From an uncultured Spirochaetota bacterium (GTDB taxonomy: Bacteria; Spirochaetota; Brachyspiria; Brachyspirales; Brachyspiraceae): 64,000 bases of DNA. The notes below the pieces were generated by a model that saw only the letters and a list, made by a program, of their open reading frames with translations, was not told where the DNA came from and did not search any database. The stretch's first letter is position 1. Every line of letters starts with the position of its first letter. Positions 1 through 64,000 of the stretch are shown here, one piece after another. The stretch spans positions 62,001 to 126,000 of the forward strand of contig CALXQJ010000003.1 in NCBI GenBank assembly GCA_944390575.1. Direction: 5' to 3'. Made by a program: the position numbers and the translations under genes.

Positions 1-1660
1 CAGACATATCATAAGAAAATTCAATACCCAATGTAGTAGCAAGATCATCCATATCAACTCTATTCATATTCTCTAAACTCTCTCGAACTTCTCTAGATAA
101 TGGTCTTGCTGTAGTATCATTAAGTAAGTCATTAAGCTCATTATATGCACGAACAAAATTAACTATAGCATCTACAACCTTTTCTTTATCAACCTCAATA
201 GTAGTAGCAAATGCATTTGGAGTAGGCTTTATAGCAGTAATATTAAGTCCATTAACAACATCATTAAACTCATTATTTTCACTAAGAACATCAACTCCAT
301 CTATAGAAGCCCTAGCATCTTTAGCTTCAGATATAAGATAATTAGGAGCATCCTCTTCCATAGAAGTATTTTCTACTAATAAATCTTTATAATATACATT
401 ATAAGAAGGATTTTTATTAATAAGTACAACCTTAGTAATAACATCTCCATCTTCAAATTGTCCACCAATAGGAATATTAAGTCTCTGCCAAGAAGAACTT
501 ATTGTAGGAAGAGCAAAAAATTTCTCAACCTCATCTCCAGCCTTATTTATATACTTAACCCCAATAATTTCAGAATTAAACCCATTCTCACTAGCATTAA
601 CAGGTTCAGGTGCCTCTGCAACCTTACCCTCCTTCTCAGCTCTCTCTTTCTCTAAAGCTTCTTGATATTTCTTTATATCCTCAAAAGTACGAGAACTATC
701 AGCAGGAGATAATCCCTCACCATATAATTCCACATCCTTAAATTTAACACTATCTATTTTGTCAAATACAACTCCAGTATCAGGAATAGATAAATCTACT
801 GTAGGTGGTATTATAGGAGGAGCCTCATCCACCATATCTTCATCATTACCAGTAGATACTCTTGCTGTTATTGATATTGTAATATTTGGATTTGCTTCTG
901 CTTCTCTATGAAGTGGTAATGATAATTTATTTTCTCCTTCTAAAACTAAAAAATCATTTTTTACCATATAATTTGTTTTTAAGTTTTCAGATTCATCAGT
1001 CCACTTACTTAAAAGCTCTTGATTAAATATATGCCCTAAATATCTATAAGGTCTTCTTGTAAACATATTTAAATTTGAAAGTATACCAGCCTCATCAGAT
1101 ACCACTTCTACTATATTCTTAGAGCCTGTTTTTACTAAATCAAATGTTAATACTTGTAGATTTCTTGATTTTTGAGTAATTGTTGTTTTTATCTTCTTTT
1201 TGAACACATTTTCAAATGATTTTTGTAATGCTACCAATGAACCTCCTGCAAAATTTACAGTATATTCATCTTCACCCACTTTTAACTTTATAACACCAGC
1301 GGGTAGTGTATCATTCATATTAAATGCTCTAGAAGAAAATTTTTGACTTGATGCTATTTCTTTTATTGCTATATCATAGGTAGTAGTACTTGCAAGCCTA
1401 TTTGCAGACACTGTAAAATAATCAGGTACCCCATCACCCTTACCTACAAAGTTCTTAAAAGGAGATCTAAAGCCAAATAATTCCTTAGATGCTGTAGAGA
1501 GTGTGTTTAATCTTGATCTTAAATCTTCATAAGCTGATATTTGTCTTTGATATTCTCTTGAGTTCTCTGCTAAATTCGACAAAGTAGTGCTTCTCTTATT
1601 TACCTCAGCTTCCACTGCATTTTTATAAGATTCTTGTAAAAAAGCATCAGTTGTAGCCAT
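1..1660 (-). CDS. fliD: Flagellar filament cap protein FliD, 5' part (3' end outside window)
   Basis: About 553 codons are open from ATG at 1660 down to the window edge, behind a strong ribosome site (AGGGGGAA, about 5 bases upstream). FliD caps the growing flagellar filament and helps fold exported flagellin; in spirochaetes this happens in the periplasm. The N-terminal part has the family pattern: a helical stretch (NLAENSREYQRQISAYEDLR), then a segment reading FGFRSPFKNF, then a beta-rich domain (TTTYDIAIKEIASSQKF). The canonical opening seen in many FliD proteins (GLDTDSLV type) is replaced by MATTDAFLQESYKNA. The visible end (GIEFSYDM) is still inside the protein. The call rests on similarity of layout and sequence to spirochaete FliD as I remember it. 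Confidence 0.85.
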   Translation of the reverse strand, partial: MATTDAFLQESYKNAVEAEVNKRSTTLSNLAENSREYQRQISAYEDLRSRLNTLSTASKELFGFRSPFKNFVGKGDGVPDYFTVSANRLASTTTYDIAIKEIASSQKFSSRAFNMNDTLPAGVIKLKVGEDEYTVNFAGGSLVALQKSFENVFKKKIKTTITQKSRNLQVLTFDLVKTGSKNIVEVVSDEAGILSNLNMFTRRPYRYLGHIFNQELLSKWTDESENLKTNYMVKNDFLVLEGENKLSLPLHREAEANPNITISITARVSTGNDEDMVDEAPPIIPPTVDLSIPDTGVVFDKIDSVKFKDVELYGEGLSPADSSRTFEDIKKYQEALEKERAEKEGKVAEAPEPVNASENGFNSEIIGVKYINKAGDEVEKFFALPTISSSWQRLNIPIGGQFEDGDVITKVVLINKNPSYNVYYKDLLVENTSMEEDAPNYLISEAKDARASIDGVDVLSENNEFNDVVNGLNITAIKPTPNAFATTIEVDKEKVVDAIVNFVRAYNELNDLLNDTTARPLSREVRESLENMNRVDMDDLATTLGIEFSYDMS

Positions 1661-1784
1661 ACGTTTCCCCCTATAACAATATGAACTTATATTTTTAAGT
1701 AAAGTAAAATATTTAAAAAACTTAAATAATTTACATAATACTTTACAGTGTCGGAAATAAAATAAATTATCTAAGCAATAATTT

Positions 1785-2201
1785 TTATTGTAATATATTA
1801 TTAAGATCTTCTATAATAACCTCTATATTATTAAGTTGTACGTTAGAAAAACTCTTAAGCTTATTTGCAATATTTAAAAGTGTTTTAGTTTTTTCTATAT
1901 GATCATAGCTAAATAAAACCCCAACTTGAATATCTAATACAGATGCTATTCTATTTAAATTAGTAATAGATATATTTCTCTTACCAACCTCAACACCTTG
2001 TAAATATTTAGCAGAAATATCTGCCATATTAGCTAAGTCGGATATGGTTTTCCCTTTAGATTTTCTTATATGACGAATATTCTTACCAACTGCATTTATT
2101 AGTTCTTGATCTGTTTTTATCTTTTCTGTATCTTTAGATTTATCATTTTTTGAGTCTGATAATATATTATAATATGGCCTCTTTAAGTTTGTCTGTAACA
2201 T
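1785..2201 (-). CDS. XRE-family helix-turn-helix transcriptional regulator
   Basis: A 138-residue protein with a Cro/C1-type helix-turn-helix in the middle (about residues 34-95): VGKNIRHIRKSKGKTISDLA, then AKYLQGVEVGKRNISITNLN, the usual five-helix pattern. The first 30 residues are charged and probably disordered; the C-terminal 40 residues are helical and may mediate dimerisation. I take ATG at 2201, 7 bases after GGAG, rather than the in-frame TTG at 2204. It lies 8-11 bases downstream of radC and is almost certainly cotranscribed with it. Ligand and targets cannot be read from the sequence. Confidence 0.8.
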   Translation of the reverse strand: MLQTNLKRPYYNILSDSKNDKSKDTEKIKTDQELINAVGKNIRHIRKSKGKTISDLANMADISAKYLQGVEVGKRNISITNLNRIASVLDIQVGVLFSYDHIEKTKTLLNIANKLKSFSNVQLNNIEVIIEDLNNILQ

Positions 2202-2212
2202 CAATAAACTCC

Positions 2213-2881
2213 TTAATACTTAATATGAACACTATCCTTATACTTGTCAATTATACCATTATCTCTAAAGCTATAATAAGAATTAGAAGTAACAACTATA
2301 TGATCTACTAACTTTATATTAACCATCAAAAAAGCCTTATAAATCATCTCTGTAATGCTAATATCTTCTTTAGACGGATTACATACTCCAGATGGATGAT
2401 TATGAGATAGTATCACATAAGTAGAACCAAGCGATAATGCCTTCTCTACTAAATCTCTTGGATAAATTGTAGCAGAATCTATAGTACCTCTAAAAATATT
2501 TTCTATTGATATAATCTTTCTATTTATATCTAAACAAACCATTACAACAGACTCAAATTTTAATCCCCCTATTTTAGTCTTTAAATATTCTATTAATTCC
2601 TTACGCTTAAAATCAATAGAATTATTTCTAATACTACTAAGTAAATAATATTCTATCAACTTAGGAATACTTCTTAACAACTTTACTTTCTTTATATTAA
2701 TCCCCTCTATCTTTAATAAGTCATTTTCATTAGCATATACAATATCATAAAGTGTAGAAAATCTCGAATATAACTTATTTACAATAGATATACCCTTAGA
2801 AGAAGAAATACCACTAGATAAAAAAAAGCATAATAACTGTTTTTCATCTATAGATACTTCTATATCTTGTTTATCCAACAT
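2213..2881 (-). CDS. radC: RadC-family JAB/MPN domain protein
   Basis: A 222-residue protein with an N-terminal helix-hairpin-helix region (LKIEGINIKKVKLLRSI) and a C-terminal JAB/MPN metalloprotease-like fold. The metal-binding signature is intact: SHNHPSG followed by S and D in NPSKEDI. The length matches typical RadC. RadC was once linked to DNA repair, but its biochemical role is unsettled, so the call is a family name only. The start ATG at 2881 follows AAGGAGG with 9 bases of spacing. It precedes the XRE regulator in a two-gene operon; neighbouring fliD reads the same way but after a 124-base gap. Confidence 0.88.
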   Translation of the reverse strand: MLDKQDIEVSIDEKQLLCFFLSSGISSSKGISIVNKLYSRFSTLYDIVYANENDLLKIEGINIKKVKLLRSIPKLIEYYLLSSIRNNSIDFKRKELIEYLKTKIGGLKFESVVMVCLDINRKIISIENIFRGTIDSATIYPRDLVEKALSLGSTYVILSHNHPSGVCNPSKEDISITEMIYKAFLMVNIKLVDHIVVTSNSYYSFRDNGIIDKYKDSVHIKY

Positions 2882-3298
2882 ATATTTTTATTCCTCCTTA
2901 AATTCGCATTTTATATACAAAAATAAGTTAAACAATCTCAAAATAAAAATATGCCTAACAATAAACATTATAATATAATAACAAAAATATCTTACAAAAT
3001 AAATAGTAATAATAAATGAAATTTACAATAAAAAGTAGATAATTATTAAAAAAAATCTACTATAAAAAAAGATATAATACAACTATACAAAAAAGAACAC
3101 TATAGAAAAAATGTTCACAAAAAATACTATAATAATTAGAAAGTGTAGCTATTTTTGTATAAAATGTTTTACTAAATAAATTAGAAAAACATTTTTTTAA
3201 TTTTGTCTATAAAAAACTAATAAAAATAGACTATAGTATTATGTACTTTTTTAAAATATACGATAGATTAATAGTATGAAATAAAGGAGTTTATACTT
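2882..3298. other. A/T-rich divergent intergenic region
   Basis: There are 417 bases without a gene between radC (minus) and the outer-membrane-type gene at 3299 (plus). It must hold both promoters. I see two small inverted repeats: GAACA (3095-3099) with TGTTC (3112-3116), 12 bases apart, which looks like an operator, and AGTAGAT (3034-3040) with ATCTACT (3055-3061), a weak hairpin. No open frame of convincing composition and no RNA gene is visible. Confidence 0.5.
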
Positions 3299-4120
3299 AT
3301 GAAGAATAATATTATTTATAAATTATTTACAATTATTTTATTAATTAGTTCGAATCTATACTCATTTGAAGAAGGATTTGTTTGGGGACTTAAGGCGAAT
3401 ATTAGTGGAACAGCTACTCTACCGTCTATTAGTCAAGAAGATTTAGATAAGATAGGGGCTGCTTATATGAAGGGGTCTGTTGGTTCTGTGGCTGATGGAG
3501 AAGCTGAACTTGGATATTTATTTGGAAGTAAAAGATGGTTTGGAGGAATAGAGCCTGATAAGTTTAGTGGTATGAGTGCTTTTGTAGCTTTAGGTGTTGG
3601 TAGTGGATTCGCTGGACAGGTTGCAGGAAATACTTTTGAGGGTAAAACTGTAAATATGTATATAAACGCAACTTATTCTCCTGTTATAAGTTTCGGAGCT
3701 GGAACTAAGGCTTATTTTTATAATAGTAAATTAGCTCTTGGTTTGTATGTTGGTGGAAAGATGATAGCTGATTTATCTCCACAGTATTTAGCTTATGCTG
3801 ATGATACTACTGTTCCTGGACTTCCTGATATTGGAGAAATTATAGTTACTGACTTTATGATAAAGAATATGAATCCTTTTATGGCTAGTGTTAAATTAAT
3901 GCTTGAATATAATCAGCCTGTTAATGAAAATGTAGAAGTTACTTTAGGTGTATTTGCAAGATATAATATATATACACCAAAATATATAACTATGCCTGAT
4001 TCTTTATTATCATTATTGCAAACTGTAAGACCAAATTTTACAGTAGAGACACCATTACCTTCATACTATATAAACTCTATAGACTTTGGCTTAAGTCTTG
4101 GTTTATCATTTAAGGGATAA
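3299..4120 (+). CDS. Probable outer membrane beta-barrel protein with signal peptide
   Basis: A 273-residue protein with a Sec signal peptide (hydrophobic residues about 8-20, likely cleavage after NLYS) and no lipobox cysteine. The mature part alternates glycine-rich strands and turns (ALGVGSGFAG, SPVISFGAGTKAYFY, LALGLYVGGKM) and ends in FGLSLGLSFKG, the amphipathic last-strand pattern of outer membrane barrels. The start follows AAAGGAG by 9 bases. I do not recognise a named family; Brachyspira has several such proteins of unknown role. A 48-base gap to the first lipoprotein gene makes an operon likely, so the two may work together at the outer membrane. Periplasmic location is the alternative. 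Confidence 0.6.
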   Translation: MKNNIIYKLFTIILLISSNLYSFEEGFVWGLKANISGTATLPSISQEDLDKIGAAYMKGSVGSVADGEAELGYLFGSKRWFGGIEPDKFSGMSAFVALGVGSGFAGQVAGNTFEGKTVNMYINATYSPVISFGAGTKAYFYNSKLALGLYVGGKMIADLSPQYLAYADDTTVPGLPDIGEIIVTDFMIKNMNPFMASVKLMLEYNQPVNENVEVTLGVFARYNIYTPKYITMPDSLLSLLQTVRPNFTVETPLPSYYINSIDFGLSLGLSFKG

Positions 4121-4168
4121 GATAAAGAAATATAATAGGGGTAATATGTATTACAAAAGAGGCTTATT

Positions 4169-5830
4169 ATGAATAAAAAAAATCTTTACTTAATTTCAAT
4201 TCTAATACCTATAATGATATCATGTAGCAGTGCGATGAATCCAATGTATCTATACTATAATAGAACAAAGTCATCTTCTAGTCAAAATACTAATGAGGTT
4301 ACAACCCCTGATGCTGTAGACCCTGATAAAGATCCTTTTCTTAAAGCACCTTATAATGATCCTAATTATGGTGGATTTAACGCTTCTAAATTTGACACTT
4401 GGCTTTTTAAGGTGAGTTTTAAAGCAAATAAACTGCCTATGTATAAGTTTTTTGATGATAATACAAGAAAATGGGCATACGGTGCTAAGGACTGGAAAGA
4501 TAATATAGCAAACTCATATAAAGCTAATGATGGAGAAAATAGAGTATATGGTACTCCTGAAGTTGGAATATCAAGTATGACTATTTATAAATATGATAAA
4601 AATAATCCTCTATATGATATTAAAGGTTATTTAGAAGGAAGAATGGATAGATTTAGATTTTATTCTATAGATGGAAAAGCTGTTATTTCTTTAAAGCAAT
4701 ACTTAATTGCAGTTGATACATACTCTAAATTTGTATTTGCATTTGCTGCTATTACAGCTACAGGTTCTGCTGTTGGAAATACATATCCTACAGACTTTCA
4801 AGCTATAGAGTATCATGCAGATAAAATACACTTTTATGAATATGATCCTATAGGATATGTAACTGAAAGTGGAGATGTGGTATTCTATAAACATTATGAA
4901 GATGAGTTTACAAGAAACCCTACAGGATATTCTCCAAAAAAACATGGATATACAAAAGTTGCAGAAAGAAATTCATCAGGACAAGGTTATTCTCCTTATA
5001 AGCCTATAACTGCAGATTCAGAAGCTAATGAAGATGATAAAAATAAATTCAAACAAGAAATTATAAAAATAGCAAATAAAGATTTATTCTGGAGAGACTA
5101 TATAGGATACAAAAATAGTGATAAAACTCAAATAGATTTAGATCAATGGTTGAAAGATGGCTATTCTGGAAAAAGCTTAATGTTGTACAAATATAATGTA
5201 TCATCAGATGCTAATACTATTACACTAAATAAAGAACATTATCATAATAAGACTAAAGAAAATATTACATATAAATTACAGATTATTATATCTGATAAAA
5301 TAGCAAAATATGTAAATACTAAAAATAATAAAGACATTATAAATGTAACATTACAAAGCGAAGAATCTAATCCGCTTTCTATTAATGGAAATATAGTATA
5401 CACAGTAGATAATGGTCCTATATTTGTAGATAGAATGCAAAATGCAACATTTACTAAAGCGTCTAGATATATACCGCCAGGAAGCACATTCTTACCAGAT
5501 GTATTAGGAACAGCATTTGGAGGTACTATATATAATCTTACATACAAATTTAATGAAAATGGTACTAAATATATTATTTCATTTGTATATAAAAATAAAA
5601 AATATGAGTACAATTTCAAATTAGCTAGATTTGATACTAATCCTACATATCATTGGACTGCAAAATATGAGGGTCTTGATATTTCAGGTACACTTGGAAA
5701 ATATACAAGAGTAGTACTCAGAAATAATGGACAAACTATAAGAAGTAGTATGACATTACATTCTATAGGTTTTGCAGAATCTCCAGACTCTGATGCAGGA
5801 TTAGAGATGGTTGCAGATTTACAGAAATAA
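4169..5830 (+). CDS. Surface lipoprotein, tandem family member 1 (C-module type A)
   Basis: A 553-residue lipoprotein precursor: hydrophobic signal ending IMISC, then NPMYLYYN, a Ser/Asn-rich linker, and the block DPFLKAPYNDPNYGGF that opens the shared N-terminal module (about residues 55-275; hallmarks TWLFKVSF, GRMDRFRFYSIDGKAV, FYEYDPIGYV, GYSPYKPI). The C-terminal module (about 280-553, type A) has DLFWRDY, DNGPIFVDRM and GRVVLRNNG, ending SDAGLEMVADLQK. It is closest overall to the last member of the row (12573). The gene follows the barrel-type gene by 48 bases, with AGAGG before the start. Function is unknown; the lipobox and location in a variable tandem array suggest a surface antigen or ligand binder. 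Confidence 0.75.
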   Translation: MNKKNLYLISILIPIMISCSSAMNPMYLYYNRTKSSSSQNTNEVTTPDAVDPDKDPFLKAPYNDPNYGGFNASKFDTWLFKVSFKANKLPMYKFFDDNTRKWAYGAKDWKDNIANSYKANDGENRVYGTPEVGISSMTIYKYDKNNPLYDIKGYLEGRMDRFRFYSIDGKAVISLKQYLIAVDTYSKFVFAFAAITATGSAVGNTYPTDFQAIEYHADKIHFYEYDPIGYVTESGDVVFYKHYEDEFTRNPTGYSPKKHGYTKVAERNSSGQGYSPYKPITADSEANEDDKNKFKQEIIKIANKDLFWRDYIGYKNSDKTQIDLDQWLKDGYSGKSLMLYKYNVSSDANTITLNKEHYHNKTKENITYKLQIIISDKIAKYVNTKNNKDIINVTLQSEESNPLSINGNIVYTVDNGPIFVDRMQNATFTKASRYIPPGSTFLPDVLGTAFGGTIYNLTYKFNENGTKYIISFVYKNKKYEYNFKLARFDTNPTYHWTAKYEGLDISGTLGKYTRVVLRNNGQTIRSSMTLHSIGFAESPDSDAGLEMVADLQK

Positions 5831-5845
5831 TAAATAATAATATTT

Positions 5846-5874
5846 ATAATTGGGAATTTATAGTTCCCAATTAT
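5846..5874 (+). terminator. Hairpin after lipoprotein gene 1
   Basis: A perfect 11-bp inverted repeat (5846-5856 with 5864-5874) with a 7-base loop and core TTGGGAA/TTCCCAA, 16 bases past the stop codon. A T-run follows only after some 15 bases (5888-5893), so it is a probable but not classical terminator. The same hairpin recurs at 7641-7675. Confidence 0.55.
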
Positions 5875-5896
5875 GATATATTAATTATTTTTTATA

Positions 5897-5956
5897 GATT
5901 TTGATTAAAAATGAATATTTTTTGTTATTGATTTTTACTTTAATATTCATTAAAAT
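5897..5956 (+). promoter_or_regulatory. Promoter of lipoprotein gene 2 with putative DeoR-type element
   Basis: A -35 TTGATT (5928-5933) and -10 TAAAAT (5951-5956) are separated by 17 bases. Just upstream is GATTTTGATTAAAAATGA (5897-5914), an 18-mer found unchanged at 7695-7712 and in front of the DeoR-type gene at 14256-14273. A 10-bp inverted repeat (5910-5919 with 5942-5951, AATGAATATT) straddles the -35 box. Regulator identity is inferred, not shown. Confidence 0.55.
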
Positions 5957-6062
5957 ACTTAAAAAGTATATTTAATATATATAGATTATATGATAAATAG
6001 TTAAAAACGTATTTATATATAAATTATAAAAAATTACTAAAAAAATAATAAAGAAAGAGATT

Positions 6063-7634
6063 ATGAATAAAAAAACTTTTTACTTAATTTTGATGATAAT
6101 ACCTATAATTATATCATGTAGTAATATGATGAATCCAATGTATTTATACTATAATAGAACAAAATCATCTTATAATAACACTAATGATGTAACAACACCT
6201 GATGCTGTAGATGCTGACAAAGATCCTTTTATACAAGGGGAGCATAATAATATAGGATATGGTGGATTTGATGGTAAAATATTTGATACTTGGTTGTTTA
6301 AAGTAAGTTTTCAAAGTGATAAACTACCTATATACAACTTTTTTAAAGATAATAGAAGTTGGTCTTATAATGGTACAGATTGGAAAAATAATAGTGCTAA
6401 CTACTATAAACCAGAAAATGGAGAGAATAAAGTATACGGAGCCCCATTTGTTGGAACAGTAGATATTAAAAATTTAACTGTATATAAATATGATAAATAT
6501 AATCCACTTTATGATTCTAAGGGATATTTATCTGGAAGAATGGATAGATTTAGATTTTATTCTATTAATGGAGAGGCTGTTATACCATTAAAGCAATATT
6601 TAATAGCAGTTGATACATATTCTAAATTTGTATTTGCATATGGAGCTATAACAGCTACTAGCTCGACTTTTGGAAATAAATACCCTACAGAATTTGAAGC
6701 TATAGAATTCCACGCAAAAAAAATACATTTTTATGAATATGATCCTATAGGATATGTCACTGAAAATGGAGATGTAATATTTTATCAACATTATAAAACA
6801 GAATTTGTAGCAAATCCAACAGGATATACTCCAAAGCAACATGGATATACAAGAGTAGCATCACATAATTCTCAAGGGCATGGATATTCTCCATACAGAC
6901 CTATAACTGATAATGTAGAAGCTCCTGATAATGAAAAAGAAGAATTTAAAAATAAGCTATCTACATTAAAAAATAAAGAATTCAAATGGAGAGATTACTC
7001 AGGATATATTAATACGGGTACAGGGCAAATGAATTTAGAAGAATGGAAAAATGCAAAACATTCGGGAAAGAGTTTAGAATTATATACATATAAGCTTACA
7101 GATGATACTATAGAATTGGTGAAAACTAAATATCGTACAGATCAAAAACATATAGAAGTATATAAACTAAAAAATATAACTTCTAAAACTACAGCTATAT
7201 ATGAAAATGCTAATAAAACAAAACTAAATTTAGATATAAATAAAGATAATGCTATTATAGTAAATGCTGTTGAGATTGGAACTGAAGATTATGGTCCTAT
7301 ATTTGTAGATAGAGTAATAAATGCTAAATTTACTAATGGAGATACTATTTATACATTTAATGAGGATGGTACTGAGTTTACATTAGAATATGGTAGTTGG
7401 TTTGGAAAGAAAAAATATAACTATAAGTTAGCAAGATTTGATAATAAGCTATCTATAAATTATAGTGCTATATATAAGGCGTCACCTGGTGGTACTTTTG
7501 GTGATTATGGTAGAGTTGTTCTAAGAAATAATGATGATCTAATAAAAACAAGTACTACTCTTGGCCAAATATGGGGACTTGGTACTGCTGATTCTGAAGC
7601 AGGACTTGGGTATAATGCACATAGGGTAAAATAG
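6063..7634 (+). CDS. Surface lipoprotein, tandem family member 2 (C-module type A')
   Basis: A 523-residue lipoprotein precursor with signal ending IIISC and then NMMNPMYLYYN. The N-terminal module (about residues 50-270) carries the family hallmarks TWLFKVSF, GRMDRFRFYSI, HFYEYDPIGYV and GYSPYRPI. The C-module is the A' version: EFKWRDYSGY, EDYGPIFVDRV, GTFGDYGRVVLRNND, ending EAGLGYNAHRVK. Its 3' part shares an exact 109-base block with gene 4 (7435-7543 equals 10794-10902), so the two have exchanged sequence. It has its own promoter and leader, duplicated in front of gene 3. Function unknown; lipid anchoring is supported by the lipobox. Confidence 0.75.
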   Translation: MNKKTFYLILMIIPIIISCSNMMNPMYLYYNRTKSSYNNTNDVTTPDAVDADKDPFIQGEHNNIGYGGFDGKIFDTWLFKVSFQSDKLPIYNFFKDNRSWSYNGTDWKNNSANYYKPENGENKVYGAPFVGTVDIKNLTVYKYDKYNPLYDSKGYLSGRMDRFRFYSINGEAVIPLKQYLIAVDTYSKFVFAYGAITATSSTFGNKYPTEFEAIEFHAKKIHFYEYDPIGYVTENGDVIFYQHYKTEFVANPTGYTPKQHGYTRVASHNSQGHGYSPYRPITDNVEAPDNEKEEFKNKLSTLKNKEFKWRDYSGYINTGTGQMNLEEWKNAKHSGKSLELYTYKLTDDTIELVKTKYRTDQKHIEVYKLKNITSKTTAIYENANKTKLNLDINKDNAIIVNAVEIGTEDYGPIFVDRVINAKFTNGDTIYTFNEDGTEFTLEYGSWFGKKKYNYKLARFDNKLSINYSAIYKASPGGTFGDYGRVVLRNNDDLIKTSTTLGQIWGLGTADSEAGLGYNAHRVK

Positions 7635-7640
7635 TATAAT

Positions 7641-7675
7641 ATTATAATTGGGAATTTATAGTTCCCAATTATAAT
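7641..7675 (+). terminator. Hairpin after lipoprotein gene 2
   Basis: A perfect 14-bp inverted repeat (7641-7654 with 7662-7675), 7-base loop, core TTGGGAA/TTCCCAA, the counterpart of 5846-5874. It lies 6 bases past the stop. The T-rich stretch that follows is interrupted. Confidence 0.55.
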
Positions 7676-7883
7676 ATATTAATTATTTTTTATAGATTTT
7701 GATTAAAAATGAATATTTTTTGTTATTGATTTTTATTTTAATATTCATTAAAATACTTAAAAAGTATATTTAATATATATATAGAGATATATATAAATAT
7801 ATAGATTATATTATAAATAGTTAAAAACATATTTATATGTAAATTATAAAAAATTACTAAAAAAAATAATAAAGAAAGAAACT
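7644..7883 (+). repeat. Upstream repeat, copy 2 (lipoprotein gene 3 leader)
   Basis: Second copy of the leader at 5846-6062, with a short A/T insertion near 7780-7802. It carries the same 18-mer (7695-7712) and the same promoter. Confidence 0.9.
7695..7754 (+). promoter_or_regulatory. Promoter of lipoprotein gene 3 with putative DeoR-type element
   Basis: TTGATT (7726-7731), 17 bases, TAAAAT (7749-7754), preceded by the 18-mer GATTTTGATTAAAAATGA at 7695-7712. It has the same architecture as 5897-5956. Confidence 0.55.
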
Positions 7884-7966
7884 ATGAATAAAAAACTTTT
7901 ATACTTAATTTTAATACCTATGATTATATCATGTAGTAATATGATGAATCCAATGTATCTATACTA
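7868..7966 (+). repeat. Exact 99-base start cassette, copy 1
   Basis: These 99 bases, covering the ribosome site, start codon, signal peptide and lipobox of gene 3, are identical to 9400-9498 at the start of gene 4. They point to recent duplication or gene conversion. Confidence 0.9.
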
Positions 7967-9404
7967 TAATAGAACAAAGTCATCTTCTAGTCAAAATACT
8001 AATGAGGTTACAACGCCTGATGCTGTAGATAAAGATAAAGACCCTTTTATACAAGGAGATCATAATAATATTGACTATGGTGGATTTAATGGAAATGTAT
8101 TTAATACTTGGTTATTTAAAGTAAGCTTCCAAAAAGATAAATTACCTATATATAATTTTTTTACACCTAATAATAATAGAACTTGGCTTGCTAATGGTAA
8201 AGATTGGAAAGGAAATTATACTACATATTATGATGGTGATAAAAATGAAAATATAGTTTACGGAACTCCAATTGGGGATAAGGGAATAGAAAATTTAAAA
8301 ATATACAAATATGATAAATATAATCCGCTTTATGACTCTAAAGGATATTTATCTGGAAGGATGGATAGATTTAAATTCTACTCTATAGATGGAAAAGCTG
8401 TTATAGATCTTAAACAATACTTAATTGCAGTTGATACATATTCTAAATTTATATTTGCTTATGGGGCTATAACAAAAGTTGATAGTACTCTTGGAAATAA
8501 ATATCCTACAGATTTTGATGCTATAGAATTTTATGCTAAAAAAATACATTTTTATGAGTATGATCCTATAGGATATGTTACTGATAATGGAAAAGTTGTA
8601 TTATATGATCATTATATAAAAGAATTCGTAGCAAATCCAACAGGATACTATCCTCAACAACATGGATATGATAAAGTAGCTGTACACAATCCAAGTGGAC
8701 ATGGATATTCTCCATATAAACCAATAAATAACAATAATAAAGAATTTAGAGTATCTATAGAAGAAATATCTATAAAGAATATAGATTCTCAAACTGCAAA
8801 TAGATATGCTTTAAAAGACTTATTTGGTAGATGGAATGCGGGTGATATAGAGAGTATATATGATTATGCAAATATTGGTTCTAGATTTAAGATAGCTCTA
8901 TACAATAATGAGTCTAGTAAAGATATAGAAATAATAACTGATGAATATCCAGATAAAGGTGCATCTATAAATAGTAAATATAAAATAAAAATGGGAGAAA
9001 AGAGCTTAAAATCTATAAATAAAAAAGATTTTATTTTTGAGTATAAAGATGAAGATGAAATTTTTATAGACTTATACTTTGATATAGTAAAATATGATGA
9101 ACCTATGTGGGGAAGTACTTTAGAATGGTCTTATTATTATGTGACAGATAATAAAATTTGTATAAAACTAAAGTATAATAAAAATACCAATAAATTAGTA
9201 TATTACTCACATAGTGATCATTACAACAATAGATTAATATTAGATAATATAAACATAAGTATTAACGAAAATGAAATAGGAGAAATTAAATTCCAGATAG
9301 ATGGTCAAGATGGAGAGTTAAATAAAAAATGTGGAAGTTCTGCAACTGGACTAAATAACAAGATAGAAATATCTTACAAATTAAAATTTAATAAATTAAA
9401 ATAA
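7884..9404 (+). CDS. Surface lipoprotein, tandem family member 3 (C-module type B)
   Basis: A 506-residue lipoprotein precursor (signal ending MIISC). The N-module resembles genes 2 and 4 (TWLFKVSF, GRMDRFKFYSIDGKAV, FYEYDPIGYV, GHGYSPYKPI). After about residue 285 it switches to a different C-module (type B), opening VSIEEISIKNIDSQTANRYA and ending NKIEISYKLKFNKLK. Type B lacks the GPIFVDR and GRVVLRNN blocks and instead resembles the ends of gene 5 and the lone lipoprotein at 46489. A 72-base patch (7943-8014) is identical to gene 1 (4234-4305), unlike the surrounding sequence. It is therefore a mosaic. Gene 4 follows after 11 bases with the duplicated start cassette, and the two are probably cotranscribed. 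Function unknown. Confidence 0.75.
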   Translation: MNKKLLYLILIPMIISCSNMMNPMYLYYNRTKSSSSQNTNEVTTPDAVDKDKDPFIQGDHNNIDYGGFNGNVFNTWLFKVSFQKDKLPIYNFFTPNNNRTWLANGKDWKGNYTTYYDGDKNENIVYGTPIGDKGIENLKIYKYDKYNPLYDSKGYLSGRMDRFKFYSIDGKAVIDLKQYLIAVDTYSKFIFAYGAITKVDSTLGNKYPTDFDAIEFYAKKIHFYEYDPIGYVTDNGKVVLYDHYIKEFVANPTGYYPQQHGYDKVAVHNPSGHGYSPYKPINNNNKEFRVSIEEISIKNIDSQTANRYALKDLFGRWNAGDIESIYDYANIGSRFKIALYNNESSKDIEIITDEYPDKGASINSKYKIKMGEKSLKSINKKDFIFEYKDEDEIFIDLYFDIVKYDEPMWGSTLEWSYYYVTDNKICIKLKYNKNTNKLVYYSHSDHYNNRLILDNINISINENEIGEIKFQIDGQDGELNKKCGSSATGLNNKIEISYKLKFNKLK

Positions 9405-9498
9405 AGAAAGAAACTATGAATAAAAAACTTTTATACTTAATTTTAATACCTATGATTATATCATGTAGTAATATGATGAATCCAATGTATCTATACTA
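9400..9498 (+). repeat. Exact 99-base start cassette, copy 2
   Basis: Identical to 7868-7966. The block begins at the stop codon of gene 3, so the duplication junction coincides with the gene boundary. Confidence 0.9.
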
Positions 9499-10993
9499 CA
9501 ATAAAAGGGCAAAATCATCATATAACAATAATACTAATGATATAATAATACCTGATGCTGTAGATGCTGATAAAGATCCTTTTATACAAGGGGAGCATAA
9601 TGATATTAACTATGGTGGTTTTGATGGTAAAATATTTGATACTTGGTTGTTTAAAGTAAGTTTTAAAGGAAACAAACTTCCTATATATAACTTCTTTTCT
9701 CCTAATGGTGGTAGAAATTGGCTTGCTAATGGTCAAGACTGGAAAGGAAATAGCGCTACATATTATAATGGAGATAAAAGTGAAAATATAGTTTATGATG
9801 CTCCTGTTGTTGGAAATCAAGGAATAGAGAATTTAAAAATATATAAATATGATAAAAATAATCCTCTTTATGACTCTAAGGGATATTTAACTGGAAGAAT
9901 GGATAGATTTAAATTTTATTCTATAGATGGAAAAGCAGTAATAGAATTAAAACAATACTTAATAGCAGTAGATACTTATTCTAAATTCGTATTTGCATAT
10001 GGTGCTATTACGGCAATTGGAAATACATTAGGAAATAAATATCCTACAGATTTTGAAGCCATAGAATTTCACGCAAAAAAAATACATTTTTATGAATATG
10101 ATCCTATAGGATACGTTACAAAAGATGGAGAAGTAGTACTTTATAATCACTATCAAACAGAATTTGTATCAGATCCAACTGGATATACTCCAAAGCAACA
10201 TGGATATACTGCTGTAGCATCACATAATCCTCAAGGTCAAGGATATTCTCCATACAGACCTATAACTGATAATGTAGAAGCTCCTGATGATGAAAAAGAG
10301 GAGTTTAAAAATAAAATAAATAGTTTAAAAGATAAAGAATTTAAATGGAGAGATTATTCTGGATATACGAGCAGTAAAGATCAGATAGATTTAGATGCTT
10401 GGAAGAATGCAAAACATTCAGGAAAAAGTTTAGAATTACATACATACACACTTACAGATAACAGTATAAAAATAGTAAAAACTAAATATGGAACCGAGCA
10501 GAAAACAGAAGAAGTTTATACACTAAAAACTATAACTTCTAAAACTACAGCTATATATGAAAATGCTAATAAAACAAAACTAAATTTAGATATAAATAAA
10601 GATAATGCCATAATAGTAAATGCTGTTGAGATTGGAACTGAAGATTATGGTCCTATATTTGTAGATAGAGTTAGAGGAGCAAAATTCCAAAATGGAGGTA
10701 ACACTTATACATTTAATGAAGATGGTACAGGGTTCACACTAGAATATAAAAAGACATTTGGTGGTACTGCTACTTATAAATATACTCTTGGCAGATTTGA
10801 TAATAAGCTATCTATAAATTATAGTGCTATATATAAGGCGTCACCTGGTGGTACTTTTGGTGATTATGGTAGAGTTGTTCTAAGAAATAATGATGATCTA
10901 ATTAAAACAAGTACTGTACTTGGACAAATAGGAGCATTAGGTACTGCCACTTCTGATGCTGGACTTGGATATAATGCAAATAGGGTAAAATAG
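9416..10993 (+). CDS. Surface lipoprotein, tandem family member 4 (C-module type A')
   Basis: A 525-residue lipoprotein precursor. The signal peptide is identical to gene 3 (ending MIISC), followed by NMMNPMYLYYNKRAKSS. The shared N-module (about residues 50-275) is followed by the A' C-module with EFKWRDYSGY, EDYGPIFVDRV, GTFGDYGRVVLRNND and the ending SDAGLGYNANRVK, very close to gene 2. The start lies 11 bases after gene 3, with no promoter between them. The mix of a gene 3 front end and a gene 2 back end is direct evidence of recombination inside the array. Function unknown. Confidence 0.75.
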   Translation: MNKKLLYLILIPMIISCSNMMNPMYLYYNKRAKSSYNNNTNDIIIPDAVDADKDPFIQGEHNDINYGGFDGKIFDTWLFKVSFKGNKLPIYNFFSPNGGRNWLANGQDWKGNSATYYNGDKSENIVYDAPVVGNQGIENLKIYKYDKNNPLYDSKGYLTGRMDRFKFYSIDGKAVIELKQYLIAVDTYSKFVFAYGAITAIGNTLGNKYPTDFEAIEFHAKKIHFYEYDPIGYVTKDGEVVLYNHYQTEFVSDPTGYTPKQHGYTAVASHNPQGQGYSPYRPITDNVEAPDDEKEEFKNKINSLKDKEFKWRDYSGYTSSKDQIDLDAWKNAKHSGKSLELHTYTLTDNSIKIVKTKYGTEQKTEEVYTLKTITSKTTAIYENANKTKLNLDINKDNAIIVNAVEIGTEDYGPIFVDRVRGAKFQNGGNTYTFNEDGTGFTLEYKKTFGGTATYKYTLGRFDNKLSINYSAIYKASPGGTFGDYGRVVLRNNDDLIKTSTVLGQIGALGTATSDAGLGYNANRVK

Positions 10994-11025
10994 TATAATA
11001 TAGATTTCAAAAATAAACTTTACTT

Positions 11026-11059
11026 TAAGGGTATTAAATAGTATTATTTAATACCCTTA
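11026..11059 (+). terminator. Strong hairpin between lipoprotein genes 4 and 5
   Basis: A perfect 15-bp stem (11026-11040 with 11045-11059) with a 4-base loop (GTAT); the core is AAGGGTATT. No T-run follows, and the hairpin ends 28 bases before the next start codon, so it may be a leader or processing hairpin rather than an intrinsic terminator. Confidence 0.5.
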
Positions 11060-11087
11060 GAGGATTTATAAGAGGAGGCATAAAATT

Positions 11088-12542
11088 ATGAAGGCAATTA
11101 TAAAAATAAGTATTTTAATTATATTATTTATTGTGTCTTGTACAAATAGTTTTAATCCAAAATATTTTTATTATAATAAAAATAAAAATATACAAACAGA
11201 AAATGGAAGTAGTGAAGACTTAGATAATACTGAATATGTAGATCCTGCTAAGGATCCTTTTAAAAATGGAGAATGGAATAATATTAATTATGGATTTGAT
11301 GGAAGTAAAATACCTTCTTGGTTTTTAAAGGTTAGTTTTGGAGATGGAAACGTACCTTCTTATGGTTTCTTCAATCCTAATGATGGTAGAAGATGGATTG
11401 ATGGGGATTTAAGTAAAAATGAAAAATATTTTGATGGATCTAAAGATGGAAATAGAGTCACTTCCCCACTTTCTGTAGCTATAGATCCTCTTAAAATATA
11501 TAGATATGACTATAAAAACCCATTAGTTACACCTAATAGTTCTTACAACTTATCTGAAAGAATGAAAAGATTTTTGTTCATAAGAATAGATGGAGAAGCT
11601 GTTATTAAATTAGATCAATATTTAATCGCAATAGATACATATTCAAAATTTATATTTGCATACGCTAAAATTACAGAAACAGGAAAAGCTCCTGTAGTAG
11701 GTACTCCATACCCTACTAAATTTGAACCTATAGAAAAATATGTAGATAAAAGACCATTTTATGAGTATGACCCTATAGGATTTGTTCAATCTGATGGAAC
11801 TATAATATTATATCAAGAATATAAAGATGAAATGAGAAAAGGTGCTACAGACTATGTACCTTCTATACATAGAGTAAGTAGTAAAGTGAGAGATATGGCT
11901 AAACATAATGTAAATAATCCTGGTAGATCTCCGTATCTTTTATTAGAAGATGAAGAGAACTTTGCTACTTTAATAGTAAAATCTAAATCTATAAAGAATA
12001 TAGATATTAAAAGTCAAACATATTCTATATTTGGAAGACCTACAACAAAAAATGAAGCATACCTTGTATATGCCACAAGAACTGCAACATATCAAGATGG
12101 AGATAGTAAAGAATATAAAATGCTTGCAAACTATAGAAGAGGTGAAGAATTAGGATTTGGGGCTACTGGATCAAGTATTATTACTATAAAAAATGGTGAA
12201 ACTATAGAAAATATAGTAGAACATAGATATACTATAAAAGATTTAAAAAGCACTGTATTTTATATAGATATTGATACTCAGTTTATTAAATATAATTGGA
12301 GATTAGGATTCCCTGATTATAGTGGAACTGTAACTAAACTATCTACTTATGATAATTCTTTAGCTACATTTAAGTATGATCCTTCTACTTCTACTCTATC
12401 TATAAAAACAAAAAAAGATAAAATTAAAAATATAGATCCAGAATCGATTATAATTAAAAAAGGAGAAACAAAAAATATTAAAATAAGTTATACTAATAAT
12501 AATGAAAATTGGGAAGTAGAATATACTATAACAATAGAGTAA
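11088..12542 (+). CDS. Surface lipoprotein, tandem family member 5 (divergent, C-module type B)
   Basis: A 484-residue lipoprotein precursor with lipobox FIVSC, then NSFNPKYFYYNKNKN. The N-module is recognisable but diverged (SWFLKVSFG, SERMKRFLFIRIDGEAV, KFIFAYAKIT, FYEYDPIGFV, GRSPYLLL). The C-module opens IVKSKSIKNIDIKSQTYS and ends ENWEVEYTITIE, the same type as gene 3 and the stand-alone lipoprotein at 46489. The ribosome site is strong (GAGGAGG). Gene 6 follows after 30 bases, suggesting a pair. Function unknown. Confidence 0.72.
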   Translation: MKAIIKISILIILFIVSCTNSFNPKYFYYNKNKNIQTENGSSEDLDNTEYVDPAKDPFKNGEWNNINYGFDGSKIPSWFLKVSFGDGNVPSYGFFNPNDGRRWIDGDLSKNEKYFDGSKDGNRVTSPLSVAIDPLKIYRYDYKNPLVTPNSSYNLSERMKRFLFIRIDGEAVIKLDQYLIAIDTYSKFIFAYAKITETGKAPVVGTPYPTKFEPIEKYVDKRPFYEYDPIGFVQSDGTIILYQEYKDEMRKGATDYVPSIHRVSSKVRDMAKHNVNNPGRSPYLLLEDEENFATLIVKSKSIKNIDIKSQTYSIFGRPTTKNEAYLVYATRTATYQDGDSKEYKMLANYRRGEELGFGATGSSIITIKNGETIENIVEHRYTIKDLKSTVFYIDIDTQFIKYNWRLGFPDYSGTVTKLSTYDNSLATFKYDPSTSTLSIKTKKDKIKNIDPESIIIKKGETKNIKISYTNNNENWEVEYTITIE

Positions 12543-12572
12543 GTTATAATATAAGGAGGAATCTTAAATAAA

Positions 12573-14198
12573 ATGAAGTATATTTTAATATTATCTTTAT
12601 TATTTACATATTCTTGTCTTCATAATTATACATCAAAAGATAATAAGTCAAATAATTATAGAAGCATGAAAGTTCCTCCTCCAGAGCCAGTAGAAGCAGA
12701 AAAAGATCCTTTTCTTAAATCACCGTATAATAGTCCTAACTATGGTGGTTTTAGTGCTTCTAAATTTGATACTTGGCTTTTTAGAGTGAGTTTTAGTTCT
12801 AATAAACTACCTATGTATAAATTCTTTGATGATTCTAAAAGAAAATGGACTACTCCTTCTAGAGACTGGAAAAATAATATTGCAAGCTCATACAAAGCAA
12901 ATGATGATGAAAATAAAATATATTCTTCTCCTGAATCATCAATATCAAATGTGACTATTTATAAATATGATAGAAATAATCCTTTATATAATATCAATGG
13001 ATATTTAAAAGGTAGAATGGACAGATTTAAATTTTATGCTATAGATGGAAAAGCAGGTTTTGATATAAAACAATATTTAATAGCTGTTGATACATATTCT
13101 AAGTTTGTATTTGCTTTTGCTACAGTTACATCTATTGGAACATCAGGAAGAAATACATACCCTAAGGATTTTAAAGCTATAGAGTTTTCTGCTGATAAAC
13201 TTCACTTTTATGAATATGACCCTATAGGATATGTAACACAAAATGGAGATATAGTATTTTATAAACATTACGAAGAAGAGTTTATTAAAAATCCAAATGC
13301 ATACTATCCAAAACAACATGAATATGATAAAGTTGCAGAAAGAACATCATCAGGCGAGGGTTATTCTCCTTATAAACCTATAATGACAGATGCTGAAGTA
13401 AGTAATGAAGAGAAAAATGCTTTTTATAAAGAAATGCAAAAAATAGCAAATAAAGAATTATATTGGAGAGATTATTCTGGTTATCAGAAAAATAATATAA
13501 TAGATGCAGATAAATGGGTGAAAGAAGGTTATTCTGGAAGAAGCTTAATACTATATAAATATAATATATCTTCAAATGCACAAATTATTAATCTAACTAA
13601 AGAAAATTATAATCATAATAATAAAGAAGATATAGAATATAGAATAAGTATTATCACATCCGATAAAAATGCAAAATATGTTAATACTAAAAATAATCAA
13701 GACATAATAAATGTAGAATTACAAAATAATAAAACAAATGCAATTTCTATAAATGATAATAAATTAACTACTGTAGACAATGGACCTTTATTTGTAGATA
13801 GAATGATAAATAAAAGATTTACAAAAGACTCTATAAATCTATCCCCTGGTAGTTCATTTTTACCAGACACTTCTGGAACAGTATTTGGTGGGACTATCAA
13901 TAATCTCACATATCAGTTTAATAATAATGGTACTAAATATAAAATGTCATTTATTTATAAAAATCAAAGGTATGAATATAATTTTAAATTAGTAAGATTT
14001 GACTCTAACCCTGCATACAACTGGACTTCCAAATTTGAAAGTATTAATGTATCAGGAACCCTTGGTAAGTATACAAGGGTAGTTCTTAGAAATAATGGAA
14101 ATACAATTAGAAGTAGCCTCACTCTACAATCTATAAATTCAGCAGAATCTCCTCACTCTGATGCTGGATTAGAAATGATTGCTGATTTACAAAAATAA
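12573..14198 (+). CDS. Surface lipoprotein, tandem family member 6 (C-module type A)
   Basis: A 541-residue lipoprotein precursor; the lipobox is relaxed (FTYSC). The linker is short and proline-rich (MKVPPPEPVEAEKDPF) instead of Ser/Asn-rich. The N-module (GGFSASKFDTWLFRVSF, GRMDRFKFYAIDGKAG, FYEYDPIGYV, GYSPYKPI) and type A C-module (ELYWRDYSGY, DNGPLFVDRM, GRVVLRNNG, ending DAGLEMIADLQK) make it the closest relative of gene 1. AGGAGG lies 13 bases upstream of the ATG, longer than usual. A hairpin with T-run after the gene ends the cluster. Function unknown. Confidence 0.75.
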   Translation: MKYILILSLLFTYSCLHNYTSKDNKSNNYRSMKVPPPEPVEAEKDPFLKSPYNSPNYGGFSASKFDTWLFRVSFSSNKLPMYKFFDDSKRKWTTPSRDWKNNIASSYKANDDENKIYSSPESSISNVTIYKYDRNNPLYNINGYLKGRMDRFKFYAIDGKAGFDIKQYLIAVDTYSKFVFAFATVTSIGTSGRNTYPKDFKAIEFSADKLHFYEYDPIGYVTQNGDIVFYKHYEEEFIKNPNAYYPKQHEYDKVAERTSSGEGYSPYKPIMTDAEVSNEEKNAFYKEMQKIANKELYWRDYSGYQKNNIIDADKWVKEGYSGRSLILYKYNISSNAQIINLTKENYNHNNKEDIEYRISIITSDKNAKYVNTKNNQDIINVELQNNKTNAISINDNKLTTVDNGPLFVDRMINKRFTKDSINLSPGSSFLPDTSGTVFGGTINNLTYQFNNNGTKYKMSFIYKNQRYEYNFKLVRFDSNPAYNWTSKFESINVSGTLGKYTRVVLRNNGNTIRSSLTLQSINSAESPHSDAGLEMIADLQK

Positions 14199-14206
14199 TT
14201 ATTTAT

Positions 14207-14242
14207 AATAGAGAATTATAATTTATTAATTCTCTATTTTTA
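14207..14242 (+). terminator. Terminator closing the lipoprotein cluster
   Basis: A 12-bp stem (14207-14218 with 14227-14238), core AGAGAATTA, followed by a run of T. It lies 9 bases past the stop of the last lipoprotein gene. Confidence 0.75.
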
Positions 14243-14250
14243 TATTTTAA

Positions 14251-14312
14251 TGATTGATTTTGATTAAAAATGATTGTTTTTGATTGATTTTTATTATATT
14301 ATTTATTATACT
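14251..14312 (+). promoter_or_regulatory. Fructose operon promoter with phased TGATT repeats
   Basis: TGATT recurs at 14251, 14261, 14271 and 14281, exactly one helical turn apart, with further copies at 14255 and 14285. The 18-mer GATTTTGATTAAAAATGA (14256-14273) is shared with two lipoprotein promoters. A -35 TTGATT (14284-14289) and -10 TATACT (14307-14312), 17 bases apart, follow. Phased direct repeats are a common operator form for DeoR-family repressors of sugar PTS operons, so autoregulation by the gene at 14337 is the natural reading. Confidence 0.6.
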
Positions 14313-14336
14313 AATATTATAAAAAGGAAAAATAAA

Positions 14337-15077
14337 GTGCTAAAAGTAGAAAGATATAAATTAATATTAGATCTCATTAATAAAAAACAAAATATAACCG
14401 TAGAAGAATTAACAAAACATTTAGATGTCTCTGAAGCTACTATACGTAGAGATTTAAATTCGTTAGAAGAGATAGGGAAGATTAAAAGAGTTCATGGTGG
14501 AGCTATTTCTATAGAAAGTGAAGATGATTGGATAGGATATAGACAAGAAATTAATTTAGATGCTAAAGAAAAAATAGCAAAATATGCTACTTCTTTTATT
14601 AAAGAGGGAGATACAATATTTTTGGATGCTGGTAGCACTGTACTTGGAATGATTCAATACTTAGAAAAGATAAAAAAGATAAAAGTAATTACAAACTCAT
14701 TAACAAATATTGAAGAATTAAGTAAATACAAAATAGAAAGTTATTTAATAGGTGGAAAATTAAAAGTAATAACACATTCTTTAGTGGGTAGTACTGCTAT
14801 TTTATCTTTAAAAAATTTTAATTTTAATTTAGCATTTATAGGTACTAACTCTATAACTATAGAAGGATACTCTACTCCAGACTATGAAGAAGCTGTGATA
14901 AAGTCTGAAGTATTATTAAAGTCAGAAAGATCTTTTATACTATGTGACTCTACAAAATTTGATAATAAATACTTTATAAACTTCTCTACATTAGAAGGTA
15001 CTAATTTAATAACAGATAATAAAAATGTAAATGATGAAATAAAAAATAAATTAGAAAATCTTTATATAACAGATTAA
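14337..15077 (+). CDS. DeoR/GlpR-family sugar operon regulator (FruR-like)
   Basis: About 246 residues from GTG at 14337, which follows AAAGGAAA at normal distance. An ATG at 14274 is in frame but lies within the operator and -35 region and has no ribosome site, so I reject it. The N-terminal winged helix (LKVERYKLILDLINKKQ, then SEATIRRDLNSLEE and KRVHGGA) is the DeoR signature. The C-terminal domain is the sugar-phosphate sensing fold (FLDAGSTVLGM, VITNS). It heads the fruK-fruA operon, 12 bases upstream of fruK, so it probably senses fructose-1-phosphate or a related effector and represses its own promoter. Confidence 0.88.
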   Translation: MLKVERYKLILDLINKKQNITVEELTKHLDVSEATIRRDLNSLEEIGKIKRVHGGAISIESEDDWIGYRQEINLDAKEKIAKYATSFIKEGDTIFLDAGSTVLGMIQYLEKIKKIKVITNSLTNIEELSKYKIESYLIGGKLKVITHSLVGSTAILSLKNFNFNLAFIGTNSITIEGYSTPDYEEAVIKSEVLLKSERSFILCDSTKFDNKYFINFSTLEGTNLITDNKNVNDEIKNKLENLYITD

Positions 15078-15089
15078 ATAGGAGTATAA

Positions 15090-16013
15090 ATGATATATAC
15101 ATTAACATTAAATCCAGCTGTAGACTATTATATAGATATGAATACCTTAAAAGAAGGAGAATTAAATAATATAAATAATGCATATACATTAGCAGGTGGA
15201 AAAGGTATTAACGTATCAAAGGTATTAAAAAATTTTAATATAGAAAATAAAGCTATACTATTAGCAGGAGGCTTTACAGGACATTTTATAAAAACAGATT
15301 TAGAATTATACAATATAGAAAGTAAAATAATAGAATTAGATAATAATACAAGAATAAATATAAAACTAAAAACACAAAATAATGAAACAGAAATAGCAGG
15401 AAAATCTCCTGATATAAGTGTAGAAAAAATAAATCAATTAATAGAGTTAATAGATAATTTACTAAAAGATAATGATATACTAGTATTAGCAGGAAGTGTA
15501 CCCTACTCTATAGGAAATGATATTTATTCTAAAATAATCAAAAAAGTAAAAGAAAATAAAAATATAAAAATTATCTTAGATGCAAGAGATGAAGCATTTA
15601 AGCTTGCTGTAGGCGAAAAAGTATTTTTAACAAAACCAAACTCAAAAGAATTAAGTGAATATTTTAATAGATCTATTGAAACTAAAGAAGATATTATAAA
15701 ATATGCTAAAGAATTAATAAAAGATGGTAGTGAGAATGTTATAATTTCACTTGGTAAGGAAGGTTCTATTCTAATTACATCTAATAATGAAGTATATTAT
15801 GGAAATGCACCTCACGGTAAACTTATTAGTTCTGTAGGGTGTGGAGATTCTATGGTTGCTGGAATAGTTTATGGTATAAGTAGTGGTTTTGATATAGTTG
15901 AGTCGTATAAATATGCTATAGCATCTGGTAGCTCTACAGCATTTTCTGAAGGACTTACTACATTTGAAAATATGAAAAATATTTTACAAAAAGTAAAAAT
16001 AGAAAAAATATAA
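15090..16013 (+). CDS. fruK: 1-phosphofructokinase (PfkB family)
   Basis: A 307-residue PfkB-family kinase that phosphorylates fructose-1-phosphate to fructose-1,6-bisphosphate. Seen are the opening MIYTLTLNPAVDYYI typical of FruK/LacC, the first signature AGGKGINVSKVLKNF, and the C-terminal nucleotide/anion-hole signature SVGCGDSMVAG with the catalytic Asp at residue 253. LacC (tagatose-6-phosphate kinase) is the main alternative, but position between a DeoR regulator and a fructose-type IIABC favours FruK. Gaps are 12 bases upstream and 21 downstream. Confidence 0.9.
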   Translation: MIYTLTLNPAVDYYIDMNTLKEGELNNINNAYTLAGGKGINVSKVLKNFNIENKAILLAGGFTGHFIKTDLELYNIESKIIELDNNTRINIKLKTQNNETEIAGKSPDISVEKINQLIELIDNLLKDNDILVLAGSVPYSIGNDIYSKIIKKVKENKNIKIILDARDEAFKLAVGEKVFLTKPNSKELSEYFNRSIETKEDIIKYAKELIKDGSENVIISLGKEGSILITSNNEVYYGNAPHGKLISSVGCGDSMVAGIVYGISSGFDIVESYKYAIASGSSTAFSEGLTTFENMKNILQKVKIEKI

Positions 16014-16034
16014 ATAAAAAAGGAGAGTCATTTT

Positions 16035-17903
16035 ATGTCTATAAAAGATGTTATAACATTAGAATGTATAGAAGTAAATTTAAAATCTACAACAAAAAAT
16101 GAAGTTATAGATGAATTAATAGAACTTTTATATAAAGCAGGCAAATTAAATAATAAAGAAAAATATAAACAAGCTATATTAGAAAGAGAATCAAAAGGCT
16201 CTACTGGTATGGAAGAAGGTATTGCTATACCACATGGTAAAACAGATGCTGTAAATACACCTACTATAGCAATAGGTATTTCTAAAAATGGAATAGATTA
16301 TGAGTCATTAGATGGAAAACCTTCTCAGTTATTTTTTATGATAGCAGCACCTGAAAATGCAAATGATACACATATAGAGCTTTTATCAAAAATTACAACA
16401 TTAGTATTAGATGAAGATATAACAAACAAACTTTTAAACTCTTCTACAAAAGAAGATGTAATAAATATACTACTATCAAATATAGAAGAAAGTGATGTAT
16501 CTAATTCATCATCAATAGAAGATAATAATTCTTCTTCATATTATGATGTATTAGCAGTAACAGCATGTCCTACAGGAATAGCACATACATATATGTCAGC
16601 TGATGCATTAAATAAAAAAGCAAAAGAAATGGGGATAAAGATAAAAGTTGAGACTAATGGTTCTACTGGTGTAAAAAATGAACTTACTGATGAAGAAATA
16701 AAAAATGCTAATGGAATTATAGTTGCTGCTGATAAAAATGTAGAGATGAATAGATTTGATGGTAAGAATGTAGAAATTGTTGGAGTTAAAGAAGCTATAA
16801 AAAATCCAGAAAAGCTTATAAATAATGCTATAAATAAAACAGCACCTATATATAAAGCAAACTCTACTTCTTCTTCTTTTTCTAAAAGAGAAAAGAGAGG
16901 TTTATATAAACATTTAATGAGTGGTGTATCAAATATGCTTCCTTTTGTTGTAGGTGGAGGTATTTTAATTGCATTTTCATTTATGTTTGGTATTAATGCA
17001 AGTAATCCAGAAGATCCATCATTTAATATGTTTGCAAAACTACTTAGTGATATTGGTGGTGGTAATGCCTTTTTCTTAATGGTTCCTGTTATGGCTGGAT
17101 TTATTGGTATGAGTATTGCTGATAGACCAGGATTTGCACCTGCTATGATTGGAGGTTTAATATCTCTTAATAATGGTGGTGGTTTTTTAGGTGGACTTGT
17201 TGGTGGTTTTTTAGGGGGCTATATAGTAGTTTTATTAAAAAAATTATTTTCTAAGCTACCAAGTAATTTTGAAGGTTTAAAACCTGTATTAATATTTCCA
17301 TTGTTTGGTATATTTTTTACTGGTGCTATTATGTATTTATTTATAGTAGAGCCTATAGCATTTATTAATAATGGTCTTAATGAGTTTTTAAAAAATCTTG
17401 GCACTGGAAACTTAATTCTACTTGGTACGGTATTAGGGGCTATGATGGCTACTGATATGGGTGGACCTATTAATAAGGCTGCTTTTACATTTGGTATAGC
17501 GGCTATTGCTGCTGGTGAATTTGCTCCACACGCTGCTGTTATGGCTGGTGGAATGGTTCCTCCTTTGGGTATAGCATTGGCTACTACTATTTTTAGAAAT
17601 AAGTTTACTCAAGATGAAAAAGATGCTGGAAAAACTTGTTATGTTATGGGGCTTTCATTTATCACTGAGGGTGTTATACCTTTTGCAGCTGCTGATCCTA
17701 TTAGAATTATTCCATCTTGTATGATAGGTTCTGCTATATCTGGGGCTTTATCTATGGCTTTTCATATAGAGTTAAGAGCTCCTCATGGTGGTATATTTGT
17801 TTTCCCTATTGTAAATAATCCTTTATTATACTTAGTTGCTATTTTAGTAGGAGCTATTATAACTGCTATGATAGTGGGATTAACAAAGAAAAATATTAAT
17901 TAA
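16035..17903 (+). CDS. fruA: PTS fructose transporter IIABC
   Basis: A 622-residue three-domain permease that imports fructose and phosphorylates it to fructose-1-phosphate. The IIA domain (1-150) has its phospho-accepting His67 in GIAIPHGKT. The IIB domain (about 170-265) has phospho-Cys178 in TACPTGIAHTYM. The hydrophobic IIC domain (about 285-620) includes the glycine-rich helices GGLVGGFLGGY and DMGGPINKAAF. Domain order and length are those of typical FruA IIABC proteins. AAAGGAG precedes the start. Last gene of the DeoR-fruK-fruA operon. Confidence 0.93.
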   Translation: MSIKDVITLECIEVNLKSTTKNEVIDELIELLYKAGKLNNKEKYKQAILERESKGSTGMEEGIAIPHGKTDAVNTPTIAIGISKNGIDYESLDGKPSQLFFMIAAPENANDTHIELLSKITTLVLDEDITNKLLNSSTKEDVINILLSNIEESDVSNSSSIEDNNSSSYYDVLAVTACPTGIAHTYMSADALNKKAKEMGIKIKVETNGSTGVKNELTDEEIKNANGIIVAADKNVEMNRFDGKNVEIVGVKEAIKNPEKLINNAINKTAPIYKANSTSSSFSKREKRGLYKHLMSGVSNMLPFVVGGGILIAFSFMFGINASNPEDPSFNMFAKLLSDIGGGNAFFLMVPVMAGFIGMSIADRPGFAPAMIGGLISLNNGGGFLGGLVGGFLGGYIVVLLKKLFSKLPSNFEGLKPVLIFPLFGIFFTGAIMYLFIVEPIAFINNGLNEFLKNLGTGNLILLGTVLGAMMATDMGGPINKAAFTFGIAAIAAGEFAPHAAVMAGGMVPPLGIALATTIFRNKFTQDEKDAGKTCYVMGLSFITEGVIPFAAADPIRIIPSCMIGSAISGALSMAFHIELRAPHGGIFVFPIVNNPLLYLVAILVGAIITAMIVGLTKKNIN

Positions 17904-18009
17904 TAATAGTATATAATATCTTTTTATATATAAGATTTGCAAAATTACTGTTTATATATTATATTCTAAGTTATTATAAATATATTATTATATAAGAGGT
18001 ATTTTTATT

Positions 18010-19014
18010 ATGGCATCTTTTATGGATAGTTTAAAAGAAAAAACAAAAAAGAATCCTAAAACTATTATATTAGCAGAAGGATATGATGAAAGACATATAC
18101 AAGCTGCTGTTATCTTAAAAAAAGAACAGTTAGTAAAGAATGTAATACTTATAGGAGATACAGAAAAAATTCAATCTTTAGCAAAAGCAAATTCTTTAGA
18201 AATAGATGATTTCGCAAGAATATTCGACCCTAAAGTAGAAGCAGATACTGAAAAGTATATAGATTTACTATTTAAAGCTCGTGAAAAAAAGGGAATGACA
18301 AGAGATAAAGCAAAAGAACTTATAGTTGATCATTCTATATATACAGCTGCTGCTATACTTGCAGATAATGGTGCTGATGGAATGGTTGGTGGTGCTGTAT
18401 ATTCTACTGGAGAGATGTTAAGATCTGCTTTATATTTAATAGGTCTTAAACCTGGTATAAAAACTTTATCTTCTACTTTCTTTATTGAAAGTCCTGATAA
18501 GTCTTTATTTGATGAAGGTATTGCTTGTTTTTCTGATTGTGCTGTTATACCTGATCCTACTGCTGAACAATTAGCTGATATTGCAGAATCTACTGCTGAA
18601 TCTTTCAAACAAATGACTGGTAAAGAACCTAAAGTAGCTTTACTTTCTTTCTCTACAAAAGGATCTGCAGAGCATGAAAGATTAGAAAAAGTGATAGAGG
18701 CTCGTAATATTTTAGAAAGTAGAAAAGTTAATTTTGCTTTTGATGGAGAATTACAATTTGATGCTGCTATTGTACCTTCAGTATCAGAGAAGAAAGCTCC
18801 TAATTCACCTATAAAAGGTGCTGCTAATGTATTAATATTCCCAGATCTAAATGCTGGAAATATTGGATATAAAATAGCTCAGAGAATTGGTAAGTGTAGT
18901 GCTATAGGCCCTATGCTTCAGGGTATATCAAAACCTGCTAATGATCTTTCTCGTGGTTGTTCTGCTCAAGATATTGCTGATTTAGCTGTTATCACTTCTT
19001 TACAATCTAATTAA
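18010..19014 (+). CDS. pta: Phosphate acetyltransferase
   Basis: A 334-residue enzyme, the usual length of the short Pta form, interconverting acetyl-CoA and acetyl phosphate for acetate fermentation. Seen are KTIILAEGYDERHIQAA at the N-terminus, the conserved GADGMVGGAVYSTGEMLRSAL region, and the C-terminal block NVLIFPDLNAGNIGYKIAQR with the following GPMLQGISKPANDLSRG, all diagnostic of the Pta/Ptb family. Acetate kinase is not next to it. It lies 106 bases after fruA and probably has its own promoter. Confidence 0.94.
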   Translation: MASFMDSLKEKTKKNPKTIILAEGYDERHIQAAVILKKEQLVKNVILIGDTEKIQSLAKANSLEIDDFARIFDPKVEADTEKYIDLLFKAREKKGMTRDKAKELIVDHSIYTAAAILADNGADGMVGGAVYSTGEMLRSALYLIGLKPGIKTLSSTFFIESPDKSLFDEGIACFSDCAVIPDPTAEQLADIAESTAESFKQMTGKEPKVALLSFSTKGSAEHERLEKVIEARNILESRKVNFAFDGELQFDAAIVPSVSEKKAPNSPIKGAANVLIFPDLNAGNIGYKIAQRIGKCSAIGPMLQGISKPANDLSRGCSAQDIADLAVITSLQSN

Positions 19015-19028
19015 TATATATAATTAAA

Positions 19029-19061
19029 AAGGGATATGCTTTTATAAAGTATATCCCTTAT
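19029..19061. terminator. Bidirectional terminator between pta and a minus-strand lipoprotein gene
   Basis: A 12-bp stem (19031-19042 with 19046-19057, one G-U pair) with core GGGATAT/ATATCCC. It is flanked by an A-run on the left and T-rich sequence on the right, so it can serve both convergent genes. Confidence 0.7.
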
Positions 19062-19064
19062 TTA

Positions 19065-20489
19065 TTAATCTATTCCATATTCTGTATCACTATCACTACT
19101 AATTACAAATCTATATGGATTATTAGGTAAAATCTTTATTAAGTAATTATATAATAATGTAGAACTCTTTAGAGATGAACTATTTGTATTATAATAAAAA
19201 TACTTAGGAAAATCTAATACATATTGATAGTATGCACTATTTTTTGAAGAAACAAGCTCCCCTATTTTATTATTTACTTTCCATAAAAAGTATACAGATT
19301 TATCTGTAAAATAATTGATATCTCTATTATTAAGAACAAAAGAAAAATTTTCAGCAGCCTTTAAAAAGTCATAATTATTATAACTATTCATAGCCGTCTT
19401 ATAAACTTCATAAGTATCACCAATACCCCTAAAGTCATTAGTCATATACCTAATATAACTCCAACCAACTATAGGGCCATAGTATGTATCATAACGAACT
19501 AAAGCCCAATCCTCATTCTCTCTCTCTTTACGATTATAAACATTAGTCTTTTTAAGAACTGTAACAAAGTCATAATTATATAACTTATAAAGTTCCTTTT
19601 CTCTAACAGTGCTTAAAGCAGGTATTCTATCACGAATAATAACACCATTACCAGTCACATAATAACTCTCTTCCATATTAGGACGCATATCATTTATTCT
19701 TTCTCTAACAGTCTTCATAATATCTGTATACATTTTTCTATCTCTATCATTCAACTGAAAGGGAAGTCTATCAGGAAAGTATGATTTATTATTTAAAATA
19801 CTCTCTTGTAAAATACTTGTTCTATATCTATCAGAAAATCGCTCTAAATATGTTAAATTTGTAATAAATTTACTTTTATCATTCTCAGAAGTTATAGCAC
19901 TAAATCTATGCCTTATACTAAAGAAATATACAAAATCCTTTAATGGAAAAGAACTCTCTTCATCTTCTAATATTCTATCAAATATAGCACCATTAAATGA
20001 ATATTTATTATCTTGTATTCTAATACCAAGTTGCTTATAAATATTTCTTAAATCTTCTATTTTTCCACTATCACTCCTTGTATTACCTTCTCCTATATTT
20101 TCAGATATTAATTTAGTGTAAAATGCTGTTATATATGATGGATCATTTTCTACTAAATATATTAAAGATTGTCCAAGAAGATAAGAAGCTTCACTTTCAT
20201 AATAGCTTGATGGGTATGTAAATAAAAATCTTGCTAAGGTTTCAAAACCTTCTTTATAGTTTGATGATAAAATTTGATTTCTACCCTTTATAAAAGTAGA
20301 AAATTCATTATAAGAACTTTGATTATTTTCATCCTCTGTCTTAGGTAATGTTCTTAAAAATTCTCCTAAATTACCATAATCTTGAGTGTTTTCTATAGTT
20401 TTAATTTTATAATAATCTCCTATAGATTCTTTTACATTACAAGAAACTAAAAACAATAAAGATAAAATTAAACAAACTCTTATATACAT
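19065..20489 (-). CDS. Lipoprotein with repeat-helical and SH3-like regions
   Basis: About 474 residues from ATG at 20489; an upstream in-frame ATG at 20501 touches the GGAG and is less likely. The signal ends LLFLVSC. The N-terminal third (FETLARFLFTYPSSYYESEASYLLGQ) looks like tetratricopeptide-type helices. A middle segment (YYVTGNGVIIRDRIPALS, later WALVRYDTYYGPIVGWSYIRYM) reads like a bacterial SH3 domain. The C-terminal part (YKTAMNSYNNYDFLKAAENFSFVL) is again TPR-like. SH3-like domains in exported proteins often bind cell-wall peptides, so a role at the peptidoglycan is possible but inferred. No named family is recognised. Confidence 0.6.
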   Translation of the reverse strand: MYIRVCLILSLLFLVSCNVKESIGDYYKIKTIENTQDYGNLGEFLRTLPKTEDENNQSSYNEFSTFIKGRNQILSSNYKEGFETLARFLFTYPSSYYESEASYLLGQSLIYLVENDPSYITAFYTKLISENIGEGNTRSDSGKIEDLRNIYKQLGIRIQDNKYSFNGAIFDRILEDEESSFPLKDFVYFFSIRHRFSAITSENDKSKFITNLTYLERFSDRYRTSILQESILNNKSYFPDRLPFQLNDRDRKMYTDIMKTVRERINDMRPNMEESYYVTGNGVIIRDRIPALSTVREKELYKLYNYDFVTVLKKTNVYNRKERENEDWALVRYDTYYGPIVGWSYIRYMTNDFRGIGDTYEVYKTAMNSYNNYDFLKAAENFSFVLNNRDINYFTDKSVYFLWKVNNKIGELVSSKNSAYYQYVLDFPKYFYYNTNSSSLKSSTLLYNYLIKILPNNPYRFVISSDSDTEYGID

Positions 20490-20591
20490 TATATATATCA
20501 TCTCCGCACTAAATATAATTTAGTTATTATAAAAGCTTCGGAATATTTATTCATTTAGTATAAAACTTTTTTACACAAGAATAAATAATTG

Positions 20592-21368
20592 TTAATTCAT
20601 ATTTTTTAGCATCTCTACTACTATCTTACTTGAATTATCAGAAGCAAGTGGTAAAAACTCTGCAAAACTTAACTCAGCATTTCCATCAGCCTTATCTGAT
20701 AAAGAACGAATAACTACAAAAGGAATATCAAATAAATAAGCAACTCTAGCTAAAGAAGCCCCCTCCATCTCAACAGCTCCAACATTAAATCTACTATTTA
20801 TAGATGATATCTTATTTTCATCTTGTATAAATTGATCACCTGTAGCTATAGAATCTATATAAACAAGATAATCTTCTTCTATAACCTTATTCGCACTATT
20901 AAAAGCTAATGTAACTAAATCTTCATCTGCCTTATAAAATATATTATCATTAGTATCCCCAGTATCTAAATCATGTTCTACTAAAGCCTCAGAAATAACA
21001 ATATCTCCTATATCATAATCACTTTTAGCTCCACCAGCAACACCTGTAAATATTATTTTCTCTACATTAAACTCTTCTAAAGCAATAGTAGTAGCAATAG
21101 CAGCATTAACCTTACCAACCCCAGACTTAAATAATACAACATCCTTACCTTCTAATTTACCTAAATAATAATTAATACCAGCTATATTTACTTCTTTTGT
21201 ATTTGATAACATATTCTTTAAATTTTCTATCTCTCTATCTAATGCCCCAACTATAGCAATAGTTTTCTTAGATTCTAATGTATCTCTACTCGAAGAATTA
21301 GAACAAGATAATATAAAAAATAAAATTAGTACAAAAAAGTTAATATTATTGATTTTAAAGTTTTTCAT
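20592..21368 (-). CDS. MTA/SAH nucleosidase, exported lipoprotein form
   Basis: A 258-residue protein combining a lipoprotein signal (hydrophobic to FFILSC, Cys22) with a full MTA/SAH nucleosidase domain. The enzyme splits 5'-methylthioadenosine and S-adenosylhomocysteine to adenine plus the thio-sugar. Catalytic residues are intact: Glu46 in GALDREIENL, Glu202 in GAVEMEGAS, Asp225 in SLSDKAD. Borrelia is known to carry exported nucleosidases of this family beside a cytosolic one, and the same arrangement is seen here. Outside the cytoplasm it could salvage purine from host nucleosides. It is a close paralogue of the next gene upstream. Confidence 0.87.
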   Translation of the reverse strand: MKNFKINNINFFVLILFFILSCSNSSSRDTLESKKTIAIVGALDREIENLKNMLSNTKEVNIAGINYYLGKLEGKDVVLFKSGVGKVNAAIATTIALEEFNVEKIIFTGVAGGAKSDYDIGDIVISEALVEHDLDTGDTNDNIFYKADEDLVTLAFNSANKVIEEDYLVYIDSIATGDQFIQDENKISSINSRFNVGAVEMEGASLARVAYLFDIPFVVIRSLSDKADGNAELSFAEFLPLASDNSSKIVVEMLKNMN

Positions 21369-21495
21369 AACATATTCCTTAAGTATATAAAATTAATTTA
21401 ATGAAAAATAATTTTACTATACTAATATTGTATTGTCAAGTTTATATTACTATAAACAGTAATATAAACTCAGCATCTAATTAAAATAATAAAAC

Positions 21496-22197
21496 TTAAT
21501 TAATATTTTTAAGCATCTCAACTACTATCTTAGTAGAGTTCTCTGCTGCTTTTGAAACAAACTTTGGAAAATCTACTAAAGCGTCACTATCTGCCTTATC
21601 AGAAAGAGAACGTATAATAACAAAAGGAACTTTATACATCAAAGCAACATGTGCCACAGAAGCTCCTTCCATCTCAATAGCACCAGCATTAAACTTATTA
21701 TGTATAGCTTTAACTTTATCATTTTGACCTACAAACTGATCGCCTGTAGCAATAGTATCTATATAAACAGCATTTTCTGTGATGACACTATTTGCAGAGA
21801 TTTTAGCAAGATTAACTAAAAACTCATCAGCAGGATAATAATTCTTATCATAGCCTTTTACTAAAATAGTAAGCTCATCACCATCTAAATCTGAAGTGTC
21901 GAAGTCGTGCTCTATTAAATCTTTAGAAATAACAATATCTCCTATATTGTATTCTGGATTAGCACCACCAGCTACACCAGTAAAAATAATTTTTTTAGCT
22001 CCAAATTTTTCTATAGCAATAGTAGTAGAAATAGCAGCATTAACCTTACCAATACCAGATTTTAAAAGTAAAACCTCTTTATCACAAAGTATACCTTTAT
22101 AATATGTAATACCGGCAACCTCTACTTCTTCAACATCACTCATCATAGACTTAAAATTAGAAATCTCAATATCCATAGCACCAATTATAGCTATCAT
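21496..22197 (-). CDS. mtnN: MTA/SAH nucleosidase, cytosolic form
   Basis: A 233-residue enzyme without a signal peptide, starting MIAIIGAMDIEI behind AGGAG. It has the family length and active-site set: Glu11, Glu177 in GAIEMEGAS, Asp200 in SLSDKAD. It recycles 5'-methylthioadenosine and S-adenosylhomocysteine and so relieves product inhibition of methyltransferases. It lies 127 bases upstream of the lipoprotein paralogue, in the same direction; the A/T-rich gap is large enough for a second promoter. High similarity across most of the length shows the pair arose by duplication. Confidence 0.92.
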   Translation of the reverse strand: MIAIIGAMDIEISNFKSMMSDVEEVEVAGITYYKGILCDKEVLLLKSGIGKVNAAISTTIAIEKFGAKKIIFTGVAGGANPEYNIGDIVISKDLIEHDFDTSDLDGDELTILVKGYDKNYYPADEFLVNLAKISANSVITENAVYIDTIATGDQFVGQNDKVKAIHNKFNAGAIEMEGASVAHVALMYKVPFVIIRSLSDKADSDALVDFPKFVSKAAENSTKIVVEMLKNIN

Positions 22198-22311
22198 TAT
22201 ATAATCTCCTAAATAAAATATTATATAGTTACATAATAAACTATTATTCCATTTTTTGAAAATTCAAATTATAATCTACCCTCTCAAATAAATTAAAATG
22301 GAAATATCATA

Positions 22312-22740
22312 ATGACAAAAAATAGAAAAATAGAAAAAATTTATAATTATAATATTAAAACTATATGGAAAGCATTAACTGACAATAAAATATTAAATCA
22401 ATGGTTAATGGAAAATAATTTTGAAGCTAATATAGAACATCAATTTACATTTACATATAAACCAAGATTTGGCTGGGATGGTAAAGTTTATTGTAAAGTA
22501 TTAGAAGTAAAAGAACCTAATATATTATCTTATACTTGGAAAGGTAGTAATAAAAAAGGAGAAATAGAAACAATAGTTAAATTTACCTTAGAAGAGAAAA
22601 ACAATAATACCACTTTATTAAAGTTAGAACATACAGGTTTTAGAGGTATTAATGGTTTATTTGTAGGAACACTTCTTAATGCAGGGTGGAAAAAGTTATT
22701 AAGTAGTAATCTTGAAAATATTCTAAAAGAAGTAAAATAA
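22312..22740 (+). CDS. SRPBCC/AHSA1-like domain protein
   Basis: A 142-residue single-domain protein. The N-terminus (IEKIYNYNIKTIWKALTDNKILNQWLMEN) and the pattern of a Gly-rich strand (FGWDGKVYCKVLEVKEPNILSYTWKG), TTLLKLEHTGF and a long C-terminal helix are those of the Aha1/CalC-type START-like family. Members bind hydrophobic ligands or act as small accessory proteins, and the ligand cannot be predicted. It has a weak ribosome site and stands alone, facing rnpB. Confidence 0.75.
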   Translation: MTKNRKIEKIYNYNIKTIWKALTDNKILNQWLMENNFEANIEHQFTFTYKPRFGWDGKVYCKVLEVKEPNILSYTWKGSNKKGEIETIVKFTLEEKNNNTTLLKLEHTGFRGINGLFVGTLLNAGWKKLLSSNLENILKEVK

Positions 22741-22746
22741 TAAAAT

Positions 22747-23095
22747 AAGCGGAGCTATAAGCCGTATTCTGTCATTTAAGGTAAACATTTATCTACTCAT
22801 AACATCACTGCTATGCTCAAGCGAGCTACCTGAGACTATTCGAAAAGGGCTAATCTAATATCGTCTCCATTTGCTCTTGCCTCTTGTGGGGTTTACAATG
22901 CCATTTATGTTGCCATAAATGCGGTAAGCTCTTACCTCACCTTTTCACCATTACCTACAATAAATAGGCTGTATACTTTCTGTTGCACTTTCCATAGACT
23001 TACATCTTCAAGCCGTTAGCTTGCACAAAGCCCTTTAGAGGTACGGACTTTCCTCAATATTAATCACTCTAATACTGCGTTTACCCACTCCGCTT
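22747..23095 (-). ncRNA. rnpB: RNase P RNA (M1 RNA), class A
   Basis: About 349 bases. Read on the minus strand, the 5' arm AAGCGGAG (23095-23088) pairs perfectly with the 3' arm CTCCGCTT (22754-22747) to form helix P1. The universal CR-I core GAGGAAAGTCCG lies at 23055-23044. The 3' core ACAGAATACGGCTTA (about 22771-22757) is also present. Together these identify the catalytic RNA that matures tRNA 5' ends. Helix ends are taken from P1, so the boundaries are good to a few bases. Confidence 0.95.
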
Positions 23096-23105
23096 TGGGT
23101 TTTAA

Positions 23106-23131
23106 TTTATAATAAAAATAAAAATTGTCAA
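23106..23131 (-). promoter_or_regulatory. rnpB promoter
   Basis: On the minus strand TTGACA (23131-23126) is a perfect -35 box, followed at 14-16 bases by TATAAATT as the -10 region, placing the transcript start within a few bases of the predicted RNA 5' end. Confidence 0.6.
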
Positions 23132-23179
23132 TAAATTTTATTATTGAATTTTAATAAGAATTGATATATAGTTTATAAT

Positions 23180-25249
23180 ATGGAAATTTATACTAAAGAC
23201 AAGACAAGACAAGACAAGACAAGACAAGACAAGACAAGACAAGACAAGACAAGACAAGACAAGACAAGACAAGACAAGACAAGACAAGAACTTTTATATA
23301 AAATACTCATAATAATATTTATATCTACAACATTAACTATAATAATATTATCAATTTTAGGAAGAAAAGAACGGATAGGATATTTAGATAATCCTACTCT
23401 TAATAATGAAGAAACATTGGAAATAAATAATATAGTTTACACTAATATTATTTATACTAATAAAAAAAATGAAATTACAAATAAAACTATAATAAATTAT
23501 ACAAACGAATTCTTATCAAATGAAGATGTATCTAAATATATATTAAAGAATGAAGAAATAACTAATTATATATACAACTTCAAAATAGGATACTACAGTA
23601 AAATATTCAAACATAGTGATATTTATGGTGTATATCCAAACACAAATAAAATATTACAAGATTATAACTTCATAAAAAATATAACAATAAATGATGGTAG
23701 TCCTTTTGGAAAATTTACATCAAAAAACTTAATAACAAAAATATATTATATTAAATATAAACTTTATATAAAAAAATATATTATTATTACAATAATGATA
23801 ATGATTATATTTATTATTTTTAAATACTTTATTATAAAATATAATAATAAATATACTTCATTTATAGAATATAGTTTATATATATCTTTTATATTAGCAA
23901 CTATACAATTTTGGATATTTTATCCAGGATATATGTTTAATCCAGATATTTGGGTATCTATATTTGAAGCTGTAGAAAATAATTATACAAATGCAAACCC
24001 ATTTATAATAGCAAAATTTTTACATGTAATGTATCATTTTTTTGGATATAATACATACTACGTATTAATACTAAATTTAATATTATGGTATTCATCTTTA
24101 AATATCATTATTATAGGTTTGTATATAAAATACAATAATAAATTTATAATACTACTATATTTAATAAGTTTTCTATATAATATATACATTATGAATATAA
24201 CTCATTTACGAGATTCTACATCTTCTTTAATTTTATTTTTAGCAATTTCAATTATTATATTTCAAACATTAGTATATAATAAGTATAATAATAAAATATT
24301 CACAATAATCCTAATGTTAACTTCTATTATTTTATTAATAATATCTATGTTTTGGAGGCATAATTTTATAGTATCTATATATCCAATATTTACTATATAT
24401 GCATATAAATTTTTAATAAAAAATAATAGTAGAAAATATATACTCAGATATATTACTTATATGATTATAATAGCTATATTTCTTATATCTATATATAAAG
24501 TAGTTCCATATTTATTTTTAGGAAAAAATGGAAATAATACTAGAACAGAATTAACATACCACTTATTTTACCTACAAATATTTGGAATGGCATATTACTC
24601 AGACGACTATTCAATTATCCCACAAAATTGGTATTATAATAATATAAACTCCAATGACTTAAAAAATTTATATATAAATAATAATTCTTATGCAGATATT
24701 TTTCCTATTTATATAAATAAAAATAATACAAAAAATGTATCCCAAATTTGGATTAAATATATAATAAAGCATCCATTATCATACTTAAAACATATTATAC
24801 CATTTACAAAAAAAATGTGGATACAAAAACCCTATAAACTAGGTGTATATTATATACAAAATGAAATTACAAAATCAAGCAACTGGATAAGTGAAAATTC
24901 TAAATACAAACTTTTTAATATAACAAAAATAAGGTTCTCAAATATAAGAAAAAATATATATAAATATATAATATTAAATTTTATAGACTTTAATACAATT
25001 TATTATATACTAGTATCTTTTATAATTTTAATAACATCATTATCTTTTTTAAAAAAATATAAGAATGAATTACTAATTATATCAACATCAATATCATTAT
25101 CTTCCATTATGACAGCATTAATAGTAGCACTATTTTCACCTGTAATTCATTTCAGATATATATACCCTGTAATACCAATAACAATTATAGCATTAATATC
25201 TTTCATAACATTTTTATATGATGAAATTATTGCAAAAAATAAAAATTAG
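23180..25249 (+). CDS. Phase-variable multi-spanning membrane protein, probable GT-C-type glycosyltransferase
   Basis: A 689-residue protein. Residues 8-41 are repeats of KTRQD, encoded by an 18-copy AAGAC tract; loss or gain of one unit shifts the frame. After the tract comes a membrane helix (about 43-66), a loop of some 120 residues, and then about ten further membrane helices. The loop-helix motif YPGYMFNPDIWVSIFEAVENN resembles GT-C family membrane glycosyltransferases that use lipid-linked donors, and a GT2 gene follows after 41 bases. I cannot assign donor or acceptor. There is no ribosome site before the ATG, and TATAAT abuts it, so expression control is unusual. In this sequence the frame is open. 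Confidence 0.65.
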   Translation: MEIYTKDKTRQDKTRQDKTRQDKTRQDKTRQDKTRQELLYKILIIIFISTTLTIIILSILGRKERIGYLDNPTLNNEETLEINNIVYTNIIYTNKKNEITNKTIINYTNEFLSNEDVSKYILKNEEITNYIYNFKIGYYSKIFKHSDIYGVYPNTNKILQDYNFIKNITINDGSPFGKFTSKNLITKIYYIKYKLYIKKYIIITIMIMIIFIIFKYFIIKYNNKYTSFIEYSLYISFILATIQFWIFYPGYMFNPDIWVSIFEAVENNYTNANPFIIAKFLHVMYHFFGYNTYYVLILNLILWYSSLNIIIIGLYIKYNNKFIILLYLISFLYNIYIMNITHLRDSTSSLILFLAISIIIFQTLVYNKYNNKIFTIILMLTSIILLIISMFWRHNFIVSIYPIFTIYAYKFLIKNNSRKYILRYITYMIIIAIFLISIYKVVPYLFLGKNGNNTRTELTYHLFYLQIFGMAYYSDDYSIIPQNWYYNNINSNDLKNLYINNNSYADIFPIYINKNNTKNVSQIWIKYIIKHPLSYLKHIIPFTKKMWIQKPYKLGVYYIQNEITKSSNWISENSKYKLFNITKIRFSNIRKNIYKYIILNFIDFNTIYYILVSFIILITSLSFLKKYKNELLIISTSISLSSIMTALIVALFSPVIHFRYIYPVIPITIIALISFITFLYDEIIAKNKN
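23196..23289 (+). repeat. Pentanucleotide tract, 18 full AAGAC units
   Basis: Eighteen uninterrupted AAGAC units (23196-23285) plus AAGA lie inside codons 6-41 of the membrane protein gene. All three reading frames of the tract are open (they cycle through K, T, R, Q, D). Past the tract, the two other frames stop within about 9 codons. This is the standard design of a slipped-strand on/off switch. Confidence 0.97.
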
Positions 25250-25290
25250 TGATAGATTTTATAATTAAAAAGTAATTAGGACTCTATACA

Positions 25291-26184
25291 ATGAAAGTAT
25301 CAGCAATTATTCCTTGTTATAACGAAGAATTAACAATTAAACAAGTTATAAAAGATATAAAAAAATATTCTCCAGAATGTGAAATTAATGTATTTGATAA
25401 TAATAGTACAGATAACACTTATAATATAGCAAAAGAAGAGGGTGTAAATGTATATAAAGTTATGTATCAAGGGAAAGGAGAAGTTATAAGAAGAGCTTTT
25501 GATATTATAAATGCTGATATTTATATACTAATAGATGGAGACAATGAATGTGATGCTTCTGCAATACCAAAATTAACTAATTGTTTAATAGAAGAACAAT
25601 TAGATATGGTAACTATAATTCGTAAAGATGGTGTATATAGAAAAGGACATTCTTTTGGAAATAAAATGATAACATCTTTTGCAAGAGTATTATTTGGAAA
25701 ATACTGCAATGATATATTAAGTGGATATAGAATATTTTCTAATAAATTCGTAAAATCATTTCCATCACACTCAAAAGGATTTGAAATAGAAGCAGAACTT
25801 ACTATTTTTGCTCTTCAAATGAGACTTCCAATAGGTGAAATGGAAGCAGAATATAAAAGTAGACCTGAAGGATCATTTTCTAAACTCAATACATTTAGAG
25901 ATGGATTTAGAATTATTGGATTAATAATAAATCTATTAATGAGCGAAAAACCTATTTTGTTTTGGTCTATAATATCTTCTATTTTTATATTACTTGGATT
26001 TTACTATGGAATCCCAGTAATATACTCTTTCATTAAAGAAGGATTTGTTCCTATAGCTACATCTGTACTTTCTGCAAGTTTTGTTATACTATCTGCAATA
26101 TCATTTATAACAGGACTTATAATGCATTCTACTGGAAAAGTCATAAGAGAGATAAGAAGATATAAATATATATCTATTAAGTAA
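25291..26184 (+). CDS. Glycosyltransferase family 2, DPM-like, with C-terminal membrane helices
   Basis: A 297-residue enzyme: an N-terminal GT-A domain (MKVSAIIPCYNEELTIKQVI), nucleotide-binding FDNNSTDNT, and metal-binding DGD in ILIDGDNECDAS. A conserved acceptor region (DILSGYRIFSNKFVKSFP, then GFEIEAEL) follows, and two C-terminal membrane helices (about 222-242 and 252-277). This layout matches bacterial dolichyl/undecaprenyl-phosphate sugar synthases, which load a sugar onto a lipid carrier. Such a carrier would be the natural donor for a GT-C enzyme like the preceding gene, so the two likely form one surface-glycan module. Confidence 0.82.
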   Translation: MKVSAIIPCYNEELTIKQVIKDIKKYSPECEINVFDNNSTDNTYNIAKEEGVNVYKVMYQGKGEVIRRAFDIINADIYILIDGDNECDASAIPKLTNCLIEEQLDMVTIIRKDGVYRKGHSFGNKMITSFARVLFGKYCNDILSGYRIFSNKFVKSFPSHSKGFEIEAELTIFALQMRLPIGEMEAEYKSRPEGSFSKLNTFRDGFRIIGLIINLLMSEKPILFWSIISSIFILLGFYYGIPVIYSFIKEGFVPIATSVLSASFVILSAISFITGLIMHSTGKVIREIRRYKYISIK

Positions 26185-26187
26185 AAA

Positions 26188-26216
26188 TTGATTATACTTT
26201 CATAATATGTTATAAT
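26188..26216 (+). promoter_or_regulatory. Promoter of the mannitol operon
   Basis: TTGATT (26188-26193), 17 bases, perfect TATAAT (26211-26216); transcription would start about 27 bases before the mtlA ATG. Confidence 0.6.
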
Positions 26217-26249
26217 TCAAAATTATTTTAAAAAAAGGATCAAATTAAA

Positions 26250-27647
26250 ATGAAATTAGACAAAATTCAAAAATTCGGTAGATACCTAAGTAATATGGTA
26301 CAACCAAATATAGGTGCTTTTATAGCTTGGGGGCTTATTACTGCTCTTTTTATTCCTACAGGTTGGCTTCCTAATGAAAACTTTGCTAAGTTAGTAGGAC
26401 CAATGCTTACATATCTACTACCTATACTTATAGCATACTCTGGTGGTAATATGGTATATGGGCATAGAGGTGCTGTTGTTGGTTGTATAATGGCTGCTGG
26501 AGTTATTATAGGTTCTGAAATACCTATGTTTTTAGGTGCTATGATTACAGGTCCTCTTGGAGCTTGGCTTATCAAAAAAATTGATGAAGTGATTACTCCA
26601 AAGATTCCTACTGGATTTGAAATGCTTATAAATAATTTCTCTGCTGGTATATTAGGTGTTATACTTGCATTAATATCATTAAAGGCAATAGGACCTGCAG
26701 TTGAGTTTATAAGCACATCACTTTCTAACGGAGTACAAGTATTAGTATCATTAAAATTATTACCTTTAGTTTCTATTTTAGTAGAACCTGCTAAGGTATT
26801 TTTCTTAAATAATGCTATAAATCACGGAGTATTTTCTCCTATAGGTATACAACAAGTAACAGAAGTTGGTAAATCTATATTCTTTACAATAGAGACAAAT
26901 CCAGGTCCTGGTCTTGGAGTATTACTTGCTTATACTATATTTGGTAAAGGACGTTCTAAAGCAACTGCTCCTGGTGCTGCTATTATACATTTCTTTGGTG
27001 GTATTCATGAAATTTATTTTCCTTATGTACTTATGAATCCTGTTCTAATAATAGCTTTAATATTAGGGGGTATGAGTGGAGTATTAACTACTCTTTTACT
27101 TAAAGGTGGGTTAATAGCTGTTCCTGCTCCTGGTTCTATTATTGCTATGCTTGCTGTTACTCCAAAGGGCGGATTTATTGCTACAATAGCAAGTGTATTA
27201 ATTGCTACAGTTGTTTCTTTTGTAGTATCTTCTTTCATAGTAAAAAAATCTCCTGAGGAAGATTTAGAAGCTGCTATGGAAAAAAGTAAGGCAAATAAAG
27301 ATTTATCTAATAATAATAACATATCAAATGAAGATGTTCCTTTTGAAGAAGCTATTAAAAATATTACTATTAAAAAAATAGTAGTGGCTTGTGATGCTGG
27401 TATGGGTTCTTCTGCAATGGGAGCTACTATGCTAAGAAAAATGGCTAAAGAAAAAGGAATTGAAAGTATTACTATAACTAACTGTGCTATATCAAACTTA
27501 GATGATTCTGTAGATATTATTATTACACAAAAATCATTAACAGATTTAGCAAAACAAAAAATGCCTTCTAAAATACATTTAAGTATTAATAATTTTATGG
27601 ATAAAAAATTCTATAGTGATGTATTAGATAAGGTTATAAATAAATAG
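26250..27647 (+). CDS. mtlA: PTS mannitol transporter IICB
   Basis: A 465-residue permease that imports mannitol as mannitol-1-phosphate. The IIC domain (about 1-335) has the MtlA opening (IQKFGRYLSNMVQPNIGAFI), LFIPTGW and the conserved NNAINHGVFSPIG and IHFFGGIHEIYFPYV regions. The C-terminal IIB domain (about 372-465) has the phospho-accepting Cys381 in VVACDAGMGSSAMG. The IIA domain found at the end of the E. coli protein is absent and no separate mtlF lies in the operon, so IIA must come from elsewhere. Followed by mtlD after 35 bases. Confidence 0.93.
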   Translation: MKLDKIQKFGRYLSNMVQPNIGAFIAWGLITALFIPTGWLPNENFAKLVGPMLTYLLPILIAYSGGNMVYGHRGAVVGCIMAAGVIIGSEIPMFLGAMITGPLGAWLIKKIDEVITPKIPTGFEMLINNFSAGILGVILALISLKAIGPAVEFISTSLSNGVQVLVSLKLLPLVSILVEPAKVFFLNNAINHGVFSPIGIQQVTEVGKSIFFTIETNPGPGLGVLLAYTIFGKGRSKATAPGAAIIHFFGGIHEIYFPYVLMNPVLIIALILGGMSGVLTTLLLKGGLIAVPAPGSIIAMLAVTPKGGFIATIASVLIATVVSFVVSSFIVKKSPEEDLEAAMEKSKANKDLSNNNNISNEDVPFEEAIKNITIKKIVVACDAGMGSSAMGATMLRKMAKEKGIESITITNCAISNLDDSVDIIITQKSLTDLAKQKMPSKIHLSINNFMDKKFYSDVLDKVINK

Positions 27648-27682
27648 TTTTTTATTAATAAAAGGAGCAAGTGTATATTAAT

Positions 27683-28831
27683 ATGAAAAAGATGATTCAA
27701 ATAGGTGCTGGTAATATTGGCAGAGCTTGTATTGGAAGATTATTTTCTGATATTGGGTATCAAATATATTTTTCTGACGTTAATCAGGAATTATTAAACT
27801 TATTATCAAGTAAAAAAGAATATAATGTTAGAATTGTAGGACAGAATCTTGATAATACTATTTGTATAAAAAATGTAGATAGAGTTCCTGAAGATACTGA
27901 TAAACTTTTATCATTATTTGATGAAATAGATATTATTACTACTGCTGTTGGAGTTAATATACTTCCAAAAATTGCTCCTTTTATTGCCGATGCTATTAGT
28001 AGAAGATATAAAACTAAAAATGAAAAGTTATTAAATATTATGGCTTGTGAAAATACTATAGGGGCTTCTGATAAGTTAAAGGAGGCTGTATATAGTATAT
28101 TGGATGATGATATTAAAAATTGGATGAATGGTAAAATAGCTTTTTCTAATGTGGCCGTAGATTCTATAGTTCCTACAATAAAAAATGATGATCCTCTAAC
28201 TGTTACAAGCGAGAGTTTTGCTGAGCTAATAATAGATAAAACTACATTTTTAGGTGAAATACAAGAAACTGAAGGTTTGATACTAAAAGAAAATTTAGAA
28301 GCGTATGTACAGAGAAAACTATTTACTCTAAATACTGGACATGCTATCACTGCATATCTTGGATTTGAATATAATAAGTCTACTATTTATGATGCTATTA
28401 ATGATGATAATATTAAAAATATAGTATTTGGAGCTATGCAAGAATCTGGAAATGTATTAATAAAAAGATATGGATTTACAAAAGAGGAGCATTCTAAATA
28501 TATAGATAAAATACTAAATAGATTTTTTAATCCATACTTAGAAGATTCTGTTCTTAGAGTTGGTCGTGAACCTTTAAGAAAATTATCATATAATGATAGA
28601 CTTATAAAACCTATACGTGGAGCTATTGAATATAATATTGAGTATAAAAATCTTCTTCGTGGTGTTATTTCTGCTTTTAAATTTTATAATAGTGAGGATG
28701 AGGAAAGTATTAGACTTAAAAAAATGCTTGAAGAAGAGAATTTATATGATATCATAATTAAAATAACAGGTTTAGAAAATGAATCACATTTGGTAGATGA
28801 AATATATTCTCATCTAAAAAATAAGGAGTAA
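27683..28831 (+). CDS. mtlD: Mannitol-1-phosphate 5-dehydrogenase
   Basis: About 382 residues oxidising mannitol-1-phosphate to fructose-6-phosphate with NAD. The N-terminal nucleotide-binding motif is IGAGNIGRACIGRLF (Ala where Gly is usual in GNIGRG). The catalytic-domain markers are NIMACENTIGAS, FSNVAVDSIVP and the core LFTLNTGHAITAYLG. The start is uncertain: GTG at 27671 is only 3 bases from AAAGGAG, ATG at 27683 is 15 bases away, and a further ATG lies at 27692. I choose 27683. It sits 6 bases before nagB, so its product feeds fructose-6-phosphate to the same pool. Confidence 0.92.
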   Translation: MKKMIQIGAGNIGRACIGRLFSDIGYQIYFSDVNQELLNLLSSKKEYNVRIVGQNLDNTICIKNVDRVPEDTDKLLSLFDEIDIITTAVGVNILPKIAPFIADAISRRYKTKNEKLLNIMACENTIGASDKLKEAVYSILDDDIKNWMNGKIAFSNVAVDSIVPTIKNDDPLTVTSESFAELIIDKTTFLGEIQETEGLILKENLEAYVQRKLFTLNTGHAITAYLGFEYNKSTIYDAINDDNIKNIVFGAMQESGNVLIKRYGFTKEEHSKYIDKILNRFFNPYLEDSVLRVGREPLRKLSYNDRLIKPIRGAIEYNIEYKNLLRGVISAFKFYNSEDEESIRLKKMLEEENLYDIIIKITGLENESHLVDEIYSHLKNKE

Positions 28832-28837
28832 TAAAAT

Positions 28838-29575
28838 ATGAAATTAATAATCGCAAAAGATCCTAACACTGTTGGAAAAAAAGTAGCTACTGAAATTATT
28901 AATTTATTAAAGCAAAAAGAAGATGCTATTTTAGGCTTGGCTACTGGTGGTACTGCTGAATTAGTTTATCCACATATTATTAAGTCTCATAAAAAGGGTG
29001 ATATATCTTTTAAGAAAGTGAAAACTGTAAACTTAGATGAGTATAAAGGGCTTGAAGGAAGTCATTTTCAAAGTTATAGATATTTTATGGATAATAACTT
29101 ATTTAATCATGTTGATATACCTAAGAAAAATACATTCGTTCCTAATGGTATAGGTGATACTGAAGCTAATTTAAAAGAGTTTAATGACAAGTTAAAAAAA
29201 TTACCAAGAGACTTACAACTATTAGGTGTTGGTCCTAATGGTCATATTGCTTTTAATGAGCCTGATGAAGTATTACATTCTGATGCTTTATGTGTTAAAT
29301 TAGATGAGAAAACTATTAAGGCTAATTCAAGATATTTTGACTCTGAAAAAGATGTTCCTAGAGAGGCTTTCAGTATGGGTATGGGTGGAATATTAAAGGC
29401 TAAAAAAATAGTTATTGCTGCTACTGGATTATCTAAAGCTGATGCTATGGAACAACTTCTTACTAATGATAATATAACTACTAAATGTCCTGTTACATTC
29501 TTAAAGTTACATCCTGATGTTGTTGTTGTTATAGATGAAGAGATAGCTCAAAAAATTGGAGTATCTAAAAAATAA
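28838..29575 (+). CDS. nagB: Glucosamine-6-phosphate deaminase
   Basis: A 245-residue enzyme converting glucosamine-6-phosphate to fructose-6-phosphate and ammonia. Seen are the sugar-phosphate loop LGLATGGTAELVY, VNLDEYKGL with the catalytic Asp, and LLGVGPNGHIAFNEPDE with the active-site His and Glu. Asn replaces the Asp found before GHI in the E. coli enzyme, as also occurs in Bacillus-type NagB. Length fits the shorter, non-allosteric Gram-positive-like form. It closes the mannitol operon and ends at a strong terminator; nagA is not adjacent. Confidence 0.92.
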   Translation: MKLIIAKDPNTVGKKVATEIINLLKQKEDAILGLATGGTAELVYPHIIKSHKKGDISFKKVKTVNLDEYKGLEGSHFQSYRYFMDNNLFNHVDIPKKNTFVPNGIGDTEANLKEFNDKLKKLPRDLQLLGVGPNGHIAFNEPDEVLHSDALCVKLDEKTIKANSRYFDSEKDVPREAFSMGMGGILKAKKIVIAATGLSKADAMEQLLTNDNITTKCPVTFLKLHPDVVVVIDEEIAQKIGVSKK

Positions 29576-29597
29576 TTATAAATATAAAAAAATTATT

Positions 29598-29636
29598 AAA
29601 GAGATTATTTGTTATAAAATAATCTCTTTTTTTATT
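29598..29636. terminator. Bidirectional terminator after nagB
   Basis: A perfect 13-bp stem (29598-29610 with 29617-29629), 6-base loop, core AGAGATTATT, followed by TTTTTT on the plus strand and preceded by A-rich sequence that serves the minus strand PAP2 gene. Confidence 0.85.
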
Positions 29637-30210
29637 ATAAAATATTTAAATCTTCTAATTGTTCTTTCATTTTCATTTTATCAATAAAAGTATATGATAG
29701 TAGAGAAGAAAATATACCTATAAGAATACCTGCTATAACATCAGTAGCATAATGTACAAATAAGTATACCCTTGAAAAAGCAATTATTAAAGCTATTAGT
29801 AAAAATACAAAACTATACTTTTTATTAAAATACAAAAACAATGTAAAACAAATAGCAAAAATTGCAGAAGAATGTCCAGATGGAAATGAAAATGAATTAG
29901 CACTCACACTACCAACTTCTTGCCAAAAAGATATAAACATATCATTTGTAAATGGTCTTGGTCTTTTTACTATATTTTTTAATATTAAAGTTGTGATTAT
30001 TGTTGATGTTATTAAAGAATCAAGAGAGTTTAATCCACATAATCTTGTTTTTTTATTTATTATTAAAATAATAGACAAAATAGATAATGGTAGAAATGTT
30101 GCTATATCTGTTATACTAATAAAAAATGAATCTAAAAAACTATATTTTAAATGTAGAAAATGAGCAAATAAAAATAATTTATTATCTATATAGTTAAAGA
30201 AATCTATCAT
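29635..30210 (-). CDS. PAP2-family membrane phosphatase
   Basis: A 191-residue polytopic membrane protein with the full phosphatidic acid phosphatase signature: KNIVKRPRP (motif 1), FPSGHSS (motif 2) and SRVYLFVHYATDV (motif 3, with the catalytic His and the Asp). About five hydrophobic helices surround it. Likely substrates are lipid phosphates such as undecaprenyl pyrophosphate or phosphatidate; the exact one cannot be told. Its start overlaps the stop of the preceding gene by 4 bases (ATGA), so the pair is translationally coupled. Confidence 0.87.
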   Translation of the reverse strand: MIDFFNYIDNKLFLFAHFLHLKYSFLDSFFISITDIATFLPLSILSIILIINKKTRLCGLNSLDSLITSTIITTLILKNIVKRPRPFTNDMFISFWQEVGSVSANSFSFPSGHSSAIFAICFTLFLYFNKKYSFVFLLIALIIAFSRVYLFVHYATDVIAGILIGIFSSLLSYTFIDKMKMKEQLEDLNIL

Positions 30211-30665
30211 TTATTTTTATCTTTCTCATCTAAGTTTGTAGCAGGTTCATAAAAGTAAAGGGCTAATAATGTTTGAATTGGAAGCATTATAATACCTTCT
30301 ATAAACATACTTAATCTTCTTATATAAGTTATAATATTTTTTTTAAGTATAAATACATTCAATATATAAAATATCTTACTAACAGATAATAAAATAAATA
30401 AAAATATTATTAAAAAATAAAACAAAGTATTAGGTGCTGGTAAGAGATTAATATATTTAGGAGTTTCATTATTATTTGAGTTTACTATAAATAAATATAA
30501 TCCAAATAAATATATAAAAGTAAATATAGAATCTAAAATAATAGTAATAACAACAGCAGTCTTTTTTGATATTTCAGGATAAAGCTCTACACCACAAGAC
30601 TTACAAACTTGAGAATATTTATTATTCACAGTTTTACAGTTTTTACATTTTATAGTTCTTGCCAT
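30207..30665 (-). CDS. Zinc-ribbon membrane protein
   Basis: A 152-residue protein with an N-terminal four-cysteine zinc ribbon (CKNCKTVNNKYSQVCKSCG, residues about 7-25) followed by three to four hydrophobic helices (about 34-60, 77-103 and 112-142) and a short charged tail. No named family is recognised. It is coupled to the PAP2 phosphatase by a 4-base overlap, which suggests a shared job at the membrane. Confidence 0.7.
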   Translation of the reverse strand: MARTIKCKNCKTVNNKYSQVCKSCGVELYPEISKKTAVVITIILDSIFTFIYLFGLYLFIVNSNNNETPKYINLLPAPNTLFYFLIIFLFILLSVSKIFYILNVFILKKNIITYIRRLSMFIEGIIMLPIQTLLALYFYEPATNLDEKDKNK

Positions 30666-30741
30666 TATTTGAAATCCTTATAAAAATACTTATATTAAAG
30701 ATAATATTGTAGATAAGAAAAATTGTCAACAATAAATATAA

Positions 30742-31107
30742 TCACTCATCATCACAAGAGTATAAAGTAGAAACACAAGCCCCACAAACATCAAATCCAA
30801 GTAAAGCCATTTTCTTTCTAGCTATAATATCATCTTCAAAGTAGTAAATATCATCATTAGCATAATACTCGACATAATCATCATCATAAAATAACAATTC
30901 AGAAGTATTTATATCATCAACATACTTATAATTTATAGGACATTCAGATGAAGTAAAATCAAAAATAATATCAGCATAATACTGCTTAATATCTCTACCC
31001 TTCTTATTACTCTTTTTATAATACTCCCTCTTTATATCTCCTCTAAATAAATGCCAACTCTTATATTTTCCTCTAATACATTTTGGATTAACTAATACAT
31101 ATCCCAT
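30742..31107 (-). CDS. Hypothetical acidic protein with C-terminal cysteines
   Basis: A 121-residue soluble protein that I do not recognise. The N-terminus is basic (NPKCIRGKYKSWHLFRGDIKREYYKKS), the middle very acidic and tyrosine-rich (FYDDDYVEYYANDDIYYFEDD), and the end holds a cysteine cluster (FDVCGACVSTLYSCDDE), with CxxC suggesting a metal site. It has AGGAT 10 bases before the ATG. It stands alone between the zinc-ribbon gene and the terminator of the efflux operon. Confidence 0.6.
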   Translation of the reverse strand: MGYVLVNPKCIRGKYKSWHLFRGDIKREYYKKSNKKGRDIKQYYADIIFDFTSSECPINYKYVDDINTSELLFYDDDYVEYYANDDIYYFEDDIIARKKMALLGFDVCGACVSTLYSCDDE

Positions 31108-31130
31108 TATATAATATCCTAAAAAACTAA

Positions 31131-31159
31131 TAAGCCTATAATGAGTTATTATAGGCTTA
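31131..31159 (-). terminator. Terminator of the RND efflux operon
   Basis: A perfect 12-bp stem (31131-31142 with 31148-31159), loop of 5, core AAGCCTATAAT, lying 15 bases past the stop of the RND gene on the minus strand and followed there by a T-run. Confidence 0.75.
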
Positions 31160-31173
31160 AAAAGTTATATTAT

Positions 31174-34100
31174 TTATATAGTAGTTGTAATTGTAGAAGC
31201 ATCTTCTGCATTCATTTTAGAAGGTGGAAGTTTAATTAAGTTCAAATCAAACATAATTAAAAATAAACAAGGTAGGAATATCAAAGTTAAAAGCGAAGCA
31301 AATAATAATCCATAAGCTAAAGCCATAACTATAGGAATAATAATATCTGCACGACCACCTATACCATAAACAGTAGGAAGAAGCCCTATAACTGTAGTTA
31401 CTGTAGTTAAAAATACAGGACGAAGACGCTGACAACAACCATCTAATATAGCCTTCTTAACTCCCTTCTTACCTCCAGTAACACCCTCATCAATAATCTT
31501 ATTAATAAGATCAACCAATATAATACCATTATTAACAACAACCCCAGCAAGACCAATAATACCAATTACTCCCATAAATGATAAAGGCATCTTATGAGCA
31601 GCAAACCCTAAAAATACTCCTATAAGTCCAAATGGAATTATAATCATAATCATAAAAGGCTGTATAAATCTATTAAACTGAAGAAGTAGAATAATATAAA
31701 CAAATATAAAAGCCATTACAAAACTAAATAATAATTGTTTAAGTGCCTTAGCAGTCTCTTTTGCCTCCCCACCAAACTCTAATTTTAATCCTCTATAATC
31801 CTTATTGAAGTTTTTAAATCTCTCTAAAACAGCAGCCTGAACTTCCTTAGAAGTGTTTTTTCCATACTCTATATCAGCAGTCAAATTAATAGTACGCTGA
31901 CCATTATAATGTTTCAGAGTAGATAAACCATCATTAGTTTGAATAGTAGCTAAGTTAGATAAATATATTAATCTACCTTCATTATTTGGGATTAAAATAC
32001 TATTTATATATTTAGAATCATAAGTATATTTTTTATCAAATAAAACTCTAAACTCTAATTTATTATCAAGTTCCTGTATATAAGTAGCAATAGTACCAGT
32101 ATAGGCAGTTCTAACTTCACTAGCAACAGTAGCAACATCCACACCAAGCTCAGCTATCTTATTATAATCAAAAACTATTCTAAGTTCTTCTTTTCCAAGT
32201 TTGTCATCATCATCATAGTTTATTATACCAGGTAAGCTTAATAAAAACTCCTTAACCTCTTCTTTAGCCTTCTTTGCAAGTTCTGTATTATTTCCAGTAA
32301 TTTTTATATCAACAGGTTTACCAGGGTCTACACTACCCTTAGTATTAATAGTAAGTGTAGGTATCTCTTTTCTAATACCACTTTCGCTAACAGCAGAGTT
32401 AATTAAATCAACTATTTCATCAGCAGTTCTATCTCTTTCAGCAGCAGGTACTAAATAAACCATAATACCACCCAAACTACCCTTCTCCTCAGATACAAAA
32501 TCCTGATCTACTTGCTTACCTACAAGAGTATATAAAGCAATAAGCTCCTCAGGTTTTACTATATCTGAAACTAAATCCTCTAATCTTGCAAGTTTAGAAG
32601 TAGTAACATCTTTAGTAGTACCATTAGGCATTTCTAAGTTTATAACTATAGTATCAGCACTTGTATCATAAATTAATACAAAATTCTTTAAGCTATTTTG
32701 AGCTAAGAAAAATGATCCTATAAATAATATTATAAAAGAAGCTATAACTATATATCTAACATTCAATAACTTCTCTAATACTATACCAAATGGAACTTTC
32801 ATCTTATCAAAAAGAGCATCCTTATCAAAGTCTAATGGATTTTTAAACTTAAACTTTCTTCTCTTCTTATTAGGATTTAAATAATTATATCTTTCATCTC
32901 TATCTTGTAACTGATTAGGAAGAATTAAAGTAGCTTGTAGCATACTAACTACTAAAGTAAAAATAACTATCTTAGGAAAAAGATTTAATATTTTACCCAT
33001 TATACCACCAATAGTAAGCATAGGGAAAAATGCTGCTGTAGTAGTAAGTGTTGAAACTAACATAGGCATAACAACATCAGATACAGCAAGTCTAATAGCT
33101 TCAAGACCTTTATACCCTGCTTGCTTAAAATTGAATATATTTTCAGATACTACAATAGAGTTGTCTACAATCATTCCAAGAACAGTAATAATAGCAGCAA
33201 GTGACATAGTATTAAAAGTAATACCCTCAACTTGCATATATATCAAACAAGCAAACATTGTAATAATCATACCTAAGCTTGTATATAATGCACTTTTGAA
33301 ATCTAAAAATATTATTAATGCTATAAAAATAATGATAAATCCTTGAATTAAGTTTGATGTAACTATACTTAACAAAGATTTTATAGTTCTTGAATTGTCT
33401 CCCATAACTGTAACTTCTATATTATCAGGAATTAAATCTTTATTTTCATCTAAAAATTTATTAACCTCTTCTATAGTTTTTATAATATCAGCATTCTCCT
33501 GTTTTACTACATCCAAAGAATATCCAGAAGCCTTATTTACTCTCATATTAACAGTCTTCTCTTCAAAACCCAAATTAACATAAGCTAAATCTTTTACTAA
33601 AACCTTTTGTCCATTAAATGTAGAACGTATAACAACATCTTCAGCCTCATTTGGATTAGAAAACTCCCCATAAGTGATAACATTATATTCGCGTCCGAGA
33701 TTCTCTAAATCTCCTCCAGTAGTACGCTTATTTCTAATAGAAACAGAGTTAACAACATCCGAAAGAGAAATATAATTTTCTTGAAGCTTTATAGGATCTA
33801 CATATATTTGAACCTCAGGATCTGTTCTTCCTTCTATTCTAACTTCAGAAACACCATCTAATCTTATAATCTCCTTCTCAAGCATCTTACTAACATCAAA
33901 TAATTCTCTCTCATCACTTTCTTGGCCTTCTTTAAAGTGTACACCTAATGTATATATAGACATTAAGTTAGGATTCAAGTCTATAGTCTTAATCTCTTCA
34001 ACATCAGCAGATAAATCTGTAATATTTTGCATCTCTCTAAATATCTCATCTTTTATAGGCTGTCTATTAGGTATAGACTCATCTAACTTTACAGAGATAA

Positions 34101-34371
34101 TAGCAGCATTTTCAATAATAGTAGTTTCATAATCATCAATACCAGATATAGTTTGCAATTTCTCTTCTATAGGAATAACAGCATTTTGTTCTACATCCAG
34201 AGGTGTCGCACCAGGATATACAACTCTAATAAGCATTTTATCCAAATCTGTAGAAGGAAAAGACTCTTTTCTTAAATTATTATAACAAAAAGCTCCAATA
34301 AATAATACGCCTGCAACTAATATATTAACAAGCATAGTTTTCTTGGCAAAAAAAACTATAATTCTTTCCAT
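31174..34371 (-). CDS. RND-family efflux pump inner membrane protein (AcrB/HAE type)
   Basis: A 1065-residue proton-driven pump of normal family length with twelve membrane helices in two halves: a first helix at about 10-30, then a large periplasmic loop, with helices resuming near 340. The proton relay in helix 4 reads GMIVDNSIVVSENI, so one Asp of the AcrB Asp-Asp pair is Asn, as in many HAE relatives. In helix 10 VVVNNGIILVDLIN replaces the AcrB Lys. A TolC-type gene precedes it by 42 bases and a TetR gene heads the operon, but no membrane fusion protein gene is present. Substrates are unknown; drugs, bile acids or lipids are typical for the family. Confidence 0.9.
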   Translation of the reverse strand: MERIIVFFAKKTMLVNILVAGVLFIGAFCYNNLRKESFPSTDLDKMLIRVVYPGATPLDVEQNAVIPIEEKLQTISGIDDYETTIIENAAIISVKLDESIPNRQPIKDEIFREMQNITDLSADVEEIKTIDLNPNLMSIYTLGVHFKEGQESDERELFDVSKMLEKEIIRLDGVSEVRIEGRTDPEVQIYVDPIKLQENYISLSDVVNSVSIRNKRTTGGDLENLGREYNVITYGEFSNPNEAEDVVIRSTFNGQKVLVKDLAYVNLGFEEKTVNMRVNKASGYSLDVVKQENADIIKTIEEVNKFLDENKDLIPDNIEVTVMGDNSRTIKSLLSIVTSNLIQGFIIIFIALIIFLDFKSALYTSLGMIITMFACLIYMQVEGITFNTMSLAAIITVLGMIVDNSIVVSENIFNFKQAGYKGLEAIRLAVSDVVMPMLVSTLTTTAAFFPMLTIGGIMGKILNLFPKIVIFTLVVSMLQATLILPNQLQDRDERYNYLNPNKKRRKFKFKNPLDFDKDALFDKMKVPFGIVLEKLLNVRYIVIASFIILFIGSFFLAQNSLKNFVLIYDTSADTIVINLEMPNGTTKDVTTSKLARLEDLVSDIVKPEELIALYTLVGKQVDQDFVSEEKGSLGGIMVYLVPAAERDRTADEIVDLINSAVSESGIRKEIPTLTINTKGSVDPGKPVDIKITGNNTELAKKAKEEVKEFLLSLPGIINYDDDDKLGKEELRIVFDYNKIAELGVDVATVASEVRTAYTGTIATYIQELDNKLEFRVLFDKKYTYDSKYINSILIPNNEGRLIYLSNLATIQTNDGLSTLKHYNGQRTINLTADIEYGKNTSKEVQAAVLERFKNFNKDYRGLKLEFGGEAKETAKALKQLLFSFVMAFIFVYIILLLQFNRFIQPFMIMIIIPFGLIGVFLGFAAHKMPLSFMGVIGIIGLAGVVVNNGIILVDLINKIIDEGVTGGKKGVKKAILDGCCQRLRPVFLTTVTTVIGLLPTVYGIGGRADIIIPIVMALAYGLLFASLLTLIFLPCLFLIMFDLNLIKLPPSKMNAEDASTITTTI

Positions 34372-34413
34372 ATAATACTGAATCTCCTTTTTTTATAAAA
34401 CTATTATATACTT

Positions 34414-35871
34414 TTATTCATAATCAACAGCAAGTAATGCTCTATAATCAAATATAGTAGTTATAAACTCATATTCTAAATTAAGTAATTCTGTTTGAGT
34501 AGATACTAAATCTATTCTAGATTGTATTATATCATCTACTTCTATACGTCCTTGTTCTAATTTTTGTAATTGTGTATTTATTCTTGAGTTTATAGCTCTT
34601 ATTTGTATTTTCTTACTATCTATTAAATTCTTATATGTGTTAAATCTTATAATATAAGTTTGTAATTGATTACTAAAATCTTTATCTAACTTATCATACT
34701 GAGCAATAATACCATATAAAGCATTCTCAGCTTGTTTATACTGTGCATAGTTTGCTCTATTCCCTAATGGATATGAAAATTGTACTCCAGCAAAAAAATC
34801 TACATTTGTCATAGAACTAAAAGAATTAAAATATCCAGAATTATTAGGAGTAGATCCATTTATATTAACTTGTCCTACTAATGATAAATCTGGTAAATTA
34901 TTATTTTGCATAGCTTCTAATGTATATTCTGCTTTTATTTTAGACTGATAGGCTATTTGTCCATTAACACTATCAGCAAAAGCTACATTTTCCATAGTCA
35001 TATTACTTGCTAAGTCTAAATAAGAATCCCAAGCTTTATGATCTGGTTTCATATTTGTAATATCTGGTAATAAAAATGCTATATTATTTAATAGACTATC
35101 CAAATATACTTTATTTTGAGCATAATAGTCACTATATAAAAGAGTTTGTGTTCTTGCATTTTGATATCCATCATTATCTACAAGTCCACTTTGATATCTA
35201 TTTCTTATTTGAGCTTCAAATCTTCTTGCTGTATTATACATATTTCTATAATTATTAAGAAGTTTCTCATACATTATCCACTGATAATACATCTTTTGAT
35301 ATGCAACTATAACACTTGCATCATCTATTTTTCTTTGAAGTTTTGCTATTGTAAGAGAATACTCTGCATCTTTTATTGGATACGAATCTAACTTACCAAA
35401 AAAATTTCTTAATATAGGCTGTGTAACTTCTATTGTTAGAGAAGGCTGAAAACTCTTTATCTCTGCTTCTACTCCATTAGGCTGTTTTAAAGTACCATCC
35501 AAATATGAATTATGACTAAGATTAACAGACCATCTAGTGCCAGAATATGGTATTAAACTACCAACTCCTATATTTGCTCTCATACCAATAGCCGAAACTG
35601 TAGGACTTGCTGTAGTAGAAGATATATCAGAAGATAAACTACCATACTTCCCTATAGCCCCTATACTAGCACTCAAATCAACATCTCCAGCACCTTTAGC
35701 ATTTAGAAGGTCCATTTGAGCATTAGTCTCTTGAACAGCATTCATCTTTAACTCAGGAATTAAATCTCTAATATTCTCTATATAGCTTGCATAAGTAATA
35801 ACATTAGAATATTCTGAATATAAAGATATTTGTAATAATAAAACTAAAAGTAATAATATTTTAATTCTCAT
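34414..35871 (-). CDS. TolC-family outer membrane efflux protein
   Basis: A 485-residue protein with a signal peptide (MRIKILLLLVLLLQISLYS). The mature part shows the duplicated long-helix layout of TolC/OEP proteins, for instance RKIDDASVIVAYQKMYYQWIMYEKLLNNYRNM and QLQTYIIRFNTYKNLIDSKKIQIRAI. It would form the outer membrane exit channel for the RND pump encoded 42 bases downstream. The ATG is 14 bases after AAGGAG, rather far, but no better start is seen. Confidence 0.88.
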   Translation of the reverse strand: MRIKILLLLVLLLQISLYSEYSNVITYASYIENIRDLIPELKMNAVQETNAQMDLLNAKGAGDVDLSASIGAIGKYGSLSSDISSTTASPTVSAIGMRANIGVGSLIPYSGTRWSVNLSHNSYLDGTLKQPNGVEAEIKSFQPSLTIEVTQPILRNFFGKLDSYPIKDAEYSLTIAKLQRKIDDASVIVAYQKMYYQWIMYEKLLNNYRNMYNTARRFEAQIRNRYQSGLVDNDGYQNARTQTLLYSDYYAQNKVYLDSLLNNIAFLLPDITNMKPDHKAWDSYLDLASNMTMENVAFADSVNGQIAYQSKIKAEYTLEAMQNNNLPDLSLVGQVNINGSTPNNSGYFNSFSSMTNVDFFAGVQFSYPLGNRANYAQYKQAENALYGIIAQYDKLDKDFSNQLQTYIIRFNTYKNLIDSKKIQIRAINSRINTQLQKLEQGRIEVDDIIQSRIDLVSTQTELLNLEYEFITTIFDYRALLAVDYE

Positions 35872-35924
35872 AAAGCAAATACTAACTCCTTGTCTAAGAT
35901 ATGAACTTTTTATTTTTTAATACT

Positions 35925-36644
35925 TTAACTATCTCTAACATCTTTTAATATACTATTAATTTTATTGTTATCATAACCAAGTAAAAACAAAATAGTTTTA
36001 TAAAGTCCATCCAATAAATTATCTAATCTAACATCTAAAGAACTTATTTCATTACTCTTATAATAATATATCTTAGGTTTCATATTATAGTTTTTTGTAA
36101 TAATCAGTTCTGTACCTATTCCTCTTAAAGTAACTATTATTTGCATATAAATATCTTTTATATCAATAATAGGATTAAAATAATTTTCTTCTATCTTTCT
36201 ATCTATAAATAAAAACAATTCTTTAATCCAATAATTTAATGTAATAGGCTCGTTTACACTATTAGAAAAAATATTCATTCTCTTTTTATCATTCAAAAAC
36301 ACTACATGAAGTTCAAATAATATTTTTCCTATTTTCTCTGTAGGAGCAAAAAAAAACTCCTTCAAAGATTCTAATAATTCAAATATAGCTTTCTCAGGTT
36401 TATGATTATACTCCTTTAATATATCAGCAGGATCTATATCCAATTTACGTACATTCAATATAGCTGATATAATCTCATCTATATTTGCAAAATATTTATA
36501 CACTCCTCCCTGACTTAATTTAGACTCCTTAACAATATCCTTCATACTAACATTATATGCAGGCTTCTTTGTGAAAACTCTATAAGCCGCATCTAATATT
36601 ATTTTACGCTTATTCTCCAAATATTCTTTACTTACCTTAGGCAT
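35925..36644 (-). CDS. TetR-family transcriptional repressor of the efflux operon
   Basis: About 239 residues from ATG at 36644 (MPKVSKEYLENKRKIILDAAYRVF). An upstream ATG at 36662 is possible, but neither has a clear ribosome site. The N-terminal TetR helix-turn-helix is clear (NVSMKDIVKESKLSQGGVYKYFANIDEIISA). The C-terminal ligand domain is of the longer type with an aromatic, hydrophobic core. It heads the TolC-RND operon, and a 32-base near-perfect palindrome lies in its leader, so autorepression relieved by pump substrates is the likely mode. Confidence 0.9.
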   Translation of the reverse strand: MPKVSKEYLENKRKIILDAAYRVFTKKPAYNVSMKDIVKESKLSQGGVYKYFANIDEIISAILNVRKLDIDPADILKEYNHKPEKAIFELLESLKEFFFAPTEKIGKILFELHVVFLNDKKRMNIFSNSVNEPITLNYWIKELFLFIDRKIEENYFNPIIDIKDIYMQIIVTLRGIGTELIITKNYNMKPKIYYYKSNEISSLDVRLDNLLDGLYKTILFLLGYDNNKINSILKDVRDS

Positions 36645-36680
36645 ATGTATAATAACTACCATTTATGATGATTAAAAAGT

Positions 36681-36712
36681 AAATAAAAATGACAGGTGTG
36701 TCGTTTTTATTT
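36681..36712. promoter_or_regulatory. TetR operator palindrome
   Basis: Two 14-base arms (36681-36694 and 36699-36712) around GGTG match as an inverted repeat at 13 of 14 positions, with core TGACA/TGTCG. It lies 36 bases upstream of the tetR start. On the minus strand TTGACA (36747-36742) and a weak TATAGC (36726-36721) just upstream form a possible promoter that the repressor would block. Confidence 0.75.
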
Positions 36713-36874
36713 CAGCTAATGCTATAATAGTTAGACGATATTGTCAAGTAAAAATTTCCATTTTTATCTAAAATAAAAAGAAAAAATTATTGTAAAAAAT
36801 ATTATTTATGTTATTTTTTTCTTATAGCTAAGGTGGCTTTAAGGAATAATTTTTAAATATTGGAGCTTATTCTT

Positions 36875-37210
36875 ATGGAATACTCTGTTAAGGAACTTGA
36901 AAACTATACGGTAATTATTAAATTGGAAGGAGATATAGATATTTACTCATCTTCTGATGTTCAAGATATTGTAAATGAACAAATAGATCTTGGAAATAAA
37001 AGAATTATTATAGATATGGAAGATGTACATTATATAGATAGTAGTGGTATAGGTGTTTTTATCTCTGTGCTTAGTTCATTTAAAAAAATTGATGGAAAAA
37101 TGGCTATGATAAAAATTACAGATACTGTAAAAAAAGTTTTTGAATTAACTAAATTAATTAATTTCTTTCCTATGTACTCTACAGAAACTGAGGCTTTAGA
37201 AAAACTATAA
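36875..37210 (+). CDS. STAS-domain anti-sigma factor antagonist
   Basis: A 111-residue single STAS domain starting at ATG 36875, 9 bases after GGAG (an in-frame TTG at 36860 is rejected because it overlaps that site). The pattern IIKLEGDIDIYSSSDVQ, IIIDMEDVHYIDSSGIGVFIS is that of SpoIIAA/RsbV; the DSSG motif (residues 55-58) holds the regulatory phospho-serine. Such proteins switch partners with an anti-sigma kinase. No kinase or phosphatase gene is adjacent, and the ATPase genes begin 56 bases later. Confidence 0.88.
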   Translation: MEYSVKELENYTVIIKLEGDIDIYSSSDVQDIVNEQIDLGNKRIIIDMEDVHYIDSSGIGVFISVLSSFKKIDGKMAMIKITDTVKKVFELTKLINFFPMYSTETEALEKL

Positions 37211-37266
37211 ATTAATTAATTTATTAAATACATTTATTATATATAAAAAGAAAATAGGTTATACTT

Positions 37267-38172
37267 ATGAATAAATTAATTTCTTTTATTAAAATATTAA
37301 TAATTACTATTTGTTTGAGCATCGGTCATAATAATAATCTATTAGCTACTGAAAATATTAATGAGTATATATTAGAAGAGATAACTGATAATACTGCAAA
37401 TCCATATTTTTCTATACCTATCAGATTTGGACACACTGAATTTGACTTTCTAATTACAAAACATCTAATATTAGTAACTATAGCTGGAATACTGTCTATA
37501 ATAAGTATGAAGTATTTAGCTCATAAACTAAAAAGACCATTTAAAAGACCTACTTACATACAAAACTTTCTTGAAGTAATTATAAACTATATGAATAAAA
37601 ATATATTCTCACCAACTTTAGGTGAAGAAGGAAAGAAATATATACCATTTTGTTTAACTCTATTTTTATTCATACTATTTGCAAATATACTTGGAATAAT
37701 ACCTCCACTTATAAAACTACCTACAGAAAATAAACATCATTTTGCATATTTAGCAGGGGGAATAGGTGCAAATATAGGATTTACAGGTGCTATTTCTTTT
37801 ATAGTATTAATAACATATATCGCAGCTGGAATTAAGAAGAAAGGTTTTTTTAAGTATTGGGCAAGTTTAGTACCACCACATTTACCTATTGTTTTGGTGC
37901 CTATAATTTGGTTTTTGGAATTTATTACTGTATTTAATAGAGCTTTTGCATTAACTATACGTTTATTTGCAAACATTGCTGGTGGACATATAATGATGAT
38001 AGTAATACCATATTTAATTATATTATTTGGTACATTACTAATTTCACCAATAGCTATAGGTTTTTTAAGTTTTATTTATATACTTGAAATATTTGTAGCA
38101 GTTTTACAAGCTTATATATTTTCATTACTATCTGCAGTTTATATATCGATTGCAATAAGTGATGAACATTAA
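37267..38172 (+). CDS. atpB: F-type ATP synthase subunit a
   Basis: A 301-residue membrane subunit forming the proton half-channels next to the c-ring. The essential arginine is Arg232 in TIRLFANIAGGH. Other family segments are the hydrophobic FCLTLFLFILFANILGIIPP and the last helices IYILEIFVAVLQAYIFSLLSAVYI. A signal-like N-terminus precedes the first helix. It begins the ATPase gene set here, followed by atpE after 39 bases. Confidence 0.95.
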   Translation: MNKLISFIKILIITICLSIGHNNNLLATENINEYILEEITDNTANPYFSIPIRFGHTEFDFLITKHLILVTIAGILSIISMKYLAHKLKRPFKRPTYIQNFLEVIINYMNKNIFSPTLGEEGKKYIPFCLTLFLFILFANILGIIPPLIKLPTENKHHFAYLAGGIGANIGFTGAISFIVLITYIAAGIKKKGFFKYWASLVPPHLPIVLVPIIWFLEFITVFNRAFALTIRLFANIAGGHIMMIVIPYLIILFGTLLISPIAIGFLSFIYILEIFVAVLQAYIFSLLSAVYISIAISDEH

Positions 38173-38175
38173 TAA

Positions 38176-38433
<258 letters not shown>

Positions 38434-38447
38434 TTTAGGAGTAGTAT

Positions 38448-38936
38448 ATGACACTTCTAAAAATTGATCCTGGTATTATTATATGGACTTGGATTACATT
38501 TATATTAGTTCTTTCTATACTTGGAAAAGCTACTTGGAATATTATTCTAAAAGGCTTGGATGCAAGGGCTGATAAGATACAACAAGATTTAGAAGAAGCT
38601 GAAAAAAACAAAGAAAATGCAAAAAAATATTTAGCTTCTTATAGAGAGCAAATTGATAATGCAAAATCAGAGGCTAGTGCTATCTTAGAAAGTGCAAGAA
38701 TAGATGCTAATAAGATTAGAGAATCTATTATTAATAGTGCTCATGAAGAAGCTAAACATACTAAAGAAAGACTAATGCAAGATATTAATAAAGAAAAAGA
38801 AGAAGCTATAATTGGAATTAGGCAACAGGCTGTTGATATTGCTGTAGTTATGGCTGAAAGCATTCTTAAAAGAAACATCAATAAGGATGATAATGAAGCT
38901 TTAATTAAGCAATTTATGAATGATATGAAAAAATAA
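38448..38936 (+). CDS. atpF: F-type ATP synthase subunit b
   Basis: A 162-residue peripheral stalk subunit: one N-terminal membrane helix (IIIWTWITFILVLSILGKATW) followed by a long charged right-handed coiled coil (ADKIQQDLEEAEKNKENAKKYL onward). It dimerises and ties F1 to subunit a. It lies 14 bases after atpE. Confidence 0.92.
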   Translation: MTLLKIDPGIIIWTWITFILVLSILGKATWNIILKGLDARADKIQQDLEEAEKNKENAKKYLASYREQIDNAKSEASAILESARIDANKIRESIINSAHEEAKHTKERLMQDINKEKEEAIIGIRQQAVDIAVVMAESILKRNINKDDNEALIKQFMNDMKK

Positions 38937-38963
38937 ATTTTTTATTAGGTATATTATATTATT

Positions 38964-39521
38964 ATGAAAGATAGTGATAAAATTAAAATTCTAAAGCCAA
39001 CTGCAGATGCATTATTTGAAATAGCAAAACAGGCTGGAAAAGTAAGAGAAATATATAATGAACTTGAAGAATGTGCTAATTTATTTAGAGATAAAGAATT
39101 ATATATGTATTTTACTGATGATAGAATTAATATTGAAGATAAAAAAAATATTCTAAATAATAAAATAAAAAATATCTTTTCTAATGAAGTATACACATTT
39201 ATTATCGTATTAATAGAAAATAAAGCTATGATTGCTTTAATAGATATTATAGAAAAATATAAAGCATTATACGATGAATATAATAATATAGTGAGAGTAA
39301 AAATAACTACATCAGAAGCTATAGATGAAAATACTACAAAAAATATTATCACTTCTATAAAAAATATTTCTAAAAATGAAATAGAAAATAAAGAAGTTGT
39401 ATACACCAAAGAAGTAGACAGTAATATATTGGGTGGTATTATAGTTCAAATAGATTCTGTTGTTTATGATTATAGTATTAGAAATCAAATTAATAAGATG
39501 TATAGAAACTACAATTATTAA
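38964..39521 (+). CDS. atpH: F-type ATP synthase subunit delta
   Basis: A 185-residue subunit of normal length joining the peripheral stalk to alpha. The N-terminal helical domain (KPTADALFEIAKQAGKVREIYNELEE) and the C-terminal signature (YTKEVDSNILGGIIVQIDSVVYDYSIRNQINKM) match the delta/OSCP family. Spacing to atpF is 27 bases and to atpA 32. Confidence 0.9.
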   Translation: MKDSDKIKILKPTADALFEIAKQAGKVREIYNELEECANLFRDKELYMYFTDDRINIEDKKNILNNKIKNIFSNEVYTFIIVLIENKAMIALIDIIEKYKALYDEYNNIVRVKITTSEAIDENTTKNIITSIKNISKNEIENKEVVYTKEVDSNILGGIIVQIDSVVYDYSIRNQINKMYRNYNY

Positions 39522-39553
39522 AAGTTTTATAGAGTTTTAATAAGGAATCATTT

Positions 39554-41053
39554 ATGAATATAAAGGCTAATGAAATTGCGGCTATTCTAAAAGAAGAAAT
39601 AAAAAGTTATAAAGCCGATTTTACACCTGATGAGGTTGGTATTGTTGTAGAAGTTGGAGATGGTATTGCTCGAGTTATGGGGCTACCTAATGTTATGGCT
39701 AATGAGATGATACAATTTGAATCGGGGGCGGTTGGAATTGCTTTTAACTTAGAAGAAGAAACTATTGGTGCTATTATTCTTGGAGATTATATTCATATTA
39801 AAGAAGGAAGTAAGGTTAGTAGACTTCATAGAATATTAGAAGTACCTGTTGGTGAGAATATGCTTGGAAGAGTTGTTACTCCTTTAGGTGCACCTATTGA
39901 TGGAAAGGGAGAAATTAATACTACAAAAAAGCGTTATATTGAATATCCAGCTCCTGGTATAGCAGATAGACAATCTGTAAAGATTCCTCTTCAAACTGGT
40001 ATTAAAGCTATAGACTCTATGACTCCTATAGGTAGAGGACAAAGACAGCTTATTATAGGTGACAGAACAACTGGTAAAACTACAATAGCATTAGATACTA
40101 TTATAAATCAAAAAGGAAAAGATGTTATTTGTGTATATGTAGCTATAGGACAAAAAGCTTCTACAATAGCATCTGTAGTAGAAACTCTACGAAAACATGA
40201 TGCTTTAGAATACACAATTATAGTTGCAGCTACAGCTTCAGACTCTGCACCATTACTTTATATAGCTCCATATGCAGGCTGTGCTATGGCTGAATACTTT
40301 ATGTATGAAAAGAAAAAAGATACATTAATAATATATGATGACCTAACAAAACAAGCTAATGCATACAGACAAATATCTCTACTACTTAGAAGACCTCCAG
40401 GACGTGAGGCTTTTCCAGGTGATGTATTCTATCTACACTCAAGACTATTAGAGAGAGCAGCTAAATTGTCGGATGAATTAGGTGGAGGTTCTATGACTGC
40501 ACTTCCTATTATTGAAACTCAAGACAATGAAGTGTCTGCATATATTCCTACTAACGTAATTTCTATTACTGATGGACAGATTTATCTTTTATCTAGTTTA
40601 TTTATGAGTGGTGTACGTCCTGCTATAGATGTTGGTATATCAGTTTCTCGTGTTGGTGGTAATGCACAAACTAAGGCTATGAAAAAAGTTGCAGGTACAC
40701 TTAGACTTGATTTAGCTTCTTATCGTTCATTAGAGGCATTTTCTCAACTTGGTATAGGGCTTGATAAAGCTACTTTAGCTCAATTAGATAGAGGTGCTAA
40801 GATGGTGGAATTATTAAAGCAAATACAATATAGCCCTATGAATATAGAAGAACAGATTGTTATATTATTTGCTGCTACTAAGGGATTTTTGGACAATATT
40901 GAAATTGAAAAGGTTCATGAGTTTGAGTGGAGATTATTAGAATATATGAAAAATGAGAAACAACATATTCTTGATAAAATAAAAATCTCTAAAGATATTG
41001 AAAATCCTGATGAACTATTTGCTACTATAGATGAGTTTAAGTCTAAGTTTTAA
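39554..41053 (+). CDS. atpA: F-type ATP synthase subunit alpha
   Basis: A 499-residue F1 subunit with the regulatory nucleotide site. The P-loop is GDRTTGKT (GDRQTGKT in most homologues); further landmarks are [55 protein letters not shown] (read in two blocks) and [17 protein letters not shown] with the arginine finger region. Length and domain order are canonical. The next gene is not atpG but a glycosyltransferase, 18 bases later. Confidence 0.96.
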
Positions 41054-41071
41054 GGTTGTATCATTAGTAAA

Positions 41072-41899
41072 ATGAGTAGAATTTGTTTTTTGATAGCAGT
41101 ACATAAAAATCATAATCAAGCTATGAGACTAATTAATCATTTAAAAAAAGATTTTGATTTGTATGTACACATAGATAAAAAAAGCAAATTAAATATTAAG
41201 TCTTTTGACAATGTAAAAGTATATAAAAAGTTTAGAGTACAACATGCTGGTATAAGTCAAGTTATAACTACTCTATTTTTAATTGAAGAGGCTTTCAAAA
41301 ATAATTATGATAGATTTGTATTTATAAGTGGACAAGATATACCATTAAAGAGTAATAAAGAGATAATAAATTTTTTTGAAGAGAATAAAAATAAAGAGTT
41401 TATTAGTTTTGAAGATATTACAAATAATGAAAGCTGTTTTAATGAAATGTCGTATAGACTTAATACTTACAACTTTGGACTTTGGTATAGAAAATTATTA
41501 AGTAGAAAAGTGAGAGTATCTATTTCAAATATTTCTTTTTTAAAAAGAGAAACACCAAATAATATATACTATGGTTCTTCTTGGATTAATTTAACTAAAG
41601 AATCTATAAATTATATATTAGACTACATTACAAAAAATAAAAAATATTTAGATAGATTCAAATTTACTTGGGGTGCTGATGAGTTTTTCTTTCAATCTAT
41701 ATTATTAAATAGCCCATTTAAAGAACAATGTGTTAATAATTGCCTAAGATATCTTATATGGCAAGGTGGGGTTCCTATCACTTTTAAAAGTGAGCATTAT
41801 GATATGATAAAAAATAATATAAATGATAACTTATTTGCTCGTAAATTTGATGAAAATATAGATACCAATATAATTGACATGTTATATAATGATATATAA
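41072..41899 (+). CDS. GT14-family (core-2/I-branching type) glycosyltransferase
   Basis: A 275-residue enzyme recognised by YVHIDKKSKLN, FVFISGQDIPLKS, YYGSSWINLTKESINYIL and the acidic TWGADEFFFQSILLNSPF, followed by LRYLIWQGG. These are the hallmarks of the Core-2/I-branching family, which in bacteria decorate surface glycans. There is no signal peptide, so it acts on the cytoplasmic side. It is inserted between atpA and atpG with gaps of 18 and 14 bases, so it is cotranscribed with the ATPase. Donor and acceptor are unknown. Confidence 0.88.
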   Translation: MSRICFLIAVHKNHNQAMRLINHLKKDFDLYVHIDKKSKLNIKSFDNVKVYKKFRVQHAGISQVITTLFLIEEAFKNNYDRFVFISGQDIPLKSNKEIINFFEENKNKEFISFEDITNNESCFNEMSYRLNTYNFGLWYRKLLSRKVRVSISNISFLKRETPNNIYYGSSWINLTKESINYILDYITKNKKYLDRFKFTWGADEFFFQSILLNSPFKEQCVNNCLRYLIWQGGVPITFKSEHYDMIKNNINDNLFARKFDENIDTNIIDMLYNDI

Positions 41900-41913
41900 T
41901 TTGGAGTTGAAAT

Positions 41914-42798
41914 ATGGCAGAAAAACTCAATGTATTAAAATCAAGAATTAAAGCAGTATCATCTACTCATAAAATAACAAGAACTATGGAAATGATAGCA
42001 CGTTCTCGAACTGCTAAAATATTATCTATAGAACAAGGTATGAGACCTTATACTCAAAAATTAAATAGAATAGTTGAAGATTTATCTAATTCTGATATGG
42101 ATTATTTAAATCCACTTTTAGAAAAAAAAGATTCTATTAAAAATATTATTCTTTTTGTAATCACATCTTCTCGTGGACTTTGTGGATCTTATAATACTAA
42201 AATATGTGAAGAGGCTATGGAGAGAATTAGACATCATAAAAGACATGGAAGAGAAGTAGAGCTACATATATTAGGGAAAAAAGGAGAAACTTATTTTACT
42301 AAGCAAGGTATAGAAATATCTAGAACATATCCTCATATAAATGAAGATTCCCCTTTTGATGATTGTGCAAGTGTTGTACAAAAGTTTATGCATGACTACG
42401 CTTTCTCAAATATAGATAGAGTGGAAGTAATATTTACAAGATATTATACTCGTGTTGTACATATACCAAAAATTAAAAGTTTAATTCCAATGATACCAGA
42501 TGAGGAAGATATAGAACAAACAAGAAGCAAAAAACAAATAGATTATTTAATAGAACCTAATAGACAAACTGTATTACAAGAAATTGTACCTCTTGCTATT
42601 AAAACATATTTTTATTTTATGTTAACTAGTTCATTTTTATCTGAAAATGCAGAGCGTGCTATAGCTATGCGTAATGCTACTGATAATGCTGAGCGTTTAA
42701 TTTCTGAACTTAAAAATAGAGCAAATAGAGCAAGACAAGAACAAATTACAAATGAACTACTGGATATTATAGGTGGTTCTGAAGCTATTGGCGAATAA
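41914..42798 (+). CDS. atpG: F-type ATP synthase subunit gamma
   Basis: A 294-residue rotor shaft subunit. The N-terminal helix (LKSRIKAVSSTHKITRTMEM) and the C-terminal helix (SENAERAIAMRNATDNAERLISELKNRANRARQEQITNEL, read as one long coiled helix) are conserved, and between them SSRGLCGSYN is a family signature. The end overlaps the convergent gene by 14 bases. No atpD or atpC follows. Confidence 0.94.
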   Translation: MAEKLNVLKSRIKAVSSTHKITRTMEMIARSRTAKILSIEQGMRPYTQKLNRIVEDLSNSDMDYLNPLLEKKDSIKNIILFVITSSRGLCGSYNTKICEEAMERIRHHKRHGREVELHILGKKGETYFTKQGIEISRTYPHINEDSPFDDCASVVQKFMHDYAFSNIDRVEVIFTRYYTRVVHIPKIKSLIPMIPDEEDIEQTRSKKQIDYLIEPNRQTVLQEIVPLAIKTYFYFMLTSSFLSENAERAIAMRNATDNAERLISELKNRANRARQEQITNELLDIIGGSEAIGE

Positions 42799-43768
42799 TA
42801 TTTTTTATCTCGTTTATAAATATATTATTGATTTTTCTATCTGAAGTTAAAACTCTTATAAAATCTTTTAAGATATCATCATCTTCATAGCATTTAACTA
42901 GTATATTTTTTTCTTTTAATTTATTATATATTTCATTAGAAGTTTTATTTAAATGTCTTATAAGCAAGAAATTACTTCTTGATGGAAATACAATAAACCC
43001 TTCTTTTAATAAAATCTCCTCTACTCTATCTCTCTCCAATATAGTTTTTACAGCATTGTTATAATATTTCTTTTTATATTTTAATGATGATATTATTATA
43101 CTTTCATATAATGTATTTATAGAATATTTTTGTCTTAATATTGATAACTGTTTTATATTATCATTATTTGAAATAATAAAATAAACATTGATAGAAGATA
43201 TTGAATGATAAGTCATCAGTGAATGTATGATGATAACATTTTTATATTTATTAATTAAGTTTATTGTATAATTATTAGGTAAGTCTATGTAAGATTCATC
43301 TATAACAAAAAGGCTATTTTTATTTTTTGATATTACATTCTCTAAAACATCTAAGTCTATATACATAGAAGTTTCTGAGTTTGGATTTGTTATAAAATTT
43401 ATAGAGTTTTTTATATTATGATTAATATTAATAGTATAGTCATCATTAGGCTCTATTATATTAATATTTAATGAATTATTTTTAATAAGATAATTATAAA
43501 TATCATTATATGGCTTATATATTAATATTTTTTTATATGAAAAAGAATTAATTATAGAATAAAAAGCCTCATACAAACTACTAACTGATATTATAGTATC
43601 TACACTTAAATTAAAATACTCTGCAATATTTTTATCTAAGTTATAAGGATATTCATTAGAACAATATCTTAAATTATGAATATCATAATTTTCTATTTCT
43701 TTAATAATATTTTTAGAAATAGAATAAGCATTTTCATTCTTATCTAACCTAATAAATCTATCTCTCAT
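42785..43768 (-). CDS. Degenerate HisC-like aminotransferase-fold protein
   Basis: A 327-residue protein with the layout of histidinol-phosphate aminotransferase: IRLDKNENAYSIS, YCSNEYPYNLDKNIAEYF, NFITNPNSETS (NPNNPTG in active enzymes), FVIDESYIDLPNN. At the place of the PLP-binding lysine (RTLSK in HisC) it reads HSLMT, with Thr186; the Gly-rich GNGSDE site is also replaced (VSSLYEAF). The C-terminal FIRVL retains an arginine. It is therefore probably not a working transaminase, or it uses another chemistry. Very Asn/Ile-rich composition. No histidine genes are adjacent. Confidence 0.7.
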   Translation of the reverse strand: MRDRFIRLDKNENAYSISKNIIKEIENYDIHNLRYCSNEYPYNLDKNIAEYFNLSVDTIISVSSLYEAFYSIINSFSYKKILIYKPYNDIYNYLIKNNSLNINIIEPNDDYTININHNIKNSINFITNPNSETSMYIDLDVLENVISKNKNSLFVIDESYIDLPNNYTINLINKYKNVIIIHSLMTYHSISSINVYFIISNNDNIKQLSILRQKYSINTLYESIIISSLKYKKKYYNNAVKTILERDRVEEILLKEGFIVFPSRSNFLLIRHLNKTSNEIYNKLKEKNILVKCYEDDDILKDFIRVLTSDRKINNIFINEIKNIIRQ

Positions 43769-43785
43769 TGCTATTTAATAATAAC

Positions 43786-43813
43786 TTGATATATTGATTT
43801 TGTTTGATATAAT
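43786..43813 (+). promoter_or_regulatory. Promoter of nadK-recN
   Basis: TTGATA (43786-43791), 16 bases, perfect TATAAT (43808-43813), 45 bases before the nadK start. Confidence 0.55.
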
Positions 43814-43857
43814 ATTATATTATATTTTAAAAATAAAACAAATTATTAAATCATAAT

Positions 43858-44724
43858 ATGAATAATAAAAAAATAAATACTGTAGGAATTATAGTTACTA
43901 CTTTTAGAGAAAATACAGAAGAAATATTAAATAATGTATATAACATACTAGATAAACATGATATTACATATACATTAATAGAGTATGATATATCTTATTA
44001 TAAAAGTATATCTGAAGTATCTGTAATGTTTTGTTCTGTAGATATGATTATATCAATTGGTGGGGATGGTACTTTATTATCTGCATTAAAAATAGCAATA
44101 AAGTGTAATACTCCTGTTTTACCAATATATAATGGTACTTTAGGATTTATATCAGAAATACCTCCAGATGAAGCGTATACAATATTAGAAGAATATTTAT
44201 CTTCAGACACTAATACTTCATACAAAATAGAACCAAGAGTTTTACTACATGTATCTACTATTAGAAATAATGTTACTAAAAATTATTTAGCTGTCAATGA
44301 TATGGTTATTAGTAAAAATGATGGAAGAGTTATACATCTTGATATAAAAATTTCAGATAGAGTTGTATCATATTTAGTTGCAGATGGCGTTGTTGTTGCA
44401 ACACCTACTGGATCTACTGCTTATGCTTTAAGTGCTGGAGGACCAATTTTAGCTCCACAAATTGATGCTATGAGTTTTGTTGCAATAGCTCCTCACTCTC
44501 TTGCATTTAGACCTCTTGTTATTCCAAAAGAAGATAATATAGAATTATCATTGGCTAAAACAAACTTAAAAGCAATGCTAACAATAGATGGATATGATAT
44601 ATGTGAAGTAGATAGTGATACTATTATTAAAACACAAATTAGTAATAAATATTGCTATATATTTCAAAGCTCTAATAGATTATTTTATGATATATTAAGA
44701 TACAAACTTAATTGGGGACGATAA
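43858..44724 (+). CDS. nadK: NAD kinase
   Basis: A 288-residue enzyme phosphorylating NAD to NADP. The diagnostic GGDGT motif lies at residues 68-72 (IISIGGDGTLLSAL). The second conserved block is AVNDMVISK, and the glycine-rich region TPTGSTAYALSAGGPILAPQ followed by APHSLAFRPLVIP is present. Length is typical. recN begins 2 bases after its stop, a tight pairing of NadK and RecN that is common in bacteria. Confidence 0.95.
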   Translation: MNNKKINTVGIIVTTFRENTEEILNNVYNILDKHDITYTLIEYDISYYKSISEVSVMFCSVDMIISIGGDGTLLSALKIAIKCNTPVLPIYNGTLGFISEIPPDEAYTILEEYLSSDTNTSYKIEPRVLLHVSTIRNNVTKNYLAVNDMVISKNDGRVIHLDIKISDRVVSYLVADGVVVATPTGSTAYALSAGGPILAPQIDAMSFVAIAPHSLAFRPLVIPKEDNIELSLAKTNLKAMLTIDGYDICEVDSDTIIKTQISNKYCYIFQSSNRLFYDILRYKLNWGR

Positions 44725-44726
44725 TA

Positions 44727-46448
44727 ATGCTTAAAAATCTTGAAATACGAAATTTTGTTTTGATAGATAAATTAAAAATTAATTTTAATTCTGGATTTAA
44801 CGTATTAACAGGAGAAACAGGTGCTGGTAAGAGTATTATTATTAGTGCATTAGAGCTTATTACTGGTGAAAAAGGTTCTACAAGAATGGTAGGTATAAAT
44901 GGGGATAGACTTATTGTTATTGGAACTTTTTATTTAGATGCTTGTAAACATTTTATCAAAGAAAAACTAAGAGAATGGAATATTGATATTAGTGATAATG
45001 AACTTATTATAAAAAGAGAAATTACAAAGGATGGAAAAAGTAAATCTTTTATTAATAATATAGGTGTTAGAGTAGCTGAGCTTAAAGAAATAGGTGAACT
45101 TATAGTTGATATTCACGGACAACATGAACATCAATCTTTATTTAATCCTTCTAATCATTTAACTTTTTATGATGGATATTTACATATATCTGATAAATTA
45201 GAAGTATATAGGGAAAATTATAATAATTTAATAAAATTAATAAAACAGTATAATGAGATATCACAAAATAAAAATACAATTCTAAAAGAAAAGGCTTTTT
45301 TAGAATATGCTGTTGAGGAAATAGGAAAAGCAAATTTAAAGCTAAATGAAGATGAAGAAATAAAAAATGATATTGCTATGATGTCTAATGCTGAAAGTAT
45401 TGCTTCTACATTATCTACTATAAATAAAGATATTTTTGGAAGTGAGTCTGGTGCTTATTTAAAGCTTACAAGAAGTATAAGTGCTATACAATCTATAGTT
45501 CAATATGATAATAGACTTAATGATTTGGCTAATCAACTTGAGGGAGTTACATTAAATTTAGAAGATATAAAAAATATATTAAATGATATACGCTCAAAAG
45601 CTAAATTTGATCCTCAAGAATTAGAAAGATTAAATGAAAGATTATTTTTTATAAATACATTAAAAAAGAAATATGGAAATTCTATAAAAGAAATTATTAA
45701 TTATGGTAAAGAAGCAAAAGAAAAATTAGAATCTCTAAATTTTTCTGAAGAAGATATAATAGAACTTAAAAATAAAATAGAAGAATTAAGAAATAAAACT
45801 TCTATATTAGCAAAAGAAATATCTGATATTAGACATAACAAAAAAGAAGAGTTTATTAAAAAAATAGAAAGTGAAATGAATGATCTTGGTATGAGCTCTA
45901 CTAAATTTGATATAGAAATGAGTTATGATGAAGATGATGAGAGTGGTGTGCTTATAATAGATAATAAAAAAATTAAAGCTAATCAGTATGGTATTGATGA
46001 TATTGAGTTTATCATAGCACCAAACAAACAGAGTATGTTTCAACCTCTTAGAAAAATTGCTTCTGGGGGAGAGATTTCAAGAATTATGCTTTCACTTAAA
46101 AAAGTTCTTTCTTTTGGAGACTATTCTGAAACTATTGTTTTTGATGAAATTGATGTTGGTGTTGGTGGTAGAATAGCTGAAGTTATTGGTGAGAAAATAT
46201 GTGAGCTTGCAAAATCTAAACAAGTTTTAAGTATCACACACTTAGCACAAATAGCAATCTTTGCAAACAATCATTATAAAGTGACAAAAAATGAAGGTGA
46301 AGACACTATTACATCAACTATAGAAGAATTAACAGAAGATAAAAAAATTAATGAAATAGCAAGAATGATAACAGGAAAAGAAATTACAGAAGCAAGTATT
46401 AATCATGCTAAAGAAATGATTGAAAGTGTAAAACAATATAAAAATTAA
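44727..46448 (+). CDS. recN: DNA repair protein RecN
   Basis: About 573 residues from ATG at 44727, 8 bases after GGGGA; the TTG five codons earlier is rejected. It is an SMC-like ATPase acting in double-strand break repair. Walker A is GETGAGKS (29-36), the ABC-type signature is SGGEISRIMLSLK, and Walker B is IVFDEIDVGVGG. The centre (about 150-390) is a long coiled coil. ADIHGQHEHQSLF-type sequence (VDIHGQHEHQSLFNP) after the first third is also typical of RecN. Confidence 0.95.
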   Translation: MLKNLEIRNFVLIDKLKINFNSGFNVLTGETGAGKSIIISALELITGEKGSTRMVGINGDRLIVIGTFYLDACKHFIKEKLREWNIDISDNELIIKREITKDGKSKSFINNIGVRVAELKEIGELIVDIHGQHEHQSLFNPSNHLTFYDGYLHISDKLEVYRENYNNLIKLIKQYNEISQNKNTILKEKAFLEYAVEEIGKANLKLNEDEEIKNDIAMMSNAESIASTLSTINKDIFGSESGAYLKLTRSISAIQSIVQYDNRLNDLANQLEGVTLNLEDIKNILNDIRSKAKFDPQELERLNERLFFINTLKKKYGNSIKEIINYGKEAKEKLESLNFSEEDIIELKNKIEELRNKTSILAKEISDIRHNKKEEFIKKIESEMNDLGMSSTKFDIEMSYDEDDESGVLIIDNKKIKANQYGIDDIEFIIAPNKQSMFQPLRKIASGGEISRIMLSLKKVLSFGDYSETIVFDEIDVGVGGRIAEVIGEKICELAKSKQVLSITHLAQIAIFANNHYKVTKNEGEDTITSTIEELTEDKKINEIARMITGKEITEASINHAKEMIESVKQYKN

Positions 46449-46451
46449 TAA

Positions 46452-46486
46452 GGGTATATATTATAAATATACACCCCTATTTTTAT
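46452..46486. terminator. Terminator between recN and a convergent lipoprotein gene
   Basis: A 10-bp stem with one mismatch (46452-46461 with 46467-46476), core GGGT/ACCC, followed by CTATTTTTAT on the plus strand and by a T-rich run on the minus strand. Confidence 0.5.
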
Positions 46487-46488
46487 AT

Positions 46489-47367
46489 TTAATTTTTTCT
46501 AAACTCTATTGTATATACCACTTCTATAGTTTCTTCTTCTTTTTTTTGTCCATTAAACTTATATGTAATAGATATATCTTTTTTCTCACCCTCAGATAGT
46601 GTAAAAGACATTATATTATTGATACTTCTCATAGAATCATTATATACAACAAATTGTTTTTTATCTTTATCATACTTAAGTCGTACTTTATTATTATCCT
46701 TAGAAGCAACAACTCCACTTCCACCTCTTCTACCAAAATTATCAGTATCTACATATCCACTTAAAGTATTATATTTTCTTATATCAGAACCAAGCTCTAT
46801 ATAAGTATCTGTAGTATTAATATTGTTTAATATAAATTCTTGTTGTGAGTTTGCAAAATCTTTAGAACTATTAATACCTATTTTCTCAAGCGAAGATGGT
46901 CTATCAAATATAGAAGCCCCATTTGGCTTTAATGATACTAAATATACAAAATTATTAAATGTTCCTGTATAAGCAGTAGCAGCTATACCATAAGTAAAAT
47001 AAGCATAATCTTTAATATCTGTATATGTAGGTGTAAACCAATTTAGAAAACCTTCTGCACTTCTCATATTAATATTTTTTAAAGATTTAGCTTCAATTAT
47101 GATAGTAGCATTTTGTATTTCTACATTATCTGTTGTGTTACTATCTGATGCATTATCATTATCTCCTTCTGTATCTGTTGGGTTAGATGGATTAGTTGAA
47201 GTTGATGATGAATCAGAAGATGTGTTTGATGAACTCTTATCTGATGTAGTATTAGAAGATGAGGTATTAGAACCTACATTATTTGTATCATCAGGATTAG
47301 AAACATTATTCTTACAAGATACTATTATAAGTAATAATACCAATAACAGTTTAATATTTTTAATCAT
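46489..47367 (-). CDS. Small lipoprotein carrying a stand-alone type B module
   Basis: About 292 residues from ATG at 47367, 8 bases after GGAG; an in-frame ATG 22 codons upstream would bury the signal peptide and is rejected. The signal ends LLIIVSC, followed by about 75 residues of Ser/Thr/Asn/Asp low complexity (a flexible spacer). The folded part begins IIEAKSLKNINMRSAEGF and ends EVVYTIEFRKN, resembling the C-modules of lipoprotein genes at 7884 and 11088 (SIKNID and the final YTI/YKL strand). It thus carries the module without the N-module. Function unknown. Confidence 0.65.
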   Translation of the reverse strand: MIKNIKLLLVLLLIIVSCKNNVSNPDDTNNVGSNTSSSNTTSDKSSSNTSSDSSSTSTNPSNPTDTEGDNDNASDSNTTDNVEIQNATIIIEAKSLKNINMRSAEGFLNWFTPTYTDIKDYAYFTYGIAATAYTGTFNNFVYLVSLKPNGASIFDRPSSLEKIGINSSKDFANSQQEFILNNINTTDTYIELGSDIRKYNTLSGYVDTDNFGRRGGSGVVASKDNNKVRLKYDKDKKQFVVYNDSMRSINNIMSFTLSEGEKKDISITYKFNGQKKEEETIEVVYTIEFRKN

Positions 47368-47579
47368 TATTGTATCTCCATTTAAATTAATATTGATATG
47401 CATAACAATAAAAATATATAAACATATTATCATAAATTAGTAAATATAATATATTCTATAATTATGTAATTAATGCTTAGAAAAAAGGTATTTTTCATAT
47501 ATCATAAATAATAATACTACATATTATACTTATTTTTAAACACTTCTATATTTTTGTCTTAATTTTAATAGACATTTAT

Positions 47580-50126
47580 TTAATTATGCCTATTAAACAA
47601 TTTAAAATAAATTGTGATAATAGAAACTATTATAAAAATAAACCAGCATATAATAGTACTATAAAGGTATATCATAGTAGGTTTAAATACAAACTCAACA
47701 TTATTATCTCCAGCTTCTAAATATACCCCTCTAAATAGTATATTAGCTTTCAATAAATCTTTTTCTACACCATTTACAAATACTCTCCAATTATTATCAA
47801 ATCTCTCCTTAGAAACTAATACACCATCATCAGGAGTTTTTACATTGAAAGATATTTTTCTATCAGAGTATTCTATAATATCTACAGTATGAATATTGTT
47901 AGTATTATTAGAAATAGTTTTATTTGTATAATCTAATAATACAACTTCATTTTGTAAATTAAAATATGGAAGTTTAATCCTACTAAGAGCATCATTATAA
48001 TCATTTGCAGAATATATATTTTTTACAAACTCATATTTATTTCTATATCCTCTAAGCTCATATAAAACAGCAGCAGAAAACATATCTTGATACTCTGTAA
48101 TCTTTTCTAAGTTATTTGCTATAATAGAATTATCCAAATATGTAGGGCTTAATATATACCTTACTCCTAATAAATCCATAAGTCTTGGATCGTATGTAGC
48201 ATAATCTTGTATTCTAAAAGCTGTAAACATATCTGTTACTTCTTTACTTAATCTTGATGCTGCTGGAGGTTCTGTTAATGGTATTTTATAATTTGGCATA
48301 GTATGTGTAGTATATCTATATAGATATGGAATAAGAATTGGCATAGTAGTTTCATTTTTATTTTCTTTTAGAATATGATCTACTATTGGTGTAGTATTAT
48401 ACATCTCATTAGCATTTGATTTTACTAAGAATATATTACCACTTTGAGCTAAGTCTAAAAATAATATAGCACTACAAATATATGGTATACTTTTAAAAAA
48501 CAATTCTTTATTATTTGCTATAAAAATATATATAAATACTAAAATAACTCCTATAAAAAATGCACCAAGTTGTATAGAATCTAATACTGAAAATAGTATA
48601 AATCCTAAAAAAGGTAGTATAGGTAAGTATTTATCTTTAACTGTTATTTCTTTATCTGTAATAATATTTTTAAGTAGTAAATATACTGTAGCTGATATAA
48701 GTGTAAATCTTATAAAAGACATATATATATTTTTAGCTATTATATTTGCCTTTTCTATTTTCCAATAAGCTATAAAATTATCAGATATAAATGATTTTCC
48801 AAAAAAAGTAATTATAGCACAAGCAAGAGCGATTATTATAAAAATATACATAATTTTTTTTAATAAACTAATAGAACGATAATAAACATCATTGCTATCT
48901 TTTTTTATTTTAATAAAATTAAAAATATAATCAGCACTAAAAGATGCAAGTATAGAAAATGGTATTGGAATAATTTCTATAAACTTATTTGGGTTTCTAG
49001 CGTCCCTAAAAATAGGTATTTGAAACAGTGTACCATATACCAAAGGAAAATATCTACCAAAAGAAGCAAGTAAGAAAAATAATGCAGTACATATCCAAAA
49101 ATATTTCTCGCTATACTTTTTTTTATCTAAAAAGAAAGCAAAAATTAAAAATAAAAAAGTGATATATCCAATATTAGTAGCAGTAAGTGAAAAATTATTA
49201 GTTTTAGGCTCTCCTTCTACATAAGCAATTCTGCCCCAATATGGATGAGTTTCACTACCAGAATAATATCCAAAAAGACCAGGTATAAAAAAACCTAAAA
49301 CCTCTTCAGGCGGATAAGACCATCTTGTAGCCCAAAACCATAATTCTTGCTTATTATTAACTCCAGCAGCACCCATATCCTGAGTATTTTTTGTAACCAT
49401 TATTATTTGTATAGCCATAAAAAAAGAAAATATAGCAACTAATGAAAACTTCAAACATAGTAGTATAATTCTTTTTATATCTTCTTTTAGGAAAGTAGAA
49501 AAACTTCTATCTCCTCTTTTTTTTAAAAGCAAAAATAAAAAATAACAAGATAAAAATAAAGCAAAATACATAGCAACATCTAATGCACCACCTAAAAATG
49601 CAATTCCTAAAAAAGCACCAGAGTAGAAAAAATCTATAATACTCTCTCTATTCATAGCTCTTGATAAAAAATATAATACTAAAGGAAAATAACAATAAGT
49701 TTCAAATTTACCAAGATGTCCAGGTAGTATTAATGTAATTAAAGCATTAGAAAACATTAAAGCAATAGCACCAAAGATAGCCGACTGCTTAGAAAGAGTT
49801 TTTTCTCTTAAAAATAAAAATATACCATATCCCATTATAGTAATATGAAAAATTACTGTCATTTGTGGATATATTGTTTCTGGAAAAATGAGCATTAAAA
49901 GAGATTTTGGATGTATTGGAACTGTATTAATAGATGATATTGTAAAATAAGCATTATTCCAAAAGTATAAATGTCCAGATAATATAGCTTCTTTTATATT
50001 CTTAATATCCCATAAAATAACATCTCCCATTTGAAGATATGAAAATGTTAGATTTGTATAGAAAAAAAGAAATGATAATATAAAAAATAAAATAGGATAT
50101 ATTATTTCTTGTTTTAAATGCTTCAT
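47580..50126 (-). CDS. YfhO-family membrane protein
   Basis: An 848-residue protein with about a dozen membrane helices over residues 10-600 and a C-terminal soluble beta domain. Landmarks are the first loop with MGDVILWDIKNIKEAILSG, then PIHPKSLLMLIFP, and the end ISFNVKTPDDGVLVSKERFDNNWRVFVNG with LFRGVYLEAGDNNVEFVF, the typical YfhO tail. Family members are GT-C-like enzymes; in Gram-positives YfhO helps glycosylate lipoteichoic acid. Here a glycan-modifying role at the envelope is plausible but inferred. Confidence 0.82.
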   Translation of the reverse strand: MKHLKQEIIYPILFFILSFLFFYTNLTFSYLQMGDVILWDIKNIKEAILSGHLYFWNNAYFTISSINTVPIHPKSLLMLIFPETIYPQMTVIFHITIMGYGIFLFLREKTLSKQSAIFGAIALMFSNALITLILPGHLGKFETYCYFPLVLYFLSRAMNRESIIDFFYSGAFLGIAFLGGALDVAMYFALFLSCYFLFLLLKKRGDRSFSTFLKEDIKRIILLCLKFSLVAIFSFFMAIQIIMVTKNTQDMGAAGVNNKQELWFWATRWSYPPEEVLGFFIPGLFGYYSGSETHPYWGRIAYVEGEPKTNNFSLTATNIGYITFLFLIFAFFLDKKKYSEKYFWICTALFFLLASFGRYFPLVYGTLFQIPIFRDARNPNKFIEIIPIPFSILASFSADYIFNFIKIKKDSNDVYYRSISLLKKIMYIFIIIALACAIITFFGKSFISDNFIAYWKIEKANIIAKNIYMSFIRFTLISATVYLLLKNIITDKEITVKDKYLPILPFLGFILFSVLDSIQLGAFFIGVILVFIYIFIANNKELFFKSIPYICSAILFLDLAQSGNIFLVKSNANEMYNTTPIVDHILKENKNETTMPILIPYLYRYTTHTMPNYKIPLTEPPAASRLSKEVTDMFTAFRIQDYATYDPRLMDLLGVRYILSPTYLDNSIIANNLEKITEYQDMFSAAVLYELRGYRNKYEFVKNIYSANDYNDALSRIKLPYFNLQNEVVLLDYTNKTISNNTNNIHTVDIIEYSDRKISFNVKTPDDGVLVSKERFDNNWRVFVNGVEKDLLKANILFRGVYLEAGDNNVEFVFKPTMIYLYSTIICWFIFIIVSIITIYFKLFNRHN

Positions 50127-50286
50127 TATTTTTTATTTCCTTAAAAGTTTTAATCAATTATTATGTTAATTTTTTAAATAATAATATATAAAACAATTAC
50201 TATTGTCAACTATTTTTAATATCTTGTTTATTTATAAAAATATTGTAGAATTAAAGTAATATATAGAAGTTAAAGTAGAGAAATTA

Positions 50287-50673
50287 ATGAATAAAATATT
50301 AATTATATTTATAATCTGTTTTCATATATTATATGCTCAAAAAAAATATACTCCAATTGATGATACTCATAAGTTAGCAGGTAAATATCAAAAACAAAAT
50401 GATGGTACAACTATAGAATTAATAATAAAAGATCATTATTCATTTTATATAGAAGGTTTTACATTATCTCATCAAGGAAATATAAAAGAATTATATGGAC
50501 TTGGACATTGGGATGAAAGTAAGCAACAAATAATTTATAAAATACCAATATATACCCTAACTATTAGTATCTTAGATAAAGATAGATTCTCTATTGAAGA
50601 AACTGGATTTAACCCAAACTTCAGTCTTTATGCAAATTTTACTGGTGTATATAACAGAATTACAAATAATTAA
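50287..50673 (+). CDS. Small exported protein
   Basis: A 128-residue protein with a signal peptide (MNKILIIFIICFHILYA, cleaved before QKKY) and no lipobox. The mature 110 residues alternate strands (GTTIELIIKDHYSFYIEG, WDESKQQIIYKIPIYTLTISIL), suggesting a small beta fold such as a lipocalin-like or META-type domain. I do not recognise it. The gene 36 bases downstream may be cotranscribed. Confidence 0.55.
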   Translation: MNKILIIFIICFHILYAQKKYTPIDDTHKLAGKYQKQNDGTTIELIIKDHYSFYIEGFTLSHQGNIKELYGLGHWDESKQQIIYKIPIYTLTISILDKDRFSIEETGFNPNFSLYANFTGVYNRITNN

Positions 50674-50709
50674 TTTTTTTTATTAATATGTTATAATAAT
50701 AAAAGAATT

Positions 50710-51285
50710 ATGAAAAATAATAGTTTTAATGATAAAACATTTAATATAAAAATTTATATCAATAATATAAAATACTCTATTATAATACTAATAGGAGCTA
50801 TATCATCTATATTTATGTTATATGCTTCATATATAGAAAATGATAAAAATATGAAAATAGTATTATATACTTTAATATTATTTTGTTTATATGGTATCAT
50901 ACTTTTATCTATCATACTTATAAAAAGCACTATACTAAAAATACCAAGTTTTGTATTAGATGAAAGAGGGCTTTACTACAATAATTTAATAGTAAAAAAT
51001 TATATAGATGTAATGTGGGTTGATATAAAAGAATTAAAATTATCGGGTGGATATTTATTTATATACCTAAAAAGTCCACAAACATATTATAATAGAAAGT
51101 TTAGAGGACGTATAATATCAGAAGATCCTCTATACATATATCTTCCAGATTTAAATATTAATAATACATTTATAAATAATTTATTCAAATACTTCAAAGA
51201 AAATTATAATAACATAGTATTAGAACAAGAAAAAACTATAGAAGAATTAGAAAAAGAAGAAATACTAAAATATTATAAAGACTAA
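50710..51285 (+). CDS. Membrane protein with PH-like (STM3941-type) domain
   Basis: A 191-residue protein with two adjacent membrane helices (about 20-42 and 51-73) and a cytoplasmic beta domain: FVLDERGLYYNNLIVKNYIDVMWVDIKELKL, then FIYLKSP and LYIYLPDL. This resembles the small two-helix proteins of the STM3941 family. The last 20 residues are charged and helical (EQEKTIEELEKEEILKY). Role unknown. It has a weak ribosome site and ends 11 bases from the convergent azlD. Confidence 0.5.
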   Translation: MKNNSFNDKTFNIKIYINNIKYSIIILIGAISSIFMLYASYIENDKNMKIVLYTLILFCLYGIILLSIILIKSTILKIPSFVLDERGLYYNNLIVKNYIDVMWVDIKELKLSGGYLFIYLKSPQTYYNRKFRGRIISEDPLYIYLPDLNINNTFINNLFKYFKENYNNIVLEQEKTIEELEKEEILKYYKD

Positions 51286-51296
51286 TAAAAAATAAT

Positions 51297-51626
51297 CTAC
51301 TTAAAAACAAATTGTACCAAAATCATATAAAGAGCAGTACCAACACCAATACTAATAAGTACATTACGTCTCCAAGTATGCATAACAATAATAAAAATCA
51401 AAGCTATAAGTTCAGGTATACCATAAGGTTTTTCAAAAGGTGTTACATTACGAAAACAATATACAACTAAAAGCCCCATCATAGAATATGGTATCATTCT
51501 GCCCAAAAATCTAATATAAGGCTTATTAGCCCAACTTCTTCTAATTACTAAAAATGGTAAAAATCTCAATACTGCTGTAGCAAGAGCAACCATTAAACCT
51601 GTTATCAAAATTTCTCTACTGCTCAT
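51297..51626 (-). CDS. azlD: Branched-chain amino acid exporter small subunit AzlD
   Basis: About 109 residues from ATG at 51626, 5 bases after AGGA (ATG at 51629 is equally possible); a longer reading to 51689 is not credible because it lies deep in azlC. The sequence LITGLMVALATAVLRFLPFLV and FLGRMIPYSMMGLLVVYCFRNV is the AzlD family pattern with about four membrane helices. AzlD partners AzlC to export branched-chain amino acids or analogues. The start overlaps the azlC stop by 11 bases. Confidence 0.88.
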   Translation of the reverse strand: MSSREILITGLMVALATAVLRFLPFLVIRRSWANKPYIRFLGRMIPYSMMGLLVVYCFRNVTPFEKPYGIPELIALIFIIVMHTWRRNVLISIGVGTALYMILVQFVFK

Positions 51627-52350
51627 CATCTTCCTCATACTCCAAATTATTATGTTCTTTAAGCACAAATAGTAATGTAATAACAACAAGTATTAAAATC
51701 ATAGAAAGTATTATAGAAGAATTAGTTTTTAAAACTAAAATAGGTAAAGAACATAATACACCTATAATAGCTGCTCTATGATCTTTATTATCCATCCACT
51801 GATCTAAAAATATTACTAAAAATAAAGCTGTTAGAACAAAGTCTAATCCTGTAGTATCAAATTTAATTATCTCTCCAAGTAAACATCCAAGTAAAGTACC
51901 AATAAACCAATAAACATAATTAATAAATGAAACTGCAAAATAAAAATATTTCTTATTAAGATGCTGTGGAACTCTTAAACTACAAAGTATAGAAAAAGTT
52001 TCATCACTAAGAGTAAAAATTAAAAAAGGTTTTACAATTCCCATACGTCTATACTTACTAAGCATAGAAATACCATAAAAAGCCATACGAGAATTTACAG
52101 TCAAACCTAAAACAAAAGCATAAAGAGGATTAAAATCAGCAGACATAAATAAGCTAACCGCCAAATACTGAAGCCCACCAGAATAAGTAAATAAACTCAT
52201 AAACAAAGCAAGCCCAGTATGAAACCCCTTAGCTACCATATAAAAACCATAAGCAAGTCCCAAAAATAAATACCCTATAAGAACTGGTATTGTAAGAGGA
52301 AATGCAAACTTAAAAGCGTGTAATAACTCTTCTTTATTAATGTTTTTCAT
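51616..52350 (-). CDS. azlC: Branched-chain amino acid exporter large subunit AzlC
   Basis: A 244-residue membrane protein: AFKFAFPLTIPVLIGYLFLGLAYG, the conserved SLFTYSGGLQYLAVSLF and FVLGLTVNSRMAFYGISML, then further helices, matching the AzlC family in length and order. Together with AzlD it forms the exporter (homologous to E. coli YgaZH, which exports valine). No Lrp-type regulator is adjacent. Confidence 0.92.
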   Translation of the reverse strand: MKNINKEELLHAFKFAFPLTIPVLIGYLFLGLAYGFYMVAKGFHTGLALFMSLFTYSGGLQYLAVSLFMSADFNPLYAFVLGLTVNSRMAFYGISMLSKYRRMGIVKPFLIFTLSDETFSILCSLRVPQHLNKKYFYFAVSFINYVYWFIGTLLGCLLGEIIKFDTTGLDFVLTALFLVIFLDQWMDNKDHRAAIIGVLCSLPILVLKTNSSIILSMILILVVITLLFVLKEHNNLEYEEDDEQ

Positions 52351-52402
52351 AATTTTTTATCATTTGAATTAACTTTTTTACTAAACAAATACTTAAATAT
52401 TA

Positions 52403-52885
52403 CTAACTATTAATAACAGACTCTATTATCTCATCTATCTCTTCTGGTTTTACTCTAGAGTCAAATCTATAAGCAATATTTCCATTTTTATCTATCAAAA
52501 ACTTTGTAAAATTCCATCTAATTTTCTCAACACCCTCATCAGTAGGCTTATTAGATTTTAAATACTGATAAAGCTCTATAGCATCCTTCCCATTAACTTT
52601 AACTTTATCAAATAAAGGAAACTCAACACCAAATCTCTCTCTTCTAATATCATAAATCTCTTCTATAGGCTCCTTAGCTTGCCCACCAAATGAATTACAA
52701 GGGAAGTCTAATATTTCAAAGCCTTTATCTCTATACTTAGAATATAAATCCTGTAAAGCCTTATACTGCTTAGTAAATCCACATCTTGTAGCAGTATTAA
52801 CTATCAATAACACTTTGCCCTTATATTCAGATAAACTAACATCATTTCCTTTATAATCTTTTACAGAAAAATTATATACACTCAT
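52403..52885 (-). CDS. Glutathione peroxidase-family thiol peroxidase
   Basis: A 160-residue thioredoxin-fold peroxidase. The active site is Cys35 in NTATRCGFTKQY, encoded by TGT and so not selenocysteine. The other catalytic residues are Gln in FPCNSFGGQ and Trp/Asn in RWNFTKFL. Bacterial members of this family usually take electrons from thioredoxin rather than glutathione. It sits beside tpx in the same direction, both serving peroxide defence; the 162-base gap contains a terminator, so they are separate units. Confidence 0.93.
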   Translation of the reverse strand: MSVYNFSVKDYKGNDVSLSEYKGKVLLIVNTATRCGFTKQYKALQDLYSKYRDKGFEILDFPCNSFGGQAKEPIEEIYDIRRERFGVEFPLFDKVKVNGKDAIELYQYLKSNKPTDEGVEKIRWNFTKFLIDKNGNIAYRFDSRVKPEEIDEIIESVINS

Positions 52886-52975
52886 AAAAATCCTTAAAAA
52901 ACATCAAATATAAAATTTATAAAACAAACAGTATTATATTTTTTTTAAAAATAAAATCAATAATAAAAAATTAAA

Positions 52976-53007
52976 GGTGCATCTTTTATAGTAAAAAAAG
53001 ATACACC
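52976..53007 (-). terminator. Terminator of tpx
   Basis: A 12-bp stem (52976-52987 with 52996-53007, one G-U pair on the minus strand), core GGTGTATCTTTT, lying about 40 bases past the tpx stop and followed by T-rich sequence in the direction of transcription. Confidence 0.7.
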
Positions 53008-53047
53008 AAATTATTATTAATTAAGAAACTATATGCTTATTAAATAA

Positions 53048-53545
53048 TTATAAAAGCGCCTTAGCAGCATTTAAAGCAGCTTCATAATTAGGTTCATTAG
53101 TAATTTCAGAAACATACTCTACATACTTAACAGTATTATCCTTGTCTAAAACAAAAATAGCACGAGTTAATAATTTTAATTCTTTAATTAAAGCACCATA
53201 CTTAATTGCAAAATCTCTTTCAGCATAATCAGAAGCAACTATATGTGAATTAGCATTAGCAGCAGCACACCAACGAGCCTGAGCAAATGGTAAATCCATA
53301 GAAACAGTAACAACAGTAACACCACTTAATCCAGCAGCTTCTTTATTAAATCTCTTAGTTTGTACATCACATACAGGTGTATCTAATGAAGGAACACAAG
53401 AAATAATCTTTACTGTATCACCAGCATCATTTAAAGACCAAGGGCTTAAATCCCCTTTTACTAAACTAAAATTCTGAGCCTTAACACCTACTTGTAAAGC
53501 TACACCTTCTAATGTTAAAGGATTACCTTGAAAAGTTATACCCAT
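53048..53545 (-). CDS. tpx: Thiol peroxidase Tpx (2-Cys peroxiredoxin)
   Basis: A 165-residue atypical 2-Cys peroxiredoxin reducing hydrogen and alkyl peroxides with thioredoxin. The peroxidatic Cys59 is in PSLDTPVCDVQTKRF and the resolving Cys93 in FAQARWCAAANA, matching the E. coli Cys61/Cys95 pair; an extra Cys50 precedes them. GITFQGNPLTLEG at the start is the usual Tpx opening. AAAGGAG precedes the ATG. Confidence 0.96.
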   Translation of the reverse strand: MGITFQGNPLTLEGVALQVGVKAQNFSLVKGDLSPWSLNDAGDTVKIISCVPSLDTPVCDVQTKRFNKEAAGLSGVTVVTVSMDLPFAQARWCAAANANSHIVASDYAERDFAIKYGALIKELKLLTRAIFVLDKDNTVKYVEYVSEITNEPNYEAALNAAKALL

Positions 53546-53665
53546 AATTTTTTCTCCTTTAATATTTTCTTAAATATTTACTATTATTATAAAGTCAAAA
53601 AAAATAAAGTCAATAATACAGAAAGAAATATAGAACATAAATAAAACTTTAATGTACTACTCTCT

Positions 53666-54223
53666 TCACATAACCATATAATCTTTTCTTAAGATAGAGT
53701 ACAAAACTATATCACAAAAAGTGTCATCATATAAAGCACCCTCTCTTATAACTCCTTCCTTAGTAAGTCCACATTTAAGCATAACCTTAGATGAAGCTAT
53801 ATTATCAATATGATGATAACCTTCTATTCTATTAACACCAACCTCTTCAAAAAGAAACTTAATAATTCTAAATAAAGCTTCAGTAGTTATACCCATATTC
53901 CAATAGTCTTTAGATATAGAATAACCAAAATTAACCATCTTAATCTTAGAATCTTCTTTATTAATAGCAATATTTCCTATAACACTATTATTTTCTTTAA
54001 ATACAATAGCCCATCTATAATAATTATCTCTAGAGTAAGAAGAAACCCATTTATTCAAAACTATTTTAGTATCTTCTATAGTATTATGTATATCCCAAGT
54101 AACATATTTTACAACATCTATATCATTAGACCAATTATTATATATATCATAAACATCATCATAGTTAAACTTGCGAAGAATAAGTCTATCAGTTTCTAAA
54201 GTAACAGTACCTCTATGGTTCAT
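53666..54223 (-). CDS. GNAT-family N-acetyltransferase (RimJ/RimL type)
   Basis: About 185 residues from ATG at 54223, 5 bases after GAGAG (an upstream TTG is rejected). Seen are LETDRLILRKFNYDDVYDIYNNW at the front, WAIVFKENNSVIGNIAI, the acetyl-CoA region GYSISKDYWNMGITTEALFRII and RIEGYHHIDNIASSKVMLKCGLTKEG, the pattern of RimJ/RimL-like acetyltransferases. The substrate cannot be predicted; many act on protein N-termini or small amines. Confidence 0.88.
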   Translation of the reverse strand: MNHRGTVTLETDRLILRKFNYDDVYDIYNNWSNDIDVVKYVTWDIHNTIEDTKIVLNKWVSSYSRDNYYRWAIVFKENNSVIGNIAINKEDSKIKMVNFGYSISKDYWNMGITTEALFRIIKFLFEEVGVNRIEGYHHIDNIASSKVMLKCGLTKEGVIREGALYDDTFCDIVLYSILRKDYMVM

Positions 54224-54396
54224 AAAAACTCTCAATTTTTTATGTAAAAATATTATTATTTTGCAATTAAAAATAAAATATTTTTTACGATATTAAAAGC
54301 AATATATTATTAACTTTTAATATATAATATCACAAAAAATGAAAAAATAATACATATAAAATCATATAAATATTTATACAAAGGAGTTAATTCCAA

Positions 54397-56238
54397 ATGG
54401 AAAATAGTTCTGAGAAAATAAAATTAAAATCAATAATATTACAGTTCTTAATACCATATACTATATTCTTTGTATTAATATGTATATTTTTATATATATT
54501 TTACGCAAAGCAATATGAAAAAGAGTTTAGTTTATCAAAATCAAAACTTATGGAAGAAGCCTATAATGAATTAGAAAGATGGATATCTAAATATAATACA
54601 CAAATAATTACTATAGAAAATTTCTTAGAAAATAATTTATCTACAGAAGATGTATTTTTTGCTTTTTCTAATATTATAGAAAATGATAAAAAAACAATAT
54701 ATGATATTTATTCATCAGGTACTGTTCCATATTCTCAAGGAGGAGAGTTTATATCTGTATTAGGAGGTATACCTGATGACTATGATCAAACTCAAAGAGA
54801 TTGGTATATAGGAGCTATAAATACAAATGTTGTATTTGTTACAGACCCATACGAAGATATAGCAACTAAATCAGCAATTATAACTCTATCAAAAGCAATA
54901 AGAAAAGATAATCAAGAAATAAAAGGAGTAGTAGCTACTGACTTATTTTTCTCTCAGATAGATGAGATTATGAAAAATACACAAACATATAAAGGCAATG
55001 ATATATACATTACATTAGAGGATGGAAAGTATTTAACTCATTCTGATAAAACATATATTTTGAATGATAAATTATTAGCATTTGATAATGATATGTTTAA
55101 AAAACTAAAAAATAATATATCTTCTGAAAATGATAGTAAAATATCATTAGATAATAAAAAATGGTATGGAGTTAAGAAAATACAAAACTATCCTTGGTAT
55201 ATTGTAGCTCAAGGAGATATAACAGAATTAAAAACAAGAAAACTTATGTTAGTTCTATATATTAGTATAGTTGTATTATTATCATTAATATTAGAATCTA
55301 TTTTAGTTGTAGTAATAACTGTACCTATGACACAAACTTTAAATAACTTAATAGATTATATATCAAGTATGGCTAGTGGTAATTTTAACTTTATTATACA
55401 AAATAAAATTAAATCTCCTATAGCAAATGCATTATCAAATTCATTAAATAATATGAAAGATTCTATTAGTAACACTATTTACAATATAAAAAATAATATA
55501 GACTCTATTAATGATGAAATAGGAAAAATATCTAATGGAAATAATGATTTATCTGATAAAACAAACTCTCAAGCTGCATCAGTAAATGAGTTAGTAAGTT
55601 CTATAGAATCATTAAACTCATCAATATCAACAACATCAAGAAATACAATAAGTGCAAAAGATATCGGTGCAAAAGCATTAGAGTATACAAATAGAGGTGT
55701 AGAAATTATAAATACAACTTCTAAAAATATGCAAGATATTTCAGAGTTTAGTAAACAAATATCAGACATAATAAAGATGATACAATCTATAGCATTCCAA
55801 ACTAACTTATTAGCACTAAATGCAGCAGTAGAGGCAGCACGTGCTGGAGAACAAGGTAAAGGATTTGCTGTTGTTGCATCAGAAGTACGATCATTAGCAC
55901 AAACTTCATCACAAGCTGCTAATAATATCACAAGCATAGTAGAAAGTACTATAGAAAAAATAGAAAGTGGAAATAAAACTGTATTAGAGTCTTCTGATAT
56001 ATTAGAAGAAATTAACACATTAGTATCTGAAATGAATGATGCATTAGAAAATATTACTGCTGAAACTGAAGAAGAAAAAGATAGTGTATCTCAAATTAAT
56101 ACTACAATATTATCTATTAATGATATTACTCAGAGAAATAGCTCTCTTGCAGAAGAAAGTGCTGTATCAAGTAAAGAAGTTTTAGATAAAACAGAAAGTA
56201 TGGTACAAAGCATATCTTTCTTTAAAGTTAATAAATAA
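54397..56238 (+). CDS. Methyl-accepting chemotaxis protein with dCache sensor
   Basis: A 613-residue receptor. It has membrane helices at about 14-35 and 285-308. Between them is a periplasmic double-Cache domain ([43 protein letters not shown]) that typically binds amino acids or other small nutrients. The signalling hairpin tip is [20 protein letters not shown] with [16 protein letters not shown], the CheA/CheW contact. No C-terminal CheR-tethering pentapeptide is seen. AAAGGAG precedes the ATG. Confidence 0.93.
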
Positions 56239-56247
56239 TAAAACCTT

Positions 56248-56296
56248 AATACAGAGAAGATTTAATATAAGTTAGTTCTTAATCTGTATTTTTTTA
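56248..56296 (+). terminator. Terminator after the chemotaxis receptor gene
   Basis: AATACAGA (56248-56255) pairs with TCTGTATT (56283-56290) around a long loop, followed by a T-run. It lies 9 bases past the stop. Confidence 0.55.
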
Positions 56297-56357
56297 ATTC
56301 TAAATATTAATATAATTCATCAGAATAAAAGAATAATATCTTTATAATAAATGATAA

Positions 56358-58667
56358 TTAATCTTCTCTATCCTTTAAACCTTCTACCATATCAAGCTTA
56401 TCAATATAATGAGAACTTAATATACTAACAAGAAATACAACAACTATTAGTAATACTATAGCGAAAATATAACTAGAGCTATAAATATGAGGTTCAAAAG
56501 AAAATAGCTTACTAGAGAAAGGCTTCTTTACTAAATATAATATACCATATCCAGATAATATACCTATAGGTACTGCTATGATAATCTGAGTAATAATTTC
56601 TTTAAATGAAGCTATCATAATTTCTTTAGTAGTATATCCCATAACTTTAAGTAAAGTAAACTCATACCTTCTCGTAGCAAGTGTAATAACACCTACTCCA
56701 TATAATGAAATAGCACCAAGTAAGAAAGCAACAAAAACTAATATTTGAACTAATAAATAAATAGTAGCTATCTGTTGCTTATTAGCTTCATATTCATCAT
56801 TTCTAAAACTATAAAGAGATACTAAAGAACTATCATCTAATAATTTTTTCATATCATCATTTGAAGTATCATCATTCTTTGTAATAAAAATACTATTATA
56901 TGTATCAATATTCTCAAATTCACTTTTATAAAAATCATCACTAATATAAACAAAGAACATACCCTGTTGCTTTACAAATGTACTTACTCTAACCGTTTTT
57001 ATAATACTATCTCCAAAAGTATAAAGCTCTATATCAATATAATCATCCTTTTCTACACCTAATTTTTTAGCTATATACTCTGGAATCATAACAGAATCCT
57101 TATACTCCTCATTGAAAGATATATCCAAAGAAGAAAAACTCTCTTCATCATAAATTAAAAAAGGAAGATAAAAACTCTTATCACTATTTGTAGAAGTAAT
57201 TTTAGATTGGTATATAGATACTAAATCATACTTTTTAATTTTATCATCACTTAAAAAATTAATATCTTCTTTTTTAGAAGGATTAATAAATACTTTAGAA
57301 TCATATAAAACAAAATTATGATATAAATTATCTAAAAAATAATCAAAAGAATTATTAAACCCCTGAGCAAATATAGTCATACTAATAGCAGCAAACATAC
57401 CCCAAAGTGAAGCCAAATAACGAGTCTTACTTCTAGATGCATTTTTTATAGAATATCTAGTATTAAATGATAATTTATTCCAAAACTTCATCTTTTCTAT
57501 AAAAATCTTTTTACCCTTATCCTTTGGAGGCTCACCTCTCATAGATTGAGCAGGATTTAATTTTAATATAGAAGTAGCAGCTAATAAATTTGATAATATA
57601 CAAACTAATAATATAATAATAGTAGAAATAATCCATAAATCTACATAAACGCTATAAGTAAAGTTAGGAATATCAAATATCTTAACTAATGAAGCAAATA
57701 TAGGCTTTAATAAAAACTTAGAAGCAATAAAAGCAAGTAAAATACCAAAAAAAGATACAACAAAAGAATACTTTATATACATAAATAAAATAGAAGTATC
57801 TGTAAGCCCTATAGCTTTCATTATACCTATTTGCTTTCTCTCAACAGCAACATTTCTACGTTGTATAATATATAAAAGTAGTATAGCCATTAAAAGTAGT
57901 ATAGAAGGACATATATATGCAAAAGAATCTATTTGAAGTAAAGTTTGTTCAAAATTAATATAATTAACAGATTGTTCTCTATCTGTAAATGAAAATATCT
58001 TTTTCTTTAGAATACCTCTAATTTCTTTTTCTACCTCTACTCTATCTATATTATCCTTATAAGTTATATAAATAGAATTATAAGGCAAATAAGTAAAGTT
58101 ATCCTTATGCATCTCTACAACAGCAAAATCTTCAGGATTAGAAGCAGTAGAAGCACCATCTTTAAATAAAAAAACATAATTAGGATATGAAACAATAGAA
58201 GCTATTTTAAAAGTATTTGTAATACCAAACAACTCTAAATTAACTTCATCATCTATAGTTAAATTATTAGCAATAGCAAAATTTTTATTAATAGCTATCT
58301 CATTAGTCTCTAATTCTCTCTTACCCTCATAAATATAAGCTTTATTAATATTATTAGTATAATAATCCCCATAAATAATAGCATCAATAGAGTTTAATTT
58401 ACCTTGATACCTATGTCTTAATTCTATCTTATCAATACCATCAATATCTTCTATTTTTTTTATATCATCTTCATAAAAATTACCAAATAAAACTAAATCA
58501 TCAAGATTATTATCTTTAAAATATTTCTCTGCAATAGTTTTAAAATCTCTATATACAGTTTTTACAGCCACAAAAAATAATACAGCAAGTAATACAATAA
58601 AAACTGCCGACATAAATATAGCAAATTGATTTTTAATTTTTCTAAATAATAACTTTGTTTTTATCAT
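56358..58667 (-). CDS. ABC transporter permease, FtsX/MacB type
   Basis: A 769-residue permease with a first membrane helix (about 13-37), an extracytoplasmic domain, then two FtsX blocks of three to four helices (about 255-375 and 655-765). ERKQIGIMKAIGLTDTSILFMYI and YEFTLLKVMGYTTKEIMIASF are the conserved coupling-helix stretches that follow the first helix of each block. This is the layout of large duplicated-FtsX permeases which extract lipids, lipoproteins or peptides. The ATPase gene lies 27 bases upstream. Confidence 0.88.
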   Translation of the reverse strand: MIKTKLLFRKIKNQFAIFMSAVFIVLLAVLFFVAVKTVYRDFKTIAEKYFKDNNLDDLVLFGNFYEDDIKKIEDIDGIDKIELRHRYQGKLNSIDAIIYGDYYTNNINKAYIYEGKRELETNEIAINKNFAIANNLTIDDEVNLELFGITNTFKIASIVSYPNYVFLFKDGASTASNPEDFAVVEMHKDNFTYLPYNSIYITYKDNIDRVEVEKEIRGILKKKIFSFTDREQSVNYINFEQTLLQIDSFAYICPSILLLMAILLLYIIQRRNVAVERKQIGIMKAIGLTDTSILFMYIKYSFVVSFFGILLAFIASKFLLKPIFASLVKIFDIPNFTYSVYVDLWIISTIIILLVCILSNLLAATSILKLNPAQSMRGEPPKDKGKKIFIEKMKFWNKLSFNTRYSIKNASRSKTRYLASLWGMFAAISMTIFAQGFNNSFDYFLDNLYHNFVLYDSKVFINPSKKEDINFLSDDKIKKYDLVSIYQSKITSTNSDKSFYLPFLIYDEESFSSLDISFNEEYKDSVMIPEYIAKKLGVEKDDYIDIELYTFGDSIIKTVRVSTFVKQQGMFFVYISDDFYKSEFENIDTYNSIFITKNDDTSNDDMKKLLDDSSLVSLYSFRNDEYEANKQQIATIYLLVQILVFVAFLLGAISLYGVGVITLATRRYEFTLLKVMGYTTKEIMIASFKEIITQIIIAVPIGILSGYGILYLVKKPFSSKLFSFEPHIYSSSYIFAIVLLIVVVFLVSILSSHYIDKLDMVEGLKDRED

Positions 58668-58694
58668 TAATATTCCATTACTATTAATTTTTTA

Positions 58695-59402
58695 TTACCA
58701 CTCAATATCATCAGGACTTAAAGGTGAACTAACAAACTCTTTATCTAATATTTCACCACTCATAACACGAACAACAACATCAGCCATCTTAGCTATTTCC
58801 TTACTATGAGTAATTAATACAATACTAGTACCAAGATTTTTATTAAGATCTCTAAGTATCTTTAAAGCAATAATACCGGTTTTATTATCCAAAGCACCAG
58901 TAGGCTCATCACACAACACAACCTTAGGTCTCTTAGCAATAGCACGAGCGATACTTACTCTCTGTTGCTCACCACCAGATAGCTCAGAAGGATAATGTTT
59001 CATCCTATGTTCAAGACCAAGAAGCTTTAAAGCCTCAGAAGCATTTTTTTTAGGTAAAGAAGTAATTTCAGTAGAAAACTCAACATTCTCTAAAGCTGTA
59101 AGATTAGGTAGTAAATTATAACTTTGAAAAACAAAACCAATATTTTCTCTTCTAAACTTAGCAAGCTTCTTACTACTATAATGAGAAATATCTTCACCCA
59201 AAAATAATACCTGACCACTAGTAGGCTTATCAAGAGCACCTAAAATATTTAAAAGCGTGCTTTTTCCAGAACCACTTGGACCAAGTATTGCTGTAAGTTT
59301 TCCTTCTTCTATAGTAAGATTAACACCCTTAAGTGCCTCAGTAGCACCAGAACCAGAGCCATAAATTTTACTAATATTGTTTATTTCATAAAGATAACTC
59401 AT
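58695..59402 (-). CDS. ABC transporter ATP-binding protein, LolD/MacB type
   Basis: A 235-residue ATPase with Walker A GPSGSGKST (about 41-49), Q-loop VFQSYNLLPNLTALENVEF, signature LSGGEQQR, Walker B KVVLCDEPTGALD and the switch His in LITHSKEIA. The TALENVEF region and the partner FtsX permease place it in the MacB/LolD class, which couples ATP use to mechanical extraction rather than classical transport. Confidence 0.93.
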   Translation of the reverse strand: MSYLYEINNISKIYGSGSGATEALKGVNLTIEEGKLTAILGPSGSGKSTLLNILGALDKPTSGQVLFLGEDISHYSSKKLAKFRRENIGFVFQSYNLLPNLTALENVEFSTEITSLPKKNASEALKLLGLEHRMKHYPSELSGGEQQRVSIARAIAKRPKVVLCDEPTGALDNKTGIIALKILRDLNKNLGTSIVLITHSKEIAKMADVVVRVMSGEILDKEFVSSPLSPDDIEW

Positions 59403-59426
59403 AATTAATATCCATATATTATAATT

Positions 59427-60608
59427 TTATAGTTTCTTCCACTCTCTAACGGCAATTTCAACTATCTTCTTTGCAATACTCTTTTTAGACTGCATAGGTA
59501 AATCAATAATATCACCATTTTTTAAAATAATAACAACCGAATTAGTGTCCATACCTATAGCATCCTTAATATTATTAGAAACTATCATATCAGCTCCTTT
59601 TCTATTCATCTTATCAGTAGCTAACAATATAAGCTCTTCTCTACTATCAGAAGTTTCAGCAGCAAAAGATACTATTAAAGTTTTATTCTTTTTTTTACTT
59701 ATAGTCAAGTATAATATATCATCATTTTCTATTAAATCTATTTTTTCTATGCTTTTCTTCTTTATTTTCTTATCAGAAATACTTTTAGGTCTAAAATCTA
59801 AAGGAGCAGCAACCATAAAAAGAATATCTGTATTATCTAAACTATTTAAAACCTCTGTTTTTAAATCATCAGTAGTATCAACTTTTACTTTCCTATCACC
59901 ATTTATCATATTAGGACTAATAGAAACATTTCCCTCTATATATAAAGAACTACCACCAGAAGAAGAAACAATATCATATATAGCATTAGCCATTTTACCA
60001 CTTGAAGAATTGGTAATATATCGAATAGGATCTATCCACTCCTTAGTTGCACCAGATGTTATTGTAAATTTAATATCTTTATATTCTTGACTTTCTCTTA
60101 ACTTAGAAATAATAGTATCAAAATTAGCTAAACGCCCTACCCCCTCATCTTTACAAGCCATAATACCGCTTTCAGGGTCTATAATCTCAAATCCAAGCTC
60201 ATTAACCATATAAGAAACATTTTTTTGTACAATAGCATTATGCCACATATTAGAGTTCATAGCAGGAGCAAATATTTTACGACCAGTATAAGCAAGTGCT
60301 ATAGTGCTAATAGCATCATCAGCTATACCATTTGCAATTTTACCTATCATATTAGCATCTATAGGAGCTATTAATAAAACATCTGTTTGTTTACTAATAT
60401 TTATATGAATTAAAGGATCTTTATTATCCCATATATCTACTATAACATCATTTTCGCTCATTGTCTCAAGAGCTTTTTTACCAACCATCTCAAGAGCATT
60501 TTTTGTAATAGCTGTATAAACTTCAAAACCTTGCTTTTTTAAAGTGCTAATAAAATCTGGAATTTTATATGCAGAAATAGATGATGTTATTGCAAGCAAT
60601 ATTTTCAT
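59427..60608 (-). CDS. coaBC: Bifunctional phosphopantothenoylcysteine decarboxylase/synthetase
   Basis: A 393-residue coenzyme A biosynthesis enzyme. The CoaC half (1-180) starts MKILLAITSSISAYKIPDFI and holds the active His in HINISKQTDVLLIAP, APAMNSNMW, and the catalytic Cys in IMACKDEGVGRL. The CoaB half (about 190-393) has ITSGATKEWIDPIRYITNSSSGKMA and the Lys-rich KKIKKKS. It condenses 4'-phosphopantothenate with cysteine and decarboxylates the product. It is 24 bases upstream of the ABC ATPase gene, in the same direction. Confidence 0.95.
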   Translation of the reverse strand: MKILLAITSSISAYKIPDFISTLKKQGFEVYTAITKNALEMVGKKALETMSENDVIVDIWDNKDPLIHINISKQTDVLLIAPIDANMIGKIANGIADDAISTIALAYTGRKIFAPAMNSNMWHNAIVQKNVSYMVNELGFEIIDPESGIMACKDEGVGRLANFDTIISKLRESQEYKDIKFTITSGATKEWIDPIRYITNSSSGKMANAIYDIVSSSGGSSLYIEGNVSISPNMINGDRKVKVDTTDDLKTEVLNSLDNTDILFMVAAPLDFRPKSISDKKIKKKSIEKIDLIENDDILYLTISKKKNKTLIVSFAAETSDSREELILLATDKMNRKGADMIVSNNIKDAIGMDTNSVVIILKNGDIIDLPMQSKKSIAKKIVEIAVREWKKL

Positions 60609-60793
60609 AAAAATAATTTAAACTCTTAAAATGTAATTAACAGTGTAAATAATACAACACTTTTAAAAAAATGTATATATTTTTTTAATAAAAACACATA
60701 AATAATATACTATAAAATTACTATTTTGACAAATTATTTATTTTTATTATAATGAGCTATAAAGGTATTATTAGTATAAAAAAGGTAAATAAA

Positions 60794-61210
60794 ATGAAGT
60801 CATATAGAAAAGTATTAGAAATAAATTATCCTAAAAGAAGAGGATATATTAATATTACTAATGAGGTTCAAAGTGCAATTAATGAAAGTACTATAAAAGA
60901 AGGACTTGTTTTAGTGAATGCTATGAATATAACTGCTTCTGTATTTATTAATGATGATGAAAGTGGACTTCACTCTGATTTTGAAGTTTGGCTTGAAAAA
61001 TTAGCACCAGAAAAACCACATAGTCAATATAAACATAATGGATATGAAGACAATGCTGATGCACATCTTAAAAGACAAATTATGGGAAGAGAAGTTGTTG
61101 TAGCTATTACTAATGGTAAATTAGATTTTGGTACTTGGGAACAAATTTTTTATGGTGAGTATGATGGAAAAAGAATAAAAAAAGTAATGATAAAAATAAT
61201 AGGAGAATAA
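60794..61210 (+). CDS. YjbQ/UPF0047 family protein
   Basis: About 138 residues from ATG at 60794, 8 bases after AAAGG; the ATG 14 codons earlier is rejected. The family features are clear: [29 protein letters not shown], the metal-binding [16 protein letters not shown], and [18 protein letters not shown]. The family forms trimers; E. coli YjbQ has thiamine phosphate synthase side activity, and the true role is unknown. The usual His before the T-A-S block is Asn here. Confidence 0.88.
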
Positions 61211-61219
61211 AATATATTT

Positions 61220-62194
61220 ATGAGCAATTTAAAAGCAAAATCCTTAGAAAAAGGACAAACTATAGGAATAATATCTCCTGCATCTGCTTGTAATAAAGAT
61301 GATTTAATTAAAGGAATTGAGTATTTAGAGAGTATTGGTTATAAAACAAAAATATCTAATAATGCATTAAAATCATATAATGGATATGCTGGAACTGATG
61401 AAGAACGTGCGAGTGATATTAATGCTTTCTTTAAGGATGACACTATAGATGCAATATTTTGTTCCCGCGGTGGATATGGTTCTATAAGAATTTTAGACAA
61501 AATTGATTATGATATTATAAAAAGTAACAATAAAATATTCGCGGGCTATAGTGACATAACATCTCTACATTTATCAATATATCAAAAAACAAAATTAATA
61601 ACTTTCCACGCCCCTATGGTAGATACAGATATGTCTATAAATAAAGTAAAAGATGGTATAAGTACATTTTCAAAAGAATCATTAAATATGATGTTTAATA
61701 CACTATCATCAAATCATAATATAGAATATAAAAATCCAGATAATACAAACTTTGAAAGTATATCAGATGGTATAGCTAAAGGTACTCTAATAGGTGGAAA
61801 CTTTATTGTAATGATGTCAAGCATATATACTGAATACTTTCCAGAGTTAAAAAATAATAATTACATTCTATATATAGAAGAAATAGATGAAAAACCTTAT
61901 AAAATAGATAGAATGATCTCAACTTTAATAAACTCAAAATTAATAGGAAATGCTATAAAAGGTATTGTAGTAGGAGACTTTGAAAACTGTGATTTAAAAG
62001 AAGGAGAAAAAGCTACAGGATTTAAAACAGCAAAAGAGACTATATTAGAAAGATTATCAAATATTAATATACCTGTACTTACAAATATTAGATGTGGACA
62101 TAATAAAATGAAGCTTACTATGGCACATGGGGCTGAAGTAGAAATAGATACATATAAAAAAACATTTAGAACTTTAGAAAATGTTCTTATTTAA
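61220..62194 (+). CDS. S66-family peptidase (LD-carboxypeptidase/MccF-like)
   Basis: A 324-residue serine peptidase. The nucleophile is Ser111 in FAGYSDITSLHL; the later blocks LYIEEIDEKPYKIDRM (Glu) and NIRCGHNKMKLTMAHGAEVEID (His) supply the rest of the Ser-Glu-His triad. The N-terminus GQTIGIISPAS and FCSRGGYGSIRILD are family signatures. LdcA members trim tetrapeptides during peptidoglycan recycling; MccF members cleave microcin-type amides. The sequence does not decide between them. It lies 9 bases after the YjbQ gene. Confidence 0.9.
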   Translation: MSNLKAKSLEKGQTIGIISPASACNKDDLIKGIEYLESIGYKTKISNNALKSYNGYAGTDEERASDINAFFKDDTIDAIFCSRGGYGSIRILDKIDYDIIKSNNKIFAGYSDITSLHLSIYQKTKLITFHAPMVDTDMSINKVKDGISTFSKESLNMMFNTLSSNHNIEYKNPDNTNFESISDGIAKGTLIGGNFIVMMSSIYTEYFPELKNNNYILYIEEIDEKPYKIDRMISTLINSKLIGNAIKGIVVGDFENCDLKEGEKATGFKTAKETILERLSNINIPVLTNIRCGHNKMKLTMAHGAEVEIDTYKKTFRTLENVLI

Positions 62195-62215
62195 TTTGTT
62201 GGAGATTTTAGTATT

Positions 62216-62980
62216 ATGAAACTTTTTTTTAGTGATTATGATATGACTATCTATATCAATGAAGTTATAGATGATGGTGTATTACCTGCTATAAAAAAAT
62301 GGAGAGATAGTGGGAATTTATTTATAATAGCTACTGGAAGAAATATATTTTCTATACTTGATGCTGTAGAAAAGCATAATATAGAATTTGACTATATAAT
62401 TGCTAATAACGGATCTATTGTTTTAAATAATAAAAAAGAGATTTTACTAAAAAAAATAATAGAAGATAATATTGCTTATGATGTTATAAACTTTCTATAT
62501 AATAATTATAATGATCATGTTGAATTTGTTAATAATAGTGAGATTATAGCTGTAAAAGCGAAAAACAATGATAGTGAACCTTTACACGATGTTGATAGAA
62601 TTATAAATATAGATGAAATATACTCTATAAAAAATATTATTCAAATAAACAAGTTGTCATCTGATGTTGGTAGAACTATAAGTATAGCTGATGATATTAA
62701 TAAACATTTTAATACAGTAGTAGCTTATGCTAATATTAGATATATAGATATAGTGCCTAAAGGTATTAATAAAACTACTGGTATAAAATATATAGAAGAT
62801 ATAGTAAAAAAAGAAAATAAGAATATAGATAGAATATTAGTAGCTGGAGACTCTAATAATGATATTGAAATGATTAGAGAGTATGATGGGTATGTTCAAG
62901 TTAATGCTAAAGAAGATATAAAAAAACTTAGTAATAAATATTTTAATACTATAACAGAAATTATAAATAAAAACTTATAA
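62216..62980 (+). CDS. HAD-superfamily Cof-type phosphatase
   Basis: A 254-residue hydrolase. The nucleophile motif is FFSDYDMTI with Asp7 and Asp9; motif 2 is IIATGRN; motif 4 is ILVAGDSNNDIEMIREYD near the C-terminus. A large C2-type cap (about 85-180) places it with Cof/YbjI sugar-phosphatase-like enzymes. The substrate is unknown. It follows the S66 gene by 21 bases and likely belongs to the same transcript. Confidence 0.9.
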   Translation: MKLFFSDYDMTIYINEVIDDGVLPAIKKWRDSGNLFIIATGRNIFSILDAVEKHNIEFDYIIANNGSIVLNNKKEILLKKIIEDNIAYDVINFLYNNYNDHVEFVNNSEIIAVKAKNNDSEPLHDVDRIINIDEIYSIKNIIQINKLSSDVGRTISIADDINKHFNTVVAYANIRYIDIVPKGINKTTGIKYIEDIVKKENKNIDRILVAGDSNNDIEMIREYDGYVQVNAKEDIKKLSNKYFNTITEIINKNL

Positions 62981-63038
62981 TTTGACTATTTTCTTCTTAT
63001 TAGAATAATGATTATAAACTTAATAAAAAATAAAATAG

Positions 63039-64000
63039 ATGTCTAAAATAATACTATTTCCAAACACTAAATCAAGAGATTATTATCTAACTAATAATTA
63101 TGGTAATATTTATACTTTAGATATTACTCAATATAAAACCTTATATGAGTTTTATAAAATATTATTAAATAAATATTTTAAAATATATTCACTAAAATAT
63201 TCTATAACAGAAATAGAAGAATCTATTGCAATAATTAATATTCATCAAGCTATATTAGAGTTTATAAAGCAAAATAAAAAATCAATAATATCAAAACAGC
63301 AAATAACATACGAATTAGCAAACAGTATATATAACTTTATAGAAGAAATTACTTTTGCTAAATTTATAGCAAATGAAACTATTAACTTTGAAAATCAAGA
63401 ACATTTAGAAGACATAAAAAAAATTATCTCTATATATAAAAATCATAATAAAGCAAATAAACTATATGATGAATATGATAAATTTGAAGTTCTTATAAAT
63501 GCAATAAATGAAAAAAAAGTTATAGAATTAGAGCAAGTACAAGAGATAGAAATATATAATTTTGAAAGTATACCTTTTTTATATGTAATATTATTAAAAG
63601 CAATAGAAAAAAACTATAATACAAAAATAACAATATTTACACCATATAATATGGATAATATATTTAATATAGACTATAAACATTTCTATCAAAATATAGG
63701 AACCATTAAAATCAACAATATAACAAACTTCGCAGAAAGTCTAATAAAAAAAGAAAACTTAGAAAAATATAAAGATAATATAAAATTAATATCAGGATTT
63801 GGTGTAGAACAGGAAGTTTATACTGTTATAGATGAAGTTGTAAAACTAATAGATAATAATATAGCACCAAATGAAATAGCAATTATATTCTCAGATACAA
63901 CAAAATATACAGATATAATCACTAATAGACTAAACGAATGTAATATACCTTTTAATATAAGAAGAGGTAATTTTATATGGAGACAGCCTATTATACCTAT
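63039..64000 (+). CDS. AddB-like / PD-(D/E)XK nuclease-family protein, 5' part
   Basis: The frame from ATG at 63039 stays open for 320 codons to the window edge. The part seen has a Lys/Asn-rich helical N-terminal half. After about residue 245 it reads LISGFGVEQEVYTVIDEVVKLID, then APNEIAIIFSDTTKY and CNIPFNIRRGNFIWRQP. That series (E-V-x-x-V, I-A-I-I-F, I-P-F-x-I-R-R-G) is the helicase-like middle of AddB/RecB-type proteins that help resect double-strand breaks. The nuclease domain would lie beyond the window, so the call is provisional. Confidence 0.6.
   Translation, partial: MSKIILFPNTKSRDYYLTNNYGNIYTLDITQYKTLYEFYKILLNKYFKIYSLKYSITEIEESIAIINIHQAILEFIKQNKKSIISKQQITYELANSIYNFIEEITFAKFIANETINFENQEHLEDIKKIISIYKNHNKANKLYDEYDKFEVLINAINEKKVIELEQVQEIEIYNFESIPFLYVILLKAIEKNYNTKITIFTPYNMDNIFNIDYKHFYQNIGTIKINNITNFAESLIKKENLEKYKDNIKLISGFGVEQEVYTVIDEVVKLIDNNIAPNEIAIIFSDTTKYTDIITNRLNECNIPFNIRRGNFIWRQPIIP

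Follow-up and report, generated by a model that had tools for sequence, protein, structure and literature searches.

The question raised by this locus is whether a long run of pentanucleotide repeats at the start of a membrane-protein gene works as a genetic switch, as had been proposed from the letters of the DNA alone (the sequence-only reading). The window, which is the whole stretch of 64,000 nucleotides that was analysed, belongs to a Brachyspira genome of 2.0 Mb in 19 contigs (G000). In our judgement the AAGAC tract is very probably a slipped-strand phase switch of a gene for a GT-C-like enzyme; slippage in vivo, the presence or absence of the protein and the sugar donor and acceptor are parts of this picture that we infer.

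The repeat tract and its reading frames

The elements on which the proposal turns are the following.

23180-23182 (+): ATG; no other start for the long frame lies 5' of the tract or inside it
23196-23289 (+): perfect (AAGAC)18.8 tract of 94 nt, the proposed switch (Tandem Repeats Finder, 100% match)
23180-25249 (+): putatively phase-variable gene for a GT-C-like glycosyltransferase of 689 aa; the tract length as it stands keeps it in frame (ON)

The tract comprises 18 whole AAGAC units plus 4 nt. It is preceded by ATG 23180 at a distance of 16 nt and ends immediately 5' of the first membrane helix encoded by the 689-aa open reading frame (ORF). A scan of the 64-kb window for arrays with units of 4-9 nt, at least four copies and a length of at least 24 nt returned this tract as the sole array. 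The 18-unit tract had been correctly recognized within the gene by the sequence-only reading, whose span of 23180-23340 contains the tract and overshoots it on both sides. It had also rightly described the repeat as encoding a cycling KTRQD peptide, the tract as open in all three frames and the present copy number as giving a product of 689 residues from 23180 to 25249.

Counted from the tract, the three frames meet their stops at +12, +23 and +1960 nt, and the long frame remains open for 652 further codons. The other two frames do stop soon past the tract, as had been claimed, after 3 and 7 codons and not the supposed nine or so. An upstream start was found for the long frame only. Initiation downstream of the tract, a circumstance that the sequence-only reading had named as speaking against a switch, was looked at and rejected: there is no in-frame start before the first helix, and the next start in the long frame after ATG 23180 is a TTG that lies 127 nt beyond the tract and would cost the protein its first membrane helix, which is present in nearly all relatives. 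Two features of slipped-strand contingency loci are seen here: the 5' part of the coding region holds a long and perfect array of short units, and the product would be lost in the other frames.

According to the proposed mechanism, gain or loss of AAGAC units at replication would shift the frame between ATG 23180 and the rest of the gene. Whole-unit numbers that are multiples of three (15, 18, 21) would give the complete enzyme, which has 689 aa at 18 units, and the ON state; with any other number, translation would end 3-7 codons past the tract and the gene would be OFF.

The region upstream of the start codon

Two features lie upstream.

22742-23096 (-): RNase P RNA gene
23138-23179 (+): presumed promoter region, by consensus match only; 56 of 58 nt (23138-23195) are kept in a second copy on contig C2

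The divergent intergenic region between the RNase P RNA gene and ATG 23180 measures 83 nt. Farther upstream, at 20592-22197 (-), the window holds two adjoining paralogous nucleosidase genes (PNP_UDP_1), one of them with a lipoprotein-like signal. By match to consensus, two promoter-like hexamer pairs can be discerned before the gene: TTGAAT-17-TATAGT at 23144-23172 and TTAATA-17-TATAAT at 23151-23179. ATG 23180 has no obvious ribosome-binding site in front of it, and as the -10-like TATAAT also abuts this codon, the starts of transcription and translation are uncertain.

That abutting hexamer fits another reading, in which the tract would affect transcription or mRNA stability, or would serve as a spacer between the promoter and the true start, so that the number of units grades expression and the frame is not switched. 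At the window locus this is opposed by the position of the tract: it belongs to the sole ORF available, and the stretch from the tract to the first helix holds no in-frame start. The relatives, considered below, bear on this reading too.

A second copy of the cassette

One other AAGAC tract occurs in the window genome, at C2:79255-79324, and it sits in a second copy of the whole 5' part of the gene.

23138-23709 (+): cassette of promoter, ATG, tract and N-terminal module, about 97% identical to G000:C2:78683-79341

On the upstream side of the tract 56 of 58 bases agree between the two loci, and on the downstream side 408 of 420. The ATG is 110 nt away from the first codons beyond the tract in the window and 90 nt away in the C2 copy, and the difference of 20 nt equals exactly four units. 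With 14 whole units in the C2 copy, the frame set by its ATG ends 14 nt beyond the tract, and a frame of 842 codons is open and lacks a start. Judged by these frames, the copy in the window is ON and that on C2 is OFF, a single unit short of ON. Copy number thus differs between the window (ON) and C2 (OFF) and also between species, in a comparison that covers one isolate of the window species. Beyond 23710 the two genes diverge, which suggests that promoter, switch and N-terminal module have moved as a piece between different enzyme cores.

The encoded enzyme and its GT2 partner

Three parts of the protein and the gene that follows it are relevant here.

23366-23773 (+): residues 63-198, a beta-rich domain with a membrane helix on either side
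23843-25246 (+): GT-C-like membrane core, residues 222-689
23945-23947 (+): codon of Asp256, candidate catalytic acid, in a PG-x5-D motif in the first loop of the core; role suggested by GT-C enzymes
25291-26184 (+): GT2 glycosyltransferase (AglJ/DPM-like; Pfam PF00535, E 2e-17)

Neither Pfam nor NCBIfam holds a family for the 689-aa protein, and the same profiles run on 24 relatives gave no convincing family; three weak profile matches to single family members were judged to be due to chance. The AlphaFold2 model (mean pLDDT 84, pTM 0.71) places an N-terminal helix, the beta-rich domain (residues ~63-198), a second helix and the membrane core in this order. A Foldseek search of the PDB with the model yielded nothing below E 0.001 (best E 0.02). 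When residues 222-689 were compared with VIA-align, the 35 top structural rows were all GT-C or GT-C-like, with Z from 14.9 to 7.8, and the first unrelated row had Z 5.8. The best match is ArnT (Z 14.9, rmsd 4.9 over 298), with Pmt4 at Z 14.7; sequence identity of the core to the ArnT and protein O-mannosyltransferase GT-C enzymes is about 9%. The first outer loop of GT-C enzymes contains an acidic residue. In the window protein Asp256, which like Pro249 and Gly250 does not vary among 24 relatives, would fall in this loop, roughly where ArnT has its acid as judged from the ends of the alignment only. The modelled core has the GT-C membrane fold, and the protein is probably an inner-membrane GT-C glycosyltransferase, as assigned from the predicted fold and the neighbouring genes.

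The GT2 protein is nearest to AglJ and the dolichyl-phosphate sugar synthases. Its best NCBIfam match is AglJ (TIGR04182, E 4e-53), yet this falls below the cut-off of the model. GT2 relatives stand directly 3' of GT-C family genes in many genomes, examples being G002:C12, G001:C1 and G012:C84 (two places each), G015:C88, G015:C96, G021:C145, G003:C219, G009:C2, G013:C418 and G016:C8. The earlier description of the gene as glycosyltransferase-like is therefore backed by both the fold and a conserved partner, and the DPM-like GT2 enzyme next door is as had been stated. The GT2 enzyme is the probable maker of a lipid-phosphate-sugar donor; the GT-C enzyme would probably use a lipid-phosphate sugar, likely the one from this neighbour, and would thereby modify a glycan or glycolipid of the cell surface at the outer face of the membrane.

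A family centred on Brachyspira

With a profile built for the family, every one of the 26 Brachyspira genomes has matches, as does a single genome from a sister genus; the other 269 Spirochaetota genomes searched have none. A search of plasmid records and viral contigs yielded no match. The window genome holds about ten long copies. The beta-rich N-terminal module is tandemly repeated in several paralogues, some ORFs carrying the domain up to four times. On contig C6 positions 1-10752 form an array of four GT-C family genes, and one of the paralogues there (L010 7045-10752) has 1235 aa, with about four beta-rich modules before a single GT-C core. Several short contigs end in or near tracts, namely C8, C9 and C18 (L003 774-828 and 2894-2966; L011 3747-3854 and 1-123; L013 1-76). 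Both ends of C9 carry a tetranucleotide GATT/AATC tract, which also opens C18; tandem arrays of family genes therefore seem to be where the assembly breaks.

The 5' regions of 60 family loci from other Brachyspira genomes, picked by protein match alone and blind to repeats, were examined. A tract of at least 24 nt lies within about 700 nt upstream of the domain in 36 of them, and several more have one farther upstream. Background was gauged from the window and 19 random stretches of 20 kb each; these 444 kb contain five tracts of at least 24 nt. An ATG occurs no more than 18 nt upstream of the tract in 40 of 45 family tracts against 12.2 expected from the same loci. The specific pattern of an ATG followed by AAGAC units was found in 11 of 26 genomes, with a reversed-pattern control near zero.

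Fused tracts and leader ORFs

Two layouts can be distinguished. In the window gene, the C2 copy and a few others (L010, L012, L076, L093) the tract lies inside the enzyme ORF. At most loci a short leader ORF contains it, and the enzyme gene begins in a different frame some tens of nucleotides downstream. Of 47 such loci, 43 have one or more leader frames open through to the enzyme start, against 15.5 expected from shuffled leaders (Z 10.4, a value that overstates independence because the loci are related, with the direction still clear). At 33 loci the leader stop overlaps a start codon (ATGA or TAATG). With the nearest ATG as reference, 19 loci are in a frame that reaches the enzyme start and 25 are out of frame. 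We read the leader layout as translational coupling that would be switched by slippage: only a leader translated in the right frame would reach and overlap the enzyme start, often in an ATGA, and thereby couple translation of the enzyme to its own. A polarity effect at these leader-type loci would give the same appearance in the sequence.

The leader layout bears on the idea of expression graded by the number of units. As that idea would have it, the tract of most relatives does lie in a leader outside the main gene. Against this, the relatives have an ATG just 5' of the tract, and the leader frame reaches the main start far above chance; graded expression is accordingly an improbable account of the tract. 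The lengths of the units speak to a further possibility, that the tract is a coding repeat that merely lengthens the cytoplasmic tail of the enzyme without switching anything. Such a role would agree with a tract that is open in all three frames and placed before the first membrane helix, and it predicts units that are multiples of three. Among the 45 family tracts the unit has 5 nt in 17, 4 nt in 16 and 7 nt in 12; units of 3, 6, 8 or 9-12 nt are absent, and none is a multiple of three. With the C2 copy out of frame as well, we regard a tail-lengthening role as very improbable. Least probable of all is a decaying paralogue or an assembly artefact in which the tract has no present role: some family members are indeed broken (the C11 copies, with several stops) and the assembly breaks at several tracts, for example on contigs C8 and C9, but at the window locus 689 codons are open and the tract is uninterrupted, its 94 nt are short enough for ordinary reads, and the design recurs in single-contig genome assemblies.

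The on/off phase switch put forward by the sequence-only reading is therefore supported by a perfect non-triplet tract, a single start, one open frame in three, a near-identical OFF copy on C2 that is four units shorter and the recurrence of this arrangement, in mixed states, at dozens of related loci across the genus. What goes beyond the single gene seen in that reading, and is the more novel part, is a genus-wide set of proposed switches, mostly with a separate leader ORF.

Other genes with such tracts

Genes for enzymes of other families carry comparable tracts. An enzyme that we take, from family knowledge of its sequence, to be an MBOAT-type acyltransferase is preceded in eight other species by a leader tract of pentanucleotide units, 5 to 15 in number and with mixed states; the sequence of the unit drifts (GCACC, ACCGC, AGCAC, ATCGC and others). 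In the window genome an MBOAT-like acyltransferase on contig C4 (L127, about 15000-16360, -) lies behind an (ACAGA)12.4 leader, and its ORF is itself frameshifted after 60 codons. Two arylsulfotransferase-like genes of the same genome (PF05935, E 1e-31 and 3e-28) have fused pentanucleotide tracts (L012 3731-5344, -; L127 18-1700, +), and the C12 gene of this type is out of frame with its ATG. A leader tract is also found at a PMT-family gene in G001. The MBOAT, arylsulfotransferase and PMT enzymes all modify, or could modify, surface glycans.

Three further observations concern genes of other kinds. The gene for a 442-aa membrane protein with no Pfam match (L010 10793-12121) opens with an ATG and, directly behind it, an in-frame (ACAAGCA)12.6 tract; a GT2 gene follows downstream. 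In G001 a GCTGA tract (L131 15675-15713) lies between a mutS-like gene and a divergent gene for a secreted protein, and is open only towards the latter. A lipoprotein-like gene of several Brachyspira species (L166, L167, L169) carries 12.8, 15.8 and 14.0 AAGAC units after the same ATG, and the tract is out of frame in all three.

Taken jointly, we incline to the view that Brachyspira has genus-wide slippage switches with units of 4, 5 and 7 nt over surface-decorating enzymes (GT-C glycosyltransferases, MBOAT acyltransferases and arylsulfotransferases), most of them coupled through leaders, and that a promoter-tract-N-terminal module piece is traded between loci.

Significance and comparison with known systems

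Slippage-driven phase variation is well known in Haemophilus, Neisseria and Helicobacter. The genus Brachyspira includes agents of swine dysentery and intestinal spirochaetosis. A search of the open-licence literature found no report of slippage switches in Brachyspira, which is weak evidence of absence; one paper uses 'phase variation' for variable surface proteins in general, and in another the term occurs only in the title of a reference. If the proposal is true, a single Brachyspira strain would be a mixture of many surface types, with a bearing on serotyping, on vaccines based on surface sugars and on the reading of genomes, in which annotators would label many such genes hypothetical or broken. 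The leader-ORF layout would represent a variant of the slippage switch.

With ArnT and the protein O-mannosyltransferases the window enzyme shares the predicted fold of residues 222-689, to which it adds a module of N-terminal helix, beta-rich domain and second helix that can be repeated in tandem. A GT2 donor maker paired with a GT-C transferase is the layout of the gtrB/gtr and arnC/arnT systems, and the window likewise has a gene resembling GT2 lipid-sugar synthases beside a GT-C gene. In the Haemophilus lex2A/lex2B system the repeats lie in a short upstream ORF and a sugar transferase follows downstream. Likened by layout alone, lex2A/lex2B resembles the leader-ORF arrangement of most Brachyspira relatives and differs from the window gene, in which tract and enzyme form one ORF. 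Lex2A is listed as a repeat carrier and lex2B as a lipooligosaccharide (LOS) gene (PMC3116884).

The nearest known systems are the LOS genes of Haemophilus influenzae with tetranucleotide tracts, lic1A, lic2A, lic3A, lic3B and lgtC (PMC3116884); lic2A, for instance, has 10 to 49 CAAT units, a number that varies between isolates (PMC3116884). The likeness consists in a non-triplet tract at the 5' end of a surface-sugar gene and in frame-dependent on/off expression, which for the window is proposed from sequence. The window differs in having a spirochete as host, a pentanucleotide unit, with 4- and 7-nt units in relatives, and a GT-C membrane enzyme from a family without a Pfam model.
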